Shown here: piece after piece, positions 1-64,000 of the stretch
Layout: each line of letters begins with the position of its first letter
How positions within the stretch are numbered: position 1 is the first letter of the stretch
Assembly: GCF_034424545.1 (NCBI RefSeq)
Contig: NZ_CP139971.1
Span: 434,001-498,000 of the forward strand
Reading direction: 5' to 3'
Source of the DNA: Trinickia caryophylli
Lineage (GTDB): Bacteria > Pseudomonadota > Gammaproteobacteria > Burkholderiales > Burkholderiaceae
DNA: 64,000 bases
The notes under the pieces: model-generated
Told to the model about the DNA's origin: nothing
Databases searched by the model: none
Seen by the model: only the letters and a program-made list of their open reading frames with translations
Made by a program: the position numbers and the translations under genes

Positions 1-1
1 G

Positions 2-178
2 CTCGAGGCAGCCTACGCGTTCCCCAATGCCGCGCTCGTGGCCATTCACAACGAAGGTTGGAAGCATTTTCGCGAAACTCAGCAGCAACTCGCCGAGGCT
101 TTTGACACCCTCGGTGCGGGAAGCCGGCTCACGCGGCTCGAGCGTGGTGAACCGTTGCGTCTCGCGCTGGCGGGATGA
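2..178 (+). CDS. MBL-fold metallo-hydrolase, C-terminal fragment
   Basis: The first 177 bases are an open frame that enters from outside the window and ends at a TGA. The 58 residues include AFPNAALVAIHNEGWKHF, which resembles the end of UlaG-like metallo-beta-lactamase-fold hydrolases, where the late His follows a hydrophobic strand. The catalytic HxHxDH motif would lie upstream, so substrate and function cannot be judged. Assignment rests on the tail alone. Confidence 0.55.
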   Translation, partial: LEAAYAFPNAALVAIHNEGWKHFRETQQQLAEAFDTLGAGSRLTRLERGEPLRLALAG

Positions 179-255
179 TGGTATCGGCGAGCGCGGTTGG
201 CCCCACCGCTCGCCGCTTTATGCCGCTTTATGCCGCCTTAACGCGCTTGACGAAT

Positions 256-301
256 TAGGACGATTGCCCTAGCATCGACCCCAATTAGGATGATCATCCT
301 A
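256..301. promoter_or_regulatory. Tandem operator-like palindromes upstream of the TetR gene
   Basis: A perfect 16-bp palindrome, TAGGATGATCATCCTA, lies at 286-301, and a related imperfect one, TAGGACGATTGCCCTA, at 256-271. They are exactly 30 bp apart, so both would sit on nearly the same face of the helix. They precede the TetR-family gene at 351. TetR proteins bind such palindromes as dimers, so these are probably its autoregulatory operators (inference). Confidence 0.6.
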
Positions 302-350
302 GACAGCAGCGAACCTACGTTTTCAGGCAGAACACCTACGCGCCACGCCG

Positions 351-950
351 ATGAACCACCGCTCGACACGAGAACTGATCGTAACCGCCGCCGATCGGCT
401 CTTCTACGAGCGTGGCTACGAACACACGTCGTTCTCCGATATCGCCGATGCGGTAGGCATTTCGCGCGGCAACTTCTATCACCACTTCAAATCGAAAGAC
501 GAAATCCTCGATGCCGTCATCGACCTGCGGCTCGGCAATACCCGAGCGATGCTCGGTGACTGGGAACGGCGCGGCAAGAGCCCCCACGATCGAATCGAGC
601 GCTTCGTGCGCATCCTGATCGTCAACCGCTCGAAGATCATGAAGCACGGGTGCCCGGTCGGCACGCTATGCGCGGAGTTGGCAAAGCTCGATCACGCATT
701 GCGACATCGGGCGAACGAGCTTCTCACGCTTTTTCGCGCCTGGCTGGCCGAGCAATTCACCGCACTCGGCCACGAGCACGACGCGGACCGGCTTGCCATG
801 CATTTGCTGGCGAGAGCCCAGGGCGTTGCCTCATTGGCAAGCGCGTTTCATGACGAGCGCTTCATCGAGCAGGAAGTCGGACAGATGCTCGACTGGGTCT
901 CGGCAGTCACCCCGAAACGCCGCGCGCGTCGCGGCATCCACACACCTTAG
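351..950 (+). CDS. TetR/AcrR family transcriptional regulator
   Basis: A 199-residue one-domain repressor of normal TetR length. The helix-turn-helix is at residues 26-46 (TSFSDIADAVGISRGNFYHHF), ending in the FYHHFKSKDEIL signature. The remaining 150 residues would form the helical ligand-binding and dimer domain, including a CPVGTLCAEL stretch seen in AcrR/NemR-like members. The two palindromes at 256-301 lie just upstream. The YciI-like gene starts 19 bases after its stop and overlaps tag, so all three are probably co-transcribed and self-repressed. The inducer is not evident. Upstream in-frame codons were rejected because homologs begin close to this Met. Confidence 0.85.
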   Translation: MNHRSTRELIVTAADRLFYERGYEHTSFSDIADAVGISRGNFYHHFKSKDEILDAVIDLRLGNTRAMLGDWERRGKSPHDRIERFVRILIVNRSKIMKHGCPVGTLCAELAKLDHALRHRANELLTLFRAWLAEQFTALGHEHDADRLAMHLLARAQGVASLASAFHDERFIEQEVGQMLDWVSAVTPKRRARRGIHTP

Positions 951-969
951 CCCGCAGGGGGCCTCACCG

Positions 970-1257
970 ATGTTCGTCGTGCTTCTGCAATTTTCCGATA
1001 ACAAAGACAAGTCGGCCGAATTCATGAGCGGCCACAAGAACTGGATTCAGCAAGGTTTCAGCGACGGCGTATTTCTGCTTGCAGGCAGCCTCGATGACGA
1101 GCGCGGCGGCGCCGTGCTGGCCACGAACACGTCGCGCGCCGAGCTCGAGGCTCGCGTGGGCGCCGATCCCTTCGTGGCACACGGCGTCGTGCGCGCTCAG
1201 ATCATCGGCATTACGCCGATGCGGCTCGACGCGCGCCTTGGAGCCCTGCTGTCATGA
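970..1257 (+). CDS. YciI family protein
   Basis: A 95-residue protein with the ferredoxin-like YciI/YCII fold pattern: a hydrophobic first strand (FVVLLQFSD), a conserved His near residue 22 in the GHKNW helix, the LLAGSLDDERGGAVL hairpin and the DPFVAHGVV stretch. YciI proteins are small enzymes or ligand-binding proteins of mostly unknown reaction. The start is the ATG preceded by GCAGGGGG; a longer frame runs further back into the TetR gene but lacks a ribosome site. Its stop overlaps the tag start in an ATGA, implying translational coupling. Confidence 0.8.
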   Translation: MFVVLLQFSDNKDKSAEFMSGHKNWIQQGFSDGVFLLAGSLDDERGGAVLATNTSRAELEARVGADPFVAHGVVRAQIIGITPMRLDARLGALLS

Positions 1258-1871
1258 ACTCGACGGTCATCGCCTCGGACGGCAAGCCGCGCTGTGGCTG
1301 GTGCAGCGCCGCACCCGAGTTTCTCGCCTATCACGACATCGAATGGGGATGGCCGGTCGGCGATGACCGGCGCCTCTTCGAAAAGCTCTGCCTGGAAGGT
1401 TTTCAGTCGGGACTCAGTTGGCGGACAATCCTGGCCAAACGCGAAAATTTCCGCGCTGCCTTTCACGACTTCGACTTCGATCGCATTGCACGCTTCACCG
1501 AACGAGACGTCGAACGGCTATTGAGCAACGCCGGAATCGTTCGTCATCGCGGCAAGATCGAGGCCGTGATTCACAATGCGCGCAAGGCGCAGGAACTCGT
1601 CGCGCAGGAGGGATCGCTCGCCGCATTCTTCTGGCGCTACGAGCCTGACGCCGAACAGTTGCCCGAACCGCAGACCGCCTCCACTTGCAGCGAATCGATT
1701 GCATTGTCGAAGGCACTCAAAAAGCTCGGCTGGAAATTCGTCGGCCCCACAACGATGTACGCCTTGATGCAGGCAATGGGATTGGTCAACGATCACGCCG
1801 CTGACTGCGTCATGCGCGGCCAAATCGAGAAGGCACGCAGAGCATTTTCGCGCCCTGGCAGCCGGCCCTAG
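1254..1871 (+). CDS. tag: DNA-3-methyladenine glycosylase I
   Basis: A 205-residue base-excision repair enzyme that removes 3-methyladenine from alkylated DNA. The Tag zinc-site residues are recognisable: Cys14 and His27 near the N-terminus (RCGWC, YHDIEWG) and His181 and Cys185 near the C-terminus (NDHAADC), spaced as in E. coli Tag. The EWGWPVGDDRRLFEKLCLEGFQ-type segment and the FVGPTTMYALMQAMG helix that shapes the lesion pocket are present. The start overlaps the stop of the YciI-like gene by 4 bases. With the TetR gene it forms a three-gene unit, so alkylation or electrophile stress may be the signal (inference). Confidence 0.93.
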   Translation: MNSTVIASDGKPRCGWCSAAPEFLAYHDIEWGWPVGDDRRLFEKLCLEGFQSGLSWRTILAKRENFRAAFHDFDFDRIARFTERDVERLLSNAGIVRHRGKIEAVIHNARKAQELVAQEGSLAAFFWRYEPDAEQLPEPQTASTCSESIALSKALKKLGWKFVGPTTMYALMQAMGLVNDHAADCVMRGQIEKARRAFSRPGSRP

Positions 1872-1910
1872 CGCCATGACCGCCATGACCGCAATGACCG
1901 CGATGCACGG

Positions 1911-2495
1911 CTAAGCGTCGAGCAACGCCAGCGTCGGACGAAGCACACCCTCCATCAGCGCACGCTCGGGGCGCGAGCGCGCGAGCACGCGAATGCCGAG
2001 CAACGCGCCCAGCAACAGGCAGGCGAGATCTTCGGCGGGGTGGTCGGCGGAAATTTCTCCGCTGGCCTGCCCTGCCTTCACGCAGCGAAAAAAGAACCCC
2101 TCCACGCCGGTGAGCGCAGCGGCAATCATCCGCTGAAATTCGGAATCGTGCGGCGCAACTTCGAGTGCCGAATTGACGAGCAAACATCCCTTGCGCTCAT
2201 CGTCGCCTACCGAGCACTCGATGACTTCCCGGAAGAAGGCATCGATCGCATCGCGCGGGGAAAGGCTCGCCTCGAAACGGCTGAAGCGGTCGCCGAAACG
2301 GCCTTCGACATAATGCTCGAGCGAGCGGCGAAAGAGCGAACGCTTGTCGCCGAACGCGTTATAGAGGCTCGCGCTCGTCATTCCCATGCTTTCGGCCAAG
2401 TCGCGTATCGACGTCGCTTCGTATCCTCGCATCCAGAATCGATGCACCGCAGCGTCGAGCACAATCGACTCGTTGAACTCTCTCGGTCTGGCCAT
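1911..2495 (-). CDS. TetR/AcrR family transcriptional regulator
   Basis: A 194-residue regulator beginning MARPREFN, a start typical of this TetR subgroup. The ATG at 2495 has GAGGAGA upstream; a 15-residue longer form lacks this site. The helix-turn-helix spans residues 28-48 (TSIRDLAESMGMTSASLYNAF), followed by GDKRSLF. The C-terminal domain carries the KGCLLVNSALE motif common in regulators of oxidoreductase genes. No target gene lies divergently next to it, only about 830 bases without a convincing gene. It faces tag tail to tail. A 13-bp palindrome at 2540-2552 is a possible self-operator. Confidence 0.85.
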   Translation of the reverse strand: MARPREFNESIVLDAAVHRFWMRGYEATSIRDLAESMGMTSASLYNAFGDKRSLFRRSLEHYVEGRFGDRFSRFEASLSPRDAIDAFFREVIECSVGDDERKGCLLVNSALEVAPHDSEFQRMIAAALTGVEGFFFRCVKAGQASGEISADHPAEDLACLLLGALLGIRVLARSRPERALMEGVLRPTLALLDA

Positions 2496-2539
2496 TTCGT
2501 TTGGTCTCCTCGCTGCACAGAACAGTCTGGGAAACGGCA

Positions 2540-2552
2540 AAGAACTGTTCTT
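2540..2552. promoter_or_regulatory. Possible operator of the adjacent TetR gene
   Basis: AAGAACTGTTCTT is a perfect palindrome with a single central T, about 45 bases upstream of the TetR start at 2495. A second, looser AACA/TGTT element lies at 2567-2576. Position and symmetry fit an autoregulatory site, but the sequence was not matched to a known operator. Confidence 0.35.
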
Positions 2553-3328
2553 GCGGCTATTTCAAAACAAATGTTCTAAAACAACCTCGCGGCGAATGTC
2601 ATCGCTCGGACGATGCCCCCGATAGCGGTCGGCCCGTGGCCGGCAATCGGGATCGCAAACGACCGTGCTGCGTACCGGGCATACGCGAACACGGCCCAAA
2701 AACGACTGGCGAAACGGTATCGAGCCCCGGCGAGCCGCCACGGCAAAGCGTCGGGCAAACAACGAAAACCGTCTGAGTGAACTGCGCGTCAGGTGCGGCC
2801 GGAGATCCGGCACCTGATCCGTATCTCCGGGAGATTGGCGACGCGGTTGCGCGGCAGTTCATACGCACGCGCCTCGCGATGCAAAGACCGCGGCGCAGGT
2901 TTTACCGCGGACGTACAGCACCGGCTAAAAAGGGGAGCGCCGCGCGCATGATAGCGAGCAATCTATGCAAAACGCAATGCCCTTTCGCGATGGTGAGAAC
3001 GAGCGGGACCAGGCCCGCTTCTTCTTTTTTGTGCGAAACGGTGCGCGCAAGCGCGGAGACGCCGCGGCGGCCGGAAACCGGCAAACGTTTCCGAGAAAAC
3101 GTTTCAAACCGGTTGCGCGTGTTTTTCGCGACGGGCCGCGCCGACTTGCCGAACGGCGCCGCATTATAGCGGAAAGCACGGCGGCAACGGGCCGGCCCGA
3201 CCTGGATACATCGTTGGAAAGAAAAGACGTATGCCCTACGCAAAATCGTCGCACGGAAAGGTAAACTCGCCGGCTGATAATACAGACAGGGCTGCGCGAT
3301 GCCCTTATTCACAGTTATCTCAATACGA
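2553..3328. other. Long intergenic stretch, no convincing gene
   Basis: About 775 bases between the TetR promoter and the leader hairpin of the Crp/Fnr gene. Open frames on both strands exist but are Arg/Ser/Pro-rich shadows without plausible ribosome sites. Visible structure: an inverted repeat TCAGGTGC/GCACCTGA with a 13-base loop at 2789-2817, and two AAACGTTT palindromes at 3083-3090 and 3097-3104, spaced 14 bases start to start. This may hold control elements of the R-body island, or decayed sequence. Confidence 0.5.
3083..3104. promoter_or_regulatory. Paired AAACGTTT palindromes
   Basis: Two identical 8-bp palindromes AAACGTTT stand 14 bases apart start to start, separated by CCGAGA. 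They lie 274 bases before the Crp/Fnr start, within otherwise featureless sequence. Repeated short palindromes at regular spacing suggest a protein-binding site. No assignment to a regulator is possible. Confidence 0.3.
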
Positions 3329-3375
3329 CGTTTCCGATGAGTAGTTGCATCGTCGAACAACTACAACCGGAAACG
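3329..3375 (+). promoter_or_regulatory. Leader hairpin ending two bases before the Crp/Fnr start
   Basis: CGTTTCCG (3329-3336) is complementary to CGGAAACG (3368-3375), and inside it GTAGTTG (3341-3347) pairs with CAACTAC (3358-3364), leaving a 10-base loop. The right arm contains the only Shine-Dalgarno-like bases (CGGAAA) before the ATG at 3378. In RNA this would bury the ribosome site, so translation may be conditional. As DNA the same symmetry could instead be an operator. Confidence 0.5.
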
Positions 3376-3377
3376 CC

Positions 3378-4055
3378 ATGCTTTCCATTACCGATGGTCA
3401 CGCGCTACGCGACACCCCGCTGCTGCGGGGGTTGTCGGAAAGACTCGTCGCACATATCGAAAAACATTTGACACCTTGGCCGAAACAGAGAAATCGCTTG
3501 TTATTTTTCAAGGGGGACGCGGAAAATTTCATCGCTTTCGTGCATCGCGGCCACGTTTATCACACCTTGCACGAGCCGGGCGGGCGCGAAATCATTCTCG
3601 ATTACACGTTGGCGGGCGGGCTCGTTGGAGAGAGCGCACTGCTGTTTCCTCACCGCCGCAGCTTTACGGCGCAACTCAGCCCCGATTGCCAGGTGTCGTT
3701 GCTGCATTCCCAGCATTTTGGCCCGCTGCGCGCCGATACCGAATTGATGACGCGGGTTCAGCAACAATTGTGCGGCCGTTTGGAGAAACTCAGCGATTTC
3801 GTCGAATCGGCGTGCCTTTATCGATTGGAAGCGCGGCTCGCGCGCCATCTGCTCACGCGCATGGAAGGCAGCAGCCATCCTGAAGTACGACTGCCCGCCA
3901 ATCAAAGCATCATGGCTGCCATGCTCAACGTGAGCCGACCGCGGCTGAACACACTGCTGCAGCGCTGGCAGCGCGAGGGGCTCATCCGTCCTTGCGCTCA
4001 GGTGCTTCGCATCGAGAACCCCGAGCGGCTTCGGCACATTGCCGCGGAAACGTAA
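3378..4055 (+). CDS. Crp/Fnr family transcriptional regulator
   Basis: A 225-residue regulator with an N-terminal cyclic-nucleotide-binding-type beta-roll (about residues 10-120; FKGDAENFIAFVHRGHV and GLVGESALLF) and a C-terminal winged helix (about 150-215; recognition segment NQSIMAAMLNVSRPRLNTLL, 175-194). The N-terminal cysteine cluster of FNR is absent, so it is not an Fe-S oxygen sensor of that kind. The ligand is unknown. The start was placed at the ATG after the leader hairpin; an upstream in-frame Met at 3345 falls inside the hairpin. It precedes the sigma factor and reb genes on the same strand, so it is the likely entry regulator of the R-body island. Confidence 0.85.
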   Translation: MLSITDGHALRDTPLLRGLSERLVAHIEKHLTPWPKQRNRLLFFKGDAENFIAFVHRGHVYHTLHEPGGREIILDYTLAGGLVGESALLFPHRRSFTAQLSPDCQVSLLHSQHFGPLRADTELMTRVQQQLCGRLEKLSDFVESACLYRLEARLARHLLTRMEGSSHPEVRLPANQSIMAAMLNVSRPRLNTLLQRWQREGLIRPCAQVLRIENPERLRHIAAET

Positions 4056-4166
4056 GCCGCCGTACCGGTATGGCCGGGGCACGCGCACCGGCACGCCCTC
4101 TCTCGCGCCACTGTCTTTCGCTGTTACGCGCGTGACTGCGTTGCGCACTGCGTTACCGCGATTCTG

Positions 4167-4188
4167 GGCCTCCACACACACGGAGGTC
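4167..4188 (+). promoter_or_regulatory. Hairpin occluding the sigma-factor ribosome site
   Basis: CCTCC (4169-4173) pairs perfectly with the Shine-Dalgarno GGAGG (4182-4186), with an 8-base ACACACAC loop; one G-T and one G-C pair extend the stem outward. The Shine-Dalgarno lies 7 bases before the ATG at 4194. This is a plausible translational switch, resembling the one seen before the Crp/Fnr gene. Confidence 0.45.
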
Positions 4189-4193
4189 GCAGA

Positions 4194-4748
4194 ATGACGA
4201 TCACAACACATTCCGAGGATGCCACCTGCTCGCCGGCGATTCAGTTCGATCGCACCTGGAGAGAAATGCACGGAAAGCTCCGGCGCCGCGCGCGGCTGCT
4301 TTGCAAGGGAGACATACATCGTGCCGACGAGCTGCTGTCCGACACGGCACTCAAAGTCCACCTCTATCTGCAGCGTTCGCCCGAGCGCGTAAGGAATCTT
4401 TCGGGCTTTCTCTTTCTCGCACTCAACCATGCGTTTCTCGATTACGCGCGCCGACGAGGCCGGGAAGATCGCGTCATCGAGCGAGATACGCTTTGCGACG
4501 ACGATCGCGTAATCGAAATCGCGGACCACGCACCGCCGGCCGAGCACCAGATTTTACTCAAGGAGCAACTGGCGCAAATGCAGCACGCTTTGTCGATGCT
4601 GACGCCGCAGCAGCAAGCGCTCTTTGCGCTCAAGTTCGAGGAAGACCGCCCCTATCCGCAAATCGCAGCCGTACTCGGCATCAATGAGACGCTCGCGCGC
4701 AAGCGCGTCGAACTTCTGCGCAAGAAGTTGCGACAGCAACTAGGCTGA
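4194..4748 (+). CDS. RNA polymerase sigma-70 family (ECF-like) factor
   Basis: A 184-residue two-domain sigma factor. Region 2 spans about residues 25-88 (RRARLLCKGDIHRADELL, FLALNHAFLDYARRR) and region 4 about 130-182 (MLTPQQQALFALKFEEDRPYPQIAAVLGINETLARKRVELLRKKL). No anti-sigma factor is adjacent. A FecI-type sigma factor controls the reb cluster in Pseudomonas aeruginosa (established), so this gene, 103 bases before the first rebB, is probably the dedicated activator of the R-body genes (inference). The GGAGG ribosome site is paired into a hairpin. A GC-rich 8-bp inverted repeat at 4768-4797 separates it from rebB. Confidence 0.85.
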   Translation: MTITTHSEDATCSPAIQFDRTWREMHGKLRRRARLLCKGDIHRADELLSDTALKVHLYLQRSPERVRNLSGFLFLALNHAFLDYARRRGREDRVIERDTLCDDDRVIEIADHAPPAEHQILLKEQLAQMQHALSMLTPQQQALFALKFEEDRPYPQIAAVLGINETLARKRVELLRKKLRQQLG

Positions 4749-4767
4749 ACGCTTCACAAGGGCCGCC

Positions 4768-4797
4768 CCGCCGCGTTCTTCAATACACGCGCGGCGG
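4768..4797 (+). other. GC-rich hairpin between sigma gene and first rebB
   Basis: CCGCCGCG (4768-4775) and CGCGGCGG (4790-4797) form an 8-bp stem with a 14-base loop. No T-run follows, so it is not a classical terminator. It could be an attenuator or processing site that sets the ratio of sigma factor to structural protein. Confidence 0.35.
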
Positions 4798-4851
4798 AGC
4801 ATCCCGGAACCCGCCGTTTTTATCAACCCCATGCCGTACCCAGGAGTCGTC

Positions 4852-5088
4852 ATGGCAGACAACACGCCCGTCAACGGACAAATCACCGATGCCGTCACCC
4901 AGACCAACGTCAAAGTTGTCGCGGAGGCACCTGCTCAAGCCATTGCCTCGCTTTATCAATTGGCAAGTCACTCGGCCGGCCTGTCGCTGCAAAACGCCGT
5001 TCACAGCCAGCAGGCGCTCAATCAGATTTCGAGCGCCGTGATATCGAAGGCTGTGACGATGATCATGTCGATCGGCGAGAAAAACTAA
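4852..5088 (+). CDS. rebB: RebB family R-body protein (short form)
   Basis: A 78-residue small structural protein of the RebB (killing trait) family. It carries the family core NGQITDAVTQTNVKV, then a small-residue helix (AEAPAQAIASLYQLASHSAGLSLQNA) and a QQALNQ stretch, the pattern of the three 107-108-residue RebB proteins at 11255-12306, but it stops about 30 residues earlier. RebB proteins polymerise into R-bodies, hollow coiled ribbons that unroll and disrupt membranes. The start ATG at 4852 follows CAGGAGTCGTC; an upstream in-frame Met at 4831 lacks a ribosome site. It is followed after 25 bases by a longer Reb-like gene. Confidence 0.88.
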   Translation: MADNTPVNGQITDAVTQTNVKVVAEAPAQAIASLYQLASHSAGLSLQNAVHSQQALNQISSAVISKAVTMIMSIGEKN

Positions 5089-5113
5089 AGCCGTGTGAAA
5101 GGAGACGCCTGCC

Positions 5114-5803
5114 ATGAGCCTCAAGGACTTCTTCAGCGGCAAGACTTCCGCCGCCGCGCCGGCGGCAAGCGGCACGCAAGCCCAGGCCGGCGATGCCGCT
5201 CCCACGCCCGCGGCACCGACCACCGCCGGCAGTGGAGGCGATAGCGCCGCCGGCACTGCAAGCACCGGAAGCACTGCAGGCACCGGAAGCACTGCAAGCA
5301 CCGGAAGCGCTGCAGGCACCGGAAGCACATCGACCGCGCCGCCCAGCACGTTGAGCGGATTCACGGCGCAGATGAGCAATACGCCCGGGCCCCAGGCAAC
5401 CGATGCGCTGAACAGCCAGATCCTTCAAGCGGTTCAGACAGCCAACAGCGAGACGGCGGCGTATGCGGCCAACCAGATCGCGGTCGGCCCCAACATGATG
5501 ATCACGCAGGCAGGCGGGCTCGTGGCACAGTCCGCCGCAAACTACTTCGACGGCGCAAGCAAGCTGGCCTTGGCCAGCAAGAGCGTCTTGCTGAAAAACA
5601 TGACGGAAAAGCTCGTTCAGCAAGACATAAAAGGTGCGGCCGAAGATGCGCTGGGCGTGCTCATCACCGACCTGCTCGTCGGCACCGCGGCCGCCGTTGC
5701 CGCGGCGGCCGGCGCGATCGAGGGAGAAGCGGCTCACTTCGCGCTGGACAAGATCGACCAGAGCCTCAATAAATACCAGGCGCTGCTCGACAAGAAGGGC
5801 TGA
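5114..5803 (+). CDS. Divergent long Reb-like protein with low-complexity N-terminus
   Basis: A 229-residue protein in three parts. Residues 1-90 are rich in Ala, Gly, Ser and Thr and include STAGTG-type hexapeptides encoded by four 18-bp repeats. Residues 99-165 (starting LNSQILQAVQTANSE) follow the spacing of the RebB core N-x-Q-I-x2-A-V-x3-N, with small-residue helices and a YFDG turn. The tail has a hydrophobic Ala/Val/Gly segment (183-201) and a charged helix. It has no signal peptide. A good AAAGGAGA ribosome site precedes it. I infer a specialised R-body subunit or end-cap; the Reb assignment is from motif spacing only. Confidence 0.6.
   Translation: MSLKDFFSGKTSAAAPAASGTQAQAGDAAPTPAAPTTAGSGGDSAAGTASTGSTAGTGSTASTGSAAGTGSTSTAPPSTLSGFTAQMSNTPGPQATDALNSQILQAVQTANSETAAYAANQIAVGPNMMITQAGGLVAQSAANYFDGASKLALASKSVLLKNMTEKLVQQDIKGAAEDALGVLITDLLVGTAAAVAAAAGAIEGEAAHFALDKIDQSLNKYQALLDKKG
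5252..5323 (+). repeat. Four tandem 18-bp repeats inside the Reb-like gene
   Basis: Units at 5252-5269, 5270-5287, 5288-5305 and 5306-5323 share AGC-CTGCA-GCACCGGA with alternating A/G at one position. They code for Ser/Thr/Gly/Ala hexapeptides. Being in phase, changes in copy number would lengthen or shorten the linker without a frameshift. Confidence 0.8.
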
Positions 5804-5836
5804 GCGGGCAGCCGCACCGAACTCGCGAATGCAGAG

Positions 5837-6640
5837 ATGATGTCCATGCTCATCAACTTCATTTCGTTGCCTTCCAGCCTGCAGATCGTCGCCTGGTCGG
5901 GCTTCGGAGTAGGCATGACCTTCGCCGGCAAAATCGCGGTCCGCAAGATTGCCCCGCGCGAGCAGGCGCACGCGCACAACGGCGAAGTCGGAACGATCAT
6001 GGCCGTCGGCGGCGTGTTCTACGGGCTCATCATCGCCACGATGCTCGTGCGCGCCGTCACGCACTTCGACGCCGCTGTCGATGCCACCCAGCACGAAGCC
6101 ACGCGCGCAGCCGCATTTTATCGAACCGCCGTAGAAGGATCCGCTGAGCTTGCGCGCCGCGTTCAAGCACCGCTGCTCGAGTATCTGCGCGGTGTCATGC
6201 GTGACGAGTGGCCGCGCCAGATGCGCGGTCTGCCGATCGAGCCGGCCGCACCGCAACTGGCCACGCTGAGCACGGTGCTGCGAGACTACGATCCCGCCAC
6301 GCCAAAGCAGGTCGCCTATCTGCAGCAAACACAGGTGCAGCTCAATCAGCTTTACGCCGCGCGGCATGCGCGGCTTGCCAATCTCGACACGACGATTCCC
6401 GAAGAAATCTGGATCATCAACCTGCTTGGCGAACTGATGCTGATTCTCTTCGCGTGGATGATGCATATTCCACGCAAGTCGCTGCACCTCGCACTCGTCG
6501 CGGGACTCGCGATCTCGATTTCGATCGTGCTGGCGGCCACGCTTATCTATGACACGCCCTTTTACGGCGACATCGCCGTATCGGAGGCGCCCTATCGCCA
6601 CGCTGCGGACAACATTGCGGATTCGTCGCTTTCGTATTGA
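5837..6640 (+). CDS. DUF4239-like (bestrophin-like) membrane protein
   Basis: A 267-residue inner-membrane protein with two hydrophobic segments near the N-terminus (about 5-30 and 50-75), a long soluble stretch rich in Ala, Arg and Gln (75-190) and two C-terminal segments (about 193-212 and 218-243, then YDTPFYGDIAVS). Length, topology and the NLLGELMLILFAWMMH helix match DUF4239/bestrophin-like proteins, whose role is unknown; relationship to anion channels is only suggested. It follows the Reb-like gene by 33 bases on the same strand. It could assist release of R-bodies, but nothing in it proves that. Confidence 0.6.
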   Translation: MMSMLINFISLPSSLQIVAWSGFGVGMTFAGKIAVRKIAPREQAHAHNGEVGTIMAVGGVFYGLIIATMLVRAVTHFDAAVDATQHEATRAAAFYRTAVEGSAELARRVQAPLLEYLRGVMRDEWPRQMRGLPIEPAAPQLATLSTVLRDYDPATPKQVAYLQQTQVQLNQLYAARHARLANLDTTIPEEIWIINLLGELMLILFAWMMHIPRKSLHLALVAGLAISISIVLAATLIYDTPFYGDIAVSEAPYRHAADNIADSSLSY

Positions 6641-6723
6641 ACGCCGCGCGCTTCACAACCGCACGGCACGCGCGTTTGTAAGTGTGTCATCCGCCGCACC
6701 CGCCATCAAGCCCGTTCACCGCC

Positions 6724-7128
6724 ATGTCCTCGCCGAACGAAGAGCCGAACGCAGCCCTATCGAAAACGAGCCTGCCCAGCCCCGTTGGGCAGTTGGGAAA
6801 GAGCCCGGTTCATCTGCTCGCCGCCATCGTGACTGTGGCCATGGACAAGCTATGGGACATGCTGCTGCTCGACATGGGAAAGGCGCTTCCGCCGTACGAG
6901 AAAGCGCGCTTTTACCTCGGCGCCGGCATGGTGTTGCTGATCGCCACCACCATCAGCACCGCGCTCACGCAGCACTGCATCGAGAAAGACCCGCTCGGCA
7001 TGGCACTCGCCAAGGGCGTGGCAATGGGCATTCTTGCCGGACTGCCCTATTCGTTCAGCACGACCGAAATGGGATTGGTGTTCATAGGCTGGTCCGGCAT
7101 CAATGAATTGCAAAAGGTGAAGAAGTAG
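6724..7128 (+). CDS. Small multi-pass membrane protein of unknown function
   Basis: A 134-residue protein with a polar N-terminus (about 1-27) and hydrophobic segments near 29-47, 63-83 and 93-115, ending in a charged NELQKVKK tail. Short length, two to three membrane spans and a basic tail resemble holins, but no holin family is recognised. The start is the ATG at 6724; an in-frame Met 14 codons earlier would give a Cys/His/Pro-rich start without a ribosome site. It lies between the DUF4239-like gene and the PHB depolymerase, 29 bases before the latter. Confidence 0.55.
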   Translation: MSSPNEEPNAALSKTSLPSPVGQLGKSPVHLLAAIVTVAMDKLWDMLLLDMGKALPPYEKARFYLGAGMVLLIATTISTALTQHCIEKDPLGMALAKGVAMGILAGLPYSFSTTEMGLVFIGWSGINELQKVKK

Positions 7129-7157
7129 CGTCAGGAACTCTTTCAGGAGAACAGAAC

Positions 7158-8231
7158 ATGCGACTGCTGCAAGCCCGCTCCCCCAATCTCGTCAAATTCA
7201 TGCTGGCCGCGCTTGTGGCAGGCCCGCTCGCCGCGTCTGCCACATCTGCCGCGCCGCCGCTACCGCCGCTCGCCGCCGACGCGAAACAAGTGACCGTATC
7301 GGGTCTGTCGTCGGGCGCATTCATGGCAGGGCAGTTCGGTGTAGCCTACTCGGCATCGATCGCGGGGGTAGGCATCGTTGCCGGCGGACCATTTTATTGC
7401 GCGGGCCTCGGTAGCCTCTCCGGCTCCGAGCGCTTTCTGACGACTGCAACGACGCAATGCATGCAGCCGCCGGGGCCGGCGCCTTCCGCGGCTGCCGCGT
7501 GGAAAGCCGCACAGCAGTTTGCGGCCGAAAAGCTGATCGACCCGGTGGACAACATCAAGCGCCAACGCCTTTACGTCTTCACAGGGGCCGCCGACAGCAT
7601 CGTGCTGCCGAAAGTCGTGGCGCAGACGCGGGACTTTTATCGCGACGCAGGGGTGCCCGATCAGCAGATCAAGTACGTCGACAATGTCAACGCCGGGCAC
7701 GCGTTCATTACCGCGAACGACAAAGATCTGAAATGCGCCGCCAACGCCGCGCCGAATCTCAACAATTGCGGGTTCGTGCAGTCGCACGAAATTCTTCGGC
7801 AGTTGTACGGCGTTCTGAACGCGGCGGCCGCCAAGCCCAGCGGAGAACTTGTCGATTTCGATCAGACCGAATTCACGCGAGGCGCCGGCTACACGGGCCT
7901 CTCGGATGTCGGGCATGCGTATATCCCCGCCGCGTGCCGGACGGCGAGCTGCCGCGTTCATGTGGTCTTTCACGGCTGTACGCAGGAGGATGGACGCATC
8001 GGCAATCGCCTGTACACCACCACCGGTTACAACGAGATAGCCGATAGCAACCGTATTGTCGTGCTCTATCCGCAGATTCGCACCGACCCCGCCCGCAACC
8101 CGCAAGGCTGCTGGGACTTCTGGGGATACAGCAGCAAGGATCCCGCGCACCCGACGTTTTACACGAAGGACGCGCCGCAGATGTCGGCCGTGTACGCAAT
8201 GATCAGGCGCCTTCTCAGCCCCCGCCAATGA
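7158..8231 (+). CDS. Secreted PHB depolymerase family esterase
   Basis: A 357-residue alpha/beta hydrolase. Residues 1-31 are a signal peptide (basic start, hydrophobic core, Ala-rich end). The nucleophile motif GLSSG is at 49-53 (Ser51), the acid candidate is in FTGAADSIV, the His in NVNAGHAF, and the oxyanion segment VVFHGCTQ comes late, as in poly(3-hydroxybutyrate) depolymerases. Paired Cys residues suggest disulfides outside the cytoplasm. The start follows CAGGAGA. The stop overlaps a possible ATG of the next gene, a phasin-like protein. Its place inside an R-body locus is unusual. Related esterases in this family can act on short esters or aromatic substrates instead. Confidence 0.82.
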   Translation: MRLLQARSPNLVKFMLAALVAGPLAASATSAAPPLPPLAADAKQVTVSGLSSGAFMAGQFGVAYSASIAGVGIVAGGPFYCAGLGSLSGSERFLTTATTQCMQPPGPAPSAAAAWKAAQQFAAEKLIDPVDNIKRQRLYVFTGAADSIVLPKVVAQTRDFYRDAGVPDQQIKYVDNVNAGHAFITANDKDLKCAANAAPNLNNCGFVQSHEILRQLYGVLNAAAAKPSGELVDFDQTEFTRGAGYTGLSDVGHAYIPAACRTASCRVHVVFHGCTQEDGRIGNRLYTTTGYNEIADSNRIVVLYPQIRTDPARNPQGCWDFWGYSSKDPAHPTFYTKDAPQMSAVYAMIRRLLSPRQ

Positions 8232-8242
8232 AAGGAAAAGCA

Positions 8243-8794
8243 ATGAGTACGCAAACCTCGCATACGCGCACCGGTTCGGAACCGAATGGCTGGTCCGCCT
8301 GGTCATCGATGCTCGATCTCGCGCTCTCACGCGTGCCATCGGCCACCCAATGGAAGCAGGCGGCCAGCGCTCTTCTCGACGCGAACCAGCAATTGAGCGA
8401 ACGTATGCAAGCGACCCAGCAACAGTGGCTGAGCGAATGGCATGAGCGTGCCGACACGCCGGGGTTCGTGGAATTCTGTCGGCAATGTGGCGATACGAGC
8501 CACGAGCTTTCAAAGCGGCTGATAGATTGGCAACTGCAAGGCACCGCACAGTGGCGCAGCCAGGTCTATGCCTTGACGGCCCAATTGCTCAGCTCGCGTG
8601 GAGAAGGCGACAACCTGCTGGCGTTATGCGCCGCTCAGCAAGCGGCGAGAAAACAATGGGACGAGCAGGGCGCTGCGCTCGCGCAATGGTTCGGCGGCGT
8701 CTCCCCTGCGTTCACGCAATGCTTGCAGCTTTGGCTCGACAGCGGTGCCGACGCTTCCCTCGTTCCACAGGCGGCCGCCGATCGGCCGGGCTGA
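8243..8794 (+). CDS. Phasin-like / PHA-granule-associated protein candidate
   Basis: A 183-residue Gln/Ala/Trp-rich, almost wholly helical protein with no signal peptide or membrane segment. The pattern of amphipathic helices (ALLDANQQLSERMQATQQQW, CAAQQAARKQWDEQGAALA) is like phasins, which coat polyhydroxyalkanoate granules, though no family motif is certain. The chosen ATG at 8243 follows AAAGGAAAAG; an ATG at 8228 overlaps the depolymerase stop by 4 bases and would add five residues. Coupling to the depolymerase supports a link with storage polymer. It could also be an R-body assembly protein. Confidence 0.5.
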   Translation: MSTQTSHTRTGSEPNGWSAWSSMLDLALSRVPSATQWKQAASALLDANQQLSERMQATQQQWLSEWHERADTPGFVEFCRQCGDTSHELSKRLIDWQLQGTAQWRSQVYALTAQLLSSRGEGDNLLALCAAQQAARKQWDEQGAALAQWFGGVSPAFTQCLQLWLDSGADASLVPQAAADRPG

Positions 8795-8912
8795 AAGATC
8801 GCTGATGCATGCGCACGCACAAGCCGCGGGTAGATCGACCCGTTCGGCTCGTCGCGTGCGTTGCTGGCGAACATGAAAGCGTCTTCCGCGGTATTGAAGC
8901 CCGTGAGCGGCA

Positions 8913-9500
8913 TCAAGGTGCACTATATTTCGGGTTATTTTCGATGAACACGCCAACATTCGATGAATATTCCGCATTGTATTCAAAGCGGACATTTTCT
9001 ATTCCGATCGTCGAACTCAGGTAATACCGCTTCTTGCCGTAATATTCACGCATACACGGTTCGATCATGACGCGATTCCATTTGTCATAGCAGGCATTGA
9101 TAGTCTGAGAAATCGGGATCTTTACGCCATACGCAAAGCCATGTTCATCGTACCGTGCGGCCTCCGTTCCGTGCTTTCCCTCGCGGAATTTGACGCCTTC
9201 GAACTGCGCCGTGTAGCTGCCCCCGCTCTGCCCCTCTACCACCGTGCAGGTGATCGTGTACTTACCCTCGCCGCCAGCAAGAAGAGGCTGTAACGGCACT
9301 TCGACGGCACCCTCCACCTGCTGTCCCTGAACGGTGGTGTGCCGCGAGGCGATCCCGGCTTGCTCGGAAAGGCATTGAATGGAACCAAGAGCCCCCGTGA
9401 CGCCCTTGCCGAGCACGAAATCGATGGATGGCTTCGCGCACGCGGCCGCGCTCACACCCATTGCCGTCAAACCGATTGAAATTGCCGCCGTTAGATTCAT
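8913..9500 (-). CDS. Secreted protein of unknown function
   Basis: A 195-residue protein read against its neighbours. Residues 1-22 look like a signal peptide ending near AAACA. The mature part has four or more Cys, Tyr-rich stretches (REYYGKKRYYLSS, FEYNAEYSSN) and beta-rich composition, consistent with a periplasmic or secreted small beta-domain protein. The gene is visibly lower in GC than the genes on either side and is flanked upstream by AT-rich DNA, suggesting separate acquisition. An ATG with GGGAGG upstream (minus strand) supports the start. No family is recognised. Confidence 0.65.
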   Translation of the reverse strand: MNLTAAISIGLTAMGVSAAACAKPSIDFVLGKGVTGALGSIQCLSEQAGIASRHTTVQGQQVEGAVEVPLQPLLAGGEGKYTITCTVVEGQSGGSYTAQFEGVKFREGKHGTEAARYDEHGFAYGVKIPISQTINACYDKWNRVMIEPCMREYYGKKRYYLSSTIGIENVRFEYNAEYSSNVGVFIENNPKYSAP

Positions 9501-9821
9501 TAAACCTCCCTATCCTCAATATCATCGTTTAACCAACGCCCCTCGGAACGAGGCAGGCCATCACGCATCACAACACAAGACACAACCACCCCGTAAATCA
9601 ATCATAAAAATCTAGCACAACTCTAATTGCCATTAAATTTATATAAGCTATACCAGAATAATTCACTTACAACGAACGCCAAGCCCGCTTGACGGCCCGC
9701 GTACCCCGGCCGTCGAGCGGGCCGTTCCCCGTTCGTTTCTCACCACGAGCATCGCGTTTTCACAAGAGGCTACGAATCGGCGTCCCTTTATCACCGTGAC
9801 TCAGCCAAGGAGATACGCCCC
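9501..9821. other. Intergenic control region before the lysozyme gene
   Basis: About 320 bases between the divergent secreted-protein gene and the lysozyme gene. Around 9595-9665 it is AT-rich (TATATAAGCTATACC), a likely promoter zone for one or both. A strong nested inverted repeat at 9671-9737 follows. No further gene is seen. Confidence 0.5.
9671..9737. repeat. Nested inverted repeat (cruciform-like)
   Basis: GCCCGCTTGACGGCC (9683-9697) pairs with GGCCGTCGAGCGGGC (9708-9722) over 15 positions with one G-T, leaving a 10-base loop. Outside it, AACGAAC (9671-9677) pairs with GTTCGTT (9731-9737). No T-run follows directly. It may insulate the upstream promoter from the lysozyme gene as a terminator, or serve as a binding site. 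Confidence 0.55.
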
Positions 9822-10262
9822 ATGAAAACGAACCAAGCCGGCCTCGCCCTCATCAAGCAATTCGAGGGGCTGCGCCTCATCGCCTATCAGGACGTAGTCG
9901 GCGTTTGGACCATCGGATATGGACATACGGGATCGGACGTGACCCCCGGCCTCGTCATCACGCAAAGTCAGGCCGATCAGATGCTGTGCGGCGATCTTGC
10001 CGGCTTCGAGACAGGCGTGTCGAAGCTCGTCACGGTTGCCCTCAACGAAAACCAGTTCTCGGCGCTCGTCAGCTTCAGCTACAACCTCGGGCTCGGCAAC
10101 CTCGGCAGCTCGACACTGCTGCGGCTTTTGAATGCGGGCGACTATCAGGGCGCCGCCGCGCAGTTCCCGCGCTGGAACCGGGCGGGCGGGAAGGTGTACG
10201 ACGGGCTCACGAAACGCCGGCTTGCGGAGCAGGCGCTGTTCGAAACGCCCGTCAGCGCGTGA
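9822..10262 (+). CDS. T4-type lysozyme (glycoside hydrolase 24)
   Basis: A 146-residue muramidase that cuts peptidoglycan between N-acetylmuramic acid and N-acetylglucosamine. The catalytic triad Glu15-Asp24-Thr30 has the same 9 and 6 residue spacing as Glu11-Asp20-Thr26 of T4 lysozyme (IKQFEGLRL, YQD, WTIGYGHT). The phage-typical ends SFSYNLGLGNLG, LLRLLNAGDYQGAAAQFPRW and GLTKRRLAEQALF are intact. It has no signal peptide, so it would need a holin-like pore or leakage to reach the wall. No phage structural genes are nearby; it sits between two blocks of reb genes, which suggests a role in host lysis and R-body release (inference). AAGGAGA precedes the start. Confidence 0.93.
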   Translation: MKTNQAGLALIKQFEGLRLIAYQDVVGVWTIGYGHTGSDVTPGLVITQSQADQMLCGDLAGFETGVSKLVTVALNENQFSALVSFSYNLGLGNLGSSTLLRLLNAGDYQGAAAQFPRWNRAGGKVYDGLTKRRLAEQALFETPVSA

Positions 10263-10364
10263 CGGTTCACGCCCGCCGCGTGCCCGCGTCCTACGAATGA
10301 GCCTTGCCGACCTGCCGTCGCCGGGGCTGTCGACATTTGCCAATCATCACCCAGGAGAGAAGCC

Positions 10365-10565
10365 ATGCAAGAAGAACTGAACAGCCTGCACGAGGTTGCC
10401 TCGAAGCTGCTGAGCAATCACCTCGGCAATTGGGCCAACGCCGTGACGAATGCGACGGCGGGCCACGACGACAGCAAGTTTCTCGGCGTCGTGCATGCAT
10501 TGCTGTCGATCCGCAGCGCATTGGCTCCGCTCGTGAGCCAATCGCAGGACAGCAGCCATGGCTGA
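10365..10565 (+). CDS. Small protein of unknown function in the reb island
   Basis: A 66-residue cytoplasmic, helical protein (EELNSLHEVASKLLSNHLGN; FLGVVHALLSIRSALAPLV) preceded by CAGGAGAGAAGCC. Its end overlaps the start of the next gene by 8 bases, implying coupled translation. No family is recognised. Size and context suggest an R-body assembly or accessory factor. Confidence 0.6.
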   Translation: MQEELNSLHEVASKLLSNHLGNWANAVTNATAGHDDSKFLGVVHALLSIRSALAPLVSQSQDSSHG

Positions 10566-11172
10566 CGAAACGCTCAACCCTGGATTGCGCCGGATTGCCG
10601 AGCAGTATCTGAATCGCCCGCTGCAACCGGACGAGGAGGCGCAACTGGCCAAATTCCAGCAGGGGTTCCAGCGCCAGCCGGGGCCTGCTTCGAGCGCTCC
10701 GCAGCAGGCCCAGCAACAAGCGCAGCAAGCAGTCGCCCAGGCACGCACGCGCGCGGGTACGGGCATGCGCGGCATTCTCGAGTCGATTCAGGCGAGTTCC
10801 ACCAAAGCGCTGCAAGTGCAGGAAAAGGAAGAGCAGGCCATCTTGAAGCTGCTCGAGAGCTGTAGCTCGCTCGCTGAGCTGCGCCCGTCCACCCTGCAGC
10901 CCGGAATGTCGGGCCTGCAGCCGGGCACGCGTCTCGCGCTCACGCAGATTGCCGAGCATCTTTCGAATCTGGCCCGGCAGGAGGTGGAGAACTGCTTCAA
11001 CCAGACCATCGGGCCGCTCGTGTCGCAGCTGCAGGCACTCATCCAGCGTCTTGCCGAAGAAGACGCGCAGCGTGCGGCGGCGAATGGCCAGGCCACGGCA
11101 CAAGCTGCCGCGTCGAGCTCGCCGGCACAGGCCTCCACTGACGTTCACGCCGGAAGCGGTCAAGCGTCCTAG
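10558..11172 (+). CDS. Helical Gln/Ala-rich protein of unknown function
   Basis: A 204-residue protein without signal peptide or membrane span. It begins with a compact MADETLNPGLRRIAEQYL segment, then a Gln/Ala-rich stretch (about 44-65), long amphipathic helices with coiled-coil character (78-105 and 125-175) and an Ala/Ser/Gln tail. It overlaps the 66-residue gene upstream and lies 82 bases before the rebB trio. Low-complexity Gln/Ala helices resemble scaffolding or polymer-binding proteins. No function can be named; an R-body assembly factor is the best contextual guess. Confidence 0.6.
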   Translation: MADETLNPGLRRIAEQYLNRPLQPDEEAQLAKFQQGFQRQPGPASSAPQQAQQQAQQAVAQARTRAGTGMRGILESIQASSTKALQVQEKEEQAILKLLESCSSLAELRPSTLQPGMSGLQPGTRLALTQIAEHLSNLARQEVENCFNQTIGPLVSQLQALIQRLAEEDAQRAAANGQATAQAAASSSPAQASTDVHAGSGQAS

Positions 11173-11254
11173 CAATAGCACACCGGGTGCCGACGGACCT
11201 GACGGATGGCGCTTCTTCCGTGTGCATCGTTATCAATCTGAACAGGAGCAACTC

Positions 11255-11578
11255 ATGAGCTTTCCGACCTCGGTCAACGACCAGATCACCGATGCCGTGA
11301 CGCAGTCGAACGTCAAGGTGCTGGCCGAATCTCCGGCCATGGCACTCGGCTCGATGTACCAGACGATGGCGCATTCGACGGGCGTGCTGTTCGAGAACGC
11401 CATCTCGGCGCAGCAGCAGCAAAACACGCTGACGCAAGCCGCAACGAACATGGGCGTCATGCAGATCTACAGCGTCGATACGATGGCGGGTGCCGCCGGC
11501 ACGGAAAAGGTCTCGCAAGGCGGCATTGCCGATAACCTGACGAGCCTGATGACGGTGCTGCAGTCGTTCCGCCGCTAA
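11255..11578 (+). CDS. rebB: RebB family R-body protein
   Basis: A 107-residue RebB-family subunit starting MSFPTSVNDQITDAVTQ, after AACAGGAGCAACTC. The core DAVTQSNVKVLAESPAMALGS is followed by the amphipathic MAHSTGVLFENAISAQQQQN and a C-terminal half ending LTSLMTVLQSF. It is the first of three consecutive paralogs. An in-frame open frame extends upstream through the previous gene but is not coding there. Confidence 0.93.
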   Translation: MSFPTSVNDQITDAVTQSNVKVLAESPAMALGSMYQTMAHSTGVLFENAISAQQQQNTLTQAATNMGVMQIYSVDTMAGAAGTEKVSQGGIADNLTSLMTVLQSFRR

Positions 11579-11607
11579 AAGCCGTATCGACCTACGGGAG
11601 ATAGACA

Positions 11608-11934
11608 ATGGCTCACAACACGGATGTCAACAGCCAGATCACGGATGCGGTCACACAGGCCAACGTCAACGTGCTCGCGCAAAGCCCGGCGATGGCGATG
11701 GGCTCGATGTTCCAGACGATGGCTCATTCCACCGGCGTTTTGTTCGAGAACACGATTTCGGCCCAGCAGCAGCAGAACACGCTCTCGCAAGCCGCCGCGA
11801 ACACCGGCGTCATGCAGATCTACAGCGTCGACACGATGGCCGATGCCGCGAGCACCGAAAAGGTCAGCCAGGCCGGCGTGTCCGACAACCTCGCGAGCCT
11901 GATGACGGTGCTGCAAAGCTTCCAGAACCGCTGA
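11608..11934 (+). CDS. rebB: RebB family R-body protein
   Basis: A 108-residue paralog of its two neighbours: NSQITDAVTQANVNVLAQSP, then MFQTMAHSTGVLFENTISAQ and a tail ending LQSFQNR. Differences from the first copy are spread along the protein, so the copies are diverged subunits and not a recent duplication. The ribosome site is CGGGAGATAG. R-bodies of Caedibacter need more than one Reb protein, so the set probably co-assembles (inference). Confidence 0.93.
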   Translation: MAHNTDVNSQITDAVTQANVNVLAQSPAMAMGSMFQTMAHSTGVLFENTISAQQQQNTLSQAAANTGVMQIYSVDTMADAASTEKVSQAGVSDNLASLMTVLQSFQNR

Positions 11935-11979
11935 GCGCGCAATCGCCTACGCTAATCAAGTCAACTTAGGAGAACAGCA

Positions 11980-12306
11980 ATGACGTTTCCCACTTCCGTC
12001 AACAACCAGATCACCGACGCCGTCACGCAATCGAACGTGAAAGTGCTCGCCGAGGCACCGGCGATGGCGATGGGCTCGATCTACCAGACGATGGCCCATT
12101 CGACCGGCATCCTGTTCGAAAACGCCGTCTCCGCGCAGCAGCAGCAGAACACGCTGGCCCAGGCCGCCGCCAACCAGGGTGTCATGCAGATCTACAGCAT
12201 GAACACGATGGCCGACGCGGCCGCAACGGAAAAAGTCTCGCAGGGCGGCGTCGCCGACAATCTGACGAGCCTGCTCACCGTGTTGCAAAGCTTCCAGAAC
12301 CGCTGA
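11980..12306 (+). CDS. rebB: RebB family R-body protein
   Basis: The third 108-residue paralog, starting MTFPTSVNNQITDAVTQ after TTAGGAGAACAG. It is most like the first of the trio at its N-terminus (FPTSVN-QITDAVTQSNVKVLAE) and the second at its C-terminus (LQSFQNR), which suggests past recombination between copies. It is the last gene before a strong terminator, closing the plus-strand run of the island. Confidence 0.93.
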   Translation: MTFPTSVNNQITDAVTQSNVKVLAEAPAMAMGSIYQTMAHSTGILFENAVSAQQQQNTLAQAAANQGVMQIYSMNTMADAAATEKVSQGGVADNLTSLLTVLQSFQNR

Positions 12307-12357
12307 GCGCCGCGCAAGGATCGCCCCTGCGAAACCGGCCCGCCACGGGCCCTTTCA

Positions 12358-12393
12358 AGCCCTGCACGCGCCCCGTTGCAGGGCTTTTTTTTT
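12358..12393 (+). terminator. Rho-independent terminator of the reb operon
   Basis: AGCCCTGCA (12358-12366) pairs with TGCAGGGCT (12377-12385) around a 10-base loop, followed by an unbroken run of nine T. This is a textbook intrinsic terminator 52 bases after the last rebB. It isolates the structural genes from the convergent kinase gene. Confidence 0.93.
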
Positions 12394-12447
12394 GCACTTC
12401 GACAACGCATGAGAGTGGGCCGACGATCATCGTGCAAAGCAGATGGA

Positions 12448-13575
12448 CTACCCGCGCGCGCGGCGCGGCAGACGCACGACGAACACCGTCTCCGTCCGAT
12501 CGGAGCGGACGTCGATCGCGCCGCGGTGGGCCTTGGCGATTTCGCTTGCGATATAGAGCCCCAGCCCCAGGCCGTCGTTGCCGCGGGTCTTGTCCGGCCG
12601 CCCGGTGCCGCGCTGGAGCGGCTCGAAGATGCGCTCCAGCGTCGGCCCGTCGATGGCGGGACCGCGGTTCCGGACTTCGATGCGGACCTCGGCGTCGCCC
12701 CCTGCCACCACCACGCCAATCGGCATATCCGGCGCACCATATTTGATGGCATTGACCACCAGGTTGCTGAGCAATTGCTGCATACGCTGGCCGTCCCAAG
12801 TCCCTCGCGTGTCGCCCCGCACCTCCAGATCGATCCGGCGATCGGGATAAACGGCGCGCAGTTGATCGACTTCGTCGGCCAACACCTGCGCCAGATCGAT
12901 GTCGCGAGGCACGATGTTGATCCCCAGCCCCAACTTCGTTCGATTGAAATCGCACAGATCATCGAGCAGGCTTTGCATGCGGGCACCGCTCCTGATCAAC
13001 CGGGCGGCGGCATCCGACACGTCCCCCCCTGCGTTCAGCGCCGCGAGATACGATGCGGTCATTTGAATCGTTTGCAGCGGGCTTCGCATATCGTGGCCGA
13101 GCATGCCGAGCAACAGGTTGCGAGCCTGTTCGACCTGTTCGTTGAAAAAGGCGACAGATTCCGCCAAGGCTTGATCGATGGCTTCATTGAACCGGATCAT
13201 GTCGTCCTGATTCGGGGCCTCCGCCCGACACTCGTCCATCCACAAGCGCAGCACACTGGCACGCAGCGCACGATACTCGGCGGCCATCTGGTTGATGGTG
13301 AAACCGCTTCGCGCTCGCAGCAGTGCATGTGTCTGCGCGGCCGTTTCCGGGGCGTCGACCGCCTTGGGCGCGCGCCCCCGGGATTTTTCCCGTTGCGCTT
13401 CCAGCGTTTGGGGCGTGGATATGTCCTTGGCCACAGCTTCGAGAATCTGCCGTGCGTGGTCACGCAGGGCGGACGCGCTCATTCTTCCCGCACTCGGCAA
13501 AAGCGTGGCCGCAAATTCGTCCCATTGTGCGAGGATAGGCTCGATATTTCGCACGATGAAATCTGCTAATCGCAT
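12448..13575 (-). CDS. Orphan sensor histidine kinase with RsbRD-like N-terminal domain
   Basis: A 375-residue soluble kinase. Residues 1-140 are helical and resemble the RsbRD N-terminal sensor domain of stress-response proteins (LADFIVRNIEPILAQWDEFA; AAEYRALRASVLRLW). The HisKA box is LLGMLGHDMRSPLQTI with the phospho-accepting His at 161; the ATPase domain has N-box NLVVNAIKYG, a F box (IFEPLQRG) and GLGLGLYIASEIAKAH. No membrane segments and no response regulator lie beside it. It converges on the reb operon across the terminator and may set R-body expression through a distant regulator (inference). Confidence 0.85.
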   Translation of the reverse strand: MRLADFIVRNIEPILAQWDEFAATLLPSAGRMSASALRDHARQILEAVAKDISTPQTLEAQREKSRGRAPKAVDAPETAAQTHALLRARSGFTINQMAAEYRALRASVLRLWMDECRAEAPNQDDMIRFNEAIDQALAESVAFFNEQVEQARNLLLGMLGHDMRSPLQTIQMTASYLAALNAGGDVSDAAARLIRSGARMQSLLDDLCDFNRTKLGLGINIVPRDIDLAQVLADEVDQLRAVYPDRRIDLEVRGDTRGTWDGQRMQQLLSNLVVNAIKYGAPDMPIGVVVAGGDAEVRIEVRNRGPAIDGPTLERIFEPLQRGTGRPDKTRGNDGLGLGLYIASEIAKAHRGAIDVRSDRTETVFVVRLPRRARG

Positions 13576-13814
13576 GCGCGCCCCCCGTAAACGAAAGAAC
13601 GATATGGCGCCATACTACGCTGAAGGCGGCGAGGGAACGACGTCTTCGTGACCCTCGCCGCGCCGAACAGCCGCTTTCGGCCTTCCCGTCGCCGCCTCCT
13701 TTCCGCCCGCCGATCACCCGGCGCAGGCCCCCGAGCGGGTGTCAACCACGCGACACCCTCGCCCGTTTACCGCGTGAAGCAATTCGCTTCGACCACAGTT
13801 GAGGGGACAAAGTC

Positions 13815-14114
13815 ATGCTCATGCTGAAGAAATCGGCGTTGGTCGCCATCGCCGCGGTGTTCGCGGTCACGCTCGCGCACGCACAAGCCTCGGCCACGGC
13901 CGGCGCGGCACCCGACAGCTGCGAAGCGAAGGCGGTCGGCAAGAACGGCAAGCCGCTCGCCGGTGCGGCCAAAGCCTCGTTCCTGAAAAAATGTAAGGCG
14001 GACACGGTCGCCAAAGCGTGCGAAACCAAGGCCGTCGGATCGAATGGCAAGCCGCTGGCAGGCGCGGCGAAGGCATCGTTCGTGAAGAAGTGCAAGGCCG
14101 ACGCAGCCAAGTAA
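13815..14114 (+). CDS. PsiF repeat-containing secreted protein
   Basis: A 99-residue exported protein: signal peptide about 1-23 (ending AHA), then two PsiF repeats at 36-60 and 69-93. Each repeat runs from CEAKAV or CETKAV through GKPLAGAAKASF to KKC. The paired Cys in each repeat probably form disulfides. PsiF of E. coli is induced by phosphate starvation, but its biochemical role is unknown. The ATG at 13815 follows GAGGGGAC; a second Met two codons on is also possible. A bidirectional terminator follows. Confidence 0.85.
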   Translation: MLMLKKSALVAIAAVFAVTLAHAQASATAGAAPDSCEAKAVGKNGKPLAGAAKASFLKKCKADTVAKACETKAVGSNGKPLAGAAKASFVKKCKADAAK

Positions 14115-14135
14115 CGCAAGCACTGTATTTCAATC

Positions 14136-14162
14136 GAAGAAGGCCGCACCGCGGCCTTCTTC
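14136..14162. terminator. Bidirectional terminator
   Basis: GAAGAAGGCCGC (14136-14147) and GCGGCCTTCTTC (14151-14162) form a perfect 12-bp stem with a 3-base loop. It lies between the convergent psiF-like gene and the aldolase gene that ends at 14164, with T-rich bases on the plus strand exit. Confidence 0.85.
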
Positions 14163-14163
14163 T

Positions 14164-15117
14164 TCATTTGCCGAGCGATGCGATCCTGGCGCGAAACTGC
14201 TCGGTGCCGGCCACGATCTTGTCCAGCACCGCGTCGAGCGCCCAGAAGCGATCGCGCACGTCGTAGTCGATCGCGCGGCAGCGCATCGACGCGAACGTAC
14301 CGATCCGTTGATGGTGAATTTTCGCAAGCGCCGGGTAACCGAGCGCTTCGGATACCGCGCTGACAACCAGAAACGTCGCCAGTTCCTGCGCAAGCTCGGG
14401 ATGATGGCTGCCGGACAAGCGCAGCCATCGATACAGGTCGGGGTGAAAGTTCGTGAATACCCCGTTGAAGCCGGCCGACCCGGCCTTCATCGCGTCCCAC
14501 GCAATTGCCGCGTTCGCGTTGAGAATCTTGAGCGGCGAGCCTTGCGCAAGCGCCACGCGGCGCTCGACCGTCGCGAGATCGCAGCTCACGTCCTTGAGCA
14601 TGACGAACCGGCCGGTATCGATGCAAAAGGCGATCTCCTCATCGGTCAGCAGCCGGCGATACGGCGCCGGGCACTCATAGAGCCCGAGCGGCAGATCCGA
14701 CGGTAGCCTCTCGAGCAGCCGCGTGAGATTCGCGCGGAATGCGGCCGTGCCTTTGCGGTCGGGATCGAGCCGGTTCGTCACGAGCACGACGGCGTCCGCG
14801 CCGGATTCGGCCACGGCCTTCAGTTCCTCGAATTGCGCGTCGGGCGCGTAGCTGATGTGACCCGATGCGACCACAGGCACCCTGCCCGCCACGCGCTCGA
14901 CCACGAAACGCGCGAGCTTCGCGCGCTCGGCCAGACTCAGGAACTGCATCTCGCTCGACTGCGCCACGGCGAACAGCGCATCGGCACCATGCCGCAGATA
15001 CCATTCGATCAGCCGTTCGAGCCCGGCGTAATCGATCTCGCCCGCATCGTCGAACGGCGTCAGCATGACCGGCACAATGCCTTCGACCGACGTATCGGCG
15101 TGCCCTCTCGTATGCAT
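14164..15117 (-). CDS. Dihydrodipicolinate synthase/N-acetylneuraminate lyase family aldolase
   Basis: A 317-residue TIM-barrel lyase of the DapA/NanA family. The Schiff-base Lys is in FVMLKDVSCD, and the Tyr of the proton relay is in GLYECPAPYRR. The usual GTTGE substrate-carboxylate motif is changed to AQSSEM, so it is not DapA itself; the substrate is probably a 2-keto-3-deoxy sugar acid or a similar keto acid (inference). Two adjacent ATGs exist at 15120 and 15117; GGGAG is spaced best for 15117. It lies 34 bases after the MFS gene on the same strand and shares its LacI control region. Confidence 0.85.
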   Translation of the reverse strand: MHTRGHADTSVEGIVPVMLTPFDDAGEIDYAGLERLIEWYLRHGADALFAVAQSSEMQFLSLAERAKLARFVVERVAGRVPVVASGHISYAPDAQFEELKAVAESGADAVVLVTNRLDPDRKGTAAFRANLTRLLERLPSDLPLGLYECPAPYRRLLTDEEIAFCIDTGRFVMLKDVSCDLATVERRVALAQGSPLKILNANAAIAWDAMKAGSAGFNGVFTNFHPDLYRWLRLSGSHHPELAQELATFLVVSAVSEALGYPALAKIHHQRIGTFASMRCRAIDYDVRDRFWALDAVLDKIVAGTEQFRARIASLGK

Positions 15118-15151
15118 CATTTCTCCCTGGGTATGGCGATATCCCGCGCGC

Positions 15152-16495
15152 TCACCGAATCGACGCGGGCAACGGCCCGGGCGCCGCATCGACTTCGCGC
15201 TCGGGAATCGGATGTCTGACAAGCAGCAGATAGGCCATCGCGCCCACGAACGCGATCGCCGCGGCGCTAAGCAGCGCAGGCACGAACGACCACCGCTGCG
15301 CGATCACGCCCGTGACGACAGGCGCGAGTGCACCGCCGATGAAGCCGCCAAAGTTCTGGATCGCGCCGAGCGAGGCCACGCGGCTCGGCGGCGCGGCCGC
15401 AGTGGCGAGCGCCCACGAGGACGCCGAGGCGGCGTTCGCCAGAAAAATCACGACCGAAATGCAGGCGAGCGCGACCGCATTGCTTTCCGCCAGCGCACCG
15501 GGAATCGTGAACACGACCATGCCGAGCATCGCGATCACGACCGCATTGCGGCGGCTTACGACAGGCATGCGGCTGTTGTGCGTGACGAGATCGGAAAACC
15601 AGCCGGCCGACAGTGCGCCGAGAAAACCGCAGAAGAATGGCACCGAGGCAGCTACGCCCGTGCGCATGAGGCTCATGTGCCGCTCGGCCGTCAGGTAGCC
15701 CGGGAGCCAGGTCAGGTAGACCCAGTTCAAATAGACGGAGCCGAAAAAGCCGATCAGCATGCCCCAGGTCGTCGCATGGGAAAACAGGTTGCGCCATTCG
15801 GCGAACGTCACTTTGGGCTGGGCAACACGCTCTTCGGCGCCTGCATCCAGATATCGGCGTTCTTCGAGCGACAGTTGCGCACGCACCGGGTCGCGGTAGA
15901 GCGCGAACCAGACCCCCGCCACGAGAAGGCCGATCGCGCCCGTGACGACGAACGCCCAGCGCCAGTGGAACGACACGACGAGAACCGAGAGCAGCAGCGG
16001 CGCCAGCGCGGTGCCGAGCGGCGACGCGGAGTTGAAAATGCCCGTGGGCGTGCCGCGTGCGCGAAGCGGAAACCAGTTGCTGACTACCCGTGCGGCGGAC
16101 GGAAATTGCGGTGCTTCGCCAATGCCGAGCAGGATGCGCGCGAGGACGAACCAGCCGAACGTCGACACCATGCCCCCTGCCGCCTGCGCAACCGACCACA
16201 GCACGAGCCCGATGCCGAGCAGCCGCCGGGGACCGACGCGGTCGACCAGTGCCCCCACCGGCAACTGGCAAAGCGCGTAGCTCCACGAGAACGCCGAAAG
16301 CAGCACGCCCATCTGGGCAAGCGACAGCCCGAGGTCCGCGCGAATCGCCGAATTGGCTACCGCAAGCGTGCCGCGATCGAGGTAGTTGACGACCCCGCTC
16401 ACGACCAGGAGCGCTAGCGCGATACGTTGCGAATGCCGGATGCGCGGCGGCGCGGCTGCTATCGAGGAGGTGTCGCTCATTGCCGGTGTCTCCAT
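15152..16495 (-). CDS. MFS transporter (anion:cation symporter type, sugar-acid uptake)
   Basis: A 447-residue, 12-helix major facilitator with the first-loop signature NYLDRGTLAVANSAIRADLGLS and DRVGPRR between helices 2 and 3, typical of the ACS family that takes up galactonate, glucarate and similar acids. The start ATG at 16495 follows AGGCGGA; a 64-residue longer reading is not supported. It leads the two-gene unit with the DapA-family aldolase, and two LacI-type operators lie just upstream. Uptake of a sugar acid for that aldolase is the natural reading. Confidence 0.88.
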   Translation of the reverse strand: METPAMSDTSSIAAAPPRIRHSQRIALALLVVSGVVNYLDRGTLAVANSAIRADLGLSLAQMGVLLSAFSWSYALCQLPVGALVDRVGPRRLLGIGLVLWSVAQAAGGMVSTFGWFVLARILLGIGEAPQFPSAARVVSNWFPLRARGTPTGIFNSASPLGTALAPLLLSVLVVSFHWRWAFVVTGAIGLLVAGVWFALYRDPVRAQLSLEERRYLDAGAEERVAQPKVTFAEWRNLFSHATTWGMLIGFFGSVYLNWVYLTWLPGYLTAERHMSLMRTGVAASVPFFCGFLGALSAGWFSDLVTHNSRMPVVSRRNAVVIAMLGMVVFTIPGALAESNAVALACISVVIFLANAASASSWALATAAAPPSRVASLGAIQNFGGFIGGALAPVVTGVIAQRWSFVPALLSAAAIAFVGAMAYLLLVRHPIPEREVDAAPGPLPASIR

Positions 16496-16597
16496 GTCTG
16501 TCCGCCTGGGTCCGTGTATGGCCGGTCGGATCTGGTTGCCGGGCCGCCGCCGCCCCTTTGGAACCGCGCGACGCTCTTCCCGTTGAAAGCCGCCCTG

Positions 16598-16613
16598 ATG
16601 TAATCGCTTACAT
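16598..16613. promoter_or_regulatory. LacI-type operator 1
   Basis: ATGTAATCGCTTACAT has matching 6-base arms (ATGTAA/TTACAT) around TCGC. It lies about 100 bases upstream of the MFS start and 240 bases upstream of the divergent lacI-family gene. LacI-family regulators bind such 16-bp sites with central CG. Confidence 0.65.
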
Positions 16614-16707
16614 TTCCAACTTAAAAAAACCGTACGCTCGTCAGCACTCGCAATGGCGTTGTGTTTCGCCATTGCAGCGATTAGCATACGGTATGTCCGG
16701 GCGCCGC

Positions 16708-16723
16708 TTGTCAGCGCTTACAT
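16708..16723. promoter_or_regulatory. LacI-type operator 2
   Basis: TTGTCAGCGCTTACAT resembles operator 1 in its right half (GCTTACAT) and has a central palindromic AGCGCT. It is 110 bases from operator 1, about ten or eleven helical turns, a spacing that would allow looping by a tetramer. Confidence 0.55.
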
Positions 16724-16839
16724 TCTCACAGGCACTCGCAGAAACGCAAGTGCTCTTTCGCCTCGCGAGGGTAAACGATGACGACTGCCGAGCGTATGCC
16801 GGCCTGCCCGCGCGACCGCGCGCACCAGGCGAGGAGCGC

Positions 16840-17934
16840 ATGAGCCGCTGGCCCGCTCCACCGGACGCGCCCGAGCCCGTCTCGCGCGCCCGGCGTGGCA
16901 CCGGCCGCTCGGTGCTCGGCGACGTCGCCAGGCGCGCCGGGGTATCCACCGCCACCGTTTCGCGCGTCTTCAACGAACCCGGCAAGGTGTCCGCCGAGGT
17001 CCAGGCGCGCGTGCACGAGGCGGCGCGGGCATTGAACTGGATTCCCAATGCCGCCGGCCGCGCGCTCGCATCCACCCGCACGCATATCGTCGGCGCCATC
17101 ATTCCGACGCTCGACAACCACGTGTTCGCGTCTCAGGTGGCCGGCATGCAGGCGGTCATGGCGGCGCATGGCTTCACGCTGCTCCTGGGCTGCTCCAACT
17201 ACGATCCCTCGCAGGCGCTGACACAGGTGCGAGCAATGCTCGCGCGCGGCGTGGAGGCGGTGTCGGTGGTCGGCGAAGCGCAGCCGCCCGAACTGTTCGA
17301 ACTGCTCGAGAATCAGGGCGTGCCTTATGTCGTCACTTACGCGTACCGCGACGCCAGCCCTCGTTGCTGCATCGGCTTCGACAACCGCGCCGCGTTCGGC
17401 CAGTTGACCTCGCATCTGCTCGAACTCGGGCACCGCGATTTCGCCATCATCATGCAGCCGTCGGCCAACAACGACCGGGTCGAGGCACGGCTCGCCGGAA
17501 TCCAGCGGTCGTTGGCCGAGCGCGGAATCGCCGTGCGTCCCTCGCATCGCCGCGAAGGGCCCGCGACGCTGCGCTTCGGGCGCGAAAGCCTGCGCGCGAT
17601 CTGGCAGGCCCCCGAGCCGCGACCGAGCGCCGTCATCTGCGGCAACGACAATCTCGCGTTGGGCGCCCTGCTCGAAGCCGAGGCCCTCGGCATCCGCGTG
17701 CCGGCCGAGCTGTCGATCACGGGTTTCGACGATATCGAATTGGCCCGCGAGATCCGTCCCGCGCTGACGACCATGTGGGTCGACACACGCGCGATCGGCG
17801 AACGCGCGGCCTCTGCACTGCTCGATATGCTCGGCGGGCAAACCGCCGTTCCCGGTTTCGCGGTTGCAGCCGAACTGAGAGTGCGCGAATCGACCGGTCC
17901 GTGCCGCCGCGCGTCCTCCGCGATCGATAGCTGA
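16840..17934 (+). CDS. LacI family transcriptional regulator
   Basis: A 364-residue repressor. The helix-turn-helix is at about residues 25-46 (VLGDVARRAGVSTATVSRVFN), followed by the hinge NAAGRALASTRTHIVGAIIP and a periplasmic-binding-protein-like sensor domain (GNDNLALGALLEAEALGIRVP; ITGFDDIELAREIRPALTT). The start ATG follows GAGGAG; the open frame continues 120 codons upstream but has no ribosome site there. It is divergent from the MFS/aldolase pair, with two operator-like sites between, so it very likely represses that pair. The inducer is probably the transported sugar acid or a breakdown product. Confidence 0.9.
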   Translation: MSRWPAPPDAPEPVSRARRGTGRSVLGDVARRAGVSTATVSRVFNEPGKVSAEVQARVHEAARALNWIPNAAGRALASTRTHIVGAIIPTLDNHVFASQVAGMQAVMAAHGFTLLLGCSNYDPSQALTQVRAMLARGVEAVSVVGEAQPPELFELLENQGVPYVVTYAYRDASPRCCIGFDNRAAFGQLTSHLLELGHRDFAIIMQPSANNDRVEARLAGIQRSLAERGIAVRPSHRREGPATLRFGRESLRAIWQAPEPRPSAVICGNDNLALGALLEAEALGIRVPAELSITGFDDIELAREIRPALTTMWVDTRAIGERAASALLDMLGGQTAVPGFAVAAELRVRESTGPCRRASSAIDS

Positions 17935-17985
17935 CGGCAAGAGGCCAAGGAACCAAGAACCAACAACGGACGGCCCCTGCGGCAT

Positions 17986-18483
17986 TCAAGGACGCGGCAC
18001 TGAACGGATGTCGCCTGTCTCGTCGTCGGCACGCCCGCGCTCCTCGGCGTAGGTGGGCAACGGAGCACCGGCCTCATAGGGAATGACTACGCCGTCGCGA
18101 ACCGCATGGGGCGCGCCGGGATAGGCGTCGTCGACCTCTTCGCCGAACCGCGCCCGCACGAACGAACGAATAAGCGCGATGCGCGGGCTCGTTCCCTCGC
18201 CGTCGCTCGTGCGATCGCAGCCAGCAAACCGTGCGCGGCAACGGGTGTATCCGTCGTCGCCCGTCGTGAGCCGCAGGTCCCGCGCACGTTCGAGCACGTC
18301 GGCGGCGTCTGCCCACGCCGATGCCGGCGCAAAGCGTTGTTCGAGCTTGCGCAGCTCGCCATGCGTCAGCGTGACCACGAGCGCCGGCTCCACCGACACG
18401 AACCGCACCTCTTCGCGCTCGTCCACAAGCGCCCGGGCACACCAGTATTCGAGCGCTTTGCCCTCGAGCTCAGCCGTTTTCAT
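17986..18483 (-). CDS. DUF2591 (NinX-like) protein
   Basis: A 165-residue protein with the opening MKTAELEGKALEYWCARAL and the late IRSFVRARFGEEVDD that characterise DUF2591, the family of phage NinX. That family is usually 110-130 residues; this member is longer because of a middle insert (about 50-95) and an acidic tail. No biochemical role is known. The ATG at 18483 follows GAGGAG and overlaps the end of the endonuclease-family gene by 14 bases, so it is the last gene of that operon. Its presence outside a prophage is a curiosity. Confidence 0.65.
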   Translation of the reverse strand: MKTAELEGKALEYWCARALVDEREEVRFVSVEPALVVTLTHGELRKLEQRFAPASAWADAADVLERARDLRLTTGDDGYTRCRARFAGCDRTSDGEGTSPRIALIRSFVRARFGEEVDDAYPGAPHAVRDGVVIPYEAGAPLPTYAEERGRADDETGDIRSVPRP

Positions 18484-19291
18484 CGCCGTCTCCTCGTGCT
18501 GCCGACAAACCCGTGTCGATCCGGGCAATCAGCGGGTAATGATCGGATGCCGTACGCGCGAGCGCCGTGCGGTGGACCTGCACGCTCGTCAGCCACTCGC
18601 CCGGATGGACCCAGACGCGGTCCAGCGCGAACACCGGAAAATATGTGGGAAACGTGCGCGGTGCCGGCGCGCGCCGAAAACGCGTGACGAGCGCGCGCAA
18701 CGCACGCCCGTGCACGAACCACTCGTTGATGTCGCCGAGCAGGATGACCGGCAGCGCGCTCGTGTCGAATGCGTTGAGGAGCGATCGCACCTGTGCACTG
18801 CGCTCGCTCGCCGAGAGCCCGAGATGCGTCGCCACGACGCGCAGCACCACGTCGCCGCATTCGATGTCCGCATCCAGCGCGCCGCGCGGCTCTCGTCGTC
18901 GAAACGACAAATCGAGCGTACGCGCCGAGCGGATCGGCAAACGCGAGAGGACGGCATTGCCGTATCGCCGCCGCGACGTGTCGAGCGTCACGCCCTCGAC
19001 AGCGTACATTCCGGTCGCATCGCGCAGTTGTTCCAGCACATTCGGCGCATCGGTGCCGCCGAGCGGCACCTCTTGCAGCGCGACGATGTCGGCATCGAGT
19101 TCCTTCACGACACCAGCCACCGCCTCGCTCGTCCGTTGAGCGCTTTGCCTCGCCCAACTACCCTGCCCACCATGGATGTTGTAGGTGGCGATGCGCAGCG
19201 CGCACGCCGCGGGGGCGCCACGCTCGCGCACGATCCGCGCGACGTTCGCATCGAGCATGGCGGCTTGTGGCTCATTGCCGTTCGCGCTCAT
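18470..19291 (-). CDS. Endonuclease/exonuclease/phosphatase family protein
   Basis: A 273-residue metal-dependent phosphodiesterase of the EEP superfamily. Motifs in order: IATYNIHGG near residue 40, the metal-binding Glu in VALQEVP, GDINEW in the middle and SDHYPLIARI at the end. No signal peptide or membrane segment. The ATG overlaps the stop of the phospholipase D-like gene by 4 bases. Pairing of an EEP hydrolase with a PLD-VTT protein is common in proteobacteria and suggests a lipid or phosphodiester pathway at the membrane. The open frame extends far upstream through the PLD gene, but this is only a shadow. Confidence 0.85.
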   Translation of the reverse strand: MSANGNEPQAAMLDANVARIVRERGAPAACALRIATYNIHGGQGSWARQSAQRTSEAVAGVVKELDADIVALQEVPLGGTDAPNVLEQLRDATGMYAVEGVTLDTSRRRYGNAVLSRLPIRSARTLDLSFRRREPRGALDADIECGDVVLRVVATHLGLSASERSAQVRSLLNAFDTSALPVILLGDINEWFVHGRALRALVTRFRRAPAPRTFPTYFPVFALDRVWVHPGEWLTSVQVHRTALARTASDHYPLIARIDTGLSAARGDGDENG

Positions 19292-21522
19292 TCGAGGCGC
19301 CCCAGCCATCGTTGAAGGAAGACCGACAGCGCGACGAGCGCCACCCCTATTGCCATCAGCGTCGCCCAAGCGCCGCCGCCCGGATGGCGGATCGCCGCGA
19401 GCAATTGATGCGCGAACGTGACGGTGAGCACGATACCCGGCAGCATCCCGAGCATCGTCCCGATCAGATAATCGCGCAGGCGGATATGCGACGCCCCCGC
19501 GACGAGGTTGACAACGGTGAACGGCGCGATCGGCAAGAGCCGCAGCACCATCATCGTGACGATCCCGCGCTTGCTGATGCGTTCGCTGAGCCGATTCGCC
19601 TTCGCCCCCGCAAGCCGGCGCACGGCGTCGCGCCCGAGCGTCACGCCGATACCGTAGGTGGCTGCCGCAGCGAGCAAGGTCCCGCCCAGCGCATAGGCCA
19701 TTCCGGGCCATGCACCGAATACGAGCCCCGTCGCCGCGATCAGTACGGTGATCGGCACGGACAAGACGGCCGCGACGACGTAGCCGCCCAGTACGATCAG
19801 CGGTGCGAGCGGCAGCGCCCCGATGCGTTTTCCCCAATGCACGAGCGAGGCGAGGTTCAGGTGGTCTCCCAGCGCCGTAAAACGCCATAGCAGTGCGAGA
19901 ACGACGACCCCCAGTACGAGCGCACCCAACAGCACAAAGCGCGCCCTCAACGATTTGCTGTGTTCCTGCGGCACGAACTCGCGCACGAGCGCGTCCGGCT
20001 CGACGGGCTGCTCGGGGTCGAGCCATGCGCTGACCGGCACGATCGCATCGACCTCCTTCGTCGTCGCAGGCGCGAAGGGCCGCAGGGAACGGCCGGTCTC
20101 GCGCGAGAGCGCCCCGATCGCCGCATGAAGGCCGCCCATGCCTTCGATCGCGCGTTCGACGTCGCCCACGCCCACGTCGAGATGCTCCGCCAGCAGCCGG
20201 TCGCGGCATCGGGCAATGGCCGCATGCACGCGCGCGTCGCCGTTCGCATCGATGGCGATGTTGCATTCCGTGTCGAGCACCATCGACCGGTTGTTCAGAT
20301 TCGCGCTGCCGATCGTCATGAGCCGGTCGTCGACGATCATGACTTTGCTGTGCACATTGAGGCACCCGTCGCCGAGCCCGTCGATGTGCGGGCAGTACAT
20401 GCGATAGCGGCCGTGGGCGTCGGCGCCGGTCAACGCCTGATGCTGCCGCGCGCGCAAGACGCCCATCGTCGCCTCTTGCAGCCAACCGCTTTGCATCCGC
20501 GGCACCACCACGGCGATGTCCGGGCCGTTCGGCTCGCCGAGCCGGGCGGCCAGCGCCTCGCGTACCACAGCGGCCGTGAAGTACTGATTCTCGATGTACA
20601 CATGGCGACACGCGGCGGCAATGAAATCGGCCGTCAATGCGCGCACCTGCTGCAACGGCGTGCGGCCCCGGTGCGGCGGCTCGGTCAACGACACGCCTAT
20701 CACCACGTCTCGAAGGTCGATGGGCGCCTCCGGCGGCCACGGGTCGCCGTCCTCGCTCAACGCGCGATCCGCACGGATGGCGATGCGCTTGCCGCACGAG
20801 CGGCGCCAGCGCTCGCGCGCAAGCTCGCCAATGCCGCGCGCCGCATCGCCGTCGAACATCGCCTGTACATCGTGAAACGGGCCGTACACCGTGCCGTTCG
20901 GGTCGCGCCTGCGCGGGTCCGCGGCGGCGTGCTCGGGAGTGTCCCAACGCGAGCGCGTGAGGTCGAGCCCGCCGACGAATGCGAGCCGGTCATCGATCAC
21001 CACGAGCTTCTGATGATGCGATCCGCCGCGCGGATGCATGCCGTCCAGCCGAAACACGAGGCCGCGATGAGAGCGCCAGCCCGTCTGGTAGACCGGCATC
21101 CATTCGCGCTCGAACGCGTAGATCATCGCGAAGTCCCAGGCGAGTATGTATATGCGCAGGCGCCGCCGCGACACGGCCAGTGCCTGCAAGAACTCGCCGA
21201 GCGGCTCGGGGTAGCCGTCATGCGCGCCTTCGGGCACCAGCTTCATCCGGCTGTTGATATCCCATCCGACGATGAAGATCGTTCGCTCGGCGCGTATGAG
21301 CGCCTGCCTCAGCGTTGCGAAATAGGACTGCGCATCGATCAGAACGCTGAAGCGATCGGCGTGCAGGATCGAGCCGCAGTTGCGGCCAACCTCGAGCAGC
21401 CCGTGCCGCTCGATACCCGTCGTACGCTCCGAGTCCGGAAGAGGCTCTTGCGCTCGCGCTCGCGTCTTGCCGCGCTCGCGCGTCGGCAACGGGGCGTGAG
21501 CGACCCCGGTCGGCGCTCCCAT
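19288..21522 (-). CDS. Phospholipase D-like protein fused to a VTT (DedA-type) membrane domain
   Basis: A 744-residue fusion. The N-terminal 500 residues carry two HKD motifs, HHQKLVVIDDRLAFVGG (His170, Lys172) and HSKVMIVDDRLMTIGSAN near residue 400, the two halves of a phospholipase D/cardiolipin-synthase-type active site. Around 530-555 begins a membrane region that continues into a VTT/DedA domain (LSVPITVLIAATGLVFGAWPG; RLLPIAPFTVVNLVAG), a family implicated in lipid scrambling or transport. Enzyme and membrane domain in one chain suggests phospholipid remodelling at the inner membrane. It overlaps the endonuclease-family gene by 4 bases and starts 10 bases from the end of the SDR gene. 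Confidence 0.88.
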   Translation of the reverse strand: MGAPTGVAHAPLPTRERGKTRARAQEPLPDSERTTGIERHGLLEVGRNCGSILHADRFSVLIDAQSYFATLRQALIRAERTIFIVGWDINSRMKLVPEGAHDGYPEPLGEFLQALAVSRRRLRIYILAWDFAMIYAFEREWMPVYQTGWRSHRGLVFRLDGMHPRGGSHHQKLVVIDDRLAFVGGLDLTRSRWDTPEHAAADPRRRDPNGTVYGPFHDVQAMFDGDAARGIGELARERWRRSCGKRIAIRADRALSEDGDPWPPEAPIDLRDVVIGVSLTEPPHRGRTPLQQVRALTADFIAAACRHVYIENQYFTAAVVREALAARLGEPNGPDIAVVVPRMQSGWLQEATMGVLRARQHQALTGADAHGRYRMYCPHIDGLGDGCLNVHSKVMIVDDRLMTIGSANLNNRSMVLDTECNIAIDANGDARVHAAIARCRDRLLAEHLDVGVGDVERAIEGMGGLHAAIGALSRETGRSLRPFAPATTKEVDAIVPVSAWLDPEQPVEPDALVREFVPQEHSKSLRARFVLLGALVLGVVVLALLWRFTALGDHLNLASLVHWGKRIGALPLAPLIVLGGYVVAAVLSVPITVLIAATGLVFGAWPGMAYALGGTLLAAAATYGIGVTLGRDAVRRLAGAKANRLSERISKRGIVTMMVLRLLPIAPFTVVNLVAGASHIRLRDYLIGTMLGMLPGIVLTVTFAHQLLAAIRHPGGGAWATLMAIGVALVALSVFLQRWLGRLE

Positions 21523-21532
21523 GGCCGGCCCG

Positions 21533-22393
21533 TCAGATGATCGGCACGCCGCCCGTCACTGCGACCGTCGCACCCGAGATATAACTCGCTTCGTCGCTCG
21601 CGAGCATGACGTAGACCGGTGCCAGCTCGGCAGGCTGCCCGGGCCGCCCCATCGGCGTTTGCCTGCCGAACTCCTTGACGTTGTCCGCGGGCAGTGTGGC
21701 CGGAATCAACGGCGTCCAGATCGGACCCGGCGCCACGCAATTCGAGCGGATACCCCGGGACGCGAGCAGTTGTGCAAGCCCGCCGGTGAAGTTCTGTATC
21801 GCGCCCTTGGTCGTCGCATAAGGCAACAGCGTCGGACGGGGCTTGTCCGCATTGACCGACGCCGTATTGACGATGGCGCTGCCGGCTTTCATATGGGGCA
21901 GTGCCGCCTTGACCAGGCGGAACATTGCCCCGATGTTGATATCGAACGTGCGGTCCCACTCGTCATCGGTGATTTCGTCGATGGACTCGTGGTTCATCTG
22001 ATACGCCGCATTGTTCACGAGAATGTCGATGCGGCCGAACGCCTCCACAGTGCGCGAGGCCACCTCGCGGCAATGCGCATGTTCGCCGATGTCGCCGGGA
22101 ATCAGCACCGCCTTGCGGCCTGCCTGCTGAACCCAGCGCGCCGTTTCGCGCGCATCGTCGTGCTCGTCGTAGTAGGCGATGGCGACGTCGGCCCCCTCGC
22201 GCGCAAACGCGATGGCGACGGCCCGGCCGATGCCGCTGTCGCCGCCTGTAATCAGTGCCGCCTTGCCGGCCAATCGTCCATGTCCCCGGTAGCTCTGCTC
22301 GCCGTGATCGGGCTGCGGGTTCATCGGGGCTGTCTTGCCCGGCACATCGTCTTGCTGCTGCTCGGGCAAAGGCGGTGTCGGTCTGCTCGTCAT
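21533..22393 (-). CDS. Short-chain dehydrogenase/reductase (YghA-like)
   Basis: A 286-residue SDR oxidoreductase. The NAD(P) site GGDSGIGRA is at about 50, NNAA near 130, and the catalytic Ser-Tyr-Lys is in TASVN and YATTKGA; the end GATVAVTGGVPII is typical. The N-terminal extension rich in Pro and Gln is usual for the YghA/GsiB-like stress SDRs. The ATG at 22393 follows GGAG; a GTG two codons earlier is weaker. It is the first gene of a probable SDR, PLD-VTT, endonuclease, DUF2591 operon. The natural substrate is unknown. Confidence 0.88.
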   Translation of the reverse strand: MTSRPTPPLPEQQQDDVPGKTAPMNPQPDHGEQSYRGHGRLAGKAALITGGDSGIGRAVAIAFAREGADVAIAYYDEHDDARETARWVQQAGRKAVLIPGDIGEHAHCREVASRTVEAFGRIDILVNNAAYQMNHESIDEITDDEWDRTFDINIGAMFRLVKAALPHMKAGSAIVNTASVNADKPRPTLLPYATTKGAIQNFTGGLAQLLASRGIRSNCVAPGPIWTPLIPATLPADNVKEFGRQTPMGRPGQPAELAPVYVMLASDEASYISGATVAVTGGVPII

Positions 22394-22519
22394 GTGCACT
22401 CCCTTTTGACGTTCGTCGGAACGCGGTGGAACATGCCATCAGTCGAGCAACGGGCGTGCCTCCCCACGCCGCGGCGCCGCGCATAGCCGGTTTGCCGGTG
22501 CGCTCGCCCCGCCCCCGTG

Positions 22520-22534
22520 CCCCCTTGGAGGGGG
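22520..22534. terminator. Possible hairpin terminator
   Basis: CCCCC and GGGGG surround TTGGA, in the 160 bases between the SDR start and the end of the AhpD-like gene, with a further GGGGC/GCCCC arm outside. It would end the AhpD-like transcript, but there is no good T-run. Confidence 0.35.
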
Positions 22535-22560
22535 GGTGAAGGGGCAGGCCGGCTGCCGTG

Positions 22561-23097
22561 TCAGTCCACTTTCGGGAAATCGAGCGGCGTATCGTTCACG
22601 CGGTTGACGAGATTCGTGAACGTGATCGACGCAATCGCCAGATTGATCTCGATCAGTTGGCGATCGGTGTATCCTGCGCGCCGCACGGCTTCGACCGTCT
22701 CGGCCGGCACCGTGCCACGCGTGCCCACCAGTGCGCGCACGTAGGCTACCAGCGCATCGCGCTTCGCATCGCCCGTCGAAGCACCCGCGCGCGCGGCTTT
22801 CATCGCCTCTCCGGCCAGACCGTTTGCCTTGCCCACAAACGTGTGCACGGCAATGCAGTAGTCACAGCCCGAGAACTCGCTGACGACGAGCTTCACGATT
22901 TCGATATCGGCCTTGGCAAGCGTGCCTCGGCCTACCGCCGCGTCGAACGCCAGCGCCGCACCGAGCGCGTCGTGGCTTTGCGTGCCGATAACCGCATAGG
23001 TATTGGGCACCTTGCCCACGGCTTTCCTGATGGCCGAGAACACCTCGGCAAGCGGGCCGGTGGCGTCTTCGGGTTTGATGGTGCGCAAGCGTGACAT
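22561..23097 (-). CDS. Carboxymuconolactone decarboxylase/AhpD-like peroxidase protein
   Basis: A 178-residue all-helical protein with the AhpD redox motif: Cys78, Cys81 and His85 in SGCDYCIAVHTF. It would reduce peroxides or alkyl hydroperoxides through the Cys pair, or act in a related protective reaction. The start ATG at 23097 follows AAGGAG; a longer reading of 38 residues lacks support. It is divergent from an AraC-family gene 131 bases away, a frequent pairing in which the regulator controls the enzyme. Confidence 0.85.
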   Translation of the reverse strand: MSRLRTIKPEDATGPLAEVFSAIRKAVGKVPNTYAVIGTQSHDALGAALAFDAAVGRGTLAKADIEIVKLVVSEFSGCDYCIAVHTFVGKANGLAGEAMKAARAGASTGDAKRDALVAYVRALVGTRGTVPAETVEAVRRAGYTDRQLIEINLAIASITFTNLVNRVNDTPLDFPKVD

Positions 23098-23228
23098 CGT
23101 CGTACTCCTTCGAAAGTGGATCGTCTGGTGGATCGGCAGCGCCATCGTCGATGGCCTGATGCACAGTCTAGGGCGCAAAGTCGAGCCGGTTAATGTCATA
23201 ATGACGCACATTCATGCTCAAGCGTCTC

Positions 23229-24188
23229 ATGGAAGTACTGAACAAGCTCCTTACGCTGATACCGGTCACGGGTCGCGTCGACGTCCGGTGCCACTTCGGC
23301 CCGCCCTGGCGGATCGAGCAGGCGGCCGCAAATCAATGGGAAGTGCCCTACCATGTGCTGCTGAGCGGCGAGGCAGTGGTCGAAAATGACGAAGGGCGGG
23401 CATTGCGGATGGGCCCGGGCGATATCGTGCTGTTCCCTGCGCGCGAAGGGCACCGGCTGCACGACGGCAGCGGCAAGCGAGCGCGCCGCATACACGAGCG
23501 GCAGGCGGATGGTTTGACGCTGGCAGACAACGACGCGAAGGTTCACGACGCCGAGCTGCTGTGCGGTCGCTTTCTGCTGCCTGTCGTTCCGCAACGGCTA
23601 TTGCTCGACCATCTGCCAGGCATGCTGCTCGTGCGCGGCATGCAGCGCGACGCTGACGGGACGCCGGCTGCGCCCGCATCGTTCGCGGGTACGCGGCTCG
23701 CCCGGCTCATCGAGCTCATGCGCGAGGAAGCACGCGAGCAGCCCCCCGGCAGCGAGGCCGTGATCAATCAGTTGTCGGGTGCCCTCTTCGCCATGACGCT
23801 GCGTTTCGCGAGCGAATCGCCCGAGCCGCCGCGCGGGCTGCTCGCGCTCGCGCAACAGCCGCGGCTGCAGCCGGCGCTCGCCGCGATGTTCGACGAGCCC
23901 GGCCACGATTGGACGCTGCCCGTCTTGGCGGCGCGCTGCAACATGTCGCGCGCCACCTTCGTGCGGCACTTCGACGAAGCGTTCGGACGCTCGCCGAGCG
24001 AGTTGCTTACCGAGATTCGCATGACGCTGGCGGGCCGAAAGCTGGCGCAGACCCCGACATCGGTGGCCGCGATCGGCGAGTCGGTAGGCTATCGTTCCGA
24101 TGCCGCATTTCAGCGCGTCTTCAAGCGCACGGTGGGGATGACGCCGGCGCAGTGGCGTGCGCGGGCACGCTCGACAGCACGAACGTAG
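23229..24188 (+). CDS. AraC family regulator with cupin sensor domain
   Basis: A 319-residue activator. The N-terminal 170 residues form a cupin of the AraC_binding type (LTLIPVTGRVDVRCHFGPPW, then the GPGDIVLFP turn and HLPGMLLVRG). The C-terminal double helix-turn-helix runs about 215-310 (WTLPVLAARCNMSRATFVRHF; VAAIGESVGYRSDAAFQRVFKR). The start is placed at MEVLNKLL; another Met five codons earlier is possible and neither has a strong ribosome site. It most likely controls the divergent AhpD-like gene in response to a small oxidant or electrophile (inference). Confidence 0.87.
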   Translation: MEVLNKLLTLIPVTGRVDVRCHFGPPWRIEQAAANQWEVPYHVLLSGEAVVENDEGRALRMGPGDIVLFPAREGHRLHDGSGKRARRIHERQADGLTLADNDAKVHDAELLCGRFLLPVVPQRLLLDHLPGMLLVRGMQRDADGTPAAPASFAGTRLARLIELMREEAREQPPGSEAVINQLSGALFAMTLRFASESPEPPRGLLALAQQPRLQPALAAMFDEPGHDWTLPVLAARCNMSRATFVRHFDEAFGRSPSELLTEIRMTLAGRKLAQTPTSVAAIGESVGYRSDAAFQRVFKRTVGMTPAQWRARARSTART

Positions 24189-24268
24189 TGACTTGCCGTG
24201 CGGGATTCATCCGCGCTTGCGGACGGCTCTCGCAAATGCTTTCGCCGCCCGCTGGCGTGGAATCAGAT

Positions 24269-25072
24269 TCATCGATAGAGAGACGCCTCACTGAAGTAGA
24301 CCCCATTGCCCGTCATCACTACGTTAACGGAGTTGGGTTCGCCGTCACTGTCGCTCATGCTGACATGAAGCTTGGCACCCTTGATGTCGAACCTGTCGCG
24401 CAGAGCGAGAAGGTCTCGCTCCATCTCGAAGCTGCCCTCGTCCTCGGCATTCGAAATCATGCCGCCCACGAGGAATATCTCCGGACGAGCCACACCGCTT
24501 TCGGCCATCATATCCTTCACGCAATCCAGCACCTCCTCGGCATCCTGGATGCCCGAGTAGTGGCACAGCCCGAGAATTGGCTCGCCACGCGCGTTCTTAC
24601 CCTGAGCGCAGATGGCAATGCACGTTGCCACGCCGGTCGTCCCAAGGGCATCGTATCCATCGCGCGCCGCGTTGATCACGACACATTCGTCCATATCGAC
24701 ATCTTGTATCGTCGTGGCCGGGACGCCGCTTCTGCTCGAAACCTTGCGAATGTGCGTGGTTGCAAACAGATCGGCGTAGGTTCTCTCCAACGCTCGGTAT
24801 GGCTCGATCTGCTCTCGGGTAAAGCCGTGCGGAACCCCGGAGAGTTCGCCACTGCATGGGAGGATGCGGCTACGAGCCCGGCGAGTGTTTGCGCAATCGC
24901 CCGCCGTCTCCGCAACACGTCTGCTCACGCTTTGCCGAGACAAGCCCTGAAAAGCTTCGTAGGGCCGTACGGATCGTTGCGGCGCACTCTCGGGGGCCGG
25001 GGTGGAAAAATCATCGGACCCGCCTGCGAGATGGTAATTCAACGAATTGCGCGAAATGGGATTAAACGGCAT
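24269..25072 (-). CDS. Candidate secreted effector with CheD/CNF-like deamidase arrangement
   Basis: A 267-residue protein with no recognised family name. Residues 1-60 are Ser/Pro/Arg-rich and disordered, as in type III effector export regions, with no Sec signal. The core has Thr145 six residues before Cys151 (TGVATCIAIC) and His171 (LCHYSG), matching the T-x5-C-His order of CheD and Burkholderia lethal factor 1 glutamine deamidases. FLVGGMISNAEDEG parallels the CheD GG strand that follows. It lies in DNA poorer in GC and beside an M91 protease gene. I infer a toxin or effector that deamidates or cleaves a host target. An alternative is a chemotaxis-type CheD domain, but no chemotaxis gene is near. 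Confidence 0.5.
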   Translation of the reverse strand: MPFNPISRNSLNYHLAGGSDDFSTPAPESAPQRSVRPYEAFQGLSRQSVSRRVAETAGDCANTRRARSRILPCSGELSGVPHGFTREQIEPYRALERTYADLFATTHIRKVSSRSGVPATTIQDVDMDECVVINAARDGYDALGTTGVATCIAICAQGKNARGEPILGLCHYSGIQDAEEVLDCVKDMMAESGVARPEIFLVGGMISNAEDEGSFEMERDLLALRDRFDIKGAKLHVSMSDSDGEPNSVNVVMTGNGVYFSEASLYR

Positions 25073-25099
25073 TCAAAAACCTTATAAATTCAAAATTTC

Positions 25100-25117
25100 C
25101 GAAAATATCGAAAATAT
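25100..25117. repeat. Two direct CGAAAATAT repeats upstream of the deamidase-like gene
   Basis: CGAAAATAT occurs twice in immediate succession, 28 bases upstream of the effector-like start, inside an AT-rich stretch (25075-25150) that contrasts with the surrounding GC-rich DNA. It is probably part of the promoter region. Confidence 0.4.
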
Positions 25118-25215
25118 GATAAAACTCGTCAAAGGCGAGGAAAATCGAACACGACATTCCACCTGCCCGCATCGCAGAGGATGCGCTCATCTGATCAACG
25201 AAATTCGAGCAGCGC

Positions 25216-25236
25216 CTCGGGCCATCCTGGCCCGAG
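25216..25236 (-). terminator. Terminator-like hairpin of the M91 protease gene
   Basis: CTCGGGCCA and TGGCCCGAG form a perfect 9-bp stem with a 3-base loop, 70 bases downstream of the M91 gene stop. The following T-run is weak. It suggests that the two effector-like genes are separately transcribed. Confidence 0.5.
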
Positions 25237-25306
25237 ATGGCGGCAGGCACCGCAGCCGCACCGGTCCGGCCGCGGCCATTGCGCTTGCGCGCGTGGATCG
25301 GGCGGG

Positions 25307-25984
25307 TTACTCGCTTCGATAGCCGGAGTAGTGATAGCTCACCCGCTTCGGCAAGCCATGCTCGGCCCTCACGGAGTTCTCGGAAGGCTCGCCCGACAGC
25401 GAATGCTTGTATTTGCCGAGGCCCACTGCCCGCAGTTCTTCCTTGCCCGCAGCGGTATCCGGATCGCGCGAATTCTGATAGCTTCCTTTCCAGGTTCCAG
25501 CCATCATATGCTTTGCATGAACCAGCTCGTGCGCCAGAAGGCTCACCTTGTCCCGGTTGCTTGATGTCGGACCGGTTGGATCTCCATCCTCGTCCAGCGC
25601 CATACTGGTCTGGTGAGCGGTCCATGAAACGACGACGCTCGATCCTACGTTAGGTCCGTCCGGCGTCTTGAGGGCGTACCGGCGCCCGGCCATTTCCCGA
25701 ATATCGCTAAATTCGGTCAGCTCCGGATGGGCATCCCGCTGGCGACGAGAAAGGACCGGTTCGGCGATGGGACCCGTTCGCGACGGCTGCATTTCATGGA
25801 TCGTAATCTTGTGCCTGCGTCCTTCCGCGAGCGCCGACAACTGGTTCAGCAGCATATTTCCGGTTGGTCGAGAGTTGATGGCATCGAGATGAACATTCAC
25901 TTCGGCATTAAATCTTTCCAAATTTCTGTCATCATTAACAATGCTTTGCGAGTAAATTCCACTATATCTTGTTTCTACAGGCAT
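25307..25984 (-). CDS. M91 family zinc metallopeptidase, NleD/HopH-like effector candidate
   Basis: A 225-residue protein with the zincin motif HELVH at 152-156 (His152, Glu153, His156) and a likely third ligand in KEELRAVG (about 182-183), the arrangement of peptidase family M91. Characterised members such as NleD are type III effectors that cleave MAP kinases in host cells (established for that family). The N-terminal 50 residues lack a Sec signal and are polar, with SQSIVNDDRN. Flanking DNA, especially 25880-26400, is AT-rich, hinting at horizontal acquisition. No secretion-system genes are in the window, so delivery is inferred. Confidence 0.75.
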   Translation of the reverse strand: MPVETRYSGIYSQSIVNDDRNLERFNAEVNVHLDAINSRPTGNMLLNQLSALAEGRRHKITIHEMQPSRTGPIAEPVLSRRQRDAHPELTEFSDIREMAGRRYALKTPDGPNVGSSVVVSWTAHQTSMALDEDGDPTGPTSSNRDKVSLLAHELVHAKHMMAGTWKGSYQNSRDPDTAAGKEELRAVGLGKYKHSLSGEPSENSVRAEHGLPKRVSYHYSGYRSE

Positions 25985-26495
25985 AAATCACTCTCCAGAT
26001 AAAACAACCAACCTAAAACCAATTAAATTCCCTCCGCCCGCGAAGCGCCGCGTCCACCCACTTCATCACGGGAACCTCCAATCCGGATCATAGCGCCAGA
26101 TTCACCACAGCGAATTCGAGATTATTTCTAAAAAGATTGATGATATGCGCGCCGAAGTCAGCAGAACCGAGACGATTTCCGGAAATCAGGACACTTGCCA
26201 TTTTCATCCTATAGCTCAATTTCTCAGCATCTCAAAAATCCCATTCCCCATAAAATCATTCGGCGAAAATGTTTGCACAGACGCGAAATATTATCGCCGC
26301 CGATTACACATTTAAGTTTCATCGACACGCATCGGCAATACACAAATTTAACGCTTCACGTGTGTTTTTTATGCGAGATGGCTGCCACCGTCATTGCACA
26401 GGAAAGCAGGTCTCGATGACATCGCCCGCACGCCCCATTCACGTCGAGCGTACCTGCGAACGCATCCTCGAAGAGGTTTGTTCACGCTCGACCGG
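25985..26495. other. AT-rich intergenic stretch
   Basis: About 510 bases upstream of the M91 gene, clearly AT-richer than the window average (for instance 26190-26370). No convincing gene on either strand. It probably holds the effector promoter; I found no perfect TTCG-N16-TTCG hrpII box in it. Confidence 0.5.
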
Positions 26496-26537
26496 CCCGT
26501 GGCCCGTGGCCCGTGGCCCGTGGCCCGTGGCCCGCGG
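26496..26537. repeat. Tandem 7-bp repeats CCCGTGG
   Basis: Five perfect CCCGTGG units (26496-26530) and a variant CCCGCGG (26531-26537) lie just after the end of the short AraC gene. Such a tract could slip in copy number. It is outside coding sequence. Confidence 0.85.
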
Positions 26538-26552
26538 CCCGGCCGAGCGGTC

Positions 26553-26888
26553 CTATGCGCGCTTGCGCAGCGCCTGAGCAACGAACGCACTCGGCGTCAT
26601 TCCGCACCAGCGCTTGAAATGCCGGCCGAAGTGACTCTGATCGAAGAAGCCGAGCTCGCTTGCCACCGCCACGCTCGGCACACCGGCCAGCAGCAGCGAC
26701 TGGGCGCGTTCGATACGGCGCCCGCACAGGTACCGATAGGGCGACGCGCCGAAGCGCTCGCGAAATGCGGTGGCAAAGCGCGAGACGCTGAGTGCCGCGG
26801 GAGCCGCCATCTGGGCCAGCGTCAGCGGCTCGTCGAAATGCGCATCGATGAATGCACGCGCCCGTTCGAGTCCTTCCGATCGCGTCAT
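26553..26888 (-). CDS. Minimal AraC family regulator (DNA-binding domain only)
   Basis: A 111-residue protein that is essentially just the AraC/XylS double helix-turn-helix: PLTLAQMAAPAALSVSRFATAFRE for the first and VAVASELGFFDQSHFGRHFKRW for the second, with RFGASPYRYLCGRRIERAQ between. No sensor domain is attached; a partner or the substrate pathway would have to regulate it, or it acts by abundance like SoxS. Its ATG overlaps the stop of the oxidoreductase gene by 4 bases, so it is the last member of the long catabolic operon and probably its activator. Confidence 0.87.
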   Translation of the reverse strand: MTRSEGLERARAFIDAHFDEPLTLAQMAAPAALSVSRFATAFRERFGASPYRYLCGRRIERAQSLLLAGVPSVAVASELGFFDQSHFGRHFKRWCGMTPSAFVAQALRKRA

Positions 26889-28054
26889 AGGGCACCTGCC
26901 TTTTCGCCGGTCGCCGCCGCACGCGCGGCAAATCTGTCGATCGCAAATGGCGCGAGCGAGATTTCCGTGCGGCCAGTGTGCACGAGTTCGGCGAGCGTCT
27001 CGCCCACGCCCGGTCCGAGCTGGAAACCCGCCCCGCTGAAGCCGAAGCCGTAATAAAGCCCCGGCACGCGCCCGCTTGCGCCGATCACCGGCTCGCCGTC
27101 GGGCAGATAGCCTTCTACGCCGCTCCAGGTGCGGATGACGTGAAGCGGCGCGAGCGACGGCACGAGCCGGCAGAATTGCCGCATCTGGCGCACCGTGTGA
27201 ATCGGCACGGCGCGCGCCCGGCAGGTTTCGACGTCGGCGGGCCCCTGGAGCCCGCCGCCCAGAATGATGTTGCCGCGCGGAATCTGCCGGAAGTAGACGC
27301 TTTCTTCCTTGATCGACGTGAACACGCCCATCGTCGAACCGAACACGTACGGCACCGGCTCGGTCACCGCCATTTGCGGACCGCGCGCCTGAAGCGGGGC
27401 CGGCTCGCCGAATTGCGCGCTGAGCCGGTTTGCCCACGCGCCGGCACAGACGACCAGCCTGGAGCAGCGATAAGTTCGCCCGCCCGCGGCCTCGACGCGA
27501 AAGCCGGGCCCATCGCGTTCGACATGCCGCACCTCGACGTTCTCTTCCACGATCGCACCGAGCCTTGCCGCAGCACGTGCGAACGCGGGCGCCGCAAGCC
27601 GCGGGTTCGCGTGGCCGTCGAGCGGCGATACCGACGCCGCCAGCACTTCGCGGCTCAGAAACGGAAAGCGTTCGAACAGCGCCGCGCCTTCGAGCACGTC
27701 GAGTTCGAGCCCATGGGCGCGCGCGTCGTGCGCGTACTGCCGGAACGACTCGACGTCACGAGCGTGGTAGCAAACGCGCGTGTGCCCCGTCGGCAGAAAT
27801 TCGACGTCCTCGCCGAGCCACTCCCGGGCGCGCTGCCACGTGGCCAGCGCCCGATTCGCGATCGGCAGTTGATGCATCGCGCGGCCTTGCCGGCGAATGC
27901 CGCCGAAGTTCACGCCGCTCGCCTGCTGCCCGGTCAGCCCGCGCTCGACGAGTGTGACGTCGCAACCGCGGCGCCGTAGGAAAAACGCCGTGGTCGAGCC
28001 CGCGATCCCGCCGCCGATCACGAGCACATCCGTTTCGCTCATGCGCGTACTCAT
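26885..28054 (-). CDS. FAD-dependent oxidoreductase, HcnC/LhpB-like beta subunit
   Basis: A 389-residue DAO-type flavoenzyme. The FAD dinucleotide motif VLVIGGGIAGSTTAFFLRRRG opens the protein, and the late GLYYGFGFSGAGFQLGPGVGE closes the flavin site. The family includes sarcosine oxidase beta, HcnC of hydrogen cyanide synthase and the beta subunit of D-hydroxyproline dehydrogenase. It forms a probable three-subunit enzyme with the two genes upstream. The ATG overlaps the stop of the alpha-subunit gene by 4 bases. The substrate is likely an amine, imino acid or opine; cyanide formation cannot be told from sequence. Confidence 0.85.
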   Translation of the reverse strand: MSTRMSETDVLVIGGGIAGSTTAFFLRRRGCDVTLVERGLTGQQASGVNFGGIRRQGRAMHQLPIANRALATWQRAREWLGEDVEFLPTGHTRVCYHARDVESFRQYAHDARAHGLELDVLEGAALFERFPFLSREVLAASVSPLDGHANPRLAAPAFARAAARLGAIVEENVEVRHVERDGPGFRVEAAGGRTYRCSRLVVCAGAWANRLSAQFGEPAPLQARGPQMAVTEPVPYVFGSTMGVFTSIKEESVYFRQIPRGNIILGGGLQGPADVETCRARAVPIHTVRQMRQFCRLVPSLAPLHVIRTWSGVEGYLPDGEPVIGASGRVPGLYYGFGFSGAGFQLGPGVGETLAELVHTGRTEISLAPFAIDRFAARAAATGEKAGAL

Positions 28055-29424
28055 GTTTCGGAATCCTCGACGATTGCCATCGGCATGGGCTTGACCGGGG
28101 ACTGCGTGCGCAACCGGCCGACCTCCTGGAGCGGCACGCCAGCCGTAGCCGCGATGATCTCGGCCGCGGCATGCCCGCAGTAACGGCCCTGGCAGCGTCC
28201 CATGCCGACGCGCGAGAACGCCTTCGCCCGGTTCGCCTCGTGCGCCCCGGTAGCTTCGACGATGCGCCGCAACTCGCCGGCGCGGATGGCTTCGCATCGA
28301 CAGACGATCGCATCGTCGGCCAGCGCCGCAGCATGGTCCGCCGGCCACGGAAATGCCTGACGCAGCCCCGCCGCGAAACGCGCATAGCGCGCCAGGCGGC
28401 GGCGCAGCGCCTCGCGGCCCTCGACGCTCACGCCGCGATCGGCCAGCGCCGCCAGTGCGGCGAGACGGCCCGACGCTTCCGCGGCGTCGGCGCCGAGCAC
28501 GCGCGCGCCGTCGCCGGCCAGATAAATGCCCGGCACCGTGCTGCGGCCGTCTTCGTCGATGCGCGGCAGCCATTGGCGCGCGGCTTCGTCGAAAACGAAC
28601 TCGCAGCCCGCAAGATCGGCGAGCTGCGTTTCGGGGCGCAGATGATGGCCGAGCGCCACCGCATCGCAGGCCAGCTCGAGCGCCGTGCCGTCGGCAAGCT
28701 CGGCCTTGACGCCGCCCACGCCGTCTTCGGGCGTACCGACGATTTCGATCGGCCTCACGCCGCGATGAATCGTCACGCCGGCCCGGCGCAACGTGCGCAC
28801 GAGCGCAAGCCCCTTGAGCAGCGCGGCCGGCACCGCCGCCAGCGCGGGCAGTGCACGCAGGCGCCGTGCGGCGGGCGAGGTGTCGAGCACGGCCGCGAGC
28901 CCCGCACCCGCTTTCACGTATTGCGCCGCGAGCAGATAAAGCAGCGGGCCACTGCCCATCAGAACCACCCGTGAGCCGATTGCGCACCCTTGCGATTTCA
29001 GCGCGACCTGCGCGCCGCCGAGACTGTAGACGCCCGAGAAATGCCAGCCCTTGACCGGCACGATGCGATCGGTCGCGCCACCGCAGATCACGAGGGCATC
29101 GAACCCTAGCGCACGGTGGCACGTCCCCCCCGCGATCAGATGCAGCTCCCCCGGGCTCACGTTCCAACTGAGCGTCTCGGGCAGGTAATCGATGCGCGCC
29201 TTCAGCGCATCGAAGGCGCCGTGGATCCGGGCCGCGCGCGGTGCCTCCGTGCCGTACAACGTCGCGTAGGAACGCGTGAACCGGTCGTCCTGCCGCCGAT
29301 AGACCTGCCCGCCGTCGCGGCGGCTTTCGTCGACCACCACGGGGCGCACGCCATGCTCGACGAACGCCTCGGCGGCGCGCACGCCGGCCGGCCCGGCGCC
29401 CACTACGACTATCCGCGCGGCCAT
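28051..29424 (-). CDS. FAD/NAD(P)-binding oxidoreductase with BFD-like [2Fe-2S] tail, HcnB/LhpF-like
   Basis: A 457-residue subunit. ARIVVVGAGPAGVRAAEA binds FAD, a second Rossmann motif VVLMGSGPLLYLLAAQ lies mid-protein, and GIYLAGDGARVLGADAAEASG follows. The last 90 residues are a BFD-like domain with Cys ligands in VCRCEA and GMGRCQGRYCG. It passes electrons between the small Fe-S protein and the DAO-type subunit. The start follows GAGGGGGG and lies within the end of the 2Fe-2S gene (16 bases overlap). It is the alpha-type subunit of HcnABC, octopine/nopaline oxidase and D-hydroxyproline dehydrogenase. Confidence 0.87.
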   Translation of the reverse strand: MAARIVVVGAGPAGVRAAEAFVEHGVRPVVVDESRRDGGQVYRRQDDRFTRSYATLYGTEAPRAARIHGAFDALKARIDYLPETLSWNVSPGELHLIAGGTCHRALGFDALVICGGATDRIVPVKGWHFSGVYSLGGAQVALKSQGCAIGSRVVLMGSGPLLYLLAAQYVKAGAGLAAVLDTSPAARRLRALPALAAVPAALLKGLALVRTLRRAGVTIHRGVRPIEIVGTPEDGVGGVKAELADGTALELACDAVALGHHLRPETQLADLAGCEFVFDEAARQWLPRIDEDGRSTVPGIYLAGDGARVLGADAAEASGRLAALAALADRGVSVEGREALRRRLARYARFAAGLRQAFPWPADHAAALADDAIVCRCEAIRAGELRRIVEATGAHEANRAKAFSRVGMGRCQGRYCGHAAAEIIAATAGVPLQEVGRLRTQSPVKPMPMAIVEDSET

Positions 29425-29723
29425 ATCCCCCCCTCGCTCTCGGCAAGCCGGGTGACGATCGACATGCCTGGCACCGCAGGCGTCGTACAGGCACGCAACC
29501 GCGTGCCGTCGGCACACCAGACCCAGCAGTCCTGGCATGCGCCCATGAGACAAAACCCGGCCCGGCGTCCATCGCCGAACTCCGAATCGCGCACGGCCCG
29601 CCGCGACGTCAGCAACGCGACGAGCACGGTGTCGCCCTGCGCGGCATCGCATGGCTCGCCATCGATGAAGATCCGGAAAGTCGGGCGTTCGCGCTCCGCC
29701 ACGCGCACGAATCGGCCGCTCAC
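29409..29723 (-). CDS. (2Fe-2S)-binding protein, HcnA-like small subunit
   Basis: A 104-residue ferredoxin-like subunit. Cys ligands lie in GFCLMGACQDC and, further on, LRACTTPAVPGM, giving C-x4-C-x2-C and a distant fourth Cys, as in HcnA and the small subunit of D-hydroxyproline dehydrogenase. The start is a GTG at 29723 that overlaps the stop of the ATPase gene (GTGA) and has GGAGG six bases upstream. The open frame upstream of the GTG is only the shadow of the ATPase gene. Confidence 0.85.
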   Translation of the reverse strand: MSGRFVRVAERERPTFRIFIDGEPCDAAQGDTVLVALLTSRRAVRDSEFGDGRRAGFCLMGACQDCWVWCADGTRLRACTTPAVPGMSIVTRLAESEGGIWPRG

Positions 29724-31573
29724 ATCGCACCTCCGGCGGGCTGCAGGCGCACGAGTTCCTCGGCCGAACGATGACAGAGTATTTCCGTGCCGGAATCGAG
29801 CCGCTTGGGCGACGGCGCGCTGACATTGCATCGGCCGTCGATTCTGACGCCGCAACGCGCCCGAAAGCAGCAGAGTTCCGCATGGCCCGCGTCGGACGAA
29901 AGCGGTGCGGGTATGGCCGTCGCCAGTTCGCGCCGCGCTTCGAGCCAACCGCGTTTCAATTGCGGTACCGAATCGACGAGCAGGCCCGTATACGGATGAT
30001 GTGGCGGCGCGCCGAGCGATGCCCGCTGCCCCGCCTCTACACGCCGGCCCGCGTATAGCACGACGACCTCGTCGCAGATCGCGCGCACCGTCGAAATGTC
30101 GTGGCTGATGAAGAGATACGATACGCCGAGCTCGCGCCGCAATTCGCCGAGCAGATCGACGATCGCCGCGGCCACGACGGTATCGAGCGCCGAGGTCACT
30201 TCGTCGCAGAGAATCAGTGCGGGCTCCGCCGCCAGCGCGCGTGCGAGATTCACACGCTGCTTCTGCCCGCCGGACAGTTCCGACGAAAGGCGTGCGGCGG
30301 CCGACGCCGGCAGTTTGACGAGGTCGAGCAGCTGCGCGACCCGCCGTTTCGCGGCCGGGCCGCGCAAACCGTGATAGAACGCGAGCGGCCGGCTCAGGAT
30401 ATCGGCCACGGTGTGGCTCGGATTCAGCGCGGTATCCGCGTTCTGGAACACGATCTGGATACGCCGATATTGATCGGGCGTGCGCTTGGCCAGTTGCGCG
30501 GGCAACGGCTGCCCCTCGAAGCGAACCTCGCCGCCCGCGCGCCCGACCAGCCCCGCAACGACACGTGCCAACGTGGTCTTGCCCGAGCCCGATTCGCCGA
30601 TCACGCCGACGGCCCTGCCCCTTCCTATAGTGAGACCGACATCGTCGAGCACACGGTGCGCCGGCTGGCCCTTGCGATCGAGCCCGCCGTAGCCGGCACA
30701 CAGGCCTCGCACTTCGAGCAGTGGCGTAGCGGCCGCTCCGTGCGGCTGCGCATCGTCCGCGGTCGCGCGGCCGCCGTCGCCCCGGTGTCGTGACGCATTC
30801 AGCAACGCCCGCGTATACGGGTGCGCCGGCGCGTCGAGAATCTGATCGACGGTGCCGTTCTCCTGGACCTGCCCGCCATTGAGCACGACGATGCGATCAG
30901 CCATCTGCGCGACGACGGCCAAGTCGTGCGACACGTACACGGCCGTCGCGCCGAACTGCTTGATGACGCGTTTGAACGCGACCAGCACCTCGATTTGCGT
31001 CGTCACGTCGAGCGCGGTGGTGGGCTCGTCGAAGACGACTACCGCCGGATCGGTGATCAGCGCCATCGCGGCCATGAGGCGCTGCAACTGCCCACCCGAC
31101 ACCTGATGCGCGTATCGCTCGCCGAGCGTCTCCGGCGCCGGCAGTGCGAGCGCGCGAAAAAGCTCGACCGCCTTCGCTTCGGCGGCCTCGCGCGTCATGA
31201 GGCCGTGCAGCAGCGCCGGCTCCGTCACCTGATCCATGAGCCTGCGAGCCGGGTTGAATCCCGCTGCCGCGCTTTGCGCGACGTAAGCGACGGTACGCGC
31301 GCGCAAAGCGCGGCGGCCGGCTTCGTCGAGCGCGAGGACGTCGGTACCGCCCACGCGCACGCTGCCGCCGGCGAAGGCACAGCCCTGCCGCGCGTAGCCG
31401 AGCAGCGAGAGCGCAATCGTCGTCTTGCCGGAGCCCGACTCGCCGATGAGCGCAAGCACTTCGCCTTTATTCACCCTGAAACTTACGCCCTTGACGATTT
31501 CCGTTCGCGTATCGGGGGCGTCCCCCGCTTCGATCCGCAAGCCGTCTACTTCGATCATGGTCGTGTCGTTCAT
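29720..31573 (-). CDS. ABC transporter ATP-binding protein with two fused nucleotide-binding domains
   Basis: A 617-residue double ATPase of the peptide/opine/nickel (DppD-DppF) type. Each half has Walker A (GESGSGKTTIA; GESGSGKTTLA), signature (VSGGQLQRLMA; LSGGQKQRVNLA) and Walker B (VVFDEPTTALD; LILCDEVTSALD). Note Asp-Glu-Val in place of the usual Asp-Glu-Pro in the second. Oligopeptide-type C-terminal extensions with Cys residues (CFRARCG) are present. The start at 31573 follows AGGAG. It follows the second permease by 4 bases and powers import of the substrate captured by the binding protein in the same operon. Confidence 0.92.
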   Translation of the reverse strand: MNDTTMIEVDGLRIEAGDAPDTRTEIVKGVSFRVNKGEVLALIGESGSGKTTIALSLLGYARQGCAFAGGSVRVGGTDVLALDEAGRRALRARTVAYVAQSAAAGFNPARRLMDQVTEPALLHGLMTREAAEAKAVELFRALALPAPETLGERYAHQVSGGQLQRLMAAMALITDPAVVVFDEPTTALDVTTQIEVLVAFKRVIKQFGATAVYVSHDLAVVAQMADRIVVLNGGQVQENGTVDQILDAPAHPYTRALLNASRHRGDGGRATADDAQPHGAAATPLLEVRGLCAGYGGLDRKGQPAHRVLDDVGLTIGRGRAVGVIGESGSGKTTLARVVAGLVGRAGGEVRFEGQPLPAQLAKRTPDQYRRIQIVFQNADTALNPSHTVADILSRPLAFYHGLRGPAAKRRVAQLLDLVKLPASAAARLSSELSGGQKQRVNLARALAAEPALILCDEVTSALDTVVAAAIVDLLGELRRELGVSYLFISHDISTVRAICDEVVVLYAGRRVEAGQRASLGAPPHHPYTGLLVDSVPQLKRGWLEARRELATAIPAPLSSDAGHAELCCFRARCGVRIDGRCNVSAPSPKRLDSGTEILCHRSAEELVRLQPAGGAM

Positions 31574-31577
31574 CGCG

Positions 31578-32534
31578 TCAGCTCCTTTTCGTCCAGCCGC
31601 CATGGCGGCGCAGGCTGTCGATCAGCAGATTGACGCCTACCGTCAGCGTTGCAATCGCCGCAGCCGGCACGAGCACGGCCGGCACGCCTTCAGCGAGGCC
31701 GCCGATGTTCTCGCGCACGAGCGAGCCCCAGTCCGCATTCGGCGGCTGTACGCCGAGGCCGAGAAAACTGAGGCCGCTCAGCAGGAGAACGATGAAGACG
31801 AAGCGCAGCCCGAAATCCGCCAGCACGGGATGGATCATGTTCGGCAGCAGTTCCACGCGCGCGATATAGGCGAGCCCTTCGCCCCGCGCGCGCGCCACCT
31901 GCACGTACTCGAGCGTCATGAGGTTCGTGGCCAGCGAGCGGGAGATGCGAAACGCGCCCGGAATATAGGCAGCCGCGGCTACGGTGATCAGCATCGGAAT
32001 CGACGAGCCGAACGCCGCGACCGCGACGAGTGCGAGCACCTTGCTCGGAATCGAGATCAGCGCGTCGAAGAGGCGGCTCAGCACTTCGTCCACCCAGCGC
32101 GACGACACGGCTGCCAGAAGGCCGAAGCAGATGCCGATGCCGCTTGCCAGCACGGCCGCGCTGAGCGCGAGGCCGACCGTGTAGCGCGCCCCATCGAGTA
32201 CGCGGCTCAGCATGTCACGGCCCAGATAGTCGGTGCCGAACGGGTGCGCGGCGCTGTAGCTGCCGAAGACGTCGGCCGATGCCAGCGCACCGCTCTGGTA
32301 AGGGGCGATATACGGTCCCACGACGGCGATGACGAGCCAGAACACGACGATCGCGAAGCCGATGCGGCCGAGCCACGAAAGGCGGCGCCGCTGTCGCCTG
32401 CGCGCCGTGCCCGCGGCGCTTGCATCGGTCTTCGACTCGCGGCTCTCGGGCATACTGCCGTCCGGGCCGACACCTTGCTCGTCGTACAGCTCGGTGCCGG
32501 CGTGCGGGAACGAGGGGTGGATGGGACGATTCAT
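31578..32534 (-). CDS. ABC transporter permease (DppC-like)
   Basis: A 318-residue inner-membrane permease with an unusual polar N-terminal tail of 50 residues before the first helix (IGFAIVVFWLVIAVVGPYI). The DppC/OppC signature PFGTDYLGRDMLSRVLDGAR and the EAA loop YVQVARARGEGLAYIARVELLPN are intact, with six predicted helices. The ATG overlaps the stop of the partner permease by 4 bases. Confidence 0.92.
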   Translation of the reverse strand: MNRPIHPSFPHAGTELYDEQGVGPDGSMPESRESKTDASAAGTARRRQRRRLSWLGRIGFAIVVFWLVIAVVGPYIAPYQSGALASADVFGSYSAAHPFGTDYLGRDMLSRVLDGARYTVGLALSAAVLASGIGICFGLLAAVSSRWVDEVLSRLFDALISIPSKVLALVAVAAFGSSIPMLITVAAAAYIPGAFRISRSLATNLMTLEYVQVARARGEGLAYIARVELLPNMIHPVLADFGLRFVFIVLLLSGLSFLGLGVQPPNADWGSLVRENIGGLAEGVPAVLVPAAAIATLTVGVNLLIDSLRRHGGWTKRS

Positions 32535-33487
32535 CGTGTGCGAAGCCTCGGGTTGGAAACGATCTGACAGAGGTCGGCCATCAGCACGAGCGCGAGATAA
32601 GCCGTGCAGAACACCATGACGCAGCCCTGAACGAGCGGCATGTCGCGGTTCGTGACGGCATCGACCATCAAGCTCGCGAGCCCCGGATAGTTGAAGATCG
32701 ACTCGACGATGACGACCCCGCCGAAGAGATACGACAGACTCAGCGCGACCGCGTTGGCGATCGGACCCACCGCATTCGGCAAAACGTGTCTCAGCACGAT
32801 GCGCGTGTGCGAGGCCCCTTTGAGGCTGGCCATTTCGACGTAGCTCGCATTGAGTTGGTCGAGCACCGCTGCGCGCGTCATGCGTGCCATCTGCGCGACG
32901 ATGACGCAGCACAGCGTGAGCACCGGCATCGCATAGATGCGCAGCAGATCGCCGAGCGAATGGACCGACGACAGGTAGGACAATGCCGGCAGCCAATGCA
33001 GCTTGACGGCGAAGACGAGCACGGCGATCGTGGCAACGAGGAATTCGGGCACGGCGACGGCCGAGAGCGTGAGCACGTTCAGCGTGCGGTCGAGCAGCGA
33101 GCCGCGGTACATAGCCGAGAGCACGCCGGCCGCGAGTGCAAGCGGTACCGAAACGACGGTCGTGAGCAGCGCGAGCATCAGCGAGTTCGGCAGGCGCGAG
33201 GCGATGAGCTGGCTCACCGGCAGGCTGTTCGACATCGACATGCCGAAGTCGCCGCGCACCGCGTGTGCGAGCCATGCGGCGTAGCGCGCGAGCGCCGGCT
33301 GGTCCAGGCCGAGCTGATGCCTGAGCGCGGCCACGGCCTCGGGTGTGGCCGCCTGCCCGAGGGCCTGCTGCGCGGCATCGCCCGGCAACAGCCCCGTCAT
33401 CGCAAAGACGATTGCCGATACGATCAGCAGCGTCAGAAGCGCAAGGCCGAGACGTGCCGCAACGAGCCTGCCCGCTTTTGCTTTCAT
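32531..33487 (-). CDS. ABC transporter permease (DppB-like)
   Basis: A 318-residue permease with the DppB/OppB features: a first helix with MTGLLPGDAA, the periplasmic region containing LGLDQPALARYAAWL, GDFGMSMSN and the EAA loop YVEMASLKGASHTRIVLRHVLPN. It pairs with the DppC-like subunit. It begins 73 bases after the stop of the binding-protein gene, with AAGGAGTC upstream. Confidence 0.92.
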   Translation of the reverse strand: MKAKAGRLVAARLGLALLTLLIVSAIVFAMTGLLPGDAAQQALGQAATPEAVAALRHQLGLDQPALARYAAWLAHAVRGDFGMSMSNSLPVSQLIASRLPNSLMLALLTTVVSVPLALAAGVLSAMYRGSLLDRTLNVLTLSAVAVPEFLVATIAVLVFAVKLHWLPALSYLSSVHSLGDLLRIYAMPVLTLCCVIVAQMARMTRAAVLDQLNASYVEMASLKGASHTRIVLRHVLPNAVGPIANAVALSLSYLFGGVVIVESIFNYPGLASLMVDAVTNRDMPLVQGCVMVFCTAYLALVLMADLCQIVSNPRLRTR

Positions 33488-33560
33488 CGACGTGACTCCT
33501 TCGTAGCGCTGCCGGCCGGCGCACGCGCGCCGCCGGACAGTCGGTTTTTACCGATGAGGC

Positions 33561-35177
33561 TCAGGCGTCGAGCCAGACGTGCTCCGAAAACGCGAAGCCC
33601 ATCAGGCCCGCAAGCGGAATCGAGCCGAGCCCCTTGAGCTTCGTCGTGTGGCCGTCGAGCGAGCTCAGAAACATCGGAATGCCGACGCCGCCGGTCTCGT
33701 GCACGAGCACCTGCATGTCGCCATAGATCTTCTTGCGCTTCGCGTCGTCGGGCTCGCTGCGCGCCGCGACGAGCAGTTGGTCGAACTGCGGGCTTTTCCA
33801 GTTCGCTTCGTTCCAGGGCGCGTCGGACTTGAAGAACTGCGTGAACAACATGTCGGCGGTCGGGCGCGCATTCACCGATCCATAGCCGAGCGGATGCTTC
33901 ATCCAGTGATTGGACCAGTAGCCGTCGGCCGGCACACGCGAAACCTGCAGGTTGAGCCCGGCAAGCGGCGCCGCCTGCTGCAGCAGCATCGCCATATCGA
34001 CCGAGCCGTCGGCTGCAGGCGACGCGAAGAGCTGCAACGGTGCGCCGCCGAGGTTCGCTTTCTTGAAGTGGAACTTGGCCTTGTCGGGATCGTAGGCACG
34101 CTGAGGCAGGTCCGCGAGGTAGTAGCGATTCGTCGGGTCGATCGGCTGATCGTTACCGATCGCACCGTAGCCGAGGAAAATCGTGCGGCGCATCTGCTCC
34201 CGGTTTTGCAGGTACATGAGCCCGCGTCGGAAATCGGCATTGCCGGTTATGCCGCCTTCGTCTCGCACGACGAGATCCGTGTACTGGCCGGTTTTCGTTT
34301 CGAGCACGGTATAGCCCGGGGTGCTTTTGATCCGCCCCGTCGAGCGCGGGCTCAAGGCGTTGACGAGTTGTACGTCGCCCGACAGCAGCGCATTCACGCG
34401 AGCCGATTCGTCGCCGATGCCGATCAGTTCGATCTCGTCGAGATGCGGCAGCCCGGGCTTCCAGTAGCGCTCGTTCTTGACCACCACCGTACGTACGCCG
34501 GGCGCGAACTCCTTCACCTTGAACGGCCCCGTGCCGATCGCCGAAGTGAAGTCCTTGGCGCCATCCTTCACGATGAGGAAGTGGGCATCGGCAAGGATGA
34601 CGGGCAGATCGGCATTGGGGCCGACGAGCGTGATCGTGACCTCGTTGGGCCCCGTCGCCTTGACCTCGCTGATCTGATCGGCGAGCGTCTTGGCCTTCGA
34701 CGCCGTGGCCGGATCCTTGTGGCGCATCAGCGAGTAGATGACGTCGGCCGGCGCGAGCGTCTTGCCGTCATGGAACTGCACGCCCTGCCGCAGCTTGACG
34801 ACCCAGACCTTCGCATCGGTCGTATCGAACGAGGTTGCGAGCGCCATCTTCGCCCCGAGATGCGCATCGAGCTCGGTCAGCCCGTTGTACACCATGTTGC
34901 AGCGGACATAGTCCGTGGCAAGGGAGCCCTTGGCCGGATCGAGCGTATCCGCGGTCGAAGCCGACTGCGTCGCCACCCGGATCTTGCCGCCCTGCTTCGG
35001 CTGGCCTTGCGCGTGCGCCGTGGCGCTCGCCGCAAGCAGGCCGATGCCGGTCAGGGAGACGATCCCCGCGGCGGCCAGCGAACGCAGCACGTCACGTCGC
35101 GAGGCGCCCTTGGCCGTCAGCTGTTCGAGCGTGGGGGCGGCTTGCAGATCGCCGCACAGTGGGGTCTTTTTGTTCAT
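33561..35177 (-). CDS. ABC transporter substrate-binding protein (peptide/opine type), Tat-exported
   Basis: A 538-residue family-5 extracellular solute-binding protein. The N-terminus has twin Arg27-Arg28 in ASRRDVLRSLAAAG before a hydrophobic stretch ending AHA, a Tat signal. The fold then starts GKIRVATQSASTADTLDP, and the family segment KVWVVKLRQGVQFHDGKTLAPADV is clear. It determines what the transporter takes up. Neighbouring oxidases suggest an opine, dipeptide-like or imino-acid substrate rather than true peptides (inference). Confidence 0.92.
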   Translation of the reverse strand: MNKKTPLCGDLQAAPTLEQLTAKGASRRDVLRSLAAAGIVSLTGIGLLAASATAHAQGQPKQGGKIRVATQSASTADTLDPAKGSLATDYVRCNMVYNGLTELDAHLGAKMALATSFDTTDAKVWVVKLRQGVQFHDGKTLAPADVIYSLMRHKDPATASKAKTLADQISEVKATGPNEVTITLVGPNADLPVILADAHFLIVKDGAKDFTSAIGTGPFKVKEFAPGVRTVVVKNERYWKPGLPHLDEIELIGIGDESARVNALLSGDVQLVNALSPRSTGRIKSTPGYTVLETKTGQYTDLVVRDEGGITGNADFRRGLMYLQNREQMRRTIFLGYGAIGNDQPIDPTNRYYLADLPQRAYDPDKAKFHFKKANLGGAPLQLFASPAADGSVDMAMLLQQAAPLAGLNLQVSRVPADGYWSNHWMKHPLGYGSVNARPTADMLFTQFFKSDAPWNEANWKSPQFDQLLVAARSEPDDAKRKKIYGDMQVLVHETGGVGIPMFLSSLDGHTTKLKGLGSIPLAGLMGFAFSEHVWLDA

Positions 35178-35228
35178 CGAACTTCTCCGCGAAGAAAAGC
35201 CACGGCTGGCTCATGGGTTAACGAAATA

Positions 35229-36506
35229 TCAGTAGAAAACGTCCTTGATGCGGTAATAGGCGCCGACGATCGGCAAGAACCACGGTTTGCCCGTATGGCC
35301 CGGAATCGCGGGCCACGCGAAGTCGCGCCAGGGGTTCGCGTCCTCGCGTCCGGCGATGACGTCGGCCATCACCTGTCCCATGTGCGTCGACATCTGCGTG
35401 CCGTGCCCGCTGTAGCCCATCGAGAAATAGAGCCCGTCGTGCTGACCCGCGCGCGGCAGCCGGTCGGCCGTCATGTCGACGAGCCCGCCCCAGCAGTAGT
35501 CGATGCGCGCGTGCGCAAGCTCGGGGAACAGTTCGGCCAGCGCATGCTGCAAGATGCGGCCGCTCTTCGCGTCGGACGGCCGCTCGGAGGCGGTGAATCG
35601 CGCGCGCCCGCCGAACACGAGACGCGAATCGGCCGTCACGCGAAAGTAGTTGTGCATGAGGCGCGTGGTCGTATAGGCGCGGCGGCCCGGAAAAAGGCGC
35701 GCCACGACGGAATGCCCGAGCGGCTCGGTGACGACGATGAACGAGCCGATCGGTGCGAGCCTGCGCCGAAACCAGCCGAACGGGCCATGGCGCGACGGCC
35801 CCGTGGCGATCAACACGCGCTCCGCCTCGAGCGCCCCACGCGGCGAGCTGAGCCGGTAGCCGCGCGTGCCCAGTTTCTCTATTGCGCTGACTGGCGCATG
35901 CTCGTGAAACACCGCGCCGTGCCGTTGCGCCGCGGCGGCGAGCCCAACGGCGAACTTGCCCATGTGCATCTGGCCGCCGTGTCGCTGCAGCAGGCCGCCG
36001 TGAAACCGGTCGGAGCCCACTTCGTCGCGAATGCGGGCGGGGTCGATCAATTCGATATTCGGATCGACCTCGCGCCGGATCAACTCGGCCGTGGCCGCGA
36101 GGTGCTCGAAATGACGAGGCTTCGAGGCAAGCTTGAGCTTGCCCGAAGCGAGGTAGTCGCAGTCGATCGACTCCTCCTGGACGAGGCGCTCCACCGTATC
36201 GACGGCGGCCTCGTAAGCGAGATAGCAGCGTCTTGCCCGCTCGAGGCCGAGCTGAGCCACGAGCGCACCGAAATCCTGCGCCACACCCGTGTTGACTTGT
36301 CCACCGTTTCTGCCCGATGCGCCGCCCCCGATGCGCCCGGCATCGAGCACGGCCACCGAGGCGCCGCGCCGCGCGAGCGCCTGCGCCGCCGAGAGCCCCG
36401 TGAAGCCGCCGCCGACGATGGCGACGTCGACGCGACCCTCGACAGGCGCCGCCGCATCGAACGGCAATGCGGGTGCGGTGTCGAGCCAATAGGAGTCGAG
36501 CTTCAT
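35229..36506 (-). CDS. FAD-dependent amine oxidoreductase (PuuB/DadA-like)
   Basis: A 425-residue DAO-family flavoenzyme of the gamma-glutamylputrescine oxidase type. The FAD motif is VDVAIVGGGFTGLSAAQALARRG, followed by GGGASGRNGGQVNTG, typical of PuuB-like enzymes, and the late GLYFSMGYSGHGTQMSTHMGQ. Such enzymes oxidise a C-N bond and give an aldehyde, which fits the aldehyde dehydrogenase two genes upstream. It begins 62 bases after the HAD gene and lies 51 bases before the binding-protein gene, all on the same strand. Confidence 0.87.
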   Translation of the reverse strand: MKLDSYWLDTAPALPFDAAAPVEGRVDVAIVGGGFTGLSAAQALARRGASVAVLDAGRIGGGASGRNGGQVNTGVAQDFGALVAQLGLERARRCYLAYEAAVDTVERLVQEESIDCDYLASGKLKLASKPRHFEHLAATAELIRREVDPNIELIDPARIRDEVGSDRFHGGLLQRHGGQMHMGKFAVGLAAAAQRHGAVFHEHAPVSAIEKLGTRGYRLSSPRGALEAERVLIATGPSRHGPFGWFRRRLAPIGSFIVVTEPLGHSVVARLFPGRRAYTTTRLMHNYFRVTADSRLVFGGRARFTASERPSDAKSGRILQHALAELFPELAHARIDYCWGGLVDMTADRLPRAGQHDGLYFSMGYSGHGTQMSTHMGQVMADVIAGREDANPWRDFAWPAIPGHTGKPWFLPIVGAYYRIKDVFY

Positions 36507-36568
36507 CGGCTACGTCCTTGCGGGATCCCCAGGGTTGATCGGTGCCGTGGCAGGTGGCGGCTTCTCGG

Positions 36569-37237
36569 TCAAAGGCCGAGCAGCGAGGCGAGATGCGGAA
36601 TGTCGTCGACTTCGTAATATTCGTAATACGGTGTCGACGGTTCGTGCCCGCGTTTGACGAAGGCCTTATGCCTGATGCCGAGGTCATGCGCCGTCATCAG
36701 GTCGTAGCGCAGGCTCGAAGACACATGGAGAACGTCTTCGGGGTTGCAGTTCAATTGGTCGAACATGTACTCGAAGCCTTGCATGCGCGGCTTGTAGGAC
36801 TGGGCCTGCTGTGCCGTGAAGACGGCATGAAACGGCGCACCGAGCTTGTCGATGTTGCGCTGAATCTGATCGTCCGCCGCATTGGTGAGCGTCACGAGCT
36901 TGTATTTCTTCGCGAGCCGGGAAAGGCCTTCCGGCACGTCCGGGTGGGGGCCCCAGGTCGGCACCGCCGTATAGATGCTCTCGGCCTTGGCCTCGTCGAA
37001 CGGTACGCCCACGCGCTTGCAGGCGCGACGAAACGCGTCGACCACCACGTCGCGATACGGCTTCCATGCGCCGAGCACCTCGTCGCGGCGGTAGGCCGCG
37101 AAAAAACGTACGAGCGCATCGAGCCGCTCGCCGTCGAGTTCGCTGCCGTACAGCTCGCGCGTCATGTCGGCCATGCGGAATTTGATGAGGGTTCCGTAAC
37201 AATCGAAGGTGATGTACTTCGGCTCGAAGTCGATCAT
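36569..37237 (-). CDS. HAD superfamily type II haloacid-dehalogenase-like protein
   Basis: A 222-residue HAD protein. Motif I is ITFDCYGTLIKF with the nucleophile Asp12, motif II is TLTNAADDQI, the Lys is in QSYKPRMQGFEY and the last motif is HVSSSLRYDLMTAHDLG. The L-2-haloacid dehalogenase branch usually has Asp in its final motif; here the acidic dyad appears only as Asp-Leu, so dehalogenation is uncertain. It lies within the catabolic run between aldehyde dehydrogenase and amine oxidase. The true substrate may be a phosphate ester or 2-halo acid. Confidence 0.8.
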   Translation of the reverse strand: MIDFEPKYITFDCYGTLIKFRMADMTRELYGSELDGERLDALVRFFAAYRRDEVLGAWKPYRDVVVDAFRRACKRVGVPFDEAKAESIYTAVPTWGPHPDVPEGLSRLAKKYKLVTLTNAADDQIQRNIDKLGAPFHAVFTAQQAQSYKPRMQGFEYMFDQLNCNPEDVLHVSSSLRYDLMTAHDLGIRHKAFVKRGHEPSTPYYEYYEVDDIPHLASLLGL

Positions 37238-37450
37238 GTCAGTGCGTCCTTTTGATAACGTCGGCGGTTTGCAAACGATCGTTCCGTGATCTAACGATGT
37301 CTGCGTCGTGAAAAAGATTTAATCAATGCAAAAAACTCCGATGTCTTCGATTCGGACCGGGCTGACGACATAAACGATGCGTTTTGAGGGGTGTCGACAG
37401 CACAGTCTGCGGTGCGGCGGGCGCGTCCGGCCGCCGCGCGGCACAGCCGC

Positions 37451-38932
37451 TCAGCCATTCAAATCGATGAGCACGCTCTTGAAGCGCAGGTTCGCCTCGT
37501 AGGCCTCGCGCCCCAGGTCCTTGCCGATGCCCGAGCGCTTGTAGCCACCCGTCGGAATCGCGAAATCGGCGCTGCGCCCATAGCGGTTGACCCAGACTGT
37601 GCCCGCTTCGAGCCCGCGCACGAAGCGCAGTGCGCGCCCGATGTCGGCCGTATGGACGCCCGCCGCGAGGCCATATTCCGGATGCTGCGCGAGGGCGAGC
37701 GCTTCCTCTTCCGTGTCGAAACTTTGGAGCGTCAGCACGGGGCCGAAGATTTCGCGCCTGACCGCGGCGGATTCGGGCGTCACATCTGCGATCAGCGTAG
37801 GAGCGTAATAGGCACCGCCTGTCGTGTCGCATTCGGCGCGGCAGCCGCCGTAACGCAGGCTCGCGCCGGCGGCGAGCGTTTCGTCGACGATCGTCTCTAT
37901 CGTTGCGGCCTGACGTTGCGAAACGATGGGCGCGAGCGTCGTCCGCTCGTGCCATGTCGGGCCGGCTTCGAGCGTCGCAAAGCATTTCGCGATGCGCTCG
38001 GCCAGCGGCTCGGCGATGCGGCGCTCGACGAGCAGCCGCGAGCCAGCGACGCATACTTGCCCGGCGTTGTTCGTGATGGCGGCCGCAATCCGGCGCGCGA
38101 CGTCGTCAAGGCGCGGCGCATCGGCGAACACGATCTGAGGACTCTTGCCACCCAATTCCAGCGTCACGGGCTTCGTGCCCGACTCGGCGCATGCGGCCAT
38201 GATCGCGGCGCCCGTGCGCGTGGAGCCCGTGAAGGTGACCTTGCCGATGAGCGGATGGCGCACGAGCGCATCGCCCGTCGTACGGCCGTCGCCTTGCACG
38301 ACGTTGAAAAGGCCGGCCGGCACGCCCGCCTCGACGGCGAGTTCGGCCAGGCGCAGCACGGAAAACGGCGTCAGTTCGGAAGGCTTCAGCACGACCGCGT
38401 TGCCGGCCGCGAGCGCGGGCGCGATTTTCCACGAGGCCATGACGAGCGGGAAATTCCAAGGTGCGATGGCGCCCACCACGCCGTAAGGCTCGGCGATCGT
38501 CATTCCCAGATGGTCGTGATCGGTTGCCGCAACCTGGCCGCCGAGCTTGTCGGCGAATTCCGCGAAAAACCGGATGCCTTCGGCGGTAAACGGCACGTCC
38601 CACGCGAAGGCGTCGCGCACGGGGCGCGTGGAGCCAAGCGCTTCGAGCGGCGCGAGCGTCGGCGCATCGGCCGCGACGAGATCGGCAAAACGCCGCAGGA
38701 CACGGGCCCGCTCGCGCGGCGCCATGCGCCCCCAGCCGCTCGCGCGCCACGTCCGCCACGCGCACTCCACGGCCTCGTTGACGGTGGCCGAATCGCCGAC
38801 AGGAACCGCAGCATAAGCTGCGCCGTCGGATGGCCGCTTGACCTCGAGCCGCAAGCCGCCCGGCTCGACATATTCTCCGCCGATGAAATGCGCGCCGCGT
38901 ACGGAGACGCCGGCCGGATCGAAACTTTTCAT
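37451..38932 (-). CDS. NAD(P)-dependent aldehyde dehydrogenase
   Basis: A 493-residue ALDH of normal length. The cofactor segment APWNFPLVMASWKIAPALAAGN, the general base in VTLELGGKSPQ and the nucleophile Cys in NNAGQVCVAGSR are all present, as is EIFGPVLTLQSFDTEEEA. The best resemblance is to PuuC/betaine-type aldehyde dehydrogenases. It is the first gene of the minus-strand run and would oxidise the aldehyde released by the PuuB-like oxidase. It is separated from the HAD gene by 213 bases, so an internal promoter is possible. Confidence 0.92.
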   Translation of the reverse strand: MKSFDPAGVSVRGAHFIGGEYVEPGGLRLEVKRPSDGAAYAAVPVGDSATVNEAVECAWRTWRASGWGRMAPRERARVLRRFADLVAADAPTLAPLEALGSTRPVRDAFAWDVPFTAEGIRFFAEFADKLGGQVAATDHDHLGMTIAEPYGVVGAIAPWNFPLVMASWKIAPALAAGNAVVLKPSELTPFSVLRLAELAVEAGVPAGLFNVVQGDGRTTGDALVRHPLIGKVTFTGSTRTGAAIMAACAESGTKPVTLELGGKSPQIVFADAPRLDDVARRIAAAITNNAGQVCVAGSRLLVERRIAEPLAERIAKCFATLEAGPTWHERTTLAPIVSQRQAATIETIVDETLAAGASLRYGGCRAECDTTGGAYYAPTLIADVTPESAAVRREIFGPVLTLQSFDTEEEALALAQHPEYGLAAGVHTADIGRALRFVRGLEAGTVWVNRYGRSADFAIPTGGYKRSGIGKDLGREAYEANLRFKSVLIDLNG

Positions 38933-39149
38933 GAGGCTCCTCGCTTGCCCGTGCTGTGCTGAGGGAAGCGCCGCGCAGTCATGCGCTCAAAGGCAAGCGC
39001 GGCTCATGAAAAATCGTACGGCGAGGGGCGCAGCATATTTCGCCGACAAAAATCGCCGGACGGTATAACGCGCGCGTCGTCGGGGGGGAATCAGCGATTT
39101 TGTGTGGAAGGGCGTGGCGCGAAGCCGGCAGTATCGCTGATTCGAGCCT
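38933..39149. other. Intergenic region upstream of the aldehyde dehydrogenase gene
   Basis: About 215 bases that must hold the promoter of the long minus-strand operon. No gene and no clear operator symmetry was seen. Confidence 0.4.
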
Positions 39150-39242
39150 TCAGCCGCTTGCGAATGGATTGAGTACGCGCACGCCCGTATACCGGAAATC
39201 ATCGACGTTCCGCGTCACGACGGTCAGATCGTTGACGCGCCC
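39150..39242 (-). pseudogene. C-terminal remnant of a VapC/FitB PIN-domain toxin
   Basis: The last 30 codons read GRVNDLTVVTRNVDDFRY then TGVRVLNPFASG and a stop, which is the C-terminal strand pattern (LTLVTRN-x2-DF-x4-GV-x2-NPF) of FitB/VapC PIN toxins. The rest of the toxin is missing. The remnant runs straight into an antitoxin reading frame that differs from its own, so a deletion has joined the two genes. Confidence 0.75.
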
Positions 39243-39354
39243 TGGCCAAGATCTCGCGATGTTCAGCTTCGGCACTGCGGCCGTGCGCCGCAGCGCGCTC
39301 ACGCAGGCTCTGCACGAGTACGTCATCCACATTGCGAACGAGAAGATTGGCCAT
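39199..39354 (-). pseudogene. FitA/VapB-type antitoxin, truncated by deletion
   Basis: An ATG at 39354, preceded by GGAGGTGGAGC, opens a 51-codon frame beginning MANLLVRNVDDVLVQSLRER then AAAHGRSAEAEHREILARA. This is the ribbon-helix-helix start of FitA-like antitoxins (usually near 80 residues). After about 40 codons it enters sequence that belongs to the toxin C-terminus in another frame and ends at a TGA. The start and ribosome site are intact, so a truncated DNA-binding peptide may still be made. Confidence 0.78.
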
Positions 39355-39529
39355 GCTCCACCTCCAGGCATTTCAGGCATGATTGCCAGCAACGATAGCC
39401 CCCCTCCAGAAAATGCAATCATTGCCATCAGAGCGGCAGACCAACTTCCAAGTCACGAAAAGATCGTCCTAGTCACCGCGTGGGCGGGCGTGCGAAAGTG
39501 TCGATGAACAGGCTACCGAGGGGAAACGT

Positions 39530-40390
39530 GTGTCGGCTCTTATCCACTATCGGCGCTTTACCGAAGAAGACATCGCGGCGGCGCACGCGCTCACTGTCGA
39601 GCTGAAGTGGCCGCATCGCGTGGAGGACTGGCGGTTCGTAACCGGTATCGGCACGGGCTTCGCGGCGGTGGAAGGCGCGACGCTGGTCGGCACGGCACTG
39701 TGCTGGAAGTACGGCAGCCAGACGGCGTCGCTCGGCATGGTCATCGTCGCACCGTCGCATCAGGGTCGCGGCATCGGCCGCCGGCTTACCGAGCTCGCGC
39801 TCGAGGAACTCGGCTCGCGGGGCACTATGCTGCACGCGACGCCAGCCGGCCGGCCGCTCTACGAGCAACTCGGCTTTCGCGCGATCGGCGCGCTCGACCA
39901 ACATCAGGGTGCCGCCCTGCAGCCCGCGCTCGTGAGCCTGCCGCCGGCCGAGCGCCTGCGTCCGCTCGGCGCGAGCGATCTGCCCCGCCTCGTCGAGCTC
40001 GCATCGCGCACGAGCGGCCTCGATCGTGCCGAGGTACTGCCGGCGCTCCTCGAGACCGCGGACGGCATCGGCCTCGATCGCGACGGCGAACTGATCGGCT
40101 TCGCGCTCTTTCGCCGCTTCGGCCGCGGCCGCGCCATCGGCCCTGTGGTCGCGCCTAAAACCGACGACCCATTCCGCGCCAAGGCGCTGATCGGCCACTG
40201 GCTGGCGTGCAATCCCGGCATGTTCGTGCGTATCGACGTGCCCGCGGAAGCGGGCCTGACCGACTGGCTGGAGGCGCTCGGGCTCTCGCGCGTCGACCAT
40301 GTGGCAAAGATGGCACGCAACGGCGATCGCATCGCGTTGCACGATGACACCTACGCGCAGTACGGCATCATCAATCAGGCCATTTGCTGA
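39530..40390 (+). CDS. GNAT family N-acetyltransferase
   Basis: A 286-residue acetyltransferase. The acetyl-CoA loop is in IVAPSHQGRGIGRRLTELAL (residues about 73-92), followed by ATPAGRPLYEQLGF. The second half is a degenerate GNAT-like domain, as in two-domain GNATs. The start is a GTG preceded by GAGGGGAAAC. It heads a plus-strand run with a hydroxyacid dehydrogenase 14 bases downstream. The acceptor is unknown; an amino acid or amine is plausible from context. Confidence 0.85.
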   Translation: MSALIHYRRFTEEDIAAAHALTVELKWPHRVEDWRFVTGIGTGFAAVEGATLVGTALCWKYGSQTASLGMVIVAPSHQGRGIGRRLTELALEELGSRGTMLHATPAGRPLYEQLGFRAIGALDQHQGAALQPALVSLPPAERLRPLGASDLPRLVELASRTSGLDRAEVLPALLETADGIGLDRDGELIGFALFRRFGRGRAIGPVVAPKTDDPFRAKALIGHWLACNPGMFVRIDVPAEAGLTDWLEALGLSRVDHVAKMARNGDRIALHDDTYAQYGIINQAIC

Positions 40391-40404
40391 CGGATGCCGA
40401 CCCG

Positions 40405-41331
40405 ATGACGTTTCTCTACAAAGCCGATCCCGCGCGCGGCGAGACCTGGGCGCGCCTGTTCGCCGAACGCGCACCGCAGTTGCCGTTTCGTGTCTGGCCC
40501 GACGTGGGCGATCCGGCCGAAGTCCGCTATCTCGCCGCGTGGCAGCCGCCCGAAGACCCTGCACGCACGCTGCCGAATCTCGAAATCGTCTTCTCCGTCG
40601 GAGCGGGTGTCGATCAATTCGATCTCGGCGGCATTCCGGCCCGGATTCCGGTCGTGCGAATGATGGAGCCCGGGATCGTCGAAGGCATGGTCGAATACGT
40701 CTGCCAGGCCGTTCTCAGCCTGCAGCGCGACCTGTTCGACTATGCGAGTCAGCAGGAAGCAGGCGTATGGCGGCCATTGCCGGTTCGCCCCGCCTCGTCG
40801 TGCCGGGTAGGCGTGCTCGGCCTCGGCATGCTTGGAAGCGCCGTGCTCGAACGGCTACGTCTTTTCGGCTTTCCGTGCGCGGGCTGGAGCCGCTCGCCCA
40901 GGCGGCTGGAGGGCATCGCATGCTATGCGGGCCCACGCGAACTCGACGCGTTCCTGGCTCGCACCGACGTGCTCGTGTGCCTGCTGCCGCTCACGAACGA
41001 GACGCGCGGGATGCTCGACGCGACGCTACTGCGCAAGCTGCCCCGCGGCGCCTCGCTGGTCCAGACGGGCCGGGGCCCGCACCTGCGCCAGGACGATCTT
41101 CTCGGCGTGCTCGACGATGGCCATCTCGCCTACGCGCTGCTCGACGTCACCGATCCCGAGCCCCTGCCTGCCGACCATCCGCTCTGGCGTCACCCGCGCG
41201 TACGCATCACACCGCACATCGCGAGCGCCACGCGCCCGGAAACCGCCGTCGAAGCGGTGCTCGACAACCTGCGGCGGCATTGGTCAGGACTGCCGATGAT
41301 CGGCCAGATCGACCGCAGCCGCGGGTATTGA
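40405..41331 (+). CDS. D-2-hydroxyacid dehydrogenase (glyoxylate/hydroxypyruvate reductase A-like)
   Basis: A 308-residue NAD(P)-dependent dehydrogenase of the GhrA type. The Rossmann motif is CRVGVLGLGMLGSAVLERLR, the catalytic Arg follows in SLVQTGRGPHL, and the late acid and His are in LLDVTDPEPLP and RITPHIAS. GhrA enzymes reduce glyoxylate or hydroxypyruvate, or oxidise a hydroxyacid. The ATG at 40405 is chosen; a TTG at 40384 is in frame but less likely. It follows the acetyltransferase closely and is probably co-transcribed. Confidence 0.87.
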   Translation: MTFLYKADPARGETWARLFAERAPQLPFRVWPDVGDPAEVRYLAAWQPPEDPARTLPNLEIVFSVGAGVDQFDLGGIPARIPVVRMMEPGIVEGMVEYVCQAVLSLQRDLFDYASQQEAGVWRPLPVRPASSCRVGVLGLGMLGSAVLERLRLFGFPCAGWSRSPRRLEGIACYAGPRELDAFLARTDVLVCLLPLTNETRGMLDATLLRKLPRGASLVQTGRGPHLRQDDLLGVLDDGHLAYALLDVTDPEPLPADHPLWRHPRVRITPHIASATRPETAVEAVLDNLRRHWSGLPMIGQIDRSRGY

Positions 41332-41495
41332 TCAACGCCGCGCCCCGGCCCCCGCATTCCACAGCAGAAAATGCTGCACACCCTGTCTAAAACGCGCGCG
41401 TCGCGCTTTTCGAGTGTTTTTTTCGTGCAGCGCCGCGTGGCGGCTCGCCGGTAGTATCGAAGCGTCTCCCGTTCATGCTCGCAGAGTACGCCACC

Positions 41496-42896
41496 ATGCC
41501 GATCTCCTCGCTTATCGAAGCCGACCGTCAACATCTGATTCACCCCGTGGTCAACTATCGCGCGCACGAAGCGCGCGGTGTCACCGTTCTCGAATCCGCA
41601 CGCGGCGCATTCGTGCGCGACGCCGAAGGCAACGAACTGCTCGATGCGTTCTCGGGGCTCTGGTGCGTCAACGTCGGCTACGGCCACGAGAGCATCGTCA
41701 CGGCAGCCGCCGAACAGATGCGCAAGCTGCCCTATGCCACCGGCTATTTTCATTTCGGCAATGCGCCCGCCATCGAGCTCGCGAGCCAGCTCGTCGAACG
41801 CGCACCCGCATCGCTGCGGCACGTCTATTTCACGCTCGGCGGCTCGGATGCCGTCGATTCGGCCGTGCGCTTCATCACGCACTTTTTCAACGCCACGGGG
41901 CGCCCGCATAAAAAGCAGTTCATTGCTCTCGAGCGCGGCTACCACGGTTCGTCGTCCACAGGCTCGGGGCTAACCGCGCTTGCCGCCTTTCATCGGCATT
42001 TCGATGTGCCGTTGCCGCACCAGCATCATATTGCCTCGCCTTACGCCTACCGCAGCGATTATGCGAGCGATGCCGCGCTCATCGCCGCCTCCGTCAAGGC
42101 GCTCGAGGCGAAAGTCGCGGCGCTCGGCGGCGCCGAGCGTGTGGCCGCTTTCTTCTGCGAGCCAATTCAGGGGTCCGGCGGCGTGATCGTGCCGCCCGTC
42201 GGCTGGCTCAAGGCCATGCGCGAGGCCTGCCGCAGGCTCGGCATTCTGTTCGTCGCCGACGAAGTCATCACGGGCTTCGGCCGCACCGGCCCGCTCTTCG
42301 CCTGCGAAGCGGAAGGCGTCGAGCCGGATCTGATGACGATCGCGAAGGGGCTGACGGCCGGCTACGCGCCGATGGGGGCCGTCATGATGTCCGACGAAAT
42401 CTACCGCGGCTTGGCCGACGCCGATTCCGATGCGGCCATCGGGCACGGCTACACCTACTCGGCGCATCCGGTCAGCGCGGCGATCGGCCTGGAAGTCATG
42501 CGGCTTTACCACGAGGGTGGTTTGCTCGACAACGCGCAGGCGCTCGCACCGCGCTTCGGCGCGGGGCTCGACGCACTGCTCGCGCATCCGCTCGTGGGCG
42601 ACTCGCGCCACCGCGGCCTGCTGGGCGCGCTCGAACTGGTTGCCGACAAGGAAACGAAAGCCGGCTTCGATCCCGCGCTGAAGCTGCCCGAGCGGATCGC
42701 GGCGGCGGCCTATCGCAACAAGCTGATCTTCCGCGCATTCGGCGATAATATTCTCGGCTTCGCACCCGCGCTGTCCTATACGGCGGACGAATTCGACCTG
42801 CTTTTCGAGCGGCTCGCGCGCACGCTCGACGATGTGCTGGCGCAAAGCGACGTTCGCGCCGCATTAGGTAGCGGAATTGGCGCTCACGCGTGCTAA
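41496..42896 (+). CDS. Class III aminotransferase (omega-amino acid:pyruvate type)
   Basis: A 466-residue PLP enzyme. FSGLWCVNVGYGHESI and PYATGYFHFGNAPA form the substrate and cofactor pockets; the PLP-phosphate contact is in GGSDAVDSA, the cofactor Asp in LFVADEVITGFGRTG and the Schiff-base Lys in MTIAKGLTAGY. It belongs with the omega-amino-acid, beta-alanine or putrescine:pyruvate aminotransferases. An in-frame ATG 21 bases upstream is an alternative start. An Lrp-type gene follows at once. It would remove amino groups from an amine, fitting the oxidative cluster nearby. Confidence 0.9.
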   Translation: MPISSLIEADRQHLIHPVVNYRAHEARGVTVLESARGAFVRDAEGNELLDAFSGLWCVNVGYGHESIVTAAAEQMRKLPYATGYFHFGNAPAIELASQLVERAPASLRHVYFTLGGSDAVDSAVRFITHFFNATGRPHKKQFIALERGYHGSSSTGSGLTALAAFHRHFDVPLPHQHHIASPYAYRSDYASDAALIAASVKALEAKVAALGGAERVAAFFCEPIQGSGGVIVPPVGWLKAMREACRRLGILFVADEVITGFGRTGPLFACEAEGVEPDLMTIAKGLTAGYAPMGAVMMSDEIYRGLADADSDAAIGHGYTYSAHPVSAAIGLEVMRLYHEGGLLDNAQALAPRFGAGLDALLAHPLVGDSRHRGLLGALELVADKETKAGFDPALKLPERIAAAAYRNKLIFRAFGDNILGFAPALSYTADEFDLLFERLARTLDDVLAQSDVRAALGSGIGAHAC

Positions 42897-42941
42897 AGTA
42901 GCCGCCATGTTTTCCTCGCAAGGCGCAGGCGATTACAGACG

Positions 42942-43433
42942 ATGAGCGGCGACTGCAAGCTGGACCGGATTGATCTGCGGATACTTTCGCAACTTCAGAA
43001 GCGAGGGCGCATCACGAACGTCGAGCTCGCCGACGCCGTTGGCCTCTCGCCGAGCCCGTGCCTCATCCGCGTCAAGCGGCTCGAGAAAGCCGGGTATATC
43101 GCCGGCTATGGCGCACAGATTCAGCTCGAAAAGCTCGGCGACGTGCAAATCGTATTCACCGAGGTGACGCTTGCCGATCATCGGCGGGAGGATTTCATTC
43201 GCTTCGTCGATGCAATCCGCCATGTCGACGAGATCGTCGAATGCCACCTCGCGAGCGGCGGATACGACTACCTGCTGAAGTTCGTCACGCGCAGCGTGAG
43301 CCACTATCAGAGCGTGATCGAAGGCTTGCTCGAACGCGATATCGGCATCGAAAAGTACTTCAGCTACGTCATCATCAAGTCGCCGTTCGTCAAGACGCAC
43401 TATCCGCTCGAGGTGCTGTTTCCGCACGGTTAG
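42942..43433 (+). CDS. Lrp/AsnC family transcriptional regulator
   Basis: A 163-residue regulator with an N-terminal winged helix-turn-helix (LDRIDLRILSQLQKRGRITNVELADAVGLSPSPCLIRV in segments, about 6-45) and a C-terminal RAM ligand domain (about 65-150; VECHLASGGYDYLLKFVTRS). It belongs to the group that governs amino-acid or amine breakdown genes. Its position 45 bases after the aminotransferase suggests it controls that gene, probably in response to the substrate amino acid. Confidence 0.9.
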   Translation: MSGDCKLDRIDLRILSQLQKRGRITNVELADAVGLSPSPCLIRVKRLEKAGYIAGYGAQIQLEKLGDVQIVFTEVTLADHRREDFIRFVDAIRHVDEIVECHLASGGYDYLLKFVTRSVSHYQSVIEGLLERDIGIEKYFSYVIIKSPFVKTHYPLEVLFPHG

Positions 43434-43483
43434 GTGGCCGGAAGCCGGAATGGGTATCTTTCCCCCCACCACCCGGCTGACCA

Positions 43484-45016
43484 TCAAGGTGCCCGATACT
43501 TGAACGGATTCGGGCCGCGATTCTTTTGGTTTGCGGCTTTGCTCGCCGCATCCGGCGGGCTCACCATCACGATGCTCGCCGACTTTCCGTCGATCAGATT
43601 CACCGTTGCGCTCGCACCACCTTGCTCGTAGCCCGCCACCGTCGCGAGACATAGTTGTACCAGCGCCGAACTCACTCCCGTGTTGCCGATCCGGCGCCCA
43701 ATGTCATAGCCTTCCTCCACATTGCCGAGATCAAGCCCGTCGCCTCGCAATGCCTGCGTCAGCGGAATCGCCCATGCGCGATCCAGCGTCGTGTCGTAAA
43801 ACACGCGCGCAGGTTTTACGCCTTCGGGCAGTGTCGCCAATGCCTGTTTCCAGCCGTCCTGCAGACGCTGTGCCTCGTCGGCGCGCCTCAACGGTTTACC
43901 ATGGTCATCGGTCAGCTTCACTTCCACGGGGCGGTGCAGGTAGCCCAGCCGGGGGGCTTCGTCGAACTCTTCAACTTGCCAGTTCGCCCATCGTACCGGC
44001 AGAAAAGGGCTCGGCTTGAAGTCGCCCGGCCCCTTGTTGCCGATTTGCTTCCACAACTCAGGCAACTGAGAAATCCACCAGTCGGCTTTCATCGTGCCGG
44101 CGTCGTACTGGCCCGCCGCTTTCGCGGCTTTTTCGGCCTGAGCATCCTTGTCCCAGTAGAAATTCCATTGTTTGACCACATCGTATTGCGTCTTCGTCTT
44201 GTCGATGTCCGCAGTCATTTGCACGGCATAAGGTCGAACCAAACGGTCTACCCGGTCAGTCCGGGTAACCAGGAGTCCTCCCATACTGTCCGGAATCGGC
44301 GGGATGAACGGACCGGGTGGCTCCGGTGGCGTACCGGGCGTCTCGGCTGCCCATCGGTATTGCATCCCATCTTGCGTCAGGATCAATGCGGCCGGAACGT
44401 CCGGATGCTTATCGAAGAATTCGAATAGCTCCGTAACAGCCGGCGCAGCGCTCGTTGTGTTGTGATCGTTCACCCAGAGAAACTCCGTCACACCCAGGCC
44501 CGCACTCTGCCGCCCTCCTACAATTTCAACTGCGGCGCGGTACCAGCGCGAATTGGGCCCTCTCGGCGGCCCGATGATAATCACGGGCACCGGCCAGTGA
44601 TCGACGGCTTCGCCTGCGGCGTATTCGAATGCAGCTCCCGTCGCGACATCCGAAAAAACCCTCCGCTCGTCGCGGTTCTTTCCGCAGCTTTTCGGATCGG
44701 ACGAAAGAATCGTCTCGTAGTTGTTCGCCTTCTCCTGGATCTGCTTCCATACCGTGTCTTGATGCGCCCCCTTCACCGCGAGGCCAATCGCGCGGATTTC
44801 CAGCGCATATTTCTCGCCTGTGCCTGCAAGCACGTGAGTCACGTCAGGATTCACGGACGTGCCGATTATGGCCGGCGCGTTACCCGGTGCCCGCATCGAT
44901 GAGGCGCTTTCATGCCCCACCGATGCATTCCACATCCAATGCCCCAGGAACGCGAACACACCCACCGAAGCGATCACCAGTAGGCCATTGCGCACATTCA
45001 CGCTCCATCCCATCAC
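43484..45016 (-). pseudogene. tla3: Second tla3-like copy, N-terminally broken
   Basis: A 510-codon frame whose body matches the full tla3 gene at 45189. From the middle to the end the proteins are almost identical; from NWQVEEFDEAPRLGYLHRP onward I find only an Arg/Lys and an Ala/Thr change. The first half is clearly diverged. The full copy starts with 50 residues including a membrane helix; here the equivalent is cut off by an in-frame TGA and a frameshift (see 45072-45146), so translation could restart only at the MMGWSV start. It keeps one membrane segment (LLVIASVGVFAFLGHWMW). Either a decaying duplicate or a re-initiated, shortened adaptor. Confidence 0.72.
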
Positions 45017-45071
45017 GAGTTGTCCTTTGAGATCCCTGCATCGATGGGATGCGAAACATCAGATATCCCTG

Positions 45072-45146
45072 TCATGCAATCTTCAGCCCGACAAGAACCC
45101 GTATATAGGGATGTCGGCGAACGATAACGGCAAAGATATTCATCAT
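45072..45146 (-). pseudogene. Detached N-terminal piece of the broken tla3 copy
   Basis: Twenty-four codons MMNIFAVIVRRHPYIRVLVG then LKIA end at TGA. They align with the start of the intact adaptor (KVLPYVLILVGLTIAWLGYSLFR), where TGA replaces the TGG of the next Trp and the following codons read QGYLMFR, as in the intact LGYSLFR. After that the frame shifts before rejoining at the 45016 frame. Confidence 0.7.
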
Positions 45147-45188
45147 CGTACGCTGTCCGTTCTTGCTCTCCGTCTGTTCGGCTGACCA

Positions 45189-46856
45189 TCAAGGTGTCCG
45201 ATACTTGAACGGATTCGGGCCGCGATTCTTTTGGTTTGCGGCTTTGCTCGCCGCATCCGGCGGGCTCACCATCACGATGCTCGCCGACTTTCCGTCGATC
45301 AGATTCACCGTTGCGCTCGCACCGCCTTGCTCGTAGCCCGCCACCGTCGCGAGGCACAGTTGTACCAGCGCCGAACTCACTCCCGTGTTGCCGATCCGGC
45401 GGCCAATGTCGTAGCCTTCCTCCACATTGCCGAGGTCAAGCCCGTCGCCTCGCAATGCCTGCGTCAGCGGAATCGCCCATGCACGATCCAGCGTCGTGTC
45501 GTAAAACACGCGTGCAGGTTTTACGCCTTCGGGGAGCGTGGCCAATGCCTGTTTCCAGCCGTCCTGCAGACGCTGTGCCTCGTCGGCGCGCTTCAACGGT
45601 TTACCATGGTCATCGGTCAGCTTCACTTCCACGGGGCGGTGCAGGTAGCCCAGCCGGGGGGCTTCGTCGAACTCTTCAACTTGCCAGTTCGCCCATCGTA
45701 CCGGCAGAAAAGGGCTCGGCTTGAAGTCGCCCGGCCCCTTGTTGCCGATTTGCTTCCATAACTCCGGCAACTGAGAAATCCACCAGTCGGCTTTCATCGT
45801 GCCCGGCTCGTATTCCCCTCTCGCTTCTGCGTCTCTCTGGGCCTGAGTATCCTTGTCCCAGTAGAAATTCCATTGTTTCACCACATCGTATTGCGTCTTG
45901 GTCTTGTCGATGTCCGCAGTCATTTGCACGGCATAAGGTCGAACCAAACGGTCTACCCGGTCAGTCCGGGTAACCAGCAGTCCTCCCATACTGTCCGGGA
46001 TCGGCGGGATGAACGGACCGGGTGGCTCCGGTGGCGTACCGGGCGTCAACTTATGCCAGCGATATTGCATCCCATCCTGCGACACCAGCAGCGCGGCGGG
46101 GACGTCTGGATGCTTGTCGAAGAATTCGAATAGCTCCGTAACAGCAGGGGCTGCGCTGGTCGTGTTGTGATCACTCAGCCAGAGGAACTCCGTCACGCCG
46201 AGCCCCGCCTTTTGACGGGCATCGACGATCCGGCTCGCCGCTCGGTCCCACGGGGTGTCCGCCCCCCTTGGTGGCCCGACGATAATCACTGGAATCGGCC
46301 AATGATCGACGGCTTCGCCTGCAGCGTACCTGAATGCAGCGCCGGTATCGACTTGGGAGAAAATGCGGCGCTGGTCGCGGCTAGCTCCATACTCGTCGGC
46401 ATCGGCTGATAGTAGTGACTCGAAATTGTTGTTTTTCTCTTTCAACTGCTTCCATACCGTATCCTGATGCCGTCCAGATACGGCTAGACCAATCGCCCGG
46501 ATTTCGAGTGCGTATCTCTCGCCGGTACCTGCAAGCACGCGCGCCACATCCGGATTCACGGAGGTCGCGATAGCCGTCGGTGTCCCGACAGCAGGGCGCA
46601 TCGATGATGTATTTTCATGCCCACTCGACGCTCTCCATATCCAGTGCCCCAAGAACGCCAAGGCTCCCACTGAAGCAATCACAAGCAGACCGTTGCGCAT
46701 CGCACTTCCCATTTCATCATCCAGTTGTCCTGTAATCGCCCAATATCGGTAGGAGCGAAACAGTGAATATCCGAGCCACGCAATCGTCAGTCCCACCAAA
46801 ATCAGCACGTAGGGAAGCACTTTGGAGCGCGACAGGAAGATTAAAGTCCTCTTCAT
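45189..46856 (-). CDS. tla3: Type VI lipase adaptor Tla3 (DUF2875) protein
   Basis: A 555-residue protein with two N-terminal membrane segments (about 14-32 and 54-72) and a large soluble domain (GVTEFLWLSDHNTTSAAPAVTE; WNFYWDKDTQ; GYDIGRRIGNTGVSS). This matches the DUF2875/Tla3 family, whose Pseudomonas aeruginosa member helps load the lipase effector Tle3 onto VgrG for type VI secretion (established there). The ATG overlaps the stop of tle3 by 4 bases, so effector and adaptor are made together. A 3-prime partial duplicate follows downstream. Confidence 0.83.
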   Translation of the reverse strand: MKRTLIFLSRSKVLPYVLILVGLTIAWLGYSLFRSYRYWAITGQLDDEMGSAMRNGLLVIASVGALAFLGHWIWRASSGHENTSSMRPAVGTPTAIATSVNPDVARVLAGTGERYALEIRAIGLAVSGRHQDTVWKQLKEKNNNFESLLSADADEYGASRDQRRIFSQVDTGAAFRYAAGEAVDHWPIPVIIVGPPRGADTPWDRAASRIVDARQKAGLGVTEFLWLSDHNTTSAAPAVTELFEFFDKHPDVPAALLVSQDGMQYRWHKLTPGTPPEPPGPFIPPIPDSMGGLLVTRTDRVDRLVRPYAVQMTADIDKTKTQYDVVKQWNFYWDKDTQAQRDAEARGEYEPGTMKADWWISQLPELWKQIGNKGPGDFKPSPFLPVRWANWQVEEFDEAPRLGYLHRPVEVKLTDDHGKPLKRADEAQRLQDGWKQALATLPEGVKPARVFYDTTLDRAWAIPLTQALRGDGLDLGNVEEGYDIGRRIGNTGVSSALVQLCLATVAGYEQGGASATVNLIDGKSASIVMVSPPDAASKAANQKNRGPNPFKYRTP

Positions 46857-48937
46857 CGACGCACCATCCGGTCAATGACAGTCTCGCGGTCGATCATCTG
46901 CGGCGGCTCAGTCGGTACATATTCCGATGGGAATAATCCCCGCTTGTAATATTTGAAACATGCCTCCACCAACTTCCGCGAGCTCTGCAAAAGGCGCCTG
47001 TTGTAGCACGGATTCGCCATAATATCGTTCATTACGTCGGGGTCGATCTTCCAGTCAGCGATGAGAATAAGCAAGTTCCGCATATCCGGATCGTCCAGAC
47101 ACTTCGCCTGCCCAATGGCGACATCCATCGCAGCGACACGCCGCATATTATCGGCGTCGCGCAAGATCGCCGAGTGATACGAGTTCTTGTCCCACTTCGC
47201 GCGGTCGTTCTCCAAACGCGCACGCGTTTCGTTCGGCGTCTCCTCGCGTTCGAACAACTGCATACCCGCGCCACTGACCTGCCGCACCCAGGCCGTATGG
47301 TCTTCTGGATCCGGTGACCGACCGTTGAACCACGCCGCTACGGCGTCGCGCCCCTTGAGCGCGACATCCGCAGGGGCGTCGTTGACAATGACGGTTTTCA
47401 CGCGCGCGTTCGGGTTTCCAAGCAGCGTGTCACGAAGCACGTGGTCCGGCCGATCCTTGCCCGGTTCTCGGGCCGTTCCCCTCTCGGCTTCGTCACCGTA
47501 TAGGTTGGGCACGTACGGTGGTACGACTCCCTCCGCATTGATCAGCCGGTCTTCCGCTTTGCCGGTCGGGCCCTGCGCGACACGTTCGATACATGGCGGC
47601 GCCTTGCCAATCGCGCACGGCTTTCCGTCTGCCATGTTGCCGCCCTTGCTCCAAAGCCGCTGATAAAACCGGTGCTCCTTCAACGCATCCATCGCCTTGA
47701 GCGTCGCTTTTGTCTGGCCCCCGTCTTGTGCGTTCGAATTCCAGTGTTCGTCAATCGTATTCGCTACGCCGTAAGTGCCGATGCCCTTTACATTGGGCAA
47801 TCCTACCGTCGTGTCTTCCGTGCAGAAATACAGATACACCTTTCCCCGGTTGTCCCGCTCGGCAAACACGTGCGTCGAGCCGTCCTTGCTGTCTATCCGC
47901 GTCGCCTGAGTGAGCGACCAGCCTTTGCCCGTGCGGCCACCGTACTTCGGATTCTGCGCCCCCAGTTCATCAAGCCCCGGAGCCGCATGAGGGCTCGTCG
48001 TCACTGCCTTGACAATTTCGAGCAACGTGTTGAGTTTGCCCCGCGTCGTATATTGCACCGCCGACGGTTGCGCGACTTGGGCCAGAAACGGCTCGCCCAG
48101 GCTATACGGGCTGTCCACCATGATGATGCAATCCGCGCAGCGGGCCCCCTGCTCCTTGCTTTCCGCAAGCATCGCCTGGGCGAGCAGCGTGATGACGGTG
48201 CCCTGGCTGTGCGCCATGACCGTGATGGTTTCGTCGGGATCCGCGCGTCGAATCTCAAGGATCAGCATCGCAAGGCGCACCGCCGCCAGTACCTGATAGC
48301 GACGATGCGGGCTCGTGGAGCTGTACTGATAGTCGCTCATGCCCACGAGCGCGGCCATCCGGTTGCCCGTGCTCTGCTGGAACCCCGTTCCATACATCTC
48401 GGGAATGTTCGTCGTCGCATTGTTGAACATCCCACCGCCCTTCGCAAAGTTTTTGCTTAGCCGGTTCCCGTGAATGTCCTGATATTGCCCTCGCAGCATG
48501 ACCGGATGCTTTTCGCCTCCCTTGATCTCGCTCGGCGACGCACGGTATCCCCAATAAAATGGAATCAGCATGCTATGCGTCTCCTGGCCTTTCTGTGCGG
48601 ATTCCGTGCGTTGGAACTGATACGTGTCCGGGTCGTATTTGACTTCCTTTTGGCGATCGAATCGGGGATCTTTGTACGTGGCCTCCTTCGCGTTGCGAAA
48701 CTCAGCCCCATACTCCCCCGGACGCAAATCCCTTCTGCTCAACCGCTCGTTGAGCCCTTCGCACAGGCCTCGTTCAACGTGCTCGTAGCTCACGCCGGGA
48801 TCGTTTACACCATGCAGGAAAATCACCACGCCCGGGCGATCGGCCGGAATCTCAATATGACGTGGACCCGGCCGGTTGGACATCGTCACGGCGGCACCCT
48901 GCGCGATGACGTGATAAGAGCTTGCTGTTTCGGCCAT
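46853..48937 (-). CDS. tle3: T6SS phospholipase effector Tle3-like
   Basis: A 694-residue antibacterial lipase candidate. Oxyanion segment VVIFLHGVNDPGVSYEHVERG near 37-57; nucleophile elbow VMAHSQGTVITLLAQAML with Ser244; the DUF3274-type C-terminal region follows (about 520-640). Tle3 enzymes are type VI secretion effectors injected into neighbours, where they hydrolyse membrane phospholipids. The ATG at 48937 follows GAGAAG; a GTG four codons earlier is possible. No signal peptide, as expected. The adaptor is directly downstream, but no VgrG, PAAR or recognisable Tli3 immunity lipoprotein lies in the window. Confidence 0.88.
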   Translation of the reverse strand: MAETASSYHVIAQGAAVTMSNRPGPRHIEIPADRPGVVIFLHGVNDPGVSYEHVERGLCEGLNERLSRRDLRPGEYGAEFRNAKEATYKDPRFDRQKEVKYDPDTYQFQRTESAQKGQETHSMLIPFYWGYRASPSEIKGGEKHPVMLRGQYQDIHGNRLSKNFAKGGGMFNNATTNIPEMYGTGFQQSTGNRMAALVGMSDYQYSSTSPHRRYQVLAAVRLAMLILEIRRADPDETITVMAHSQGTVITLLAQAMLAESKEQGARCADCIIMVDSPYSLGEPFLAQVAQPSAVQYTTRGKLNTLLEIVKAVTTSPHAAPGLDELGAQNPKYGGRTGKGWSLTQATRIDSKDGSTHVFAERDNRGKVYLYFCTEDTTVGLPNVKGIGTYGVANTIDEHWNSNAQDGGQTKATLKAMDALKEHRFYQRLWSKGGNMADGKPCAIGKAPPCIERVAQGPTGKAEDRLINAEGVVPPYVPNLYGDEAERGTAREPGKDRPDHVLRDTLLGNPNARVKTVIVNDAPADVALKGRDAVAAWFNGRSPDPEDHTAWVRQVSGAGMQLFEREETPNETRARLENDRAKWDKNSYHSAILRDADNMRRVAAMDVAIGQAKCLDDPDMRNLLILIADWKIDPDVMNDIMANPCYNRRLLQSSRKLVEACFKYYKRGLFPSEYVPTEPPQMIDRETVIDRMVRR

Positions 48938-49424
48938 TTTTCTTCTCACAATGAGTCAATATGTCGCCGGTATGCTGGAGCGCGGTCGGTTCGGCCCCCA
49001 CCGGATCCCGCTCACCGCTGAGCGCCGCAACTGATTCGGCCGTACAACCGGCAGCACCGAAGCCTTCGCGGAGCAGCCTAATGATACCGAGGCGTTACAG
49101 CCACCGTTCGAGCCAGCATTGCGACGCGGCGAATTCGAACCGAATTGCACGCCTCTTTGGGACGGTAATATCTGACAGAGCGCGCGGCAGGACCCCGTAG
49201 CTCACGGATTATTCTCTTCTTAAAATGCGCAATGCATAGTGACTCCAGCAGATCGATGCACCCGTTAAGGCGTCGCGAGTATAGAGGAGCCCCAAAACGA
49301 TGGGCGAAATTATCAGTACCGGCCAGGCCTGTCAATTCAGACGCACCGAAAGGCAATTATTTCCGATCATCGAATTGAGTCGAGAAATAAATCCCGGCTC
49401 GAAGGCCCGCACGCGACGCCCATC
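48938..49424. other. Intergenic region upstream of tle3
   Basis: About 490 bases where vgrG or an immunity gene would be expected in other Tle3 loci. Only short broken frames are seen on either strand and none matches a family I recognise. It could be the scar of a deleted vgrG/immunity segment. Confidence 0.4.
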
Positions 49425-50360
49425 TCAGTCTGAGCGGGAATCGTCGGTTGCTTGCAATTGCCCGGTCGAAAACGCCTCGGAGAGAAAATCCACGCACGCC
49501 CGCACCTTCGCCGACTGCGTAAGCCGGGCCGGGTAAACGGCCCAGACATCGGCCGGCTGCGTGACCTCGGGCAGAACGCGGCACAACCGGCCCGCATCGA
49601 TGAGCGGCCCCACGTCCCACAGCGAGCGCAGTACGATCCCCCGCCCGGCCAGCGCCCATTGCACGGCCACCTCGCCATGGTTCGTCGAGAGCGGCCCGGT
49701 CACCTTCACGGAGACGGTCTCGCCGCGCACATCAAGACGCCAGACGCCGAACGGATGGTCGCGCTCCTTGATCGCCAGGCACGCATGCGCCACCAGATCG
49801 TTCACATGCCTGGGTGTGCCATGCCGTTCGAGATACGCGGGCGCCGCGCAGAGCACGCGATGGTTCGATGCGAGTTGCTTCGCGATCAGGTGCGAGGCGA
49901 TTTCGTTGCCGATACGAACGTCGAGATCGAAACCCTCGCCCGCCACGTCGACGAGGCGATCGAACAAATCGAGCCGCACGCTGAGCTGAGGATAGCGCTC
50001 GGAGAATTGCGCCAGCGCCGGCGCGAGCACGTGCCTGCCGAACCCGAAGCTGCTCGAGATGCGCAGCGTTCCGCGCGGCACGCGCCGTGTCGTCGAAACA
50101 TCCTCCACGAGGTGTTCGACATCGTCGATGATCTTCTCGGCCCACGCATATACGCGCTCGCCAGCCTCGGTGATCGCCACACGGCGCGTCGACCGATGAA
50201 GCAGCCGCGTACCGAGCGTTGCCTCGAGCACCCCGATGCGCTTGCTGACGTAGGCGGCCGAGACCGACAGCGCCTCGGCTGCCGCGCTGAAGCTCGCGAG
50301 CCGTGCCACGGCGCAAAACACACGCAGATCGTCGAGTTCGGGTGCGGACGGAGCATTCAT
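49425..50360 (-). CDS. LysR family transcriptional regulator (DmlR-like)
   Basis: A 311-residue LysR protein. The winged helix-turn-helix occupies residues 8-68 (LRVFCAVARLASFSAAAEALSVSAAYVSKRIGVLE in part), then RRVPRGTLRISSSFGFGRHVLAPAL and the co-inducer domain. The VSAAYVSKRI recognition segment is characteristic of DmlR-like regulators. It is divergent from the D-malate/tartrate dehydrogenase gene 230 bases away. LysR proteins usually activate such divergent targets with the substrate as co-inducer, here probably D-malate or tartrate. Confidence 0.88.
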   Translation of the reverse strand: MNAPSAPELDDLRVFCAVARLASFSAAAEALSVSAAYVSKRIGVLEATLGTRLLHRSTRRVAITEAGERVYAWAEKIIDDVEHLVEDVSTTRRVPRGTLRISSSFGFGRHVLAPALAQFSERYPQLSVRLDLFDRLVDVAGEGFDLDVRIGNEIASHLIAKQLASNHRVLCAAPAYLERHGTPRHVNDLVAHACLAIKERDHPFGVWRLDVRGETVSVKVTGPLSTNHGEVAVQWALAGRGIVLRSLWDVGPLIDAGRLCRVLPEVTQPADVWAVYPARLTQSAKVRACVDFLSEAFSTGQLQATDDSRSD

Positions 50361-50589
50361 CGGTGCGGATGTTTATCCACGAATCGTGAATAGTGACTTA
50401 ACCAAAGGGCTCATTCTAAGCGATGGAGCGAGGAATAAAATGCTCGATGATCGGAATGTATAACCGGCGGGGTAGGTGCCCGCCGCCGCGTGGCCACGGG
50501 AGATTGACGCCTTGGCGCTCAACCCGCTGCCACGTGCCGACTTTCAGCTTTCCCCCATTTCTGCAGAACGACGACGGAGGCATTCCACG

Positions 50590-51678
50590 ATGGCTGACAA
50601 ATATCGAATCGCCGTGATTCCGGGCGACGGCATCGGCACCGAGGTCATGCCCGAGGGCTTGCGCGTGCTCGACGCCGCGGCGCGGCGCTTCGGCATCGAG
50701 CTCGAGTACGACCACATCGAGTGGGCGAGCTGCGACTACTACGAAAAGCATGGGCAAATGATGCCCGACGATTGGAAGGCGCAGCTCCTGCGCTGCGATG
50801 CCATTCTGTTCGGTGCCGTGGGCTGGCCCGCCAAGGTGCCCGACCACATCTCGCTGTGGGGGTCGCTGCTCAAGTTCCGACGCGAGTTCGATCAGTACGT
50901 GAACCTGCGCCCGGCGCGGCTCTTTGAAGGCGTGCCTTCGCCGCTCGCCGGCCGGCGCGCGGGCGACATCGATTTCTGGATCGTGCGAGAAAACACCGAG
51001 GGCGAGTATTCGTCTGTCGGCGGTGTCATGTTCGAAGGTACCGAGCGCGAATTCGTGGTGCAAGAGGCCATCTTCACGCGACACGGCAGCGAGCGCGTAC
51101 TGAAGTTCGCGTTCGATCTCGCGCAACGGCGCCCGCGCAAGAAGCTGACCGTGGCCACGAAGAGCAACGGCATCGCGATCAGCATGCCGTGGTGGGACAA
51201 ACGCGCCGAGGAAATGGCAGTCCGCTACCCGGACGTCGCCTGGGATAAACAGCACATCGACATCCTCAGCGCGCGCTTCGTGCTCAACCCCGACCGCTTC
51301 GACGTGGTGGTGGCAACCAACCTTTTCGGCGACATACTCTCCGATCTCGGGCCGGCCTGCACGGGCACGATCGGCCTCGCGCCCTCGGCCAACCTTAACC
51401 CTGATCGGTCGTTCCCGTCGCTCTTCGAGCCCGTGCACGGCTCCGCGCCCGACATCGCGGGCAAGGGCATCGCCAACCCGATCGCCATGATCTGGTCGGC
51501 CGCGATGATGCTCGATTTTCTTGGCCAGCACACGGGCAAAGGCCGCGCCGCGCACGACGCGATCCTCGCCGCGATCGAGGCCACGTTGAAGGAAGGCCCG
51601 CGCACGGGCGATCTCGGCGGACGGGCGCGCACCGAAGAGGTGGGTGCCGCCATCGCAGCCTGCATCGAGCGCGCCTGA
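50590..51678 (+). CDS. dmlA: Tartrate/D-malate dehydrogenase (decarboxylating)
   Basis: A 362-residue member of the isopropylmalate/isocitrate dehydrogenase family. Motifs: IAVIPGDGIGTEVMPEG, the substrate-loop RENTEGEYSSVGG, and the metal Asp residues in NLFGDILSDLGPACTGTIGLAPSAN, then EPVHGSAPDIAGKGIANPIA. The segment AILFGAVGWPAKVPDHISLWGSLLKFRREF (in parts) is typical of tartrate dehydrogenase/D-malate dehydrogenase. It oxidises and decarboxylates D-malate to pyruvate or acts on tartrate. The start follows GGAGG; a 38-residue longer frame is not supported. The semialdehyde dehydrogenase gene follows after 27 bases. Confidence 0.92.
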   Translation: MADKYRIAVIPGDGIGTEVMPEGLRVLDAAARRFGIELEYDHIEWASCDYYEKHGQMMPDDWKAQLLRCDAILFGAVGWPAKVPDHISLWGSLLKFRREFDQYVNLRPARLFEGVPSPLAGRRAGDIDFWIVRENTEGEYSSVGGVMFEGTEREFVVQEAIFTRHGSERVLKFAFDLAQRRPRKKLTVATKSNGIAISMPWWDKRAEEMAVRYPDVAWDKQHIDILSARFVLNPDRFDVVVATNLFGDILSDLGPACTGTIGLAPSANLNPDRSFPSLFEPVHGSAPDIAGKGIANPIAMIWSAAMMLDFLGQHTGKGRAAHDAILAAIEATLKEGPRTGDLGGRARTEEVGAAIAACIERA

Positions 51679-51705
51679 GCGCATCCGATCCCAAACGGAG
51701 AAGTC

Positions 51706-53178
51706 ATGACAAGCAGATTCGAACTCGAAGCACTGATTCGCACCGGCAATTTCATCGGTGGCCGGTGGGTGCCCGCCATCGACGGCGCGAAGTTCTCCGT
51801 CGTCGATCCAGCCACGGGCGAGCCAATCGCGGAAGTGGCCGACAGCGGCGCCGCCGACGCGCGAGCGGCGACCGATGCGGCAGCGGCCGCATTCCCCGCA
51901 TGGCGCAACACATTGCCGAAAGAACGTGCGGCGATCCTGCGCCGCTGGCACGCGCTGATCGTCGCGAATCAGGAAGCGCTGGGCGCACTGATCTCGCGCG
52001 AACAGGGCAAACCGCTCGCCGAGGGCGTCGGCGAGGTGGCGTATGGTGCATCGTACGTCGCGTGGTTCGCCGAGGAAGCAACGCGCATCTACGGCGACCT
52101 GATCCCGCAGCAGCAGCCCGGCAAGCGAATGAGCGCCGTCAAGGAACCGATCGGCATCGTTGCTGCAATCACGCCCTGGAATTTCCCGCTCGCGATGATC
52201 GCCCGCAAGATCGCGCCGGCATTGGCCGCCGGTTGCACCGTCGTCGGCAAGCCGGCGGAAGACACGCCGCTCACGGCATCCGCGCTCGTGATGCTCGCGC
52301 ACGAAGCCGGCCTGCCGGCCGGCGTGCTCAACCTCGTCACGTCGTCGCGCGAACGCGCCGTGCCCGCCGTGGCCGACTGGCTGCACGATGCGCGCGTGCG
52401 CAAGATCACGTTCACCGGCTCTACGGCCGTCGGCAAGTACCTCGCGCGCGAATCGGCGGGCACGCTGAAGAAGCTCTCGCTGGAACTGGGCGGCAACGCG
52501 CCGTTCATCGTCTTCGACGACGCGGATCTCGAGGCGGCAGTGGCCGGCCTCATGGCCGCGAAATTCCGCAATGGCGGCCAGACTTGCGTATGCCCCAATC
52601 GCGTCTACGTGCAGTCGGGCGTGTACGAGCGCTTCGCGGCACTGCTCGGCGAACGCGTCGAGGCGCTCGCGGTCGGCCCCGCCAGCGACAAGCGCACGCA
52701 GATTGGTCCGATGATCAATGCGCGCGCCATCGACAAGATCGCCCGCCACGTGGACGACGCGCTCTCGCGCGGCGCGAGGATCGTGACCGGCGGGCGGCGG
52801 CTGACCGACCTCGGCCCGAACTATTACGCGCCGACGGTGCTCGCCGATGCGAACGACACGATGCTGCTTTGCGGCGAAGAGACGTTCGGCCCGGTCGTGC
52901 CGCTATTCCGCTTCGACGACGAGCAGCAGGCGATCGAAGCCGCCAACGCAACGCCTTATGGGCTGGCATCGTACTTCTACAGCAACGATCTCAAGCGTAT
53001 CGAGCGGGTCTCTCGCGCGCTCGAAGCGGGGATCGTCGGCATCAACGAAGGGGCGCTCGCTAGCGAAGCGGCGCCATTCGGCGGTGTGAAGGAGTCGGGC
53101 TACGGGCGCGAGGGCTCCAAATACGGCCTCGACGACTACCTCTCGATCAAATACCTCTGCCAGGGCAATCTCGCCTGA
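51706..53178 (+). CDS. Succinate-semialdehyde-type aldehyde dehydrogenase (GabD-like)
   Basis: A 490-residue ALDH. The cofactor segment ITPWNFPLAMIARKIAPALAAG is followed by KPAEDTPLTA, a GabD hallmark. The base Glu is in LSLELGGNAPF and the nucleophile in RNGGQTCVCPNRVY; CVCP with two Cys spaced by one residue is as in GabD enzymes. The C-terminus EAAPFGGVKESGYGREGSKYGLDDYL is typical. It probably oxidises succinate or tartronate semialdehyde formed in the same catabolic unit. Confidence 0.9.
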   Translation: MTSRFELEALIRTGNFIGGRWVPAIDGAKFSVVDPATGEPIAEVADSGAADARAATDAAAAAFPAWRNTLPKERAAILRRWHALIVANQEALGALISREQGKPLAEGVGEVAYGASYVAWFAEEATRIYGDLIPQQQPGKRMSAVKEPIGIVAAITPWNFPLAMIARKIAPALAAGCTVVGKPAEDTPLTASALVMLAHEAGLPAGVLNLVTSSRERAVPAVADWLHDARVRKITFTGSTAVGKYLARESAGTLKKLSLELGGNAPFIVFDDADLEAAVAGLMAAKFRNGGQTCVCPNRVYVQSGVYERFAALLGERVEALAVGPASDKRTQIGPMINARAIDKIARHVDDALSRGARIVTGGRRLTDLGPNYYAPTVLADANDTMLLCGEETFGPVVPLFRFDDEQQAIEAANATPYGLASYFYSNDLKRIERVSRALEAGIVGINEGALASEAAPFGGVKESGYGREGSKYGLDDYLSIKYLCQGNLA

Positions 53179-53197
53179 CCATCTCTCCTCTCCAGGT

Positions 53198-53219
53198 GCC
53201 CGGGTCGTCACGCCCGGGC
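53198..53219 (+). terminator. Hairpin after the semialdehyde dehydrogenase gene
   Basis: GCCCGGG and CCCGGGC form a 7-bp stem with an 8-base loop, 20 bases after the stop codon. No T-run follows, so it is a weak or Rho-assisted terminator at best. Confidence 0.4.
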
Positions 53220-53223
53220 CCGG

Positions 53224-53298
53224 CCCCCCTCGCCCCCCTCGCCCCCCTCGCCCCCCTCGCCCCCCTCGCCGCCACTCGCCGCCACTCGCCGCCACTCG
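53224..53298. repeat. Two adjoining tandem repeat tracts
   Basis: Five exact 9-bp units CCCCCCTCG (53224-53268) are followed by three exact 10-bp units CCGCCACTCG (53269-53298). The second unit looks derived from the first by small changes. It lies in the 388-base gap between the dehydrogenase and the MFS gene; slippage here could alter spacing to the downstream promoter. Confidence 0.9.
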
Positions 53299-53565
53299 CG
53301 CCCGTCCGTCCGGGCGACTACACTTATTCGGCTGCGCGATAGTTCGTATTCTCATTATCGACTTGCCGCAGCGGCGCCTTCGCGATACAAAAACCGACCG
53401 GCCGGTGTGCGGCCGCGGCCATGGCGCCCACTGTGCCAGGCGATTCGACAGAAAAGACAAAACGATCGGACCGATGGCGCGTTTCTCGTCGTCAGGTTCC
53501 GAACACGCGGCCGCGGCAAGCGTTCAGCGCCGAGCCGCGTCCACCGAGAAGCATGGGAGACAGCA

Positions 53566-54924
53566 ATGAGCAGTAATTCCGTCATCAACGTTCAGTCATA
53601 CATCAACGAGCGGCCCTTTTCCGCCTTCCAATGGGTCATCTTCGCGATGTGCTTCGTCATCGTGCTGCTCGACGGCTTCGATACCGCCGCCATCGGTTTC
53701 ATCGCGCCTTCCCTGATCGCGCAATGGCACATCGGCAAGCCCGAACTCGCCCCCGTGCTCAGCGCCGCGCTCTTCGGGCTGGCCTGCGGCGCACTCGCGT
53801 CCGGCCCGCTGTCCGACAGGCTCGGCCGCCGCATGCTGCTCATCGGCTCCGTGCTGCTGTTCGGCGCGGCCTGCCTCGCCTCCGCATTCTCGTCGAGCAT
53901 CGGCCAGTTGACACTGCTGCGCTTCGTCACCGGCGTGGGCCTCGGCGCCGCCATGCCCAATGCCGTCACGATGATGGGCGAGTTCTGCCCGGACCGGCGC
54001 CGCGCCACCGTCATCAATCTGATGTTCTGCGGCTTTCCGCTCGGCGCCGCGCTCGGCGGCTTTCTGGCCGCCTGGCTCATCCCGACCTTCGGGTGGCGCA
54101 GCGTGCTGCTGCTCGGCGGCATCGCGCCGCTCGTCCTGTGCGTCGCATTGATCGCCGCCATGCCCGAATCCGTGCGCTTCCTCGTCGCCAGCAACGCCCG
54201 CGCCGAACGCATTCGTGCCACGCTCGCACGCCTCGGCGGCCAGCCGCCTCAAGCTCATGCATTCGTCATGACGGAAACCCAGCCCCAGTCGGACAGCAAG
54301 GGCCTCGGCGTCGTCTTCTCGCGCAGCTACCTCGTCGGCTCCCTGATGCTGTGGATCGCCTACTTCATGGGCCTCGTGATCTTCTACGCATCGATCAACT
54401 GGATGCCGGTGCTGCTCAAGGACGCAGGCCTCGCGGCGCAACGCGCGACACTGATCTCGGCCCTCTTTCCGCTCGGCGGCGTCGGCGCCGTGCTCTGCGG
54501 CGTGTTGATGGACCGCTTCAACGCAAATCGGATCATCGCACTTTGCTACGGTCTCACGGCCATCAGCGTCTACTGCATCGGTCAAGCCGCAGGCAACATC
54601 GGCCTGCTCGTGCTCACGGTCTTCTTCGCCGGCGTGCTGATGAACACGGCGCAATCGTCGATGCCGGCGCTGGCGGCCGCCTTTTATCCCACGGCGGGCC
54701 GCGCGACCGGCGTCGCCTGGATGCTTGGCGTCGGCCGCTTCGGCGGCATCGCCGGCTCGTTTCTGGTGGCGCAACTCGCGGCCCGCCACGTCAGCTTCGC
54801 CGGCATCTTCGCCACCGTGGCCACAGCGGGCGTCGTCGCGGGCGTCGCACTGTTGATCAAGCAGGCCGCCGTGCCGTTGAGGGCTCCGGACCCGCTCGGA
54901 CACGCCGAAACGATCGGTCACTAA
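53566..54924 (+). CDS. MFS transporter, aromatic/organic acid:H+ symporter (AAHS) type
   Basis: A 452-residue, 12-helix transporter. The first helix has VIVLLDGFDTAAIGFIAPSL, the DGFD motif of AAHS transporters, followed by GPLSDRLGRRMLLIGS between helices 2 and 3. The start ATG follows GGGAGA. It lies after the dmlA/ALDH pair on the same strand but with its own 388-base leader, so it may be separately transcribed. It probably imports an organic acid that feeds the pathway. Its last 4 bases overlap the convergent aldolase gene. Confidence 0.88.
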   Translation: MSSNSVINVQSYINERPFSAFQWVIFAMCFVIVLLDGFDTAAIGFIAPSLIAQWHIGKPELAPVLSAALFGLACGALASGPLSDRLGRRMLLIGSVLLFGAACLASAFSSSIGQLTLLRFVTGVGLGAAMPNAVTMMGEFCPDRRRATVINLMFCGFPLGAALGGFLAAWLIPTFGWRSVLLLGGIAPLVLCVALIAAMPESVRFLVASNARAERIRATLARLGGQPPQAHAFVMTETQPQSDSKGLGVVFSRSYLVGSLMLWIAYFMGLVIFYASINWMPVLLKDAGLAAQRATLISALFPLGGVGAVLCGVLMDRFNANRIIALCYGLTAISVYCIGQAAGNIGLLVLTVFFAGVLMNTAQSSMPALAAAFYPTAGRATGVAWMLGVGRFGGIAGSFLVAQLAARHVSFAGIFATVATAGVVAGVALLIKQAAVPLRAPDPLGHAETIGH

Positions 54925-55718
54925 GCGGGTTGCGCCGGCTCGATGAATTCGCGCGCGAGCCGGCGCGCCGCCTGGGCGAACATCAGGATGTCGACGCCCG
55001 TCGCCACGAACGAACAACCCAGCTCGAGGTAGTGCCGCGCGAGCGCCGGGTCCGACGTCAGCGTGCCGGCCGCCTTGCCCGACGAAACGATCGTATCGAT
55101 AGCCGCATCGATCGCCGCCTGAACCTCGGGGTGCGTGGGCTTGCCGCGATAACCCATCGACGCGGCAAGGTCGGCCGGGCCGATGAACACCCCATCCACG
55201 CCGTCCACCGCGCAAATCGATTCGAGATTGCGCAAGGCCTCGGCCGATTCCGCCTGAACGAGCACGCAAATTTCGCTGTCGGCGACGGCAAGATAGTCGC
55301 CGCGCGCGCTCCAGCGTGACGCACGGCCCACCGCGCTGCCGACGCCGCGGATGCCTTCGGGCGGATAGCGCGTGGCGGCCACCACGGCGCGCGCTTCATC
55401 GGCGGTATCGATCATTGGCACAAGCAGCGTGCGCGCGCCGATATCGAGCAGCCGCTTGATCGTGACGGCATCGCCCGATGCAGGCCGGACCACCGGCTCG
55501 GCGCCATACGCCGCGACGGCTTGCAACTGGGCGAGCGTGCTGCGCAGGTCGTTCGGCGCATGCTCGTTGTCGACGAGCAGCCAATGAAAACCCGCCGTGG
55601 CGCTGACTTCCGCCAGATAGGCATCGGCCATGGAAAGCCAGAAGCCGATGCGCGGCTCGCGCGCGGCGATGGCCGCCTTGAACGGATTAAGCGCTGAGGT
55701 CTGCATTGCGTTGGACAT
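54921..55718 (-). CDS. HpcH/HpaI family aldolase (2-keto-3-deoxy acid aldolase)
   Basis: A 265-residue class II TIM-barrel aldolase very like HpaI. Key features: LLVDNEHAPNDLRST, PVVRPASGDAVTIKRLLDIG with catalytic Arg, TLLVPMIDTADEA, the RYPPEGIRGVGSAVGRASRW loop, and the metal-binding pair in LVQAESAEAL and GVFIGPADLAASMGY. Next to a galactarate-type dehydratase it most likely cleaves 5-keto-4-deoxy-D-glucarate to pyruvate and tartronate semialdehyde (GarL reaction, inferred). Start alternatives are 55727 and 55706; the start overlaps the MFS stop. Confidence 0.86.
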   Translation of the reverse strand: MSNAMQTSALNPFKAAIAAREPRIGFWLSMADAYLAEVSATAGFHWLLVDNEHAPNDLRSTLAQLQAVAAYGAEPVVRPASGDAVTIKRLLDIGARTLLVPMIDTADEARAVVAATRYPPEGIRGVGSAVGRASRWSARGDYLAVADSEICVLVQAESAEALRNLESICAVDGVDGVFIGPADLAASMGYRGKPTHPEVQAAIDAAIDTIVSSGKAAGTLTSDPALARHYLELGCSFVATGVDILMFAQAARRLAREFIEPAQPA

Positions 55719-57027
55719 GCGGGGCACGCTCCGGAGTGTCGTCTTCGATGCGAATGGGCTCGACCTTTCCCATCAGGAAGAGATAGTTGACGATGGCGAC
55801 GCCGATCAGCGCCGAAGAAAATACGAGCGCGGGTACGAACGAGCCGGTGGCGCCGACGATGGCACCCGTGGCGATCGGGCCGACGATTCCACCGACGTTC
55901 GACACGGTGTTCTGCACGCCGGCCACGAGCGATACCGCGCCGCGTGGAGCGACGTCCCCCGGCAATGCCCACACCTGGGAAGCGGCCACCGTCGTGCCCG
56001 ATTTGGCGATGCAAAGCAGGATGACGGCGACGACGGCCGATTGCGCGAACGCGGCGAAGCCGATGCTCGAAGCCATAACGAGCCCGATCACGAGAAAGAG
56101 CTTGCGCGTGGCCGTCAGCGACAGCCGGCCCGAGGCATAGACGCGATCGGAGGCCCATCCGGCGAAGATCTGCACGACGATCGAGGCGAAGAGCGGCAGC
56201 GACGCCATGATGCCCATTTGCATCAGGCTGAAGCCGCGCGCCTTCACGAGATACGTCGGCAGCCAGGTAATGAAGAAATAGGAGTTGTAATTGATCATGA
56301 AAAAGCCGATACACATCGCCCAGATATTGCGGTGAGCGAGCAGCTTCTTCAGCGAGGGGCGGGCCTCGTGGTCCGCTTGCTGCGCCGTCTGACCTTCGAG
56401 AATATGCGCGAGTTCGGCGCCATTGACGCGGGGGTGCCGCTGCGGCGAATCGGTGAATACGAACTGCCAGACGCAGAACCACGCGAGGCCGAGCACACCG
56501 GTCACGGCGAACGTGAGCTTCCAGTCGAGCATGGAAAGCAGAAACGCGATCAGCGGGAGCGCGATCGCGCCGCCGAGCTTCGAGCCGCTATCGAAGATGG
56601 CGGCCACCGTCGCGCGTTCCTTCGAGGGAAACCATTTCGACGCGATACCGGCATTGCTCGGATAAGCACCCGCCTCGCCCGCACCGAGCGCGACGCGCAG
56701 CGTGACGAGCGACCAGAAACCCTTGGCCACGCCCGTGACGGCCGTGGCCGCGGACCACCAGAGTACCGCGAAACCGAGCACCTTCTTTTGGCCATACCGG
56801 TCGGCCAGCATCCCTGCCGGTACCTGCAACAGCGCATATGACCAGAAAAACGCGGACATGACGACCCCGAGTTCGACCGGGCTCAGATGAAACTCCGATT
56901 GAATGTGCGGTGCCGCGACCGACAGCACCGTGCGATCGATGTAATTGATCGCAATGGCCGCCCACATCAGTGCCGCCACCGTCCAGCGCACCTTCGAACG
57001 TCGTTCGCGCCCGAGATCATTTCCCAT
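55687..57027 (-). CDS. MFS transporter, glucarate/galactarate type
   Basis: A 446-residue major facilitator of the anion:cation symporter family, as GudP/GarP. Signatures: AIAINYIDRTVLSVAAPHIQ in helix 1, AGMLADRYGQKKVLGF between helices 2 and 3, AGEAGAYPSNAGIASKWFPSKERATVAAIF in parts, a GudP/GarP hallmark. The start at 57027 follows AAGGAGAC. It sits between the dehydratase and the aldolase and overlaps the aldolase start, so it is the uptake component of a hexarate pathway. Confidence 0.9.
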   Translation of the reverse strand: MGNDLGRERRSKVRWTVAALMWAAIAINYIDRTVLSVAAPHIQSEFHLSPVELGVVMSAFFWSYALLQVPAGMLADRYGQKKVLGFAVLWWSAATAVTGVAKGFWSLVTLRVALGAGEAGAYPSNAGIASKWFPSKERATVAAIFDSGSKLGGAIALPLIAFLLSMLDWKLTFAVTGVLGLAWFCVWQFVFTDSPQRHPRVNGAELAHILEGQTAQQADHEARPSLKKLLAHRNIWAMCIGFFMINYNSYFFITWLPTYLVKARGFSLMQMGIMASLPLFASIVVQIFAGWASDRVYASGRLSLTATRKLFLVIGLVMASSIGFAAFAQSAVVAVILLCIAKSGTTVAASQVWALPGDVAPRGAVSLVAGVQNTVSNVGGIVGPIATGAIVGATGSFVPALVFSSALIGVAIVNYLFLMGKVEPIRIEDDTPERAPHVQRNADLSA

Positions 57028-57115
57028 TTCTGTCTCCTTCGAATGTATTGTCGTCGACCGTTCCGGTCTTGCGTTCTTGCGCCGCACGCGCATCCGGGTC
57101 GCCCGGCCGCCTCGG

Positions 57116-58663
57116 CTAACTCACGATGCCCATGTGCCAGGGCACGAATTCGTGATCGCCGAGATCGAGCAACTCGCTTTTCGTCCGCTGCCCCGATGCG
57201 GTCCGCAGTATTCGCTCGAAGATGTCGCGGCCCATCTCCTCGATCGTCCGCTCGCCATCGAGCACGAGGCCGCAGTTGACGTCCATGTCGTCTTCGAGCC
57301 GGCGGTACATCGGCGTATTGCTCGCGAGCTTGAGCGTGGGCGCGGGCTTCGAGCCGAACATGGAGCCGCGCCCGGTCGTGAAGCAGATGAGGTTGGCGCC
57401 GCTCGCGATCTGCCCCGTCACGGCCACCGGGTCGTAGCCCGGCGAATCCATGAAGACGAAGCCGGCCCGGTCGATCGGCTCGGCATATTCGTAGACGGCC
57501 TGCAGCGGCGTAGTGCCGCCTTTCATTGCCGAGCCGAGCGACTTCTCGAAGATGTTCGCGAGCCCGCCTTGCTGATTGCCCGGACCGACCACGCCGTTGA
57601 ACTGGCCATTGTGGCCGTGCGTGTAGCGCTCCCACCATTGCAGCCGATCGAGCAGCTTGCGCCCCACTTCGGGCGAGACGGCCCGGCGTGTCAGCATGTA
57701 TTCGACGCCGTGTATCTCCGGCGTTTCGGAGAGAATGGCGGTGCCCCCATGACGCACGAGCAGGTCCATGGCCGCGCCGAGCGCCGGGTTCGCCGTAATT
57801 CCGGAAAAGCCGTCGGATCCCCCGCATTCGAGCCCGATCTTCAGATGACTTGCGCTCACGGGCCGTCTGACCACCTCGTTGGCCGCCGGCAGCATCTGCT
57901 CGACGGCCGCGATGCCCGCCTCGATCGTCGCACGCGTGCCCCCCTGTGCCTGCATGACGAGCGTGCGCATCGCGGGGCCCTCGTCCAGCGCCTGCGAGTC
58001 CACGAGTTCGGCCACCTGATTGCGCTCGCAGCCGAGCCCCACGATCAGCACGCCGGCCAGATTGGCGTGCCGCGCGTAGCCCGCCAGCGTGCGCCGCAAG
58101 ACGTCGAAATGCTCGCTCGGGGAAGACATGCCGCAGCCGCTCGTCTGCGCGAAGGCCACCACGCCGTCGACGTTCGGGTAGCGCGCGAGCCGCTCCGGCG
58201 TGAATCGCGCCGCAATATGCTTGATGACGGTGGCGGAACAGTTGACCGATGCGAGAATGCCGATGAAATTGCGGGTGGCCACCCGCCCGTCCGCCCGGAC
58301 GATGCCGTCGAACGTCGCGCGCTCGCCTGCGGGCACATAATCGACAGGCCGCACGTCGAGACCAAACCCCGGATCGCGTGCAAAGTCGACGAGTTCCATG
58401 TTGTGCGTATGCACATGCTCGCCCTGCGCGATATCGCGCGCCGCGCGGCCGATCACCGTGTCGTACTTGCGAATGGGCGCGCCCGCGGCGATGCGCGCGG
58501 CGGCCACCTTGTGGCCGGGCGCCACCTGAGCCCGCATACGCACGAGCTCGCCGCCGATGCGGAGCTGCTGGCCGAGCGCCAGCCCTTCGCGCGCAATGAG
58601 CACATTGTCCGAGCCGTGCAGTCTCAGCAACGGCCCGTCGAAATTCACGTTCGCCTGCAACAT
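57116..58663 (-). CDS. garD: Galactarate/altronate dehydratase family (UxaA/GarD)
   Basis: A 515-residue two-domain dehydratase. The N-terminal SAF domain (about 1-95) includes GHKVAAARIAAGAPIRKYDTVIG and HVHTHNMEL; the large domain has RATRNFIGI-like RVATRNFIGILASVNCSATV, GCGMSSPSEH and the C-terminal GRGSMFGSKPAPTLKLASNT. This is the fold of GarD and UxaA. With the hexarate transporter and HpcH/HpaI aldolase downstream, galactarate (or glucarate) is the likely substrate; altronate cannot be excluded. The ATG follows GAGGGACGG. It is first in a three-gene operon with a LacI operator upstream. Confidence 0.85.
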   Translation of the reverse strand: MLQANVNFDGPLLRLHGSDNVLIAREGLALGQQLRIGGELVRMRAQVAPGHKVAAARIAAGAPIRKYDTVIGRAARDIAQGEHVHTHNMELVDFARDPGFGLDVRPVDYVPAGERATFDGIVRADGRVATRNFIGILASVNCSATVIKHIAARFTPERLARYPNVDGVVAFAQTSGCGMSSPSEHFDVLRRTLAGYARHANLAGVLIVGLGCERNQVAELVDSQALDEGPAMRTLVMQAQGGTRATIEAGIAAVEQMLPAANEVVRRPVSASHLKIGLECGGSDGFSGITANPALGAAMDLLVRHGGTAILSETPEIHGVEYMLTRRAVSPEVGRKLLDRLQWWERYTHGHNGQFNGVVGPGNQQGGLANIFEKSLGSAMKGGTTPLQAVYEYAEPIDRAGFVFMDSPGYDPVAVTGQIASGANLICFTTGRGSMFGSKPAPTLKLASNTPMYRRLEDDMDVNCGLVLDGERTIEEMGRDIFERILRTASGQRTKSELLDLGDHEFVPWHMGIVS

Positions 58664-58734
58664 CCGTCCCTCTTCCTCCATTACGGCGGGGTCATCACGC
58701 GCCTTTTCGGCCGTATCCTTGTGTTGTTTTCACA

Positions 58735-58759
58735 GTTACCGGTTTATGTAACCGGTAAC
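58735..58759. promoter_or_regulatory. LacI/GntR-like operator pair
   Basis: GTTACCGGTT (58735-58744) and AACCGGTAAC (58750-58759) are exact inverted copies around TATGT. Each arm contains ACCGGT, and the right half (TGTAACCGGTAACA) is close to the TGTTACC-type sites bound by GntR-like LacI proteins. It lies between the divergent dehydratase operon and lacI-type gene, 32 bases before the latter's start. Confidence 0.75.
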
Positions 58760-58790
58760 ATCGATGCCATGCTAATACGGTTTTGGGATA

Positions 58791-59891
58791 ATGGCCAACC
58801 CTTTTTTGCACCGGACAACCCGCGTCGTGAGCAGCACTCCTTCCGATTCCCCACCCGGCGCGACCGGCAGCGGCACTCGCCGCGCCCGCCGCGGCACCGG
58901 CCGCGTTACGCTCAGCGACCTCGCCGCGCGCATCGGCGTGACGAAGGTCACGGTATCGCGCGCCCTCAACACGCCCGAACTCGTATCGGCGGAGACGCTC
59001 GAACGCGTGCGCGAGGCCGTGCGCGAAACGGGGTACACGCCGGATCTGGTCGCGGGCTCGCTCGCGTCCAATCGCAGCCGGCTTGTCGTCGCGCTGATCC
59101 CGGCCATGGCTGGCGGCGTTTTTCAGGAAACCGTGGCTGCATTGACGAACGAACTCGCGGCGTCGGGCTACCAGCTTCTGTTCGGCCAAAGCGGGTATGA
59201 CGAATCGCGCGAGGATGCGCTGCTCGACGCCATCATCGGCCGACGCCCGGCCGGCATCGTGCTCACGGGCGTCGTTCACTCCGAATATGCGCGCAAGAAA
59301 CTGAAGGCCTCGGGTATTCCCGTCGTCGAAACATGGGAGCTCACGCGCTCGCCGCTCGACATGCTGGTGGGGTTTTCGCATCCGGACGTGGGAGCGGCGG
59401 CGGCGCGCTACCTCCATGAACGCGGTGCCCGGCGCCCGGCCGTGGTGACGCCCGGAGATCGCCGCGCGCAAGTGCGGGCGGAGGCTTTCGTCGCGTCTTT
59501 CGCCGCGTCTTTTGGCGGCGCGCACGAGGTGCCCGTCGTCAGCGCGCCGTCACCGGCCACGATCGGAGACGGCAGGCAGGCACTCGCTCATCTGCTCGAA
59601 GTCCACCCGCAAGTCGACGCCGTCTTTTGCGGCGCCGACGTCGTTGCGATGGGTGTGTTGATCGAAGCAAGGCACCGCGGGCTCGCGGTACCCGGCCGGT
59701 TGAAGGTGCTCGGCTACGGCGACCAGAATTTCGCCAAGGATGCGGACCCTGCGCTCAGCACGATACGCATCGACGGTACGCGCATCGGCAAGCTCGCGGC
59801 GTCGATGCTGCTGCAACGGCTCGAAACGGGCACGGTCAAGCGGCGGAAGGTCGATGTCGGCTTCGACCTGATCTCACGCGAAAGCGCCTGA
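58791..59891 (+). CDS. LacI family transcriptional regulator (GntR-like)
   Basis: A 366-residue repressor with a Ser/Thr/Gly-rich N-terminal tail of about 35 residues, then the helix-turn-helix (VTLSDLAARIGVTKVTVSRALN, about 39-60), a hinge and a sugar-binding-protein-like sensor domain (VDAVFCGADVVAMGVLIEARHRGLAVP; PALSTIRIDGTRIGKLAA). It is divergent from the dehydratase/transporter/aldolase operon and faces a perfect operator-like inverted repeat, so it surely controls that operon and itself. A GTG about 13 codons later is an alternative start. Confidence 0.9.
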   Translation: MANPFLHRTTRVVSSTPSDSPPGATGSGTRRARRGTGRVTLSDLAARIGVTKVTVSRALNTPELVSAETLERVREAVRETGYTPDLVAGSLASNRSRLVVALIPAMAGGVFQETVAALTNELAASGYQLLFGQSGYDESREDALLDAIIGRRPAGIVLTGVVHSEYARKKLKASGIPVVETWELTRSPLDMLVGFSHPDVGAAAARYLHERGARRPAVVTPGDRRAQVRAEAFVASFAASFGGAHEVPVVSAPSPATIGDGRQALAHLLEVHPQVDAVFCGADVVAMGVLIEARHRGLAVPGRLKVLGYGDQNFAKDADPALSTIRIDGTRIGKLAASMLLQRLETGTVKRRKVDVGFDLISRESA

Positions 59892-59905
59892 CCCACTGAA
59901 CGGTA

Positions 59906-59934
59906 AGGCCGGCGCCGTCATCGGCCGCCGGCCT
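59906..59934. terminator. GC-rich hairpin between convergent genes
   Basis: AGGCCGGCG (59906-59914) pairs with CGCCGGCCT (59926-59934) around an 11-base loop, between the ends of the lacI-type gene and the DUF4148 gene. It is probably a shared terminator, though its T-run is poor. Confidence 0.45.
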
Positions 59935-59986
59935 CGCCTTCGAACGTCGAACGTCGACCCTGTCCTTCAGATTCTCGGTGCCCGAC

Positions 59987-60445
59987 TCAGTGGCCGAAGT
60001 AGATCGAACAAATCGGCCCACCCGTGCAGGACGCATCGCGCGAGCCTTTGAGCGGCATCGTCGCCGGCATCGCCGCCCCCGCCTCCGATCTGACTTCGGG
60101 CGTGCCGCCCATCGAATCGGACGGTTGCGCGGCCGGCGTGGCATTCATCGATCCGTCCGATTGCGCGAGCGCCGCATGGCGCTGATCGACGATACGCTGC
60201 GCCGCCCAAAGGTTGTCCGGATAGTGGTACCAATCGCGCGGGTTGTAGCCTGCCGCGACGAGTTCGGCGAGTTCCGCCTTGACGGCTGCCCGCGTCGGCG
60301 ATCCGGCCGCCGCTTCGCCGACGCGGGCGGCCGGATCGCGGCTTTGCGCCTGTGCGCCCATCGCCCCGAAAAGCGCGGAGCACGCAATGAAAGATGTGCC
60401 CAGCGCCGCGTGCCACGAACGGGCGCGGAAAAGAGACTGTCGCAT
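59987..60445 (-). CDS. DUF4148 domain-containing exported protein
   Basis: A 152-residue protein with a signal peptide of about 35 residues (ending GAQAQ) and a DUF4148 core in which TRAAVKAELAELVAAGYNPRDWYHYPDNL is diagnostic. DUF4148 proteins are short exported proteins abundant in Burkholderia relatives, of unknown role. The tail is Pro/Met/Ala-rich with two Cys near the end (SCTGGPICSIYFGH). The ATG at 60445 follows CAGGAG; a 71-residue longer frame is spurious. Confidence 0.87.
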   Translation of the reverse strand: MRQSLFRARSWHAALGTSFIACSALFGAMGAQAQSRDPAARVGEAAAGSPTRAAVKAELAELVAAGYNPRDWYHYPDNLWAAQRIVDQRHAALAQSDGSMNATPAAQPSDSMGGTPEVRSEAGAAMPATMPLKGSRDASCTGGPICSIYFGH

Positions 60446-60628
60446 GATTTGACTCCTGGCGTAACGACTTCGAACAACATCGAATTGCGAGGGCGCACGA
60501 AGGCGCCCGTGGTTCCGCAGTTTGGTCAGGAGAACGAAACGTCCGGCGGACGGCAACGACTGGGTTCCTCGACTTCCCTGCTCGCTTGTTATTTCGGTTT
60601 CGCGGGGCACGTGGTTACAGCCGGAAGC
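60446..60628. other. Intergenic region, promoter of the DUF4148 gene
   Basis: About 180 bases between the DUF4148 start and the terminator of the DUF2334 operon. No gene is seen. Confidence 0.4.
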
Positions 60629-60676
60629 AAAAACGGCCGAGCCGCCACCGCAAGCCATGGCCCGCAGTGGCGGCTC
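60629..60676 (-). terminator. Rho-independent terminator of the DUF2334 operon
   Basis: On the minus strand a 10-bp stem (GAGCCGCCAC/GTGGCGGCTC, positions 60667-60676 and 60639-60648) with an 18-base loop is followed by GGCCGTTTTTGC. It lies 47 bases after the DUF2334 stop. Confidence 0.8.
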
Positions 60677-60722
60677 GACGAAGAAAAAGCGCGATCGAAC
60701 AGAGCCGAAAACGACAGTCGCG

Positions 60723-62366
60723 TTATTTCACGGTATCCGGGCTCACCCAGGTAAAGCCGAGCTTGGTAACGCCCTGCACGATGCTCTTGAAATCGGCGAG
60801 ACCGGGCGTGCCGAGGTCGGGTTCCAGCCAGAACGGATGGAAGAAGAACGAAGCAAATCCGTCCCGGATCGTAAGCGCGTATTGCGCATTCGTGTAGAGA
60901 TCCTGCCACGTATAAGTCAGGCACGAGTATGGATCGATGCTGCAGATGTTGTACTCGATGTTGCCGAGATTTTCCGGCAGGACGCGCTGACCGTAGTAGT
61001 CGTTGTTGATGATGTACGGGAAGAACTGTCCAACGGCATAGTCGTGATTCGCAGCGGTCGAATTCAGGCTCGTGGGGTTATCCGACGTGTAATACACGAC
61101 GCGCTGATACGTCGTCTTGAACAGCGGCAACGTAGCCTTCATCGCAAGCGGCGAAGCCTGATAATGCGGGGTTTCCCACGCGAACGGCGTGTAGCCGTTG
61201 GTCGTGAATTCGAGCAGCCCGGCGCTCAGCCGGCTGGTTGCCCACTGCAGCGAATCCTCGTCCACGGGACGATTCTGCGTCGCCAGCCAGAACTCGAAAT
61301 CATTTCCGCTCACCGCGTTTTCCCGGTTCGGCGTCGAGTTGTATTGATGCGTGTAGCCATGCATCACGATCTTCCCGCCGCGAGCAAGCGCATAGTTCAG
61401 CGCTTTCTTCAGCCCTGTTGCCTGCGAGAGATGAACGGTCAGCGGCACTCCATTGTTGTAGGCGCCGAGCGGATCCATATAGAGCGGAATGGTCGCGATC
61501 GAGAACGGGATGCGCAGGCTGTAGAGATAGTCGGTCAGCGATTTCATCGACGAGGTCGTCGTAAAGGCGTTGACGTCCTCGAAGCGGACCATCGCGCGGT
61601 GCAATACGGGCTGGTTGGTGCCGAGAATATCGTGCAGCAGGTCGCAGATCACCAGATAGCGGTCGCGGGGGCCGATGTAGGAGAACGGCATGTCCGCGAA
61701 GTACCAGAAGTTGCCCGAGCGCATCACGTACGGCGCGACCGCCCCCGTCTGGCTATCCTTGATGGATACAAGCGCGCTGGCCTTCGTGGCATCGGACACC
61801 GCCGTGACGCCGATGTCGGGATCCGCGCTGACCACGCCCGTATTGGCATCGAAGGCGTAGTACTTCACCATGTTCATATTCTTGTAGACGACCGTATCGA
61901 AGAAATCCGGCGTCGGATTCGAGGTCGATGGTGCGCTGGCGAGCCCGTGCAGGCCCGTAAACGTAAAGCCGTAACGCGACGTGAAGTTGTACGCCGAATT
62001 CCATGCAAGCTGCCATAGGTTGTATTTGAACCAGACGACGGTCTTGTTCGTCACGGCGACGTCCGCAAGAAACGCGGACGGAACCAGGTTGTCGTAATAG
62101 TCGCCGAGATAGAATGCCGCCTGATAGTTCTCGATAGTGCCGGCCGTGTAGCTGCCGACGGGCGCGAGCGTGACGTTGGTATTGAAGTGGCCCAGCAGGT
62201 TACGCAACATGATCGCGTAGGCAAGTCCGAGCTTGCTGTACGGATCGTTGGCCGGCGCGTCGTAGAGCACCAGAACTTTGGCCGTAGTCGTTTGTGCCTG
62301 CACACCCGGGATCTGGACAAAAACGAGCCCGATCGCCAGCATGCATGCGAGCAGTATCTTTTTCAT
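60723..62366 (-). CDS. Secreted DUF2334 (polysaccharide-deacetylase-like) protein
   Basis: A 547-residue exported protein: signal peptide about 1-25 (ending VQAQ), an N-terminal domain (KVLVLYDAPANDPYSKLGLAYAIMLRNLLGHF in parts) that resembles glycosyl-hydrolase/transferase accessory domains, and from about 255 a DUF2334 deacetylase-like NodB-fold domain: VLHRAMVRFEDVNAF (metal Asp), PFSIATIPLYMDP, KIVMHGYTHQYNS (HxxxH) and FAWETPHYQAS. It probably deacetylates an extracellular polysaccharide. The ATG at 62366 follows GAGGATG. It is less GC-rich and more Asn/Tyr-rich than its neighbours. A small exported protein lies 21 bases upstream. Confidence 0.82.
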   Translation of the reverse strand: MKKILLACMLAIGLVFVQIPGVQAQTTTAKVLVLYDAPANDPYSKLGLAYAIMLRNLLGHFNTNVTLAPVGSYTAGTIENYQAAFYLGDYYDNLVPSAFLADVAVTNKTVVWFKYNLWQLAWNSAYNFTSRYGFTFTGLHGLASAPSTSNPTPDFFDTVVYKNMNMVKYYAFDANTGVVSADPDIGVTAVSDATKASALVSIKDSQTGAVAPYVMRSGNFWYFADMPFSYIGPRDRYLVICDLLHDILGTNQPVLHRAMVRFEDVNAFTTTSSMKSLTDYLYSLRIPFSIATIPLYMDPLGAYNNGVPLTVHLSQATGLKKALNYALARGGKIVMHGYTHQYNSTPNRENAVSGNDFEFWLATQNRPVDEDSLQWATSRLSAGLLEFTTNGYTPFAWETPHYQASPLAMKATLPLFKTTYQRVVYYTSDNPTSLNSTAANHDYAVGQFFPYIINNDYYGQRVLPENLGNIEYNICSIDPYSCLTYTWQDLYTNAQYALTIRDGFASFFFHPFWLEPDLGTPGLADFKSIVQGVTKLGFTWVSPDTVK

Positions 62367-62387
62367 GATGGTCATCCTCGTTTTCGT

Positions 62388-62657
62388 TCATTCGCGTTCG
62401 TACGTGCCGTCCAGCGCGCGGAAGCGGTTGGACGTAAAGCGCGACGGCATGCCTCGCCCATGGTCCACCTCCCATTTCTCCAGATCGGGAATGCCCGGCA
62501 TGACCTGGGTTGCCACGGCCGGCTTCGGCGGCGGCGTGACACGCTTTGCCGTCGCGGCCGCCTCGCCGTGTGTCGCGGCGCCCGCGCAAACGGGCAATGC
62601 ACTCAATGCGATCGCAAGGGCTGCAATCGGCCCCATGAAGTAACGTGCGGATTTCAA
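62388..62657 (-). CDS. Small exported protein of unknown function
   Basis: An 89-residue protein with a likely signal peptide (KSARYFMGPIAALAIALSAL, cleavage near CAGAA) and a short mature part rich in Pro and Ala ending IPDLEKWEVDHGRGMPSRF then TSNRFRALDGTYERE. I use the TTG at 62657, which has GGGAG six bases upstream; an ATG at 62636 would remove the basic start of the signal. It is co-transcribed with the DUF2334 gene and may be its partner. No family is recognised. Confidence 0.6.
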   Translation of the reverse strand: MKSARYFMGPIAALAIALSALPVCAGAATHGEAAATAKRVTPPPKPAVATQVMPGIPDLEKWEVDHGRGMPSRFTSNRFRALDGTYERE

Positions 62658-63088
62658 GGATGGCTCCCGAAAGGTTGTGCACCGGCTCGCGGCGAAATGC
62701 GAGCAACACGCGGACAAGACGGCCATGTGCTCGCCCTCCCCGTGCCCTCGCGGCATCGGCGCGCCGATGGCGCGCAGCCGCAGCCTTGGTTCCGCACGTC
62801 GTCAATGCTCAGATGAATTGTCACTGGGCCAGTAACATATTCGGCCAGCAGACGGGACGCACGGATGCGGCGTAGCGTGAGAACGGCTTACGCACTGCCC
62901 TAGCATCACGCGTCGACATACGGCGTGAAAGCAGTCTGTCAACTCGCGTTGCGATTTTGCAGCCGGGGTAAAAGAAGCGGTGTGCAGCAGCGAACACAAA
63001 AGGGGCGATGCCGCTGCGGCCCACGGAGCGCGGGCACCCTGAAGCCGCGTGAGAGGGCCGTCCGGGAGAGGAGGAGTGTGTGGCGCGC
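62658..63088. other. Intergenic region upstream of the DUF2334 operon
   Basis: About 430 bases between the small exported protein and the end of the HAD gene. Frames seen there are short or shadow-like. The operon promoter should lie here; nothing more specific was seen. Confidence 0.4.
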
Positions 63089-63850
63089 CTATCGCGTGGC
63101 GGCGAGCACTCGCTCGCCGTGCCAGCGTCGCAGGGTGGCAAGATCGATCCAGCCGGGCCCGCCGTTGTCTTCGGGTAGCGGCGTGTGGGGCTCACCGAGA
63201 TGAGCGATCACGGCCAGCGCGTCGTCGAAGCGATGGTTTCGCGTATAGGCAGTCGGCGTCACGATTACGGGAACATGCGCCGCCGATGCCGCGCGCACGC
63301 CGTTTTCCGAATCCTCGAATGCGATGCAGCGCGCGCCGTCGAGGCCAAGCGCCGCCAGCACGGCATAGTAGACATCGGGGGCCGGTTTCTTGACCGGCGT
63401 GGTCGACGCGTCGCACACGGCCGCGAACCGCTCGCGCCACGCGGCGCCGAAAGGCGCACTCAACAACGCGTCCAGATTGGCCGGTGTGGTGGTCGTGGCG
63501 ATCGCCACCGGCAGGCCCGCCTCGTTGGCTTCATCGATCAGCCGCGCAATGCCGGGGCGCAACGCCAATGCGCCGCCTCGCACGCGCTCGGCATAGTAGC
63601 GCGTCTTGATGGCGTGCAGGGCGTCGACCGTTTCCGCCGCCTTCGCGCCCGCCGCTTCTTCGGGCTCGATGCAACGCCAATAATGGAGGATCCGCTCCTT
63701 GCCGCCCGCGATGTCGAGCAGCCGTGTATAGAGCGGCTCGTCCCAGTGCCAGTCGAGCCCGACTTCGGCGAAGGCCGCATTGAAAGCATGGCGATGCGCG
63801 GATTCGGTATCCGCGAGCGTGCCGTCCACGTCGAAAATCAGGGCTTCCAT
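63089..63850 (-). CDS. HAD superfamily hydrolase, CbbY/phosphoglycolate-phosphatase-like
   Basis: A 253-residue HAD phosphatase. Motif I is [16 protein letters not shown] with the nucleophile Asp8 and acid Asp10; the cap follows. Motif II is [11 protein letters not shown], Lys is in [13 protein letters not shown] and the last Asp pair is in [17 protein letters not shown]. CbbY-type enzymes dephosphorylate sugar bisphosphates such as xylulose-1,5-bisphosphate; the closest use here is unknown. The ATG at 63850 has AGAGGAG six bases upstream; two earlier in-frame starts are less well placed. Confidence 0.9.
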
Positions 63851-64000
63851 GCGCATCTCCTCTGAAAGCTGGGCGGCATGCGCACCGCGCGCGGCAACTG
63901 CCGCGCGGCCGCGCTCGGTAAGCCGAACCACCGCGATTTCGACCTAGCTTAGCCAGTCACGGAACGCGCGTGAATTCACGATTTCTTTGGCCGTCGTTAA

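Follow-up and report, generated by a model that had tools for sequence, protein, structure and literature searches.

An extended Group 2-type R-body locus in Trinickia caryophylli with lysozyme and depolymerase genes in a putative shared regulon

The window, a 64,000-nt stretch of the Trinickia caryophylli contig NZ_CP139971.1, contains an R-body island at 3378-12306. R-bodies are protein springs, coiled up and able to burst cells. As judged from sequence, the island is best explained as an extended Group 2-type reb locus whose R-body genes would share one regulon with a "release" set. In several families the T4-type lysozyme gene and the membrane/depolymerase operon of this set lie in the island and, as read from sequence, carry or follow a promoter-like element of the kind found before rebB. 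Gene order kept in different families and the common motif lift the island above chance.

The core of the island corresponds to the Group 2 loci of Raymann et al. (2013; PMC3583457), which, in the part of that paper considered, combine Reb genes with a sigma-factor protein (HP2.3), a cyclic-nucleotide-binding regulator (HP2.4) and two hypothetical proteins of ~205-220 aa (HP2.1 and HP2.2). The window encodes a Crp/Fnr-type, HP2.4-like regulator (crp, 3378..4055, plus strand, 225 aa; PF00027 and PF13545), a linked ECF-like, HP2.3-like sigma factor (sigma, 4194..4748, plus strand, 184 aa; TIGR02937, 66 bits against a cut-off of 42.9) and four plus-strand RebB-family genes matching PF11747 at E 9e-25 to 2e-28: rebB1 (4852..5088, 78 aa; 9.8e-27), rebB2 (11255..11578; 1.1e-27), rebB3 (11608..11934; 8.8e-25) and rebB4 (11980..12306; 1.8e-28). 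An earlier sequence-only reading had named all six genes, and the family matches bear it out. The host genome holds no RebB matches beyond these four, and rebB4 is up to 96% identical to a copy in another genus. Among 78 reb loci, tblastn relatives of crp occur in 39 and relatives of sigma in 56. The counterparts of HP2.1 and HP2.2, judged by co-occurrence with reb (63/78 and 35/78 loci), would be a 229-aa protein (HP229, 5114..5803, plus strand; RapA/HP2.1/S4-like), with a low-complexity N-terminus and a conserved C-terminal part, and the 204-aa, HP2.2-like HP204 (10558..11172, plus strand). Neither has a Pfam match over cut-off, so that the "divergent Reb-like gene" of the earlier reading stands as a gene but has no family match to go with its name.

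Within this core lie a bestrophin-like membrane protein gene (5837..6640, 267 aa; PF14023, 2.3e-46), mem134 (6724..7128), which codes for a small membrane protein, helical and from a rare family, phbD (7158..8231), phas (8243..8794), the lysozyme gene lys (9822..10262) and s66 (10365..10565), all on the plus strand. The two membrane proteins expected from sequence were thus found. The bestrophin-like gene has relatives in 7/78 loci and occupies a position where relatives have a variable gene. The conserved s66, encoding 66 aa (9/78 loci, 48-73% identity), had been overlooked; the genes that were listed are present. Most genes share the plus strand as proposed, but the run is broken by sec195 (8913..9500, minus strand), which encodes a secreted-protein-like product of 195 aa with a hydrophobic N-terminus. 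Its GC content is 0.544 against 0.610 for the island, it has no tblastn match (E 1e-4) across the 78 loci, and on this evidence it is outside the conserved unit.

The strong terminator proposed at the end of the run is found at 12357..12393 (plus strand), where a hairpin (12357-12386; -21.5 kcal/mol, z -2.2, a stability reached by 5/200 shuffles) leads into a T run. It is missing from the listing of a consensus scan, probably because its loop exceeds 8; consensus scanning also returned no sigma-70 promoters in 3000-12700. A histidine kinase gene on the minus strand (12448-13575) does face the island, but with a single weak relative (28% identity) among the 78 loci it falls outside the conserved unit and is, by this comparison, a bystander. 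RebB is found in none of ten same-genus genomes. One of these (G417) has a 70% identical kinase, in a 12.6-kb region where the kinase is the sole part of the whole window matching at the DNA level, so no empty site is demonstrable in congeners; the TetR gene upstream yielded no ortholog useful for that purpose (best matches 28-38% in the other ten genomes).

The complete order mem134-phbD-phas-lys-HP204-rebB is found on a single strand in nine of the 78 loci, and variants occur in three more; these twelve loci come from Burkholderiaceae, Chromobacterium, Chitinimonas and Pseudogulbenkiania. In the nine loci the gaps are short (mem134-phbD -1 to 32 bp, phbD-phas -23 to 95 bp, phas-lys 10 to 186 bp). 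The lysozyme sits elsewhere in one variant (L014) and is gone from Chromobacterium vaccinii (L046), where the rest is kept; mem134 stays beside phbD in both. The extra genes do recur in reb loci, then, but in a minority: the cassette is absent from 66/78, and R-bodies therefore have no general need for it. mem134 belongs to a family of 39 proteins in a search of 5.8 billion sequences and, in a sample of 398 Burkholderiaceae genomes, is present in 3/41 RebB-positive and 0/357 RebB-negative ones (Fisher p 0.001). For the 11 island genes compared, dN/dS is 0.02-0.42. Sequence comparison thus presents the cassette type as a conserved minority subtype of reb loci, and it is very probable that the cassette truly belongs to the R-body locus and shares its regulation.

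Co-regulation is indicated by a bipartite motif, TTCACR-N15/16-CGTYY, with six sites in the island, all on the plus strand and 36-85 bp before gene starts. These are 3308..3333 (spacer 15, 44 bp before crp), 4753..4778 (73 bp before rebB1), 6652..6677 (46 bp before mem134, for the membrane/depolymerase operon), 9759..9785 (spacer 16, 36 bp before lys), 10266..10291 (73 bp before s66) and 11144..11169 (85 bp before rebB2, within the last part of HP204). Between 3200 and 12306 the count is six on the plus strand and zero on the minus strand, against a mean of 0.06 and a maximum of 2 in 300 shuffles. The whole 6.59-Mb genome has 77 sites, compared with 39 for the pattern read backwards. Across the 78 loci, 146 forward sites stand against 9 reverse ones, and five scrambled patterns gave 0-11 sites per strand. 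Visual inspection of the window and of three loci first brought up the motif, and the other 75, with 132 forward sites, provide the independent test. In 51/78 loci at least one rebB has a site in the 220 bp before it; the same holds for s66 in 9/9, for mem134 in 8/11 (L007 has none) and, among loci passing the score filter, for rebB1 in 13/13. Before the lysozyme such a site is found in only 1/11 loci; joint transcription with the cassette in the other loci is suggested by gene spacing, and where the lysozyme is separated from phas, in the window and in L009, it has a site of its own.

The same strand-specific element thus stands near the start of each unit, as a shared promoter would. Because it precedes both, the release genes and the R-body genes are probably under a common switch. 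In T. caryophylli the cassette is not one transcript, since a minus-strand gene separates phas from the lysozyme, but independent transcription of the extra genes is unsupported, since the promoter-like motif recurs before every unit. Searching for the motif could also reveal additional members of the regulon.

The enzymes of the cassette appear intact. phbD had been read as a PHB depolymerase, and its product exceeds the NF050059 cut-off (381.5 bits against 280), aligns with 2d80 (5.5e-38) and keeps the motifs GLSSGAF, GAAD and NAGH in that alignment. Together with an N-terminus that is hydrophobic and signal-like by hydropathy alone, the model match and Ser-Asp-His motifs are those of a predicted type-2 extracellular short-chain PHA depolymerase. 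The lysozyme likewise agrees with the earlier reading (PF00959, 4.5e-51). Residues E15, D24 and T30, which we take to be the GH24 E-D-T catalytic residues, are present in 12/12 aligned copies, and the protein is accordingly assigned, as a prediction, to GH24. It has no hydrophobic stretch and is of the cytoplasmic form. In a tree of 127 rows that includes other lysozymes regardless of context, cassette membership required 11 label changes, equally low in 182/500 shuffles, and descent of the cassette lysozymes as one domesticated clade was rejected. Many Chromobacterium lysozymes, also taken regardless of genomic context, are 69-79% identical to that of the window.

The third gene of the operon, phas, encodes a helical protein of 183 aa with relatives in 12/78 loci and a weak likeness to phasin/PhaE. 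That a helical gene is present agrees with the earlier reading; support for a phasin stays below threshold. In the family, PF09361 (E 0.004) and PF09712 (E 0.039) are each matched by 2/17 members below cut-off, the window protein has no phasin match over cut-off in the Pfam scan, and profile comparison was negative against eight phasins and equally so against RebB. Among 10,110 ORFs one host phasin ranks second of the unrelated ORFs (E 0.75), and the low-confidence model has no PDB fold match at E <= 0.001. Identification as a phasin was rejected on the missed cut-off, the negative profile comparison and the lack of a fold match.

How much of this has been described before? The earlier reading took RebB proteins and sigma control to be known from other R-body loci. 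Reb genes linked to a sigma-factor gene are indeed known from Group 2 synteny (PMC3583457) and sigma control, in the part of the paper considered, from Pseudomonas aeruginosa (PMC8322103). The combination as a whole had been thought undescribed. Its Crp, sigma and reb core has been described since 2013, and the novelty lies in the extension (lysozyme, depolymerase, mem134, phas and s66), none of which is named in the considered part of the Group 2 description or mentioned in the portions of the reb literature examined. In their main text, PMC8322103, PMC5527310, PMC3583457, PMC13430693 and PMC7297999 do not use the word lysozyme once. The reb cluster of P. aeruginosa PA14 (rebP1P2, rebD, rapA, rcgA, fecI2) resembles the window, according to the excerpts of PMC8322103 used, in encoding a RapA-type protein, a sigma factor and a transcription factor, the last two being needed there for rebP1 expression; R-bodies have been demonstrated there, and "depolymerase" also has 0 occurrences in PMC8322103. 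In Azorhizobium caulinodans the Crp-Fnr activator RebR is encoded with four reb genes, but the operon is repressed by PraR (PMC5527310, as excerpted) and "sigma factor" has 0 occurrences in that paper. A RebR-type palindrome was considered for the window and set aside as not clearly enriched (23 matches with <=1 mismatch, shuffle mean 16.6, as many in 7/100 shuffles). A 2026 survey of Reb proteins finds, in Burkholderia among other genera, Group 2 synteny that includes S4 (rapA-like) genes, and in the sections considered excludes non-Reb-homologous neighbors, sigma factors included, from its analysis (PMC13430693).

How R-bodies exit the cell is an open question, as is the nature of what they deliver; a lysozyme under an R-body-type element offers a concrete release mechanism. 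In the reading we prefer, with a probability of about 0.5, a co-regulated cytoplasmic lysozyme would be let out when the R-body pierces the membrane, and the cell would burst, which would fit the make-and-release device proposed in the earlier reading. The ECF-like sigma factor would read the promoter-like element together with the Crp-type regulator; when R-bodies are switched on the cytoplasm would also fill with lysozyme, and the depolymerase would be exported. Since it has neither signal nor membrane anchor, the lysozyme should be unable to reach the wall alone. An unrolling R-body would pierce the inner membrane and give it an exit, taking the holin's part in phages, and the bursting cell would free the R-body, cargo and PHB granules. 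The depolymerase might then digest the granules or another polyester, while the lysozyme would serve to free R-bodies or their cargo. In P. aeruginosa, expression of rebP1 depends on the sigma factor and regulator of the reb cluster and is seen in just 0.26% of cells (PMC8322103, in the part considered), a proportion that suits a self-sacrificing minority. In Caedibacter, R-body extension is said to prompt lysis with no lysozyme named in the excerpts of PMC8322103 considered, an observation that counts against the proposed mechanism.

The same genes could instead mobilize carbon, PHB breakdown paying for the very large R-body polymer and the lysozyme loosening the wall, without lysis, to let the cell accommodate the R-body or change shape around it. 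The genome has two PhaC-type synthase and three phasin-family matches elsewhere and so probably makes PHB, and mem134-phbD-phas remain united where the lysozyme is elsewhere (L014) or lost (L046) and need not serve lysis. We nevertheless consider this unlikely: a depolymerase of an extracellular type-2 family with a signal-like N-terminus would not be expected at granules in living cytoplasm, and a free cytoplasmic endolysin would make a poor wall-remodeling enzyme. Classical phage-type lysis, with mem134 as holin and the lysozyme as endolysin bursting the cell to free R-bodies, appears improbable. Phage holin-endolysin cassettes have a cytoplasmic GH24 endolysin without signal, as the island here does, but no recognizable holin or spanin accompanies it and the setting is an R-body locus. 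In favor of a holin, mem134 is membrane-bound by prediction, small and helical (four helices in an AF2 model of low confidence, pLDDT 62), and 2/40 of its relatives match a holin PHROG, at a sub-threshold best E of 0.0058. Against this, mem134 itself has no family match in the Pfam, NCBIfam and PHROGs scans, its weak model has no viral fold match at E <= 0.001, its outgroup P0037 has no relative among phage records, and it accompanies phbD rather than the lysozyme; no spanin family is among the PHROG matches of the ten island proteins scanned. mem134 is therefore probably not a holin, and that reading was set aside.

Somewhat more improbable still is that R-bodies push the lysozyme and depolymerase into a protist, plant cell or neighboring bacterium. 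The literature portrays R-bodies as devices that deliver an unknown toxin (PMC7297999, in the part considered), and in relatives other enzymes occupy the variable slot next to the RapA-like gene, but neither enzyme is tied to the R-body itself and a lysozyme would have no obvious target in eukaryotes. Least probable, in our estimate, is that the extra genes came along as passengers when the island moved by horizontal transfer, being a prophage remnant together with metabolic genes. T4-type lysozymes are common in phages (1,921/50,697 records), those of the cassette are scattered among others in the tree, and one functionally uncharacterized PHROG family matches RebB (E 3.7e-17), so that Reb-like proteins do occur in some viral sequences. 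The common motif, the order kept across families, the retained active-site residues, the low dN/dS and the restriction of mem134 to RebB-positive genomes within the sample all speak against passengers. A phage or plasmid origin was likewise rejected, since the phage records searched yielded nothing matching RebB and plasmids nothing matching mem134, the PHROG match to RebB notwithstanding.

The preferred release mechanism can be tentatively extended: R-bodies of this subtype might act as a mechanical holin with an exchangeable payload slot beside the RapA-like gene. A single sigma regulon would supply R-body and cytoplasmic endolysin together in a small subpopulation, and the ribbon, as it unrolled, would open the membrane to the lysozyme, turning the spring into a timed burst. 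The R-body toxin is called unknown or unidentified in the portions considered of PMC7297999 and PMC8322103, and if the extension is true, the slot is a place to search for such long-sought toxins. It holds a patatin-like phospholipase in P. tropica, a nitrilase-like protein in T. terrae and C. sphagni and, in other Chromobacterium, an HExxH protein besides proteins of no recognized kind; in Chromobacterium the slot genes have 34-42% GC in loci of 60-66% GC.

The extension of the R-body (reb) island, a set of genes that includes a lysozyme and a PHB depolymerase, recurs together with a promoter-like element in relatives' reb loci. The island lies in a 6.59 Mb genome of two contigs and occupies 3378-12306. 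Its plus-strand genes are, in order, crp (a Crp-type regulator), sigma (an ECF-like sigma factor), rebB1, HP229 (RapA-like, 229 aa), a bestrophin-like gene, mem134 (a small membrane protein), phbD (the PHB depolymerase), phas (a helical protein of 183 aa), lys (the lysozyme), s66 (66 aa), HP204 (204 aa), rebB2, rebB3, and rebB4, and a hairpin with a T run marks its end. The plus-strand run described in the sequence-only reading holds for the island genes. That reading did not list s66, nor sec195 (8913-9500), which is encoded on the minus strand and separates phas from lys. The sec195 product is secreted-protein-like with a hydrophobic N-terminus, the gene has a GC content of 0.544, and none of 78 reb loci compared contains a match (tblastn, E 1e-4); we read it as a probable local insertion.

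These loci come from a search with the four RebB proteins, one genome being taken for each species; only the best 80 of 513 relatives, in 78 loci, were kept, so the sample leans toward close RebB relatives. When the window's proteins were compared with them (tblastn, E 1e-4), core genes were found widely (HP229 in 63, sigma 56, crp 39, HP204 35) and extension genes in a smaller set (phas 12, mem134 11, phbD 11, lys 11, s66 9), while the bestrophin-like gene matched in seven. The synteny comparison with other reb clusters that the sequence-only reading had proposed was run: the extension is present in 12 of the 78 loci, from Paraburkholderia tropica (2), Trinickia terrae, seven Chromobacterium species, Chitinimonas and a Pseudogulbenkiania MAG, and nine loci have the full order mem134-phbD-phas-lys-HP204-rebB on a single strand. 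The C. vaccinii extension is without the lysozyme, the Chitinimonas contig starts at phas, and the extension blocks of Pseudogulbenkiania are rearranged.

RebB itself occurs in 6 of 399 sampled genomes of the order, 41 of 398 sampled Burkholderiaceae genomes, and none of 10 congeners. All three of the 398 Burkholderiaceae genomes with mem134 are RebB-positive (Fisher p 0.001; the RebB and mem134 counts come from two samples of equal size with matching genome handles). One is the window's own genome, and the others, from T. terrae and P. tropica, are among the loci counted above. A mem134 profile recovered 39 proteins in a search of 5.8 billion, with candidates limited to those sharing exact words, and those family members that bear a genus name belong to Chromobacterium, Paraburkholderia, Trinickia or Chitinimonas.

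A histidine kinase with an RsbRD_N domain (12448-13575) does face the island, as had been reported, and is not part of the unit: a single weak relative (28% identity) was found in the 78 loci. One congener that lacks RebB has a closer relative (70% identity), set in a different gene neighborhood. Neither of the tested flanking genes of the window, this kinase and a DHDPS-family gene, is beside the island in the 12 extension loci. A tRNA-Ala call at 20753-20840 (88 nt, ARAGORN) is probably false: an Rfam comparison of 1-22000 gave no family above its cut-off.

What might tie the extension to the rest of the island? A recurring TTCACA...CGT(C/T)C was noticed before several units in the upstream regions of the window and of three relatives' loci (L005-L007), and the pattern TTCACR-N15/16-CGTYY was then tested. 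The window contains nine matches (shuffle mean 0.67, with 0 of 100 shuffles reaching as many), six of them inside the island and all on the plus strand, upstream of crp (by 44 bp), rebB1 (73), mem134 (46), lys (36), s66 (73), and rebB2 (85). In 300 dinucleotide shuffles of 3200-12306 the mean was 0.06 and the maximum 2, and the minus strand of this interval has no match. The site before lys lies between sec195 and the lysozyme gene. The other three window matches (58644, 61182, 61959) are within long ORFs far from the island, and may be chance. The whole genome holds 77 matches vs. 39 for the pattern read backwards.

The strand bias extends to the relatives. Across the 78 loci, 146 matches are forward and nine reverse, and five scrambled patterns gave 0-11 matches per strand; removal of the discovery loci L005-L007 (14 forward matches) leaves 132 forward matches in 75 loci. 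Of the nine reverse matches, seven precede a minus-strand crp match by about 80-125 bp (L018, L020, L021, L027, L034, L036, L054). At least one forward site is present in 61 of 78 loci, and 51 of 78 have a site within 220 bp upstream of any rebB. Counted within the same 220 bp, with genes too close to a contig end dropped, the motif precedes s66 in 9/9 loci, mem134 in 8/11, and crp in 13/37, and also rebB1 in 13/13 loci with a rebB1 match of at least 90 bits, to which that count is confined. It is rare before genes within units (phbD 0/11, phas 0/12, bestrophin-like 0/6, HP204 1/35, HP229 2/61, sigma 2/55, and lys 1/11), against a background of 90 in 4000 stretches drawn at random from these loci.

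Where the lysozyme is separated from phas, in the window and in L009 (gap 384 bp), a site of its own precedes it. Its distance from the end of phas is 10-186 bp in nine loci; in the rearranged locus L014 it stands 36 bp behind HP229. Given these positions and the placement of sites, among the 11 lysozyme loci a site heads the preceding mem134 operon in eight, the lysozyme directly in L009, and the rebB1 unit in L014; L007 has no site before mem134. The mem134-headed and rebB1 units would then presumably be transcribed through to the lysozyme.

The motif has the form expected of ECF sigma promoters, with two short boxes of which the second contains CGT, and a sigma factor of this kind is among the island's genes. 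We infer sigma control and joint expression of the island units. In Pseudomonas aeruginosa the rebP1 promoter needs both FecI2, the sigma of the reb cluster, and the factor RcgA (PMC8322103), and a FecI2 motif is derived, as a figure, in PMC4362757. The motif TTCACR-N15/16-CGTYY might work as a marker for the reb sigma regulon more generally.

Both enzymes appear intact. Lysozyme residues E15, D24, and T30, which we take to be the T4-type catalytic triad positions, are kept in 12/12 aligned copies, and the protein looks like a cytoplasmic endolysin because a hydrophobic stretch is missing from the window's copy. PhbD, with a hydrophobic N-terminus, scores above the curated cut-off for type-2 extracellular depolymerases, aligns with the solved PHB depolymerase structure 2d80 (5.5e-38), and retains in 12/12 aligned copies its Ser, Asp, and His motifs, presumably the catalytic triad. 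Values of dN/dS are 0.02-0.42 when 11 island genes (rebB1-3 left out) are compared with T. terrae and 10 of those with P. tropica; they are rough, since several genes approach saturation at synonymous sites. For phas, labeled “phasin-like” in the sequence-only reading, the sub-threshold matches are led by PF09361 and PF09712, both PHA-granule families, but a profile comparison with phasins was negative and a ranking among ORFs gave no clear result; phas is at most a candidate phasin.

Gene order, retained active-site residues, and the shared element are evident at the sequence level. The lysozyme/depolymerase extension is well supported as one unit; as a release device it is plausible but not proven. 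R-body unrolling would let the signal-less lysozyme reach the cell wall, and lysis is the step we infer to follow. In Caedibacter, unrolling is triggered by low pH and lysis follows, as described in PMC8322103, an account that works without a lysozyme and so counts against its being necessary. The same paper reports that reb-expressing P. aeruginosa cells are rare (0.26%), which would fit a self-sacrificing minority. The depolymerase role is the weakest part of the proposal; PHB itself is likely present in the host, since the genome has two PhaC and three phasin matches outside the island. The sequence-only reading had held the combination to be undescribed. Within the freely readable text of the papers compared (PMC3583457, PMC13430693, PMC8322103, PMC5527310, PMC7297999, PMC4362757), the reb core is already known and the extension, with the promoter-like element it shares, is new; among the matches listed, no paper links R-bodies to a gene for a lysozyme or PHB depolymerase.

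A variable slot lies between HP229 and mem134, filled in the window by the bestrophin-like gene only and without a slot gene in L014 and L046 (C. vaccinii). Slot genes are at L005:3903-5318, L007:3824-5239, L006:3774-4754, L008:2513-3544, L010:1549-2949, L011:2137-3000, L013:4344-5225, L015:1460-2665, and L025:4577-5461. They encode a patatin-like phospholipase in P. tropica (PF01734, 7e-18), a related, presumably nitrilase-like pair with PEY/KHRK/EICFE motifs in T. terrae and C. sphagni, a HELRH protein in C. alticapitis, a weakly glycosyltransferase-like protein in C. amazonense (E 0.00045, under the cut-off), and one family of three proteins. Among Chromobacterium, six loci have a slot gene, and its GC there is 0.34-0.42 vs. 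0.60-0.66 for the locus; in T. terrae it is 0.53 vs. 0.66. In P. tropica it is equal or slightly higher (0.67-0.68 vs. 0.64-0.65), so GC does not mark the slot gene as foreign in that species. From position and variability, our guess is that slot genes are candidate payload. At most three of 45 proteins from slot, after-HP229, and nearby positions have a Pfam match at 0.001. A family of 711-793 aa follows HP229 in 14 of 78 loci (Lysobacter, Dyella, Luteimonas, and Pseudomonas mangiferae; e.g., L029:6454-8709), with no Pfam match for the L029 and L023 members and no NCBIfam match for that of L029. In Inquilinus (L068:7181-8914, without an NCBIfam match, and L069:7132-9024), HP229 is followed by a protein that carries HAE and PCxxC motifs and that we take to be deaminase-like.
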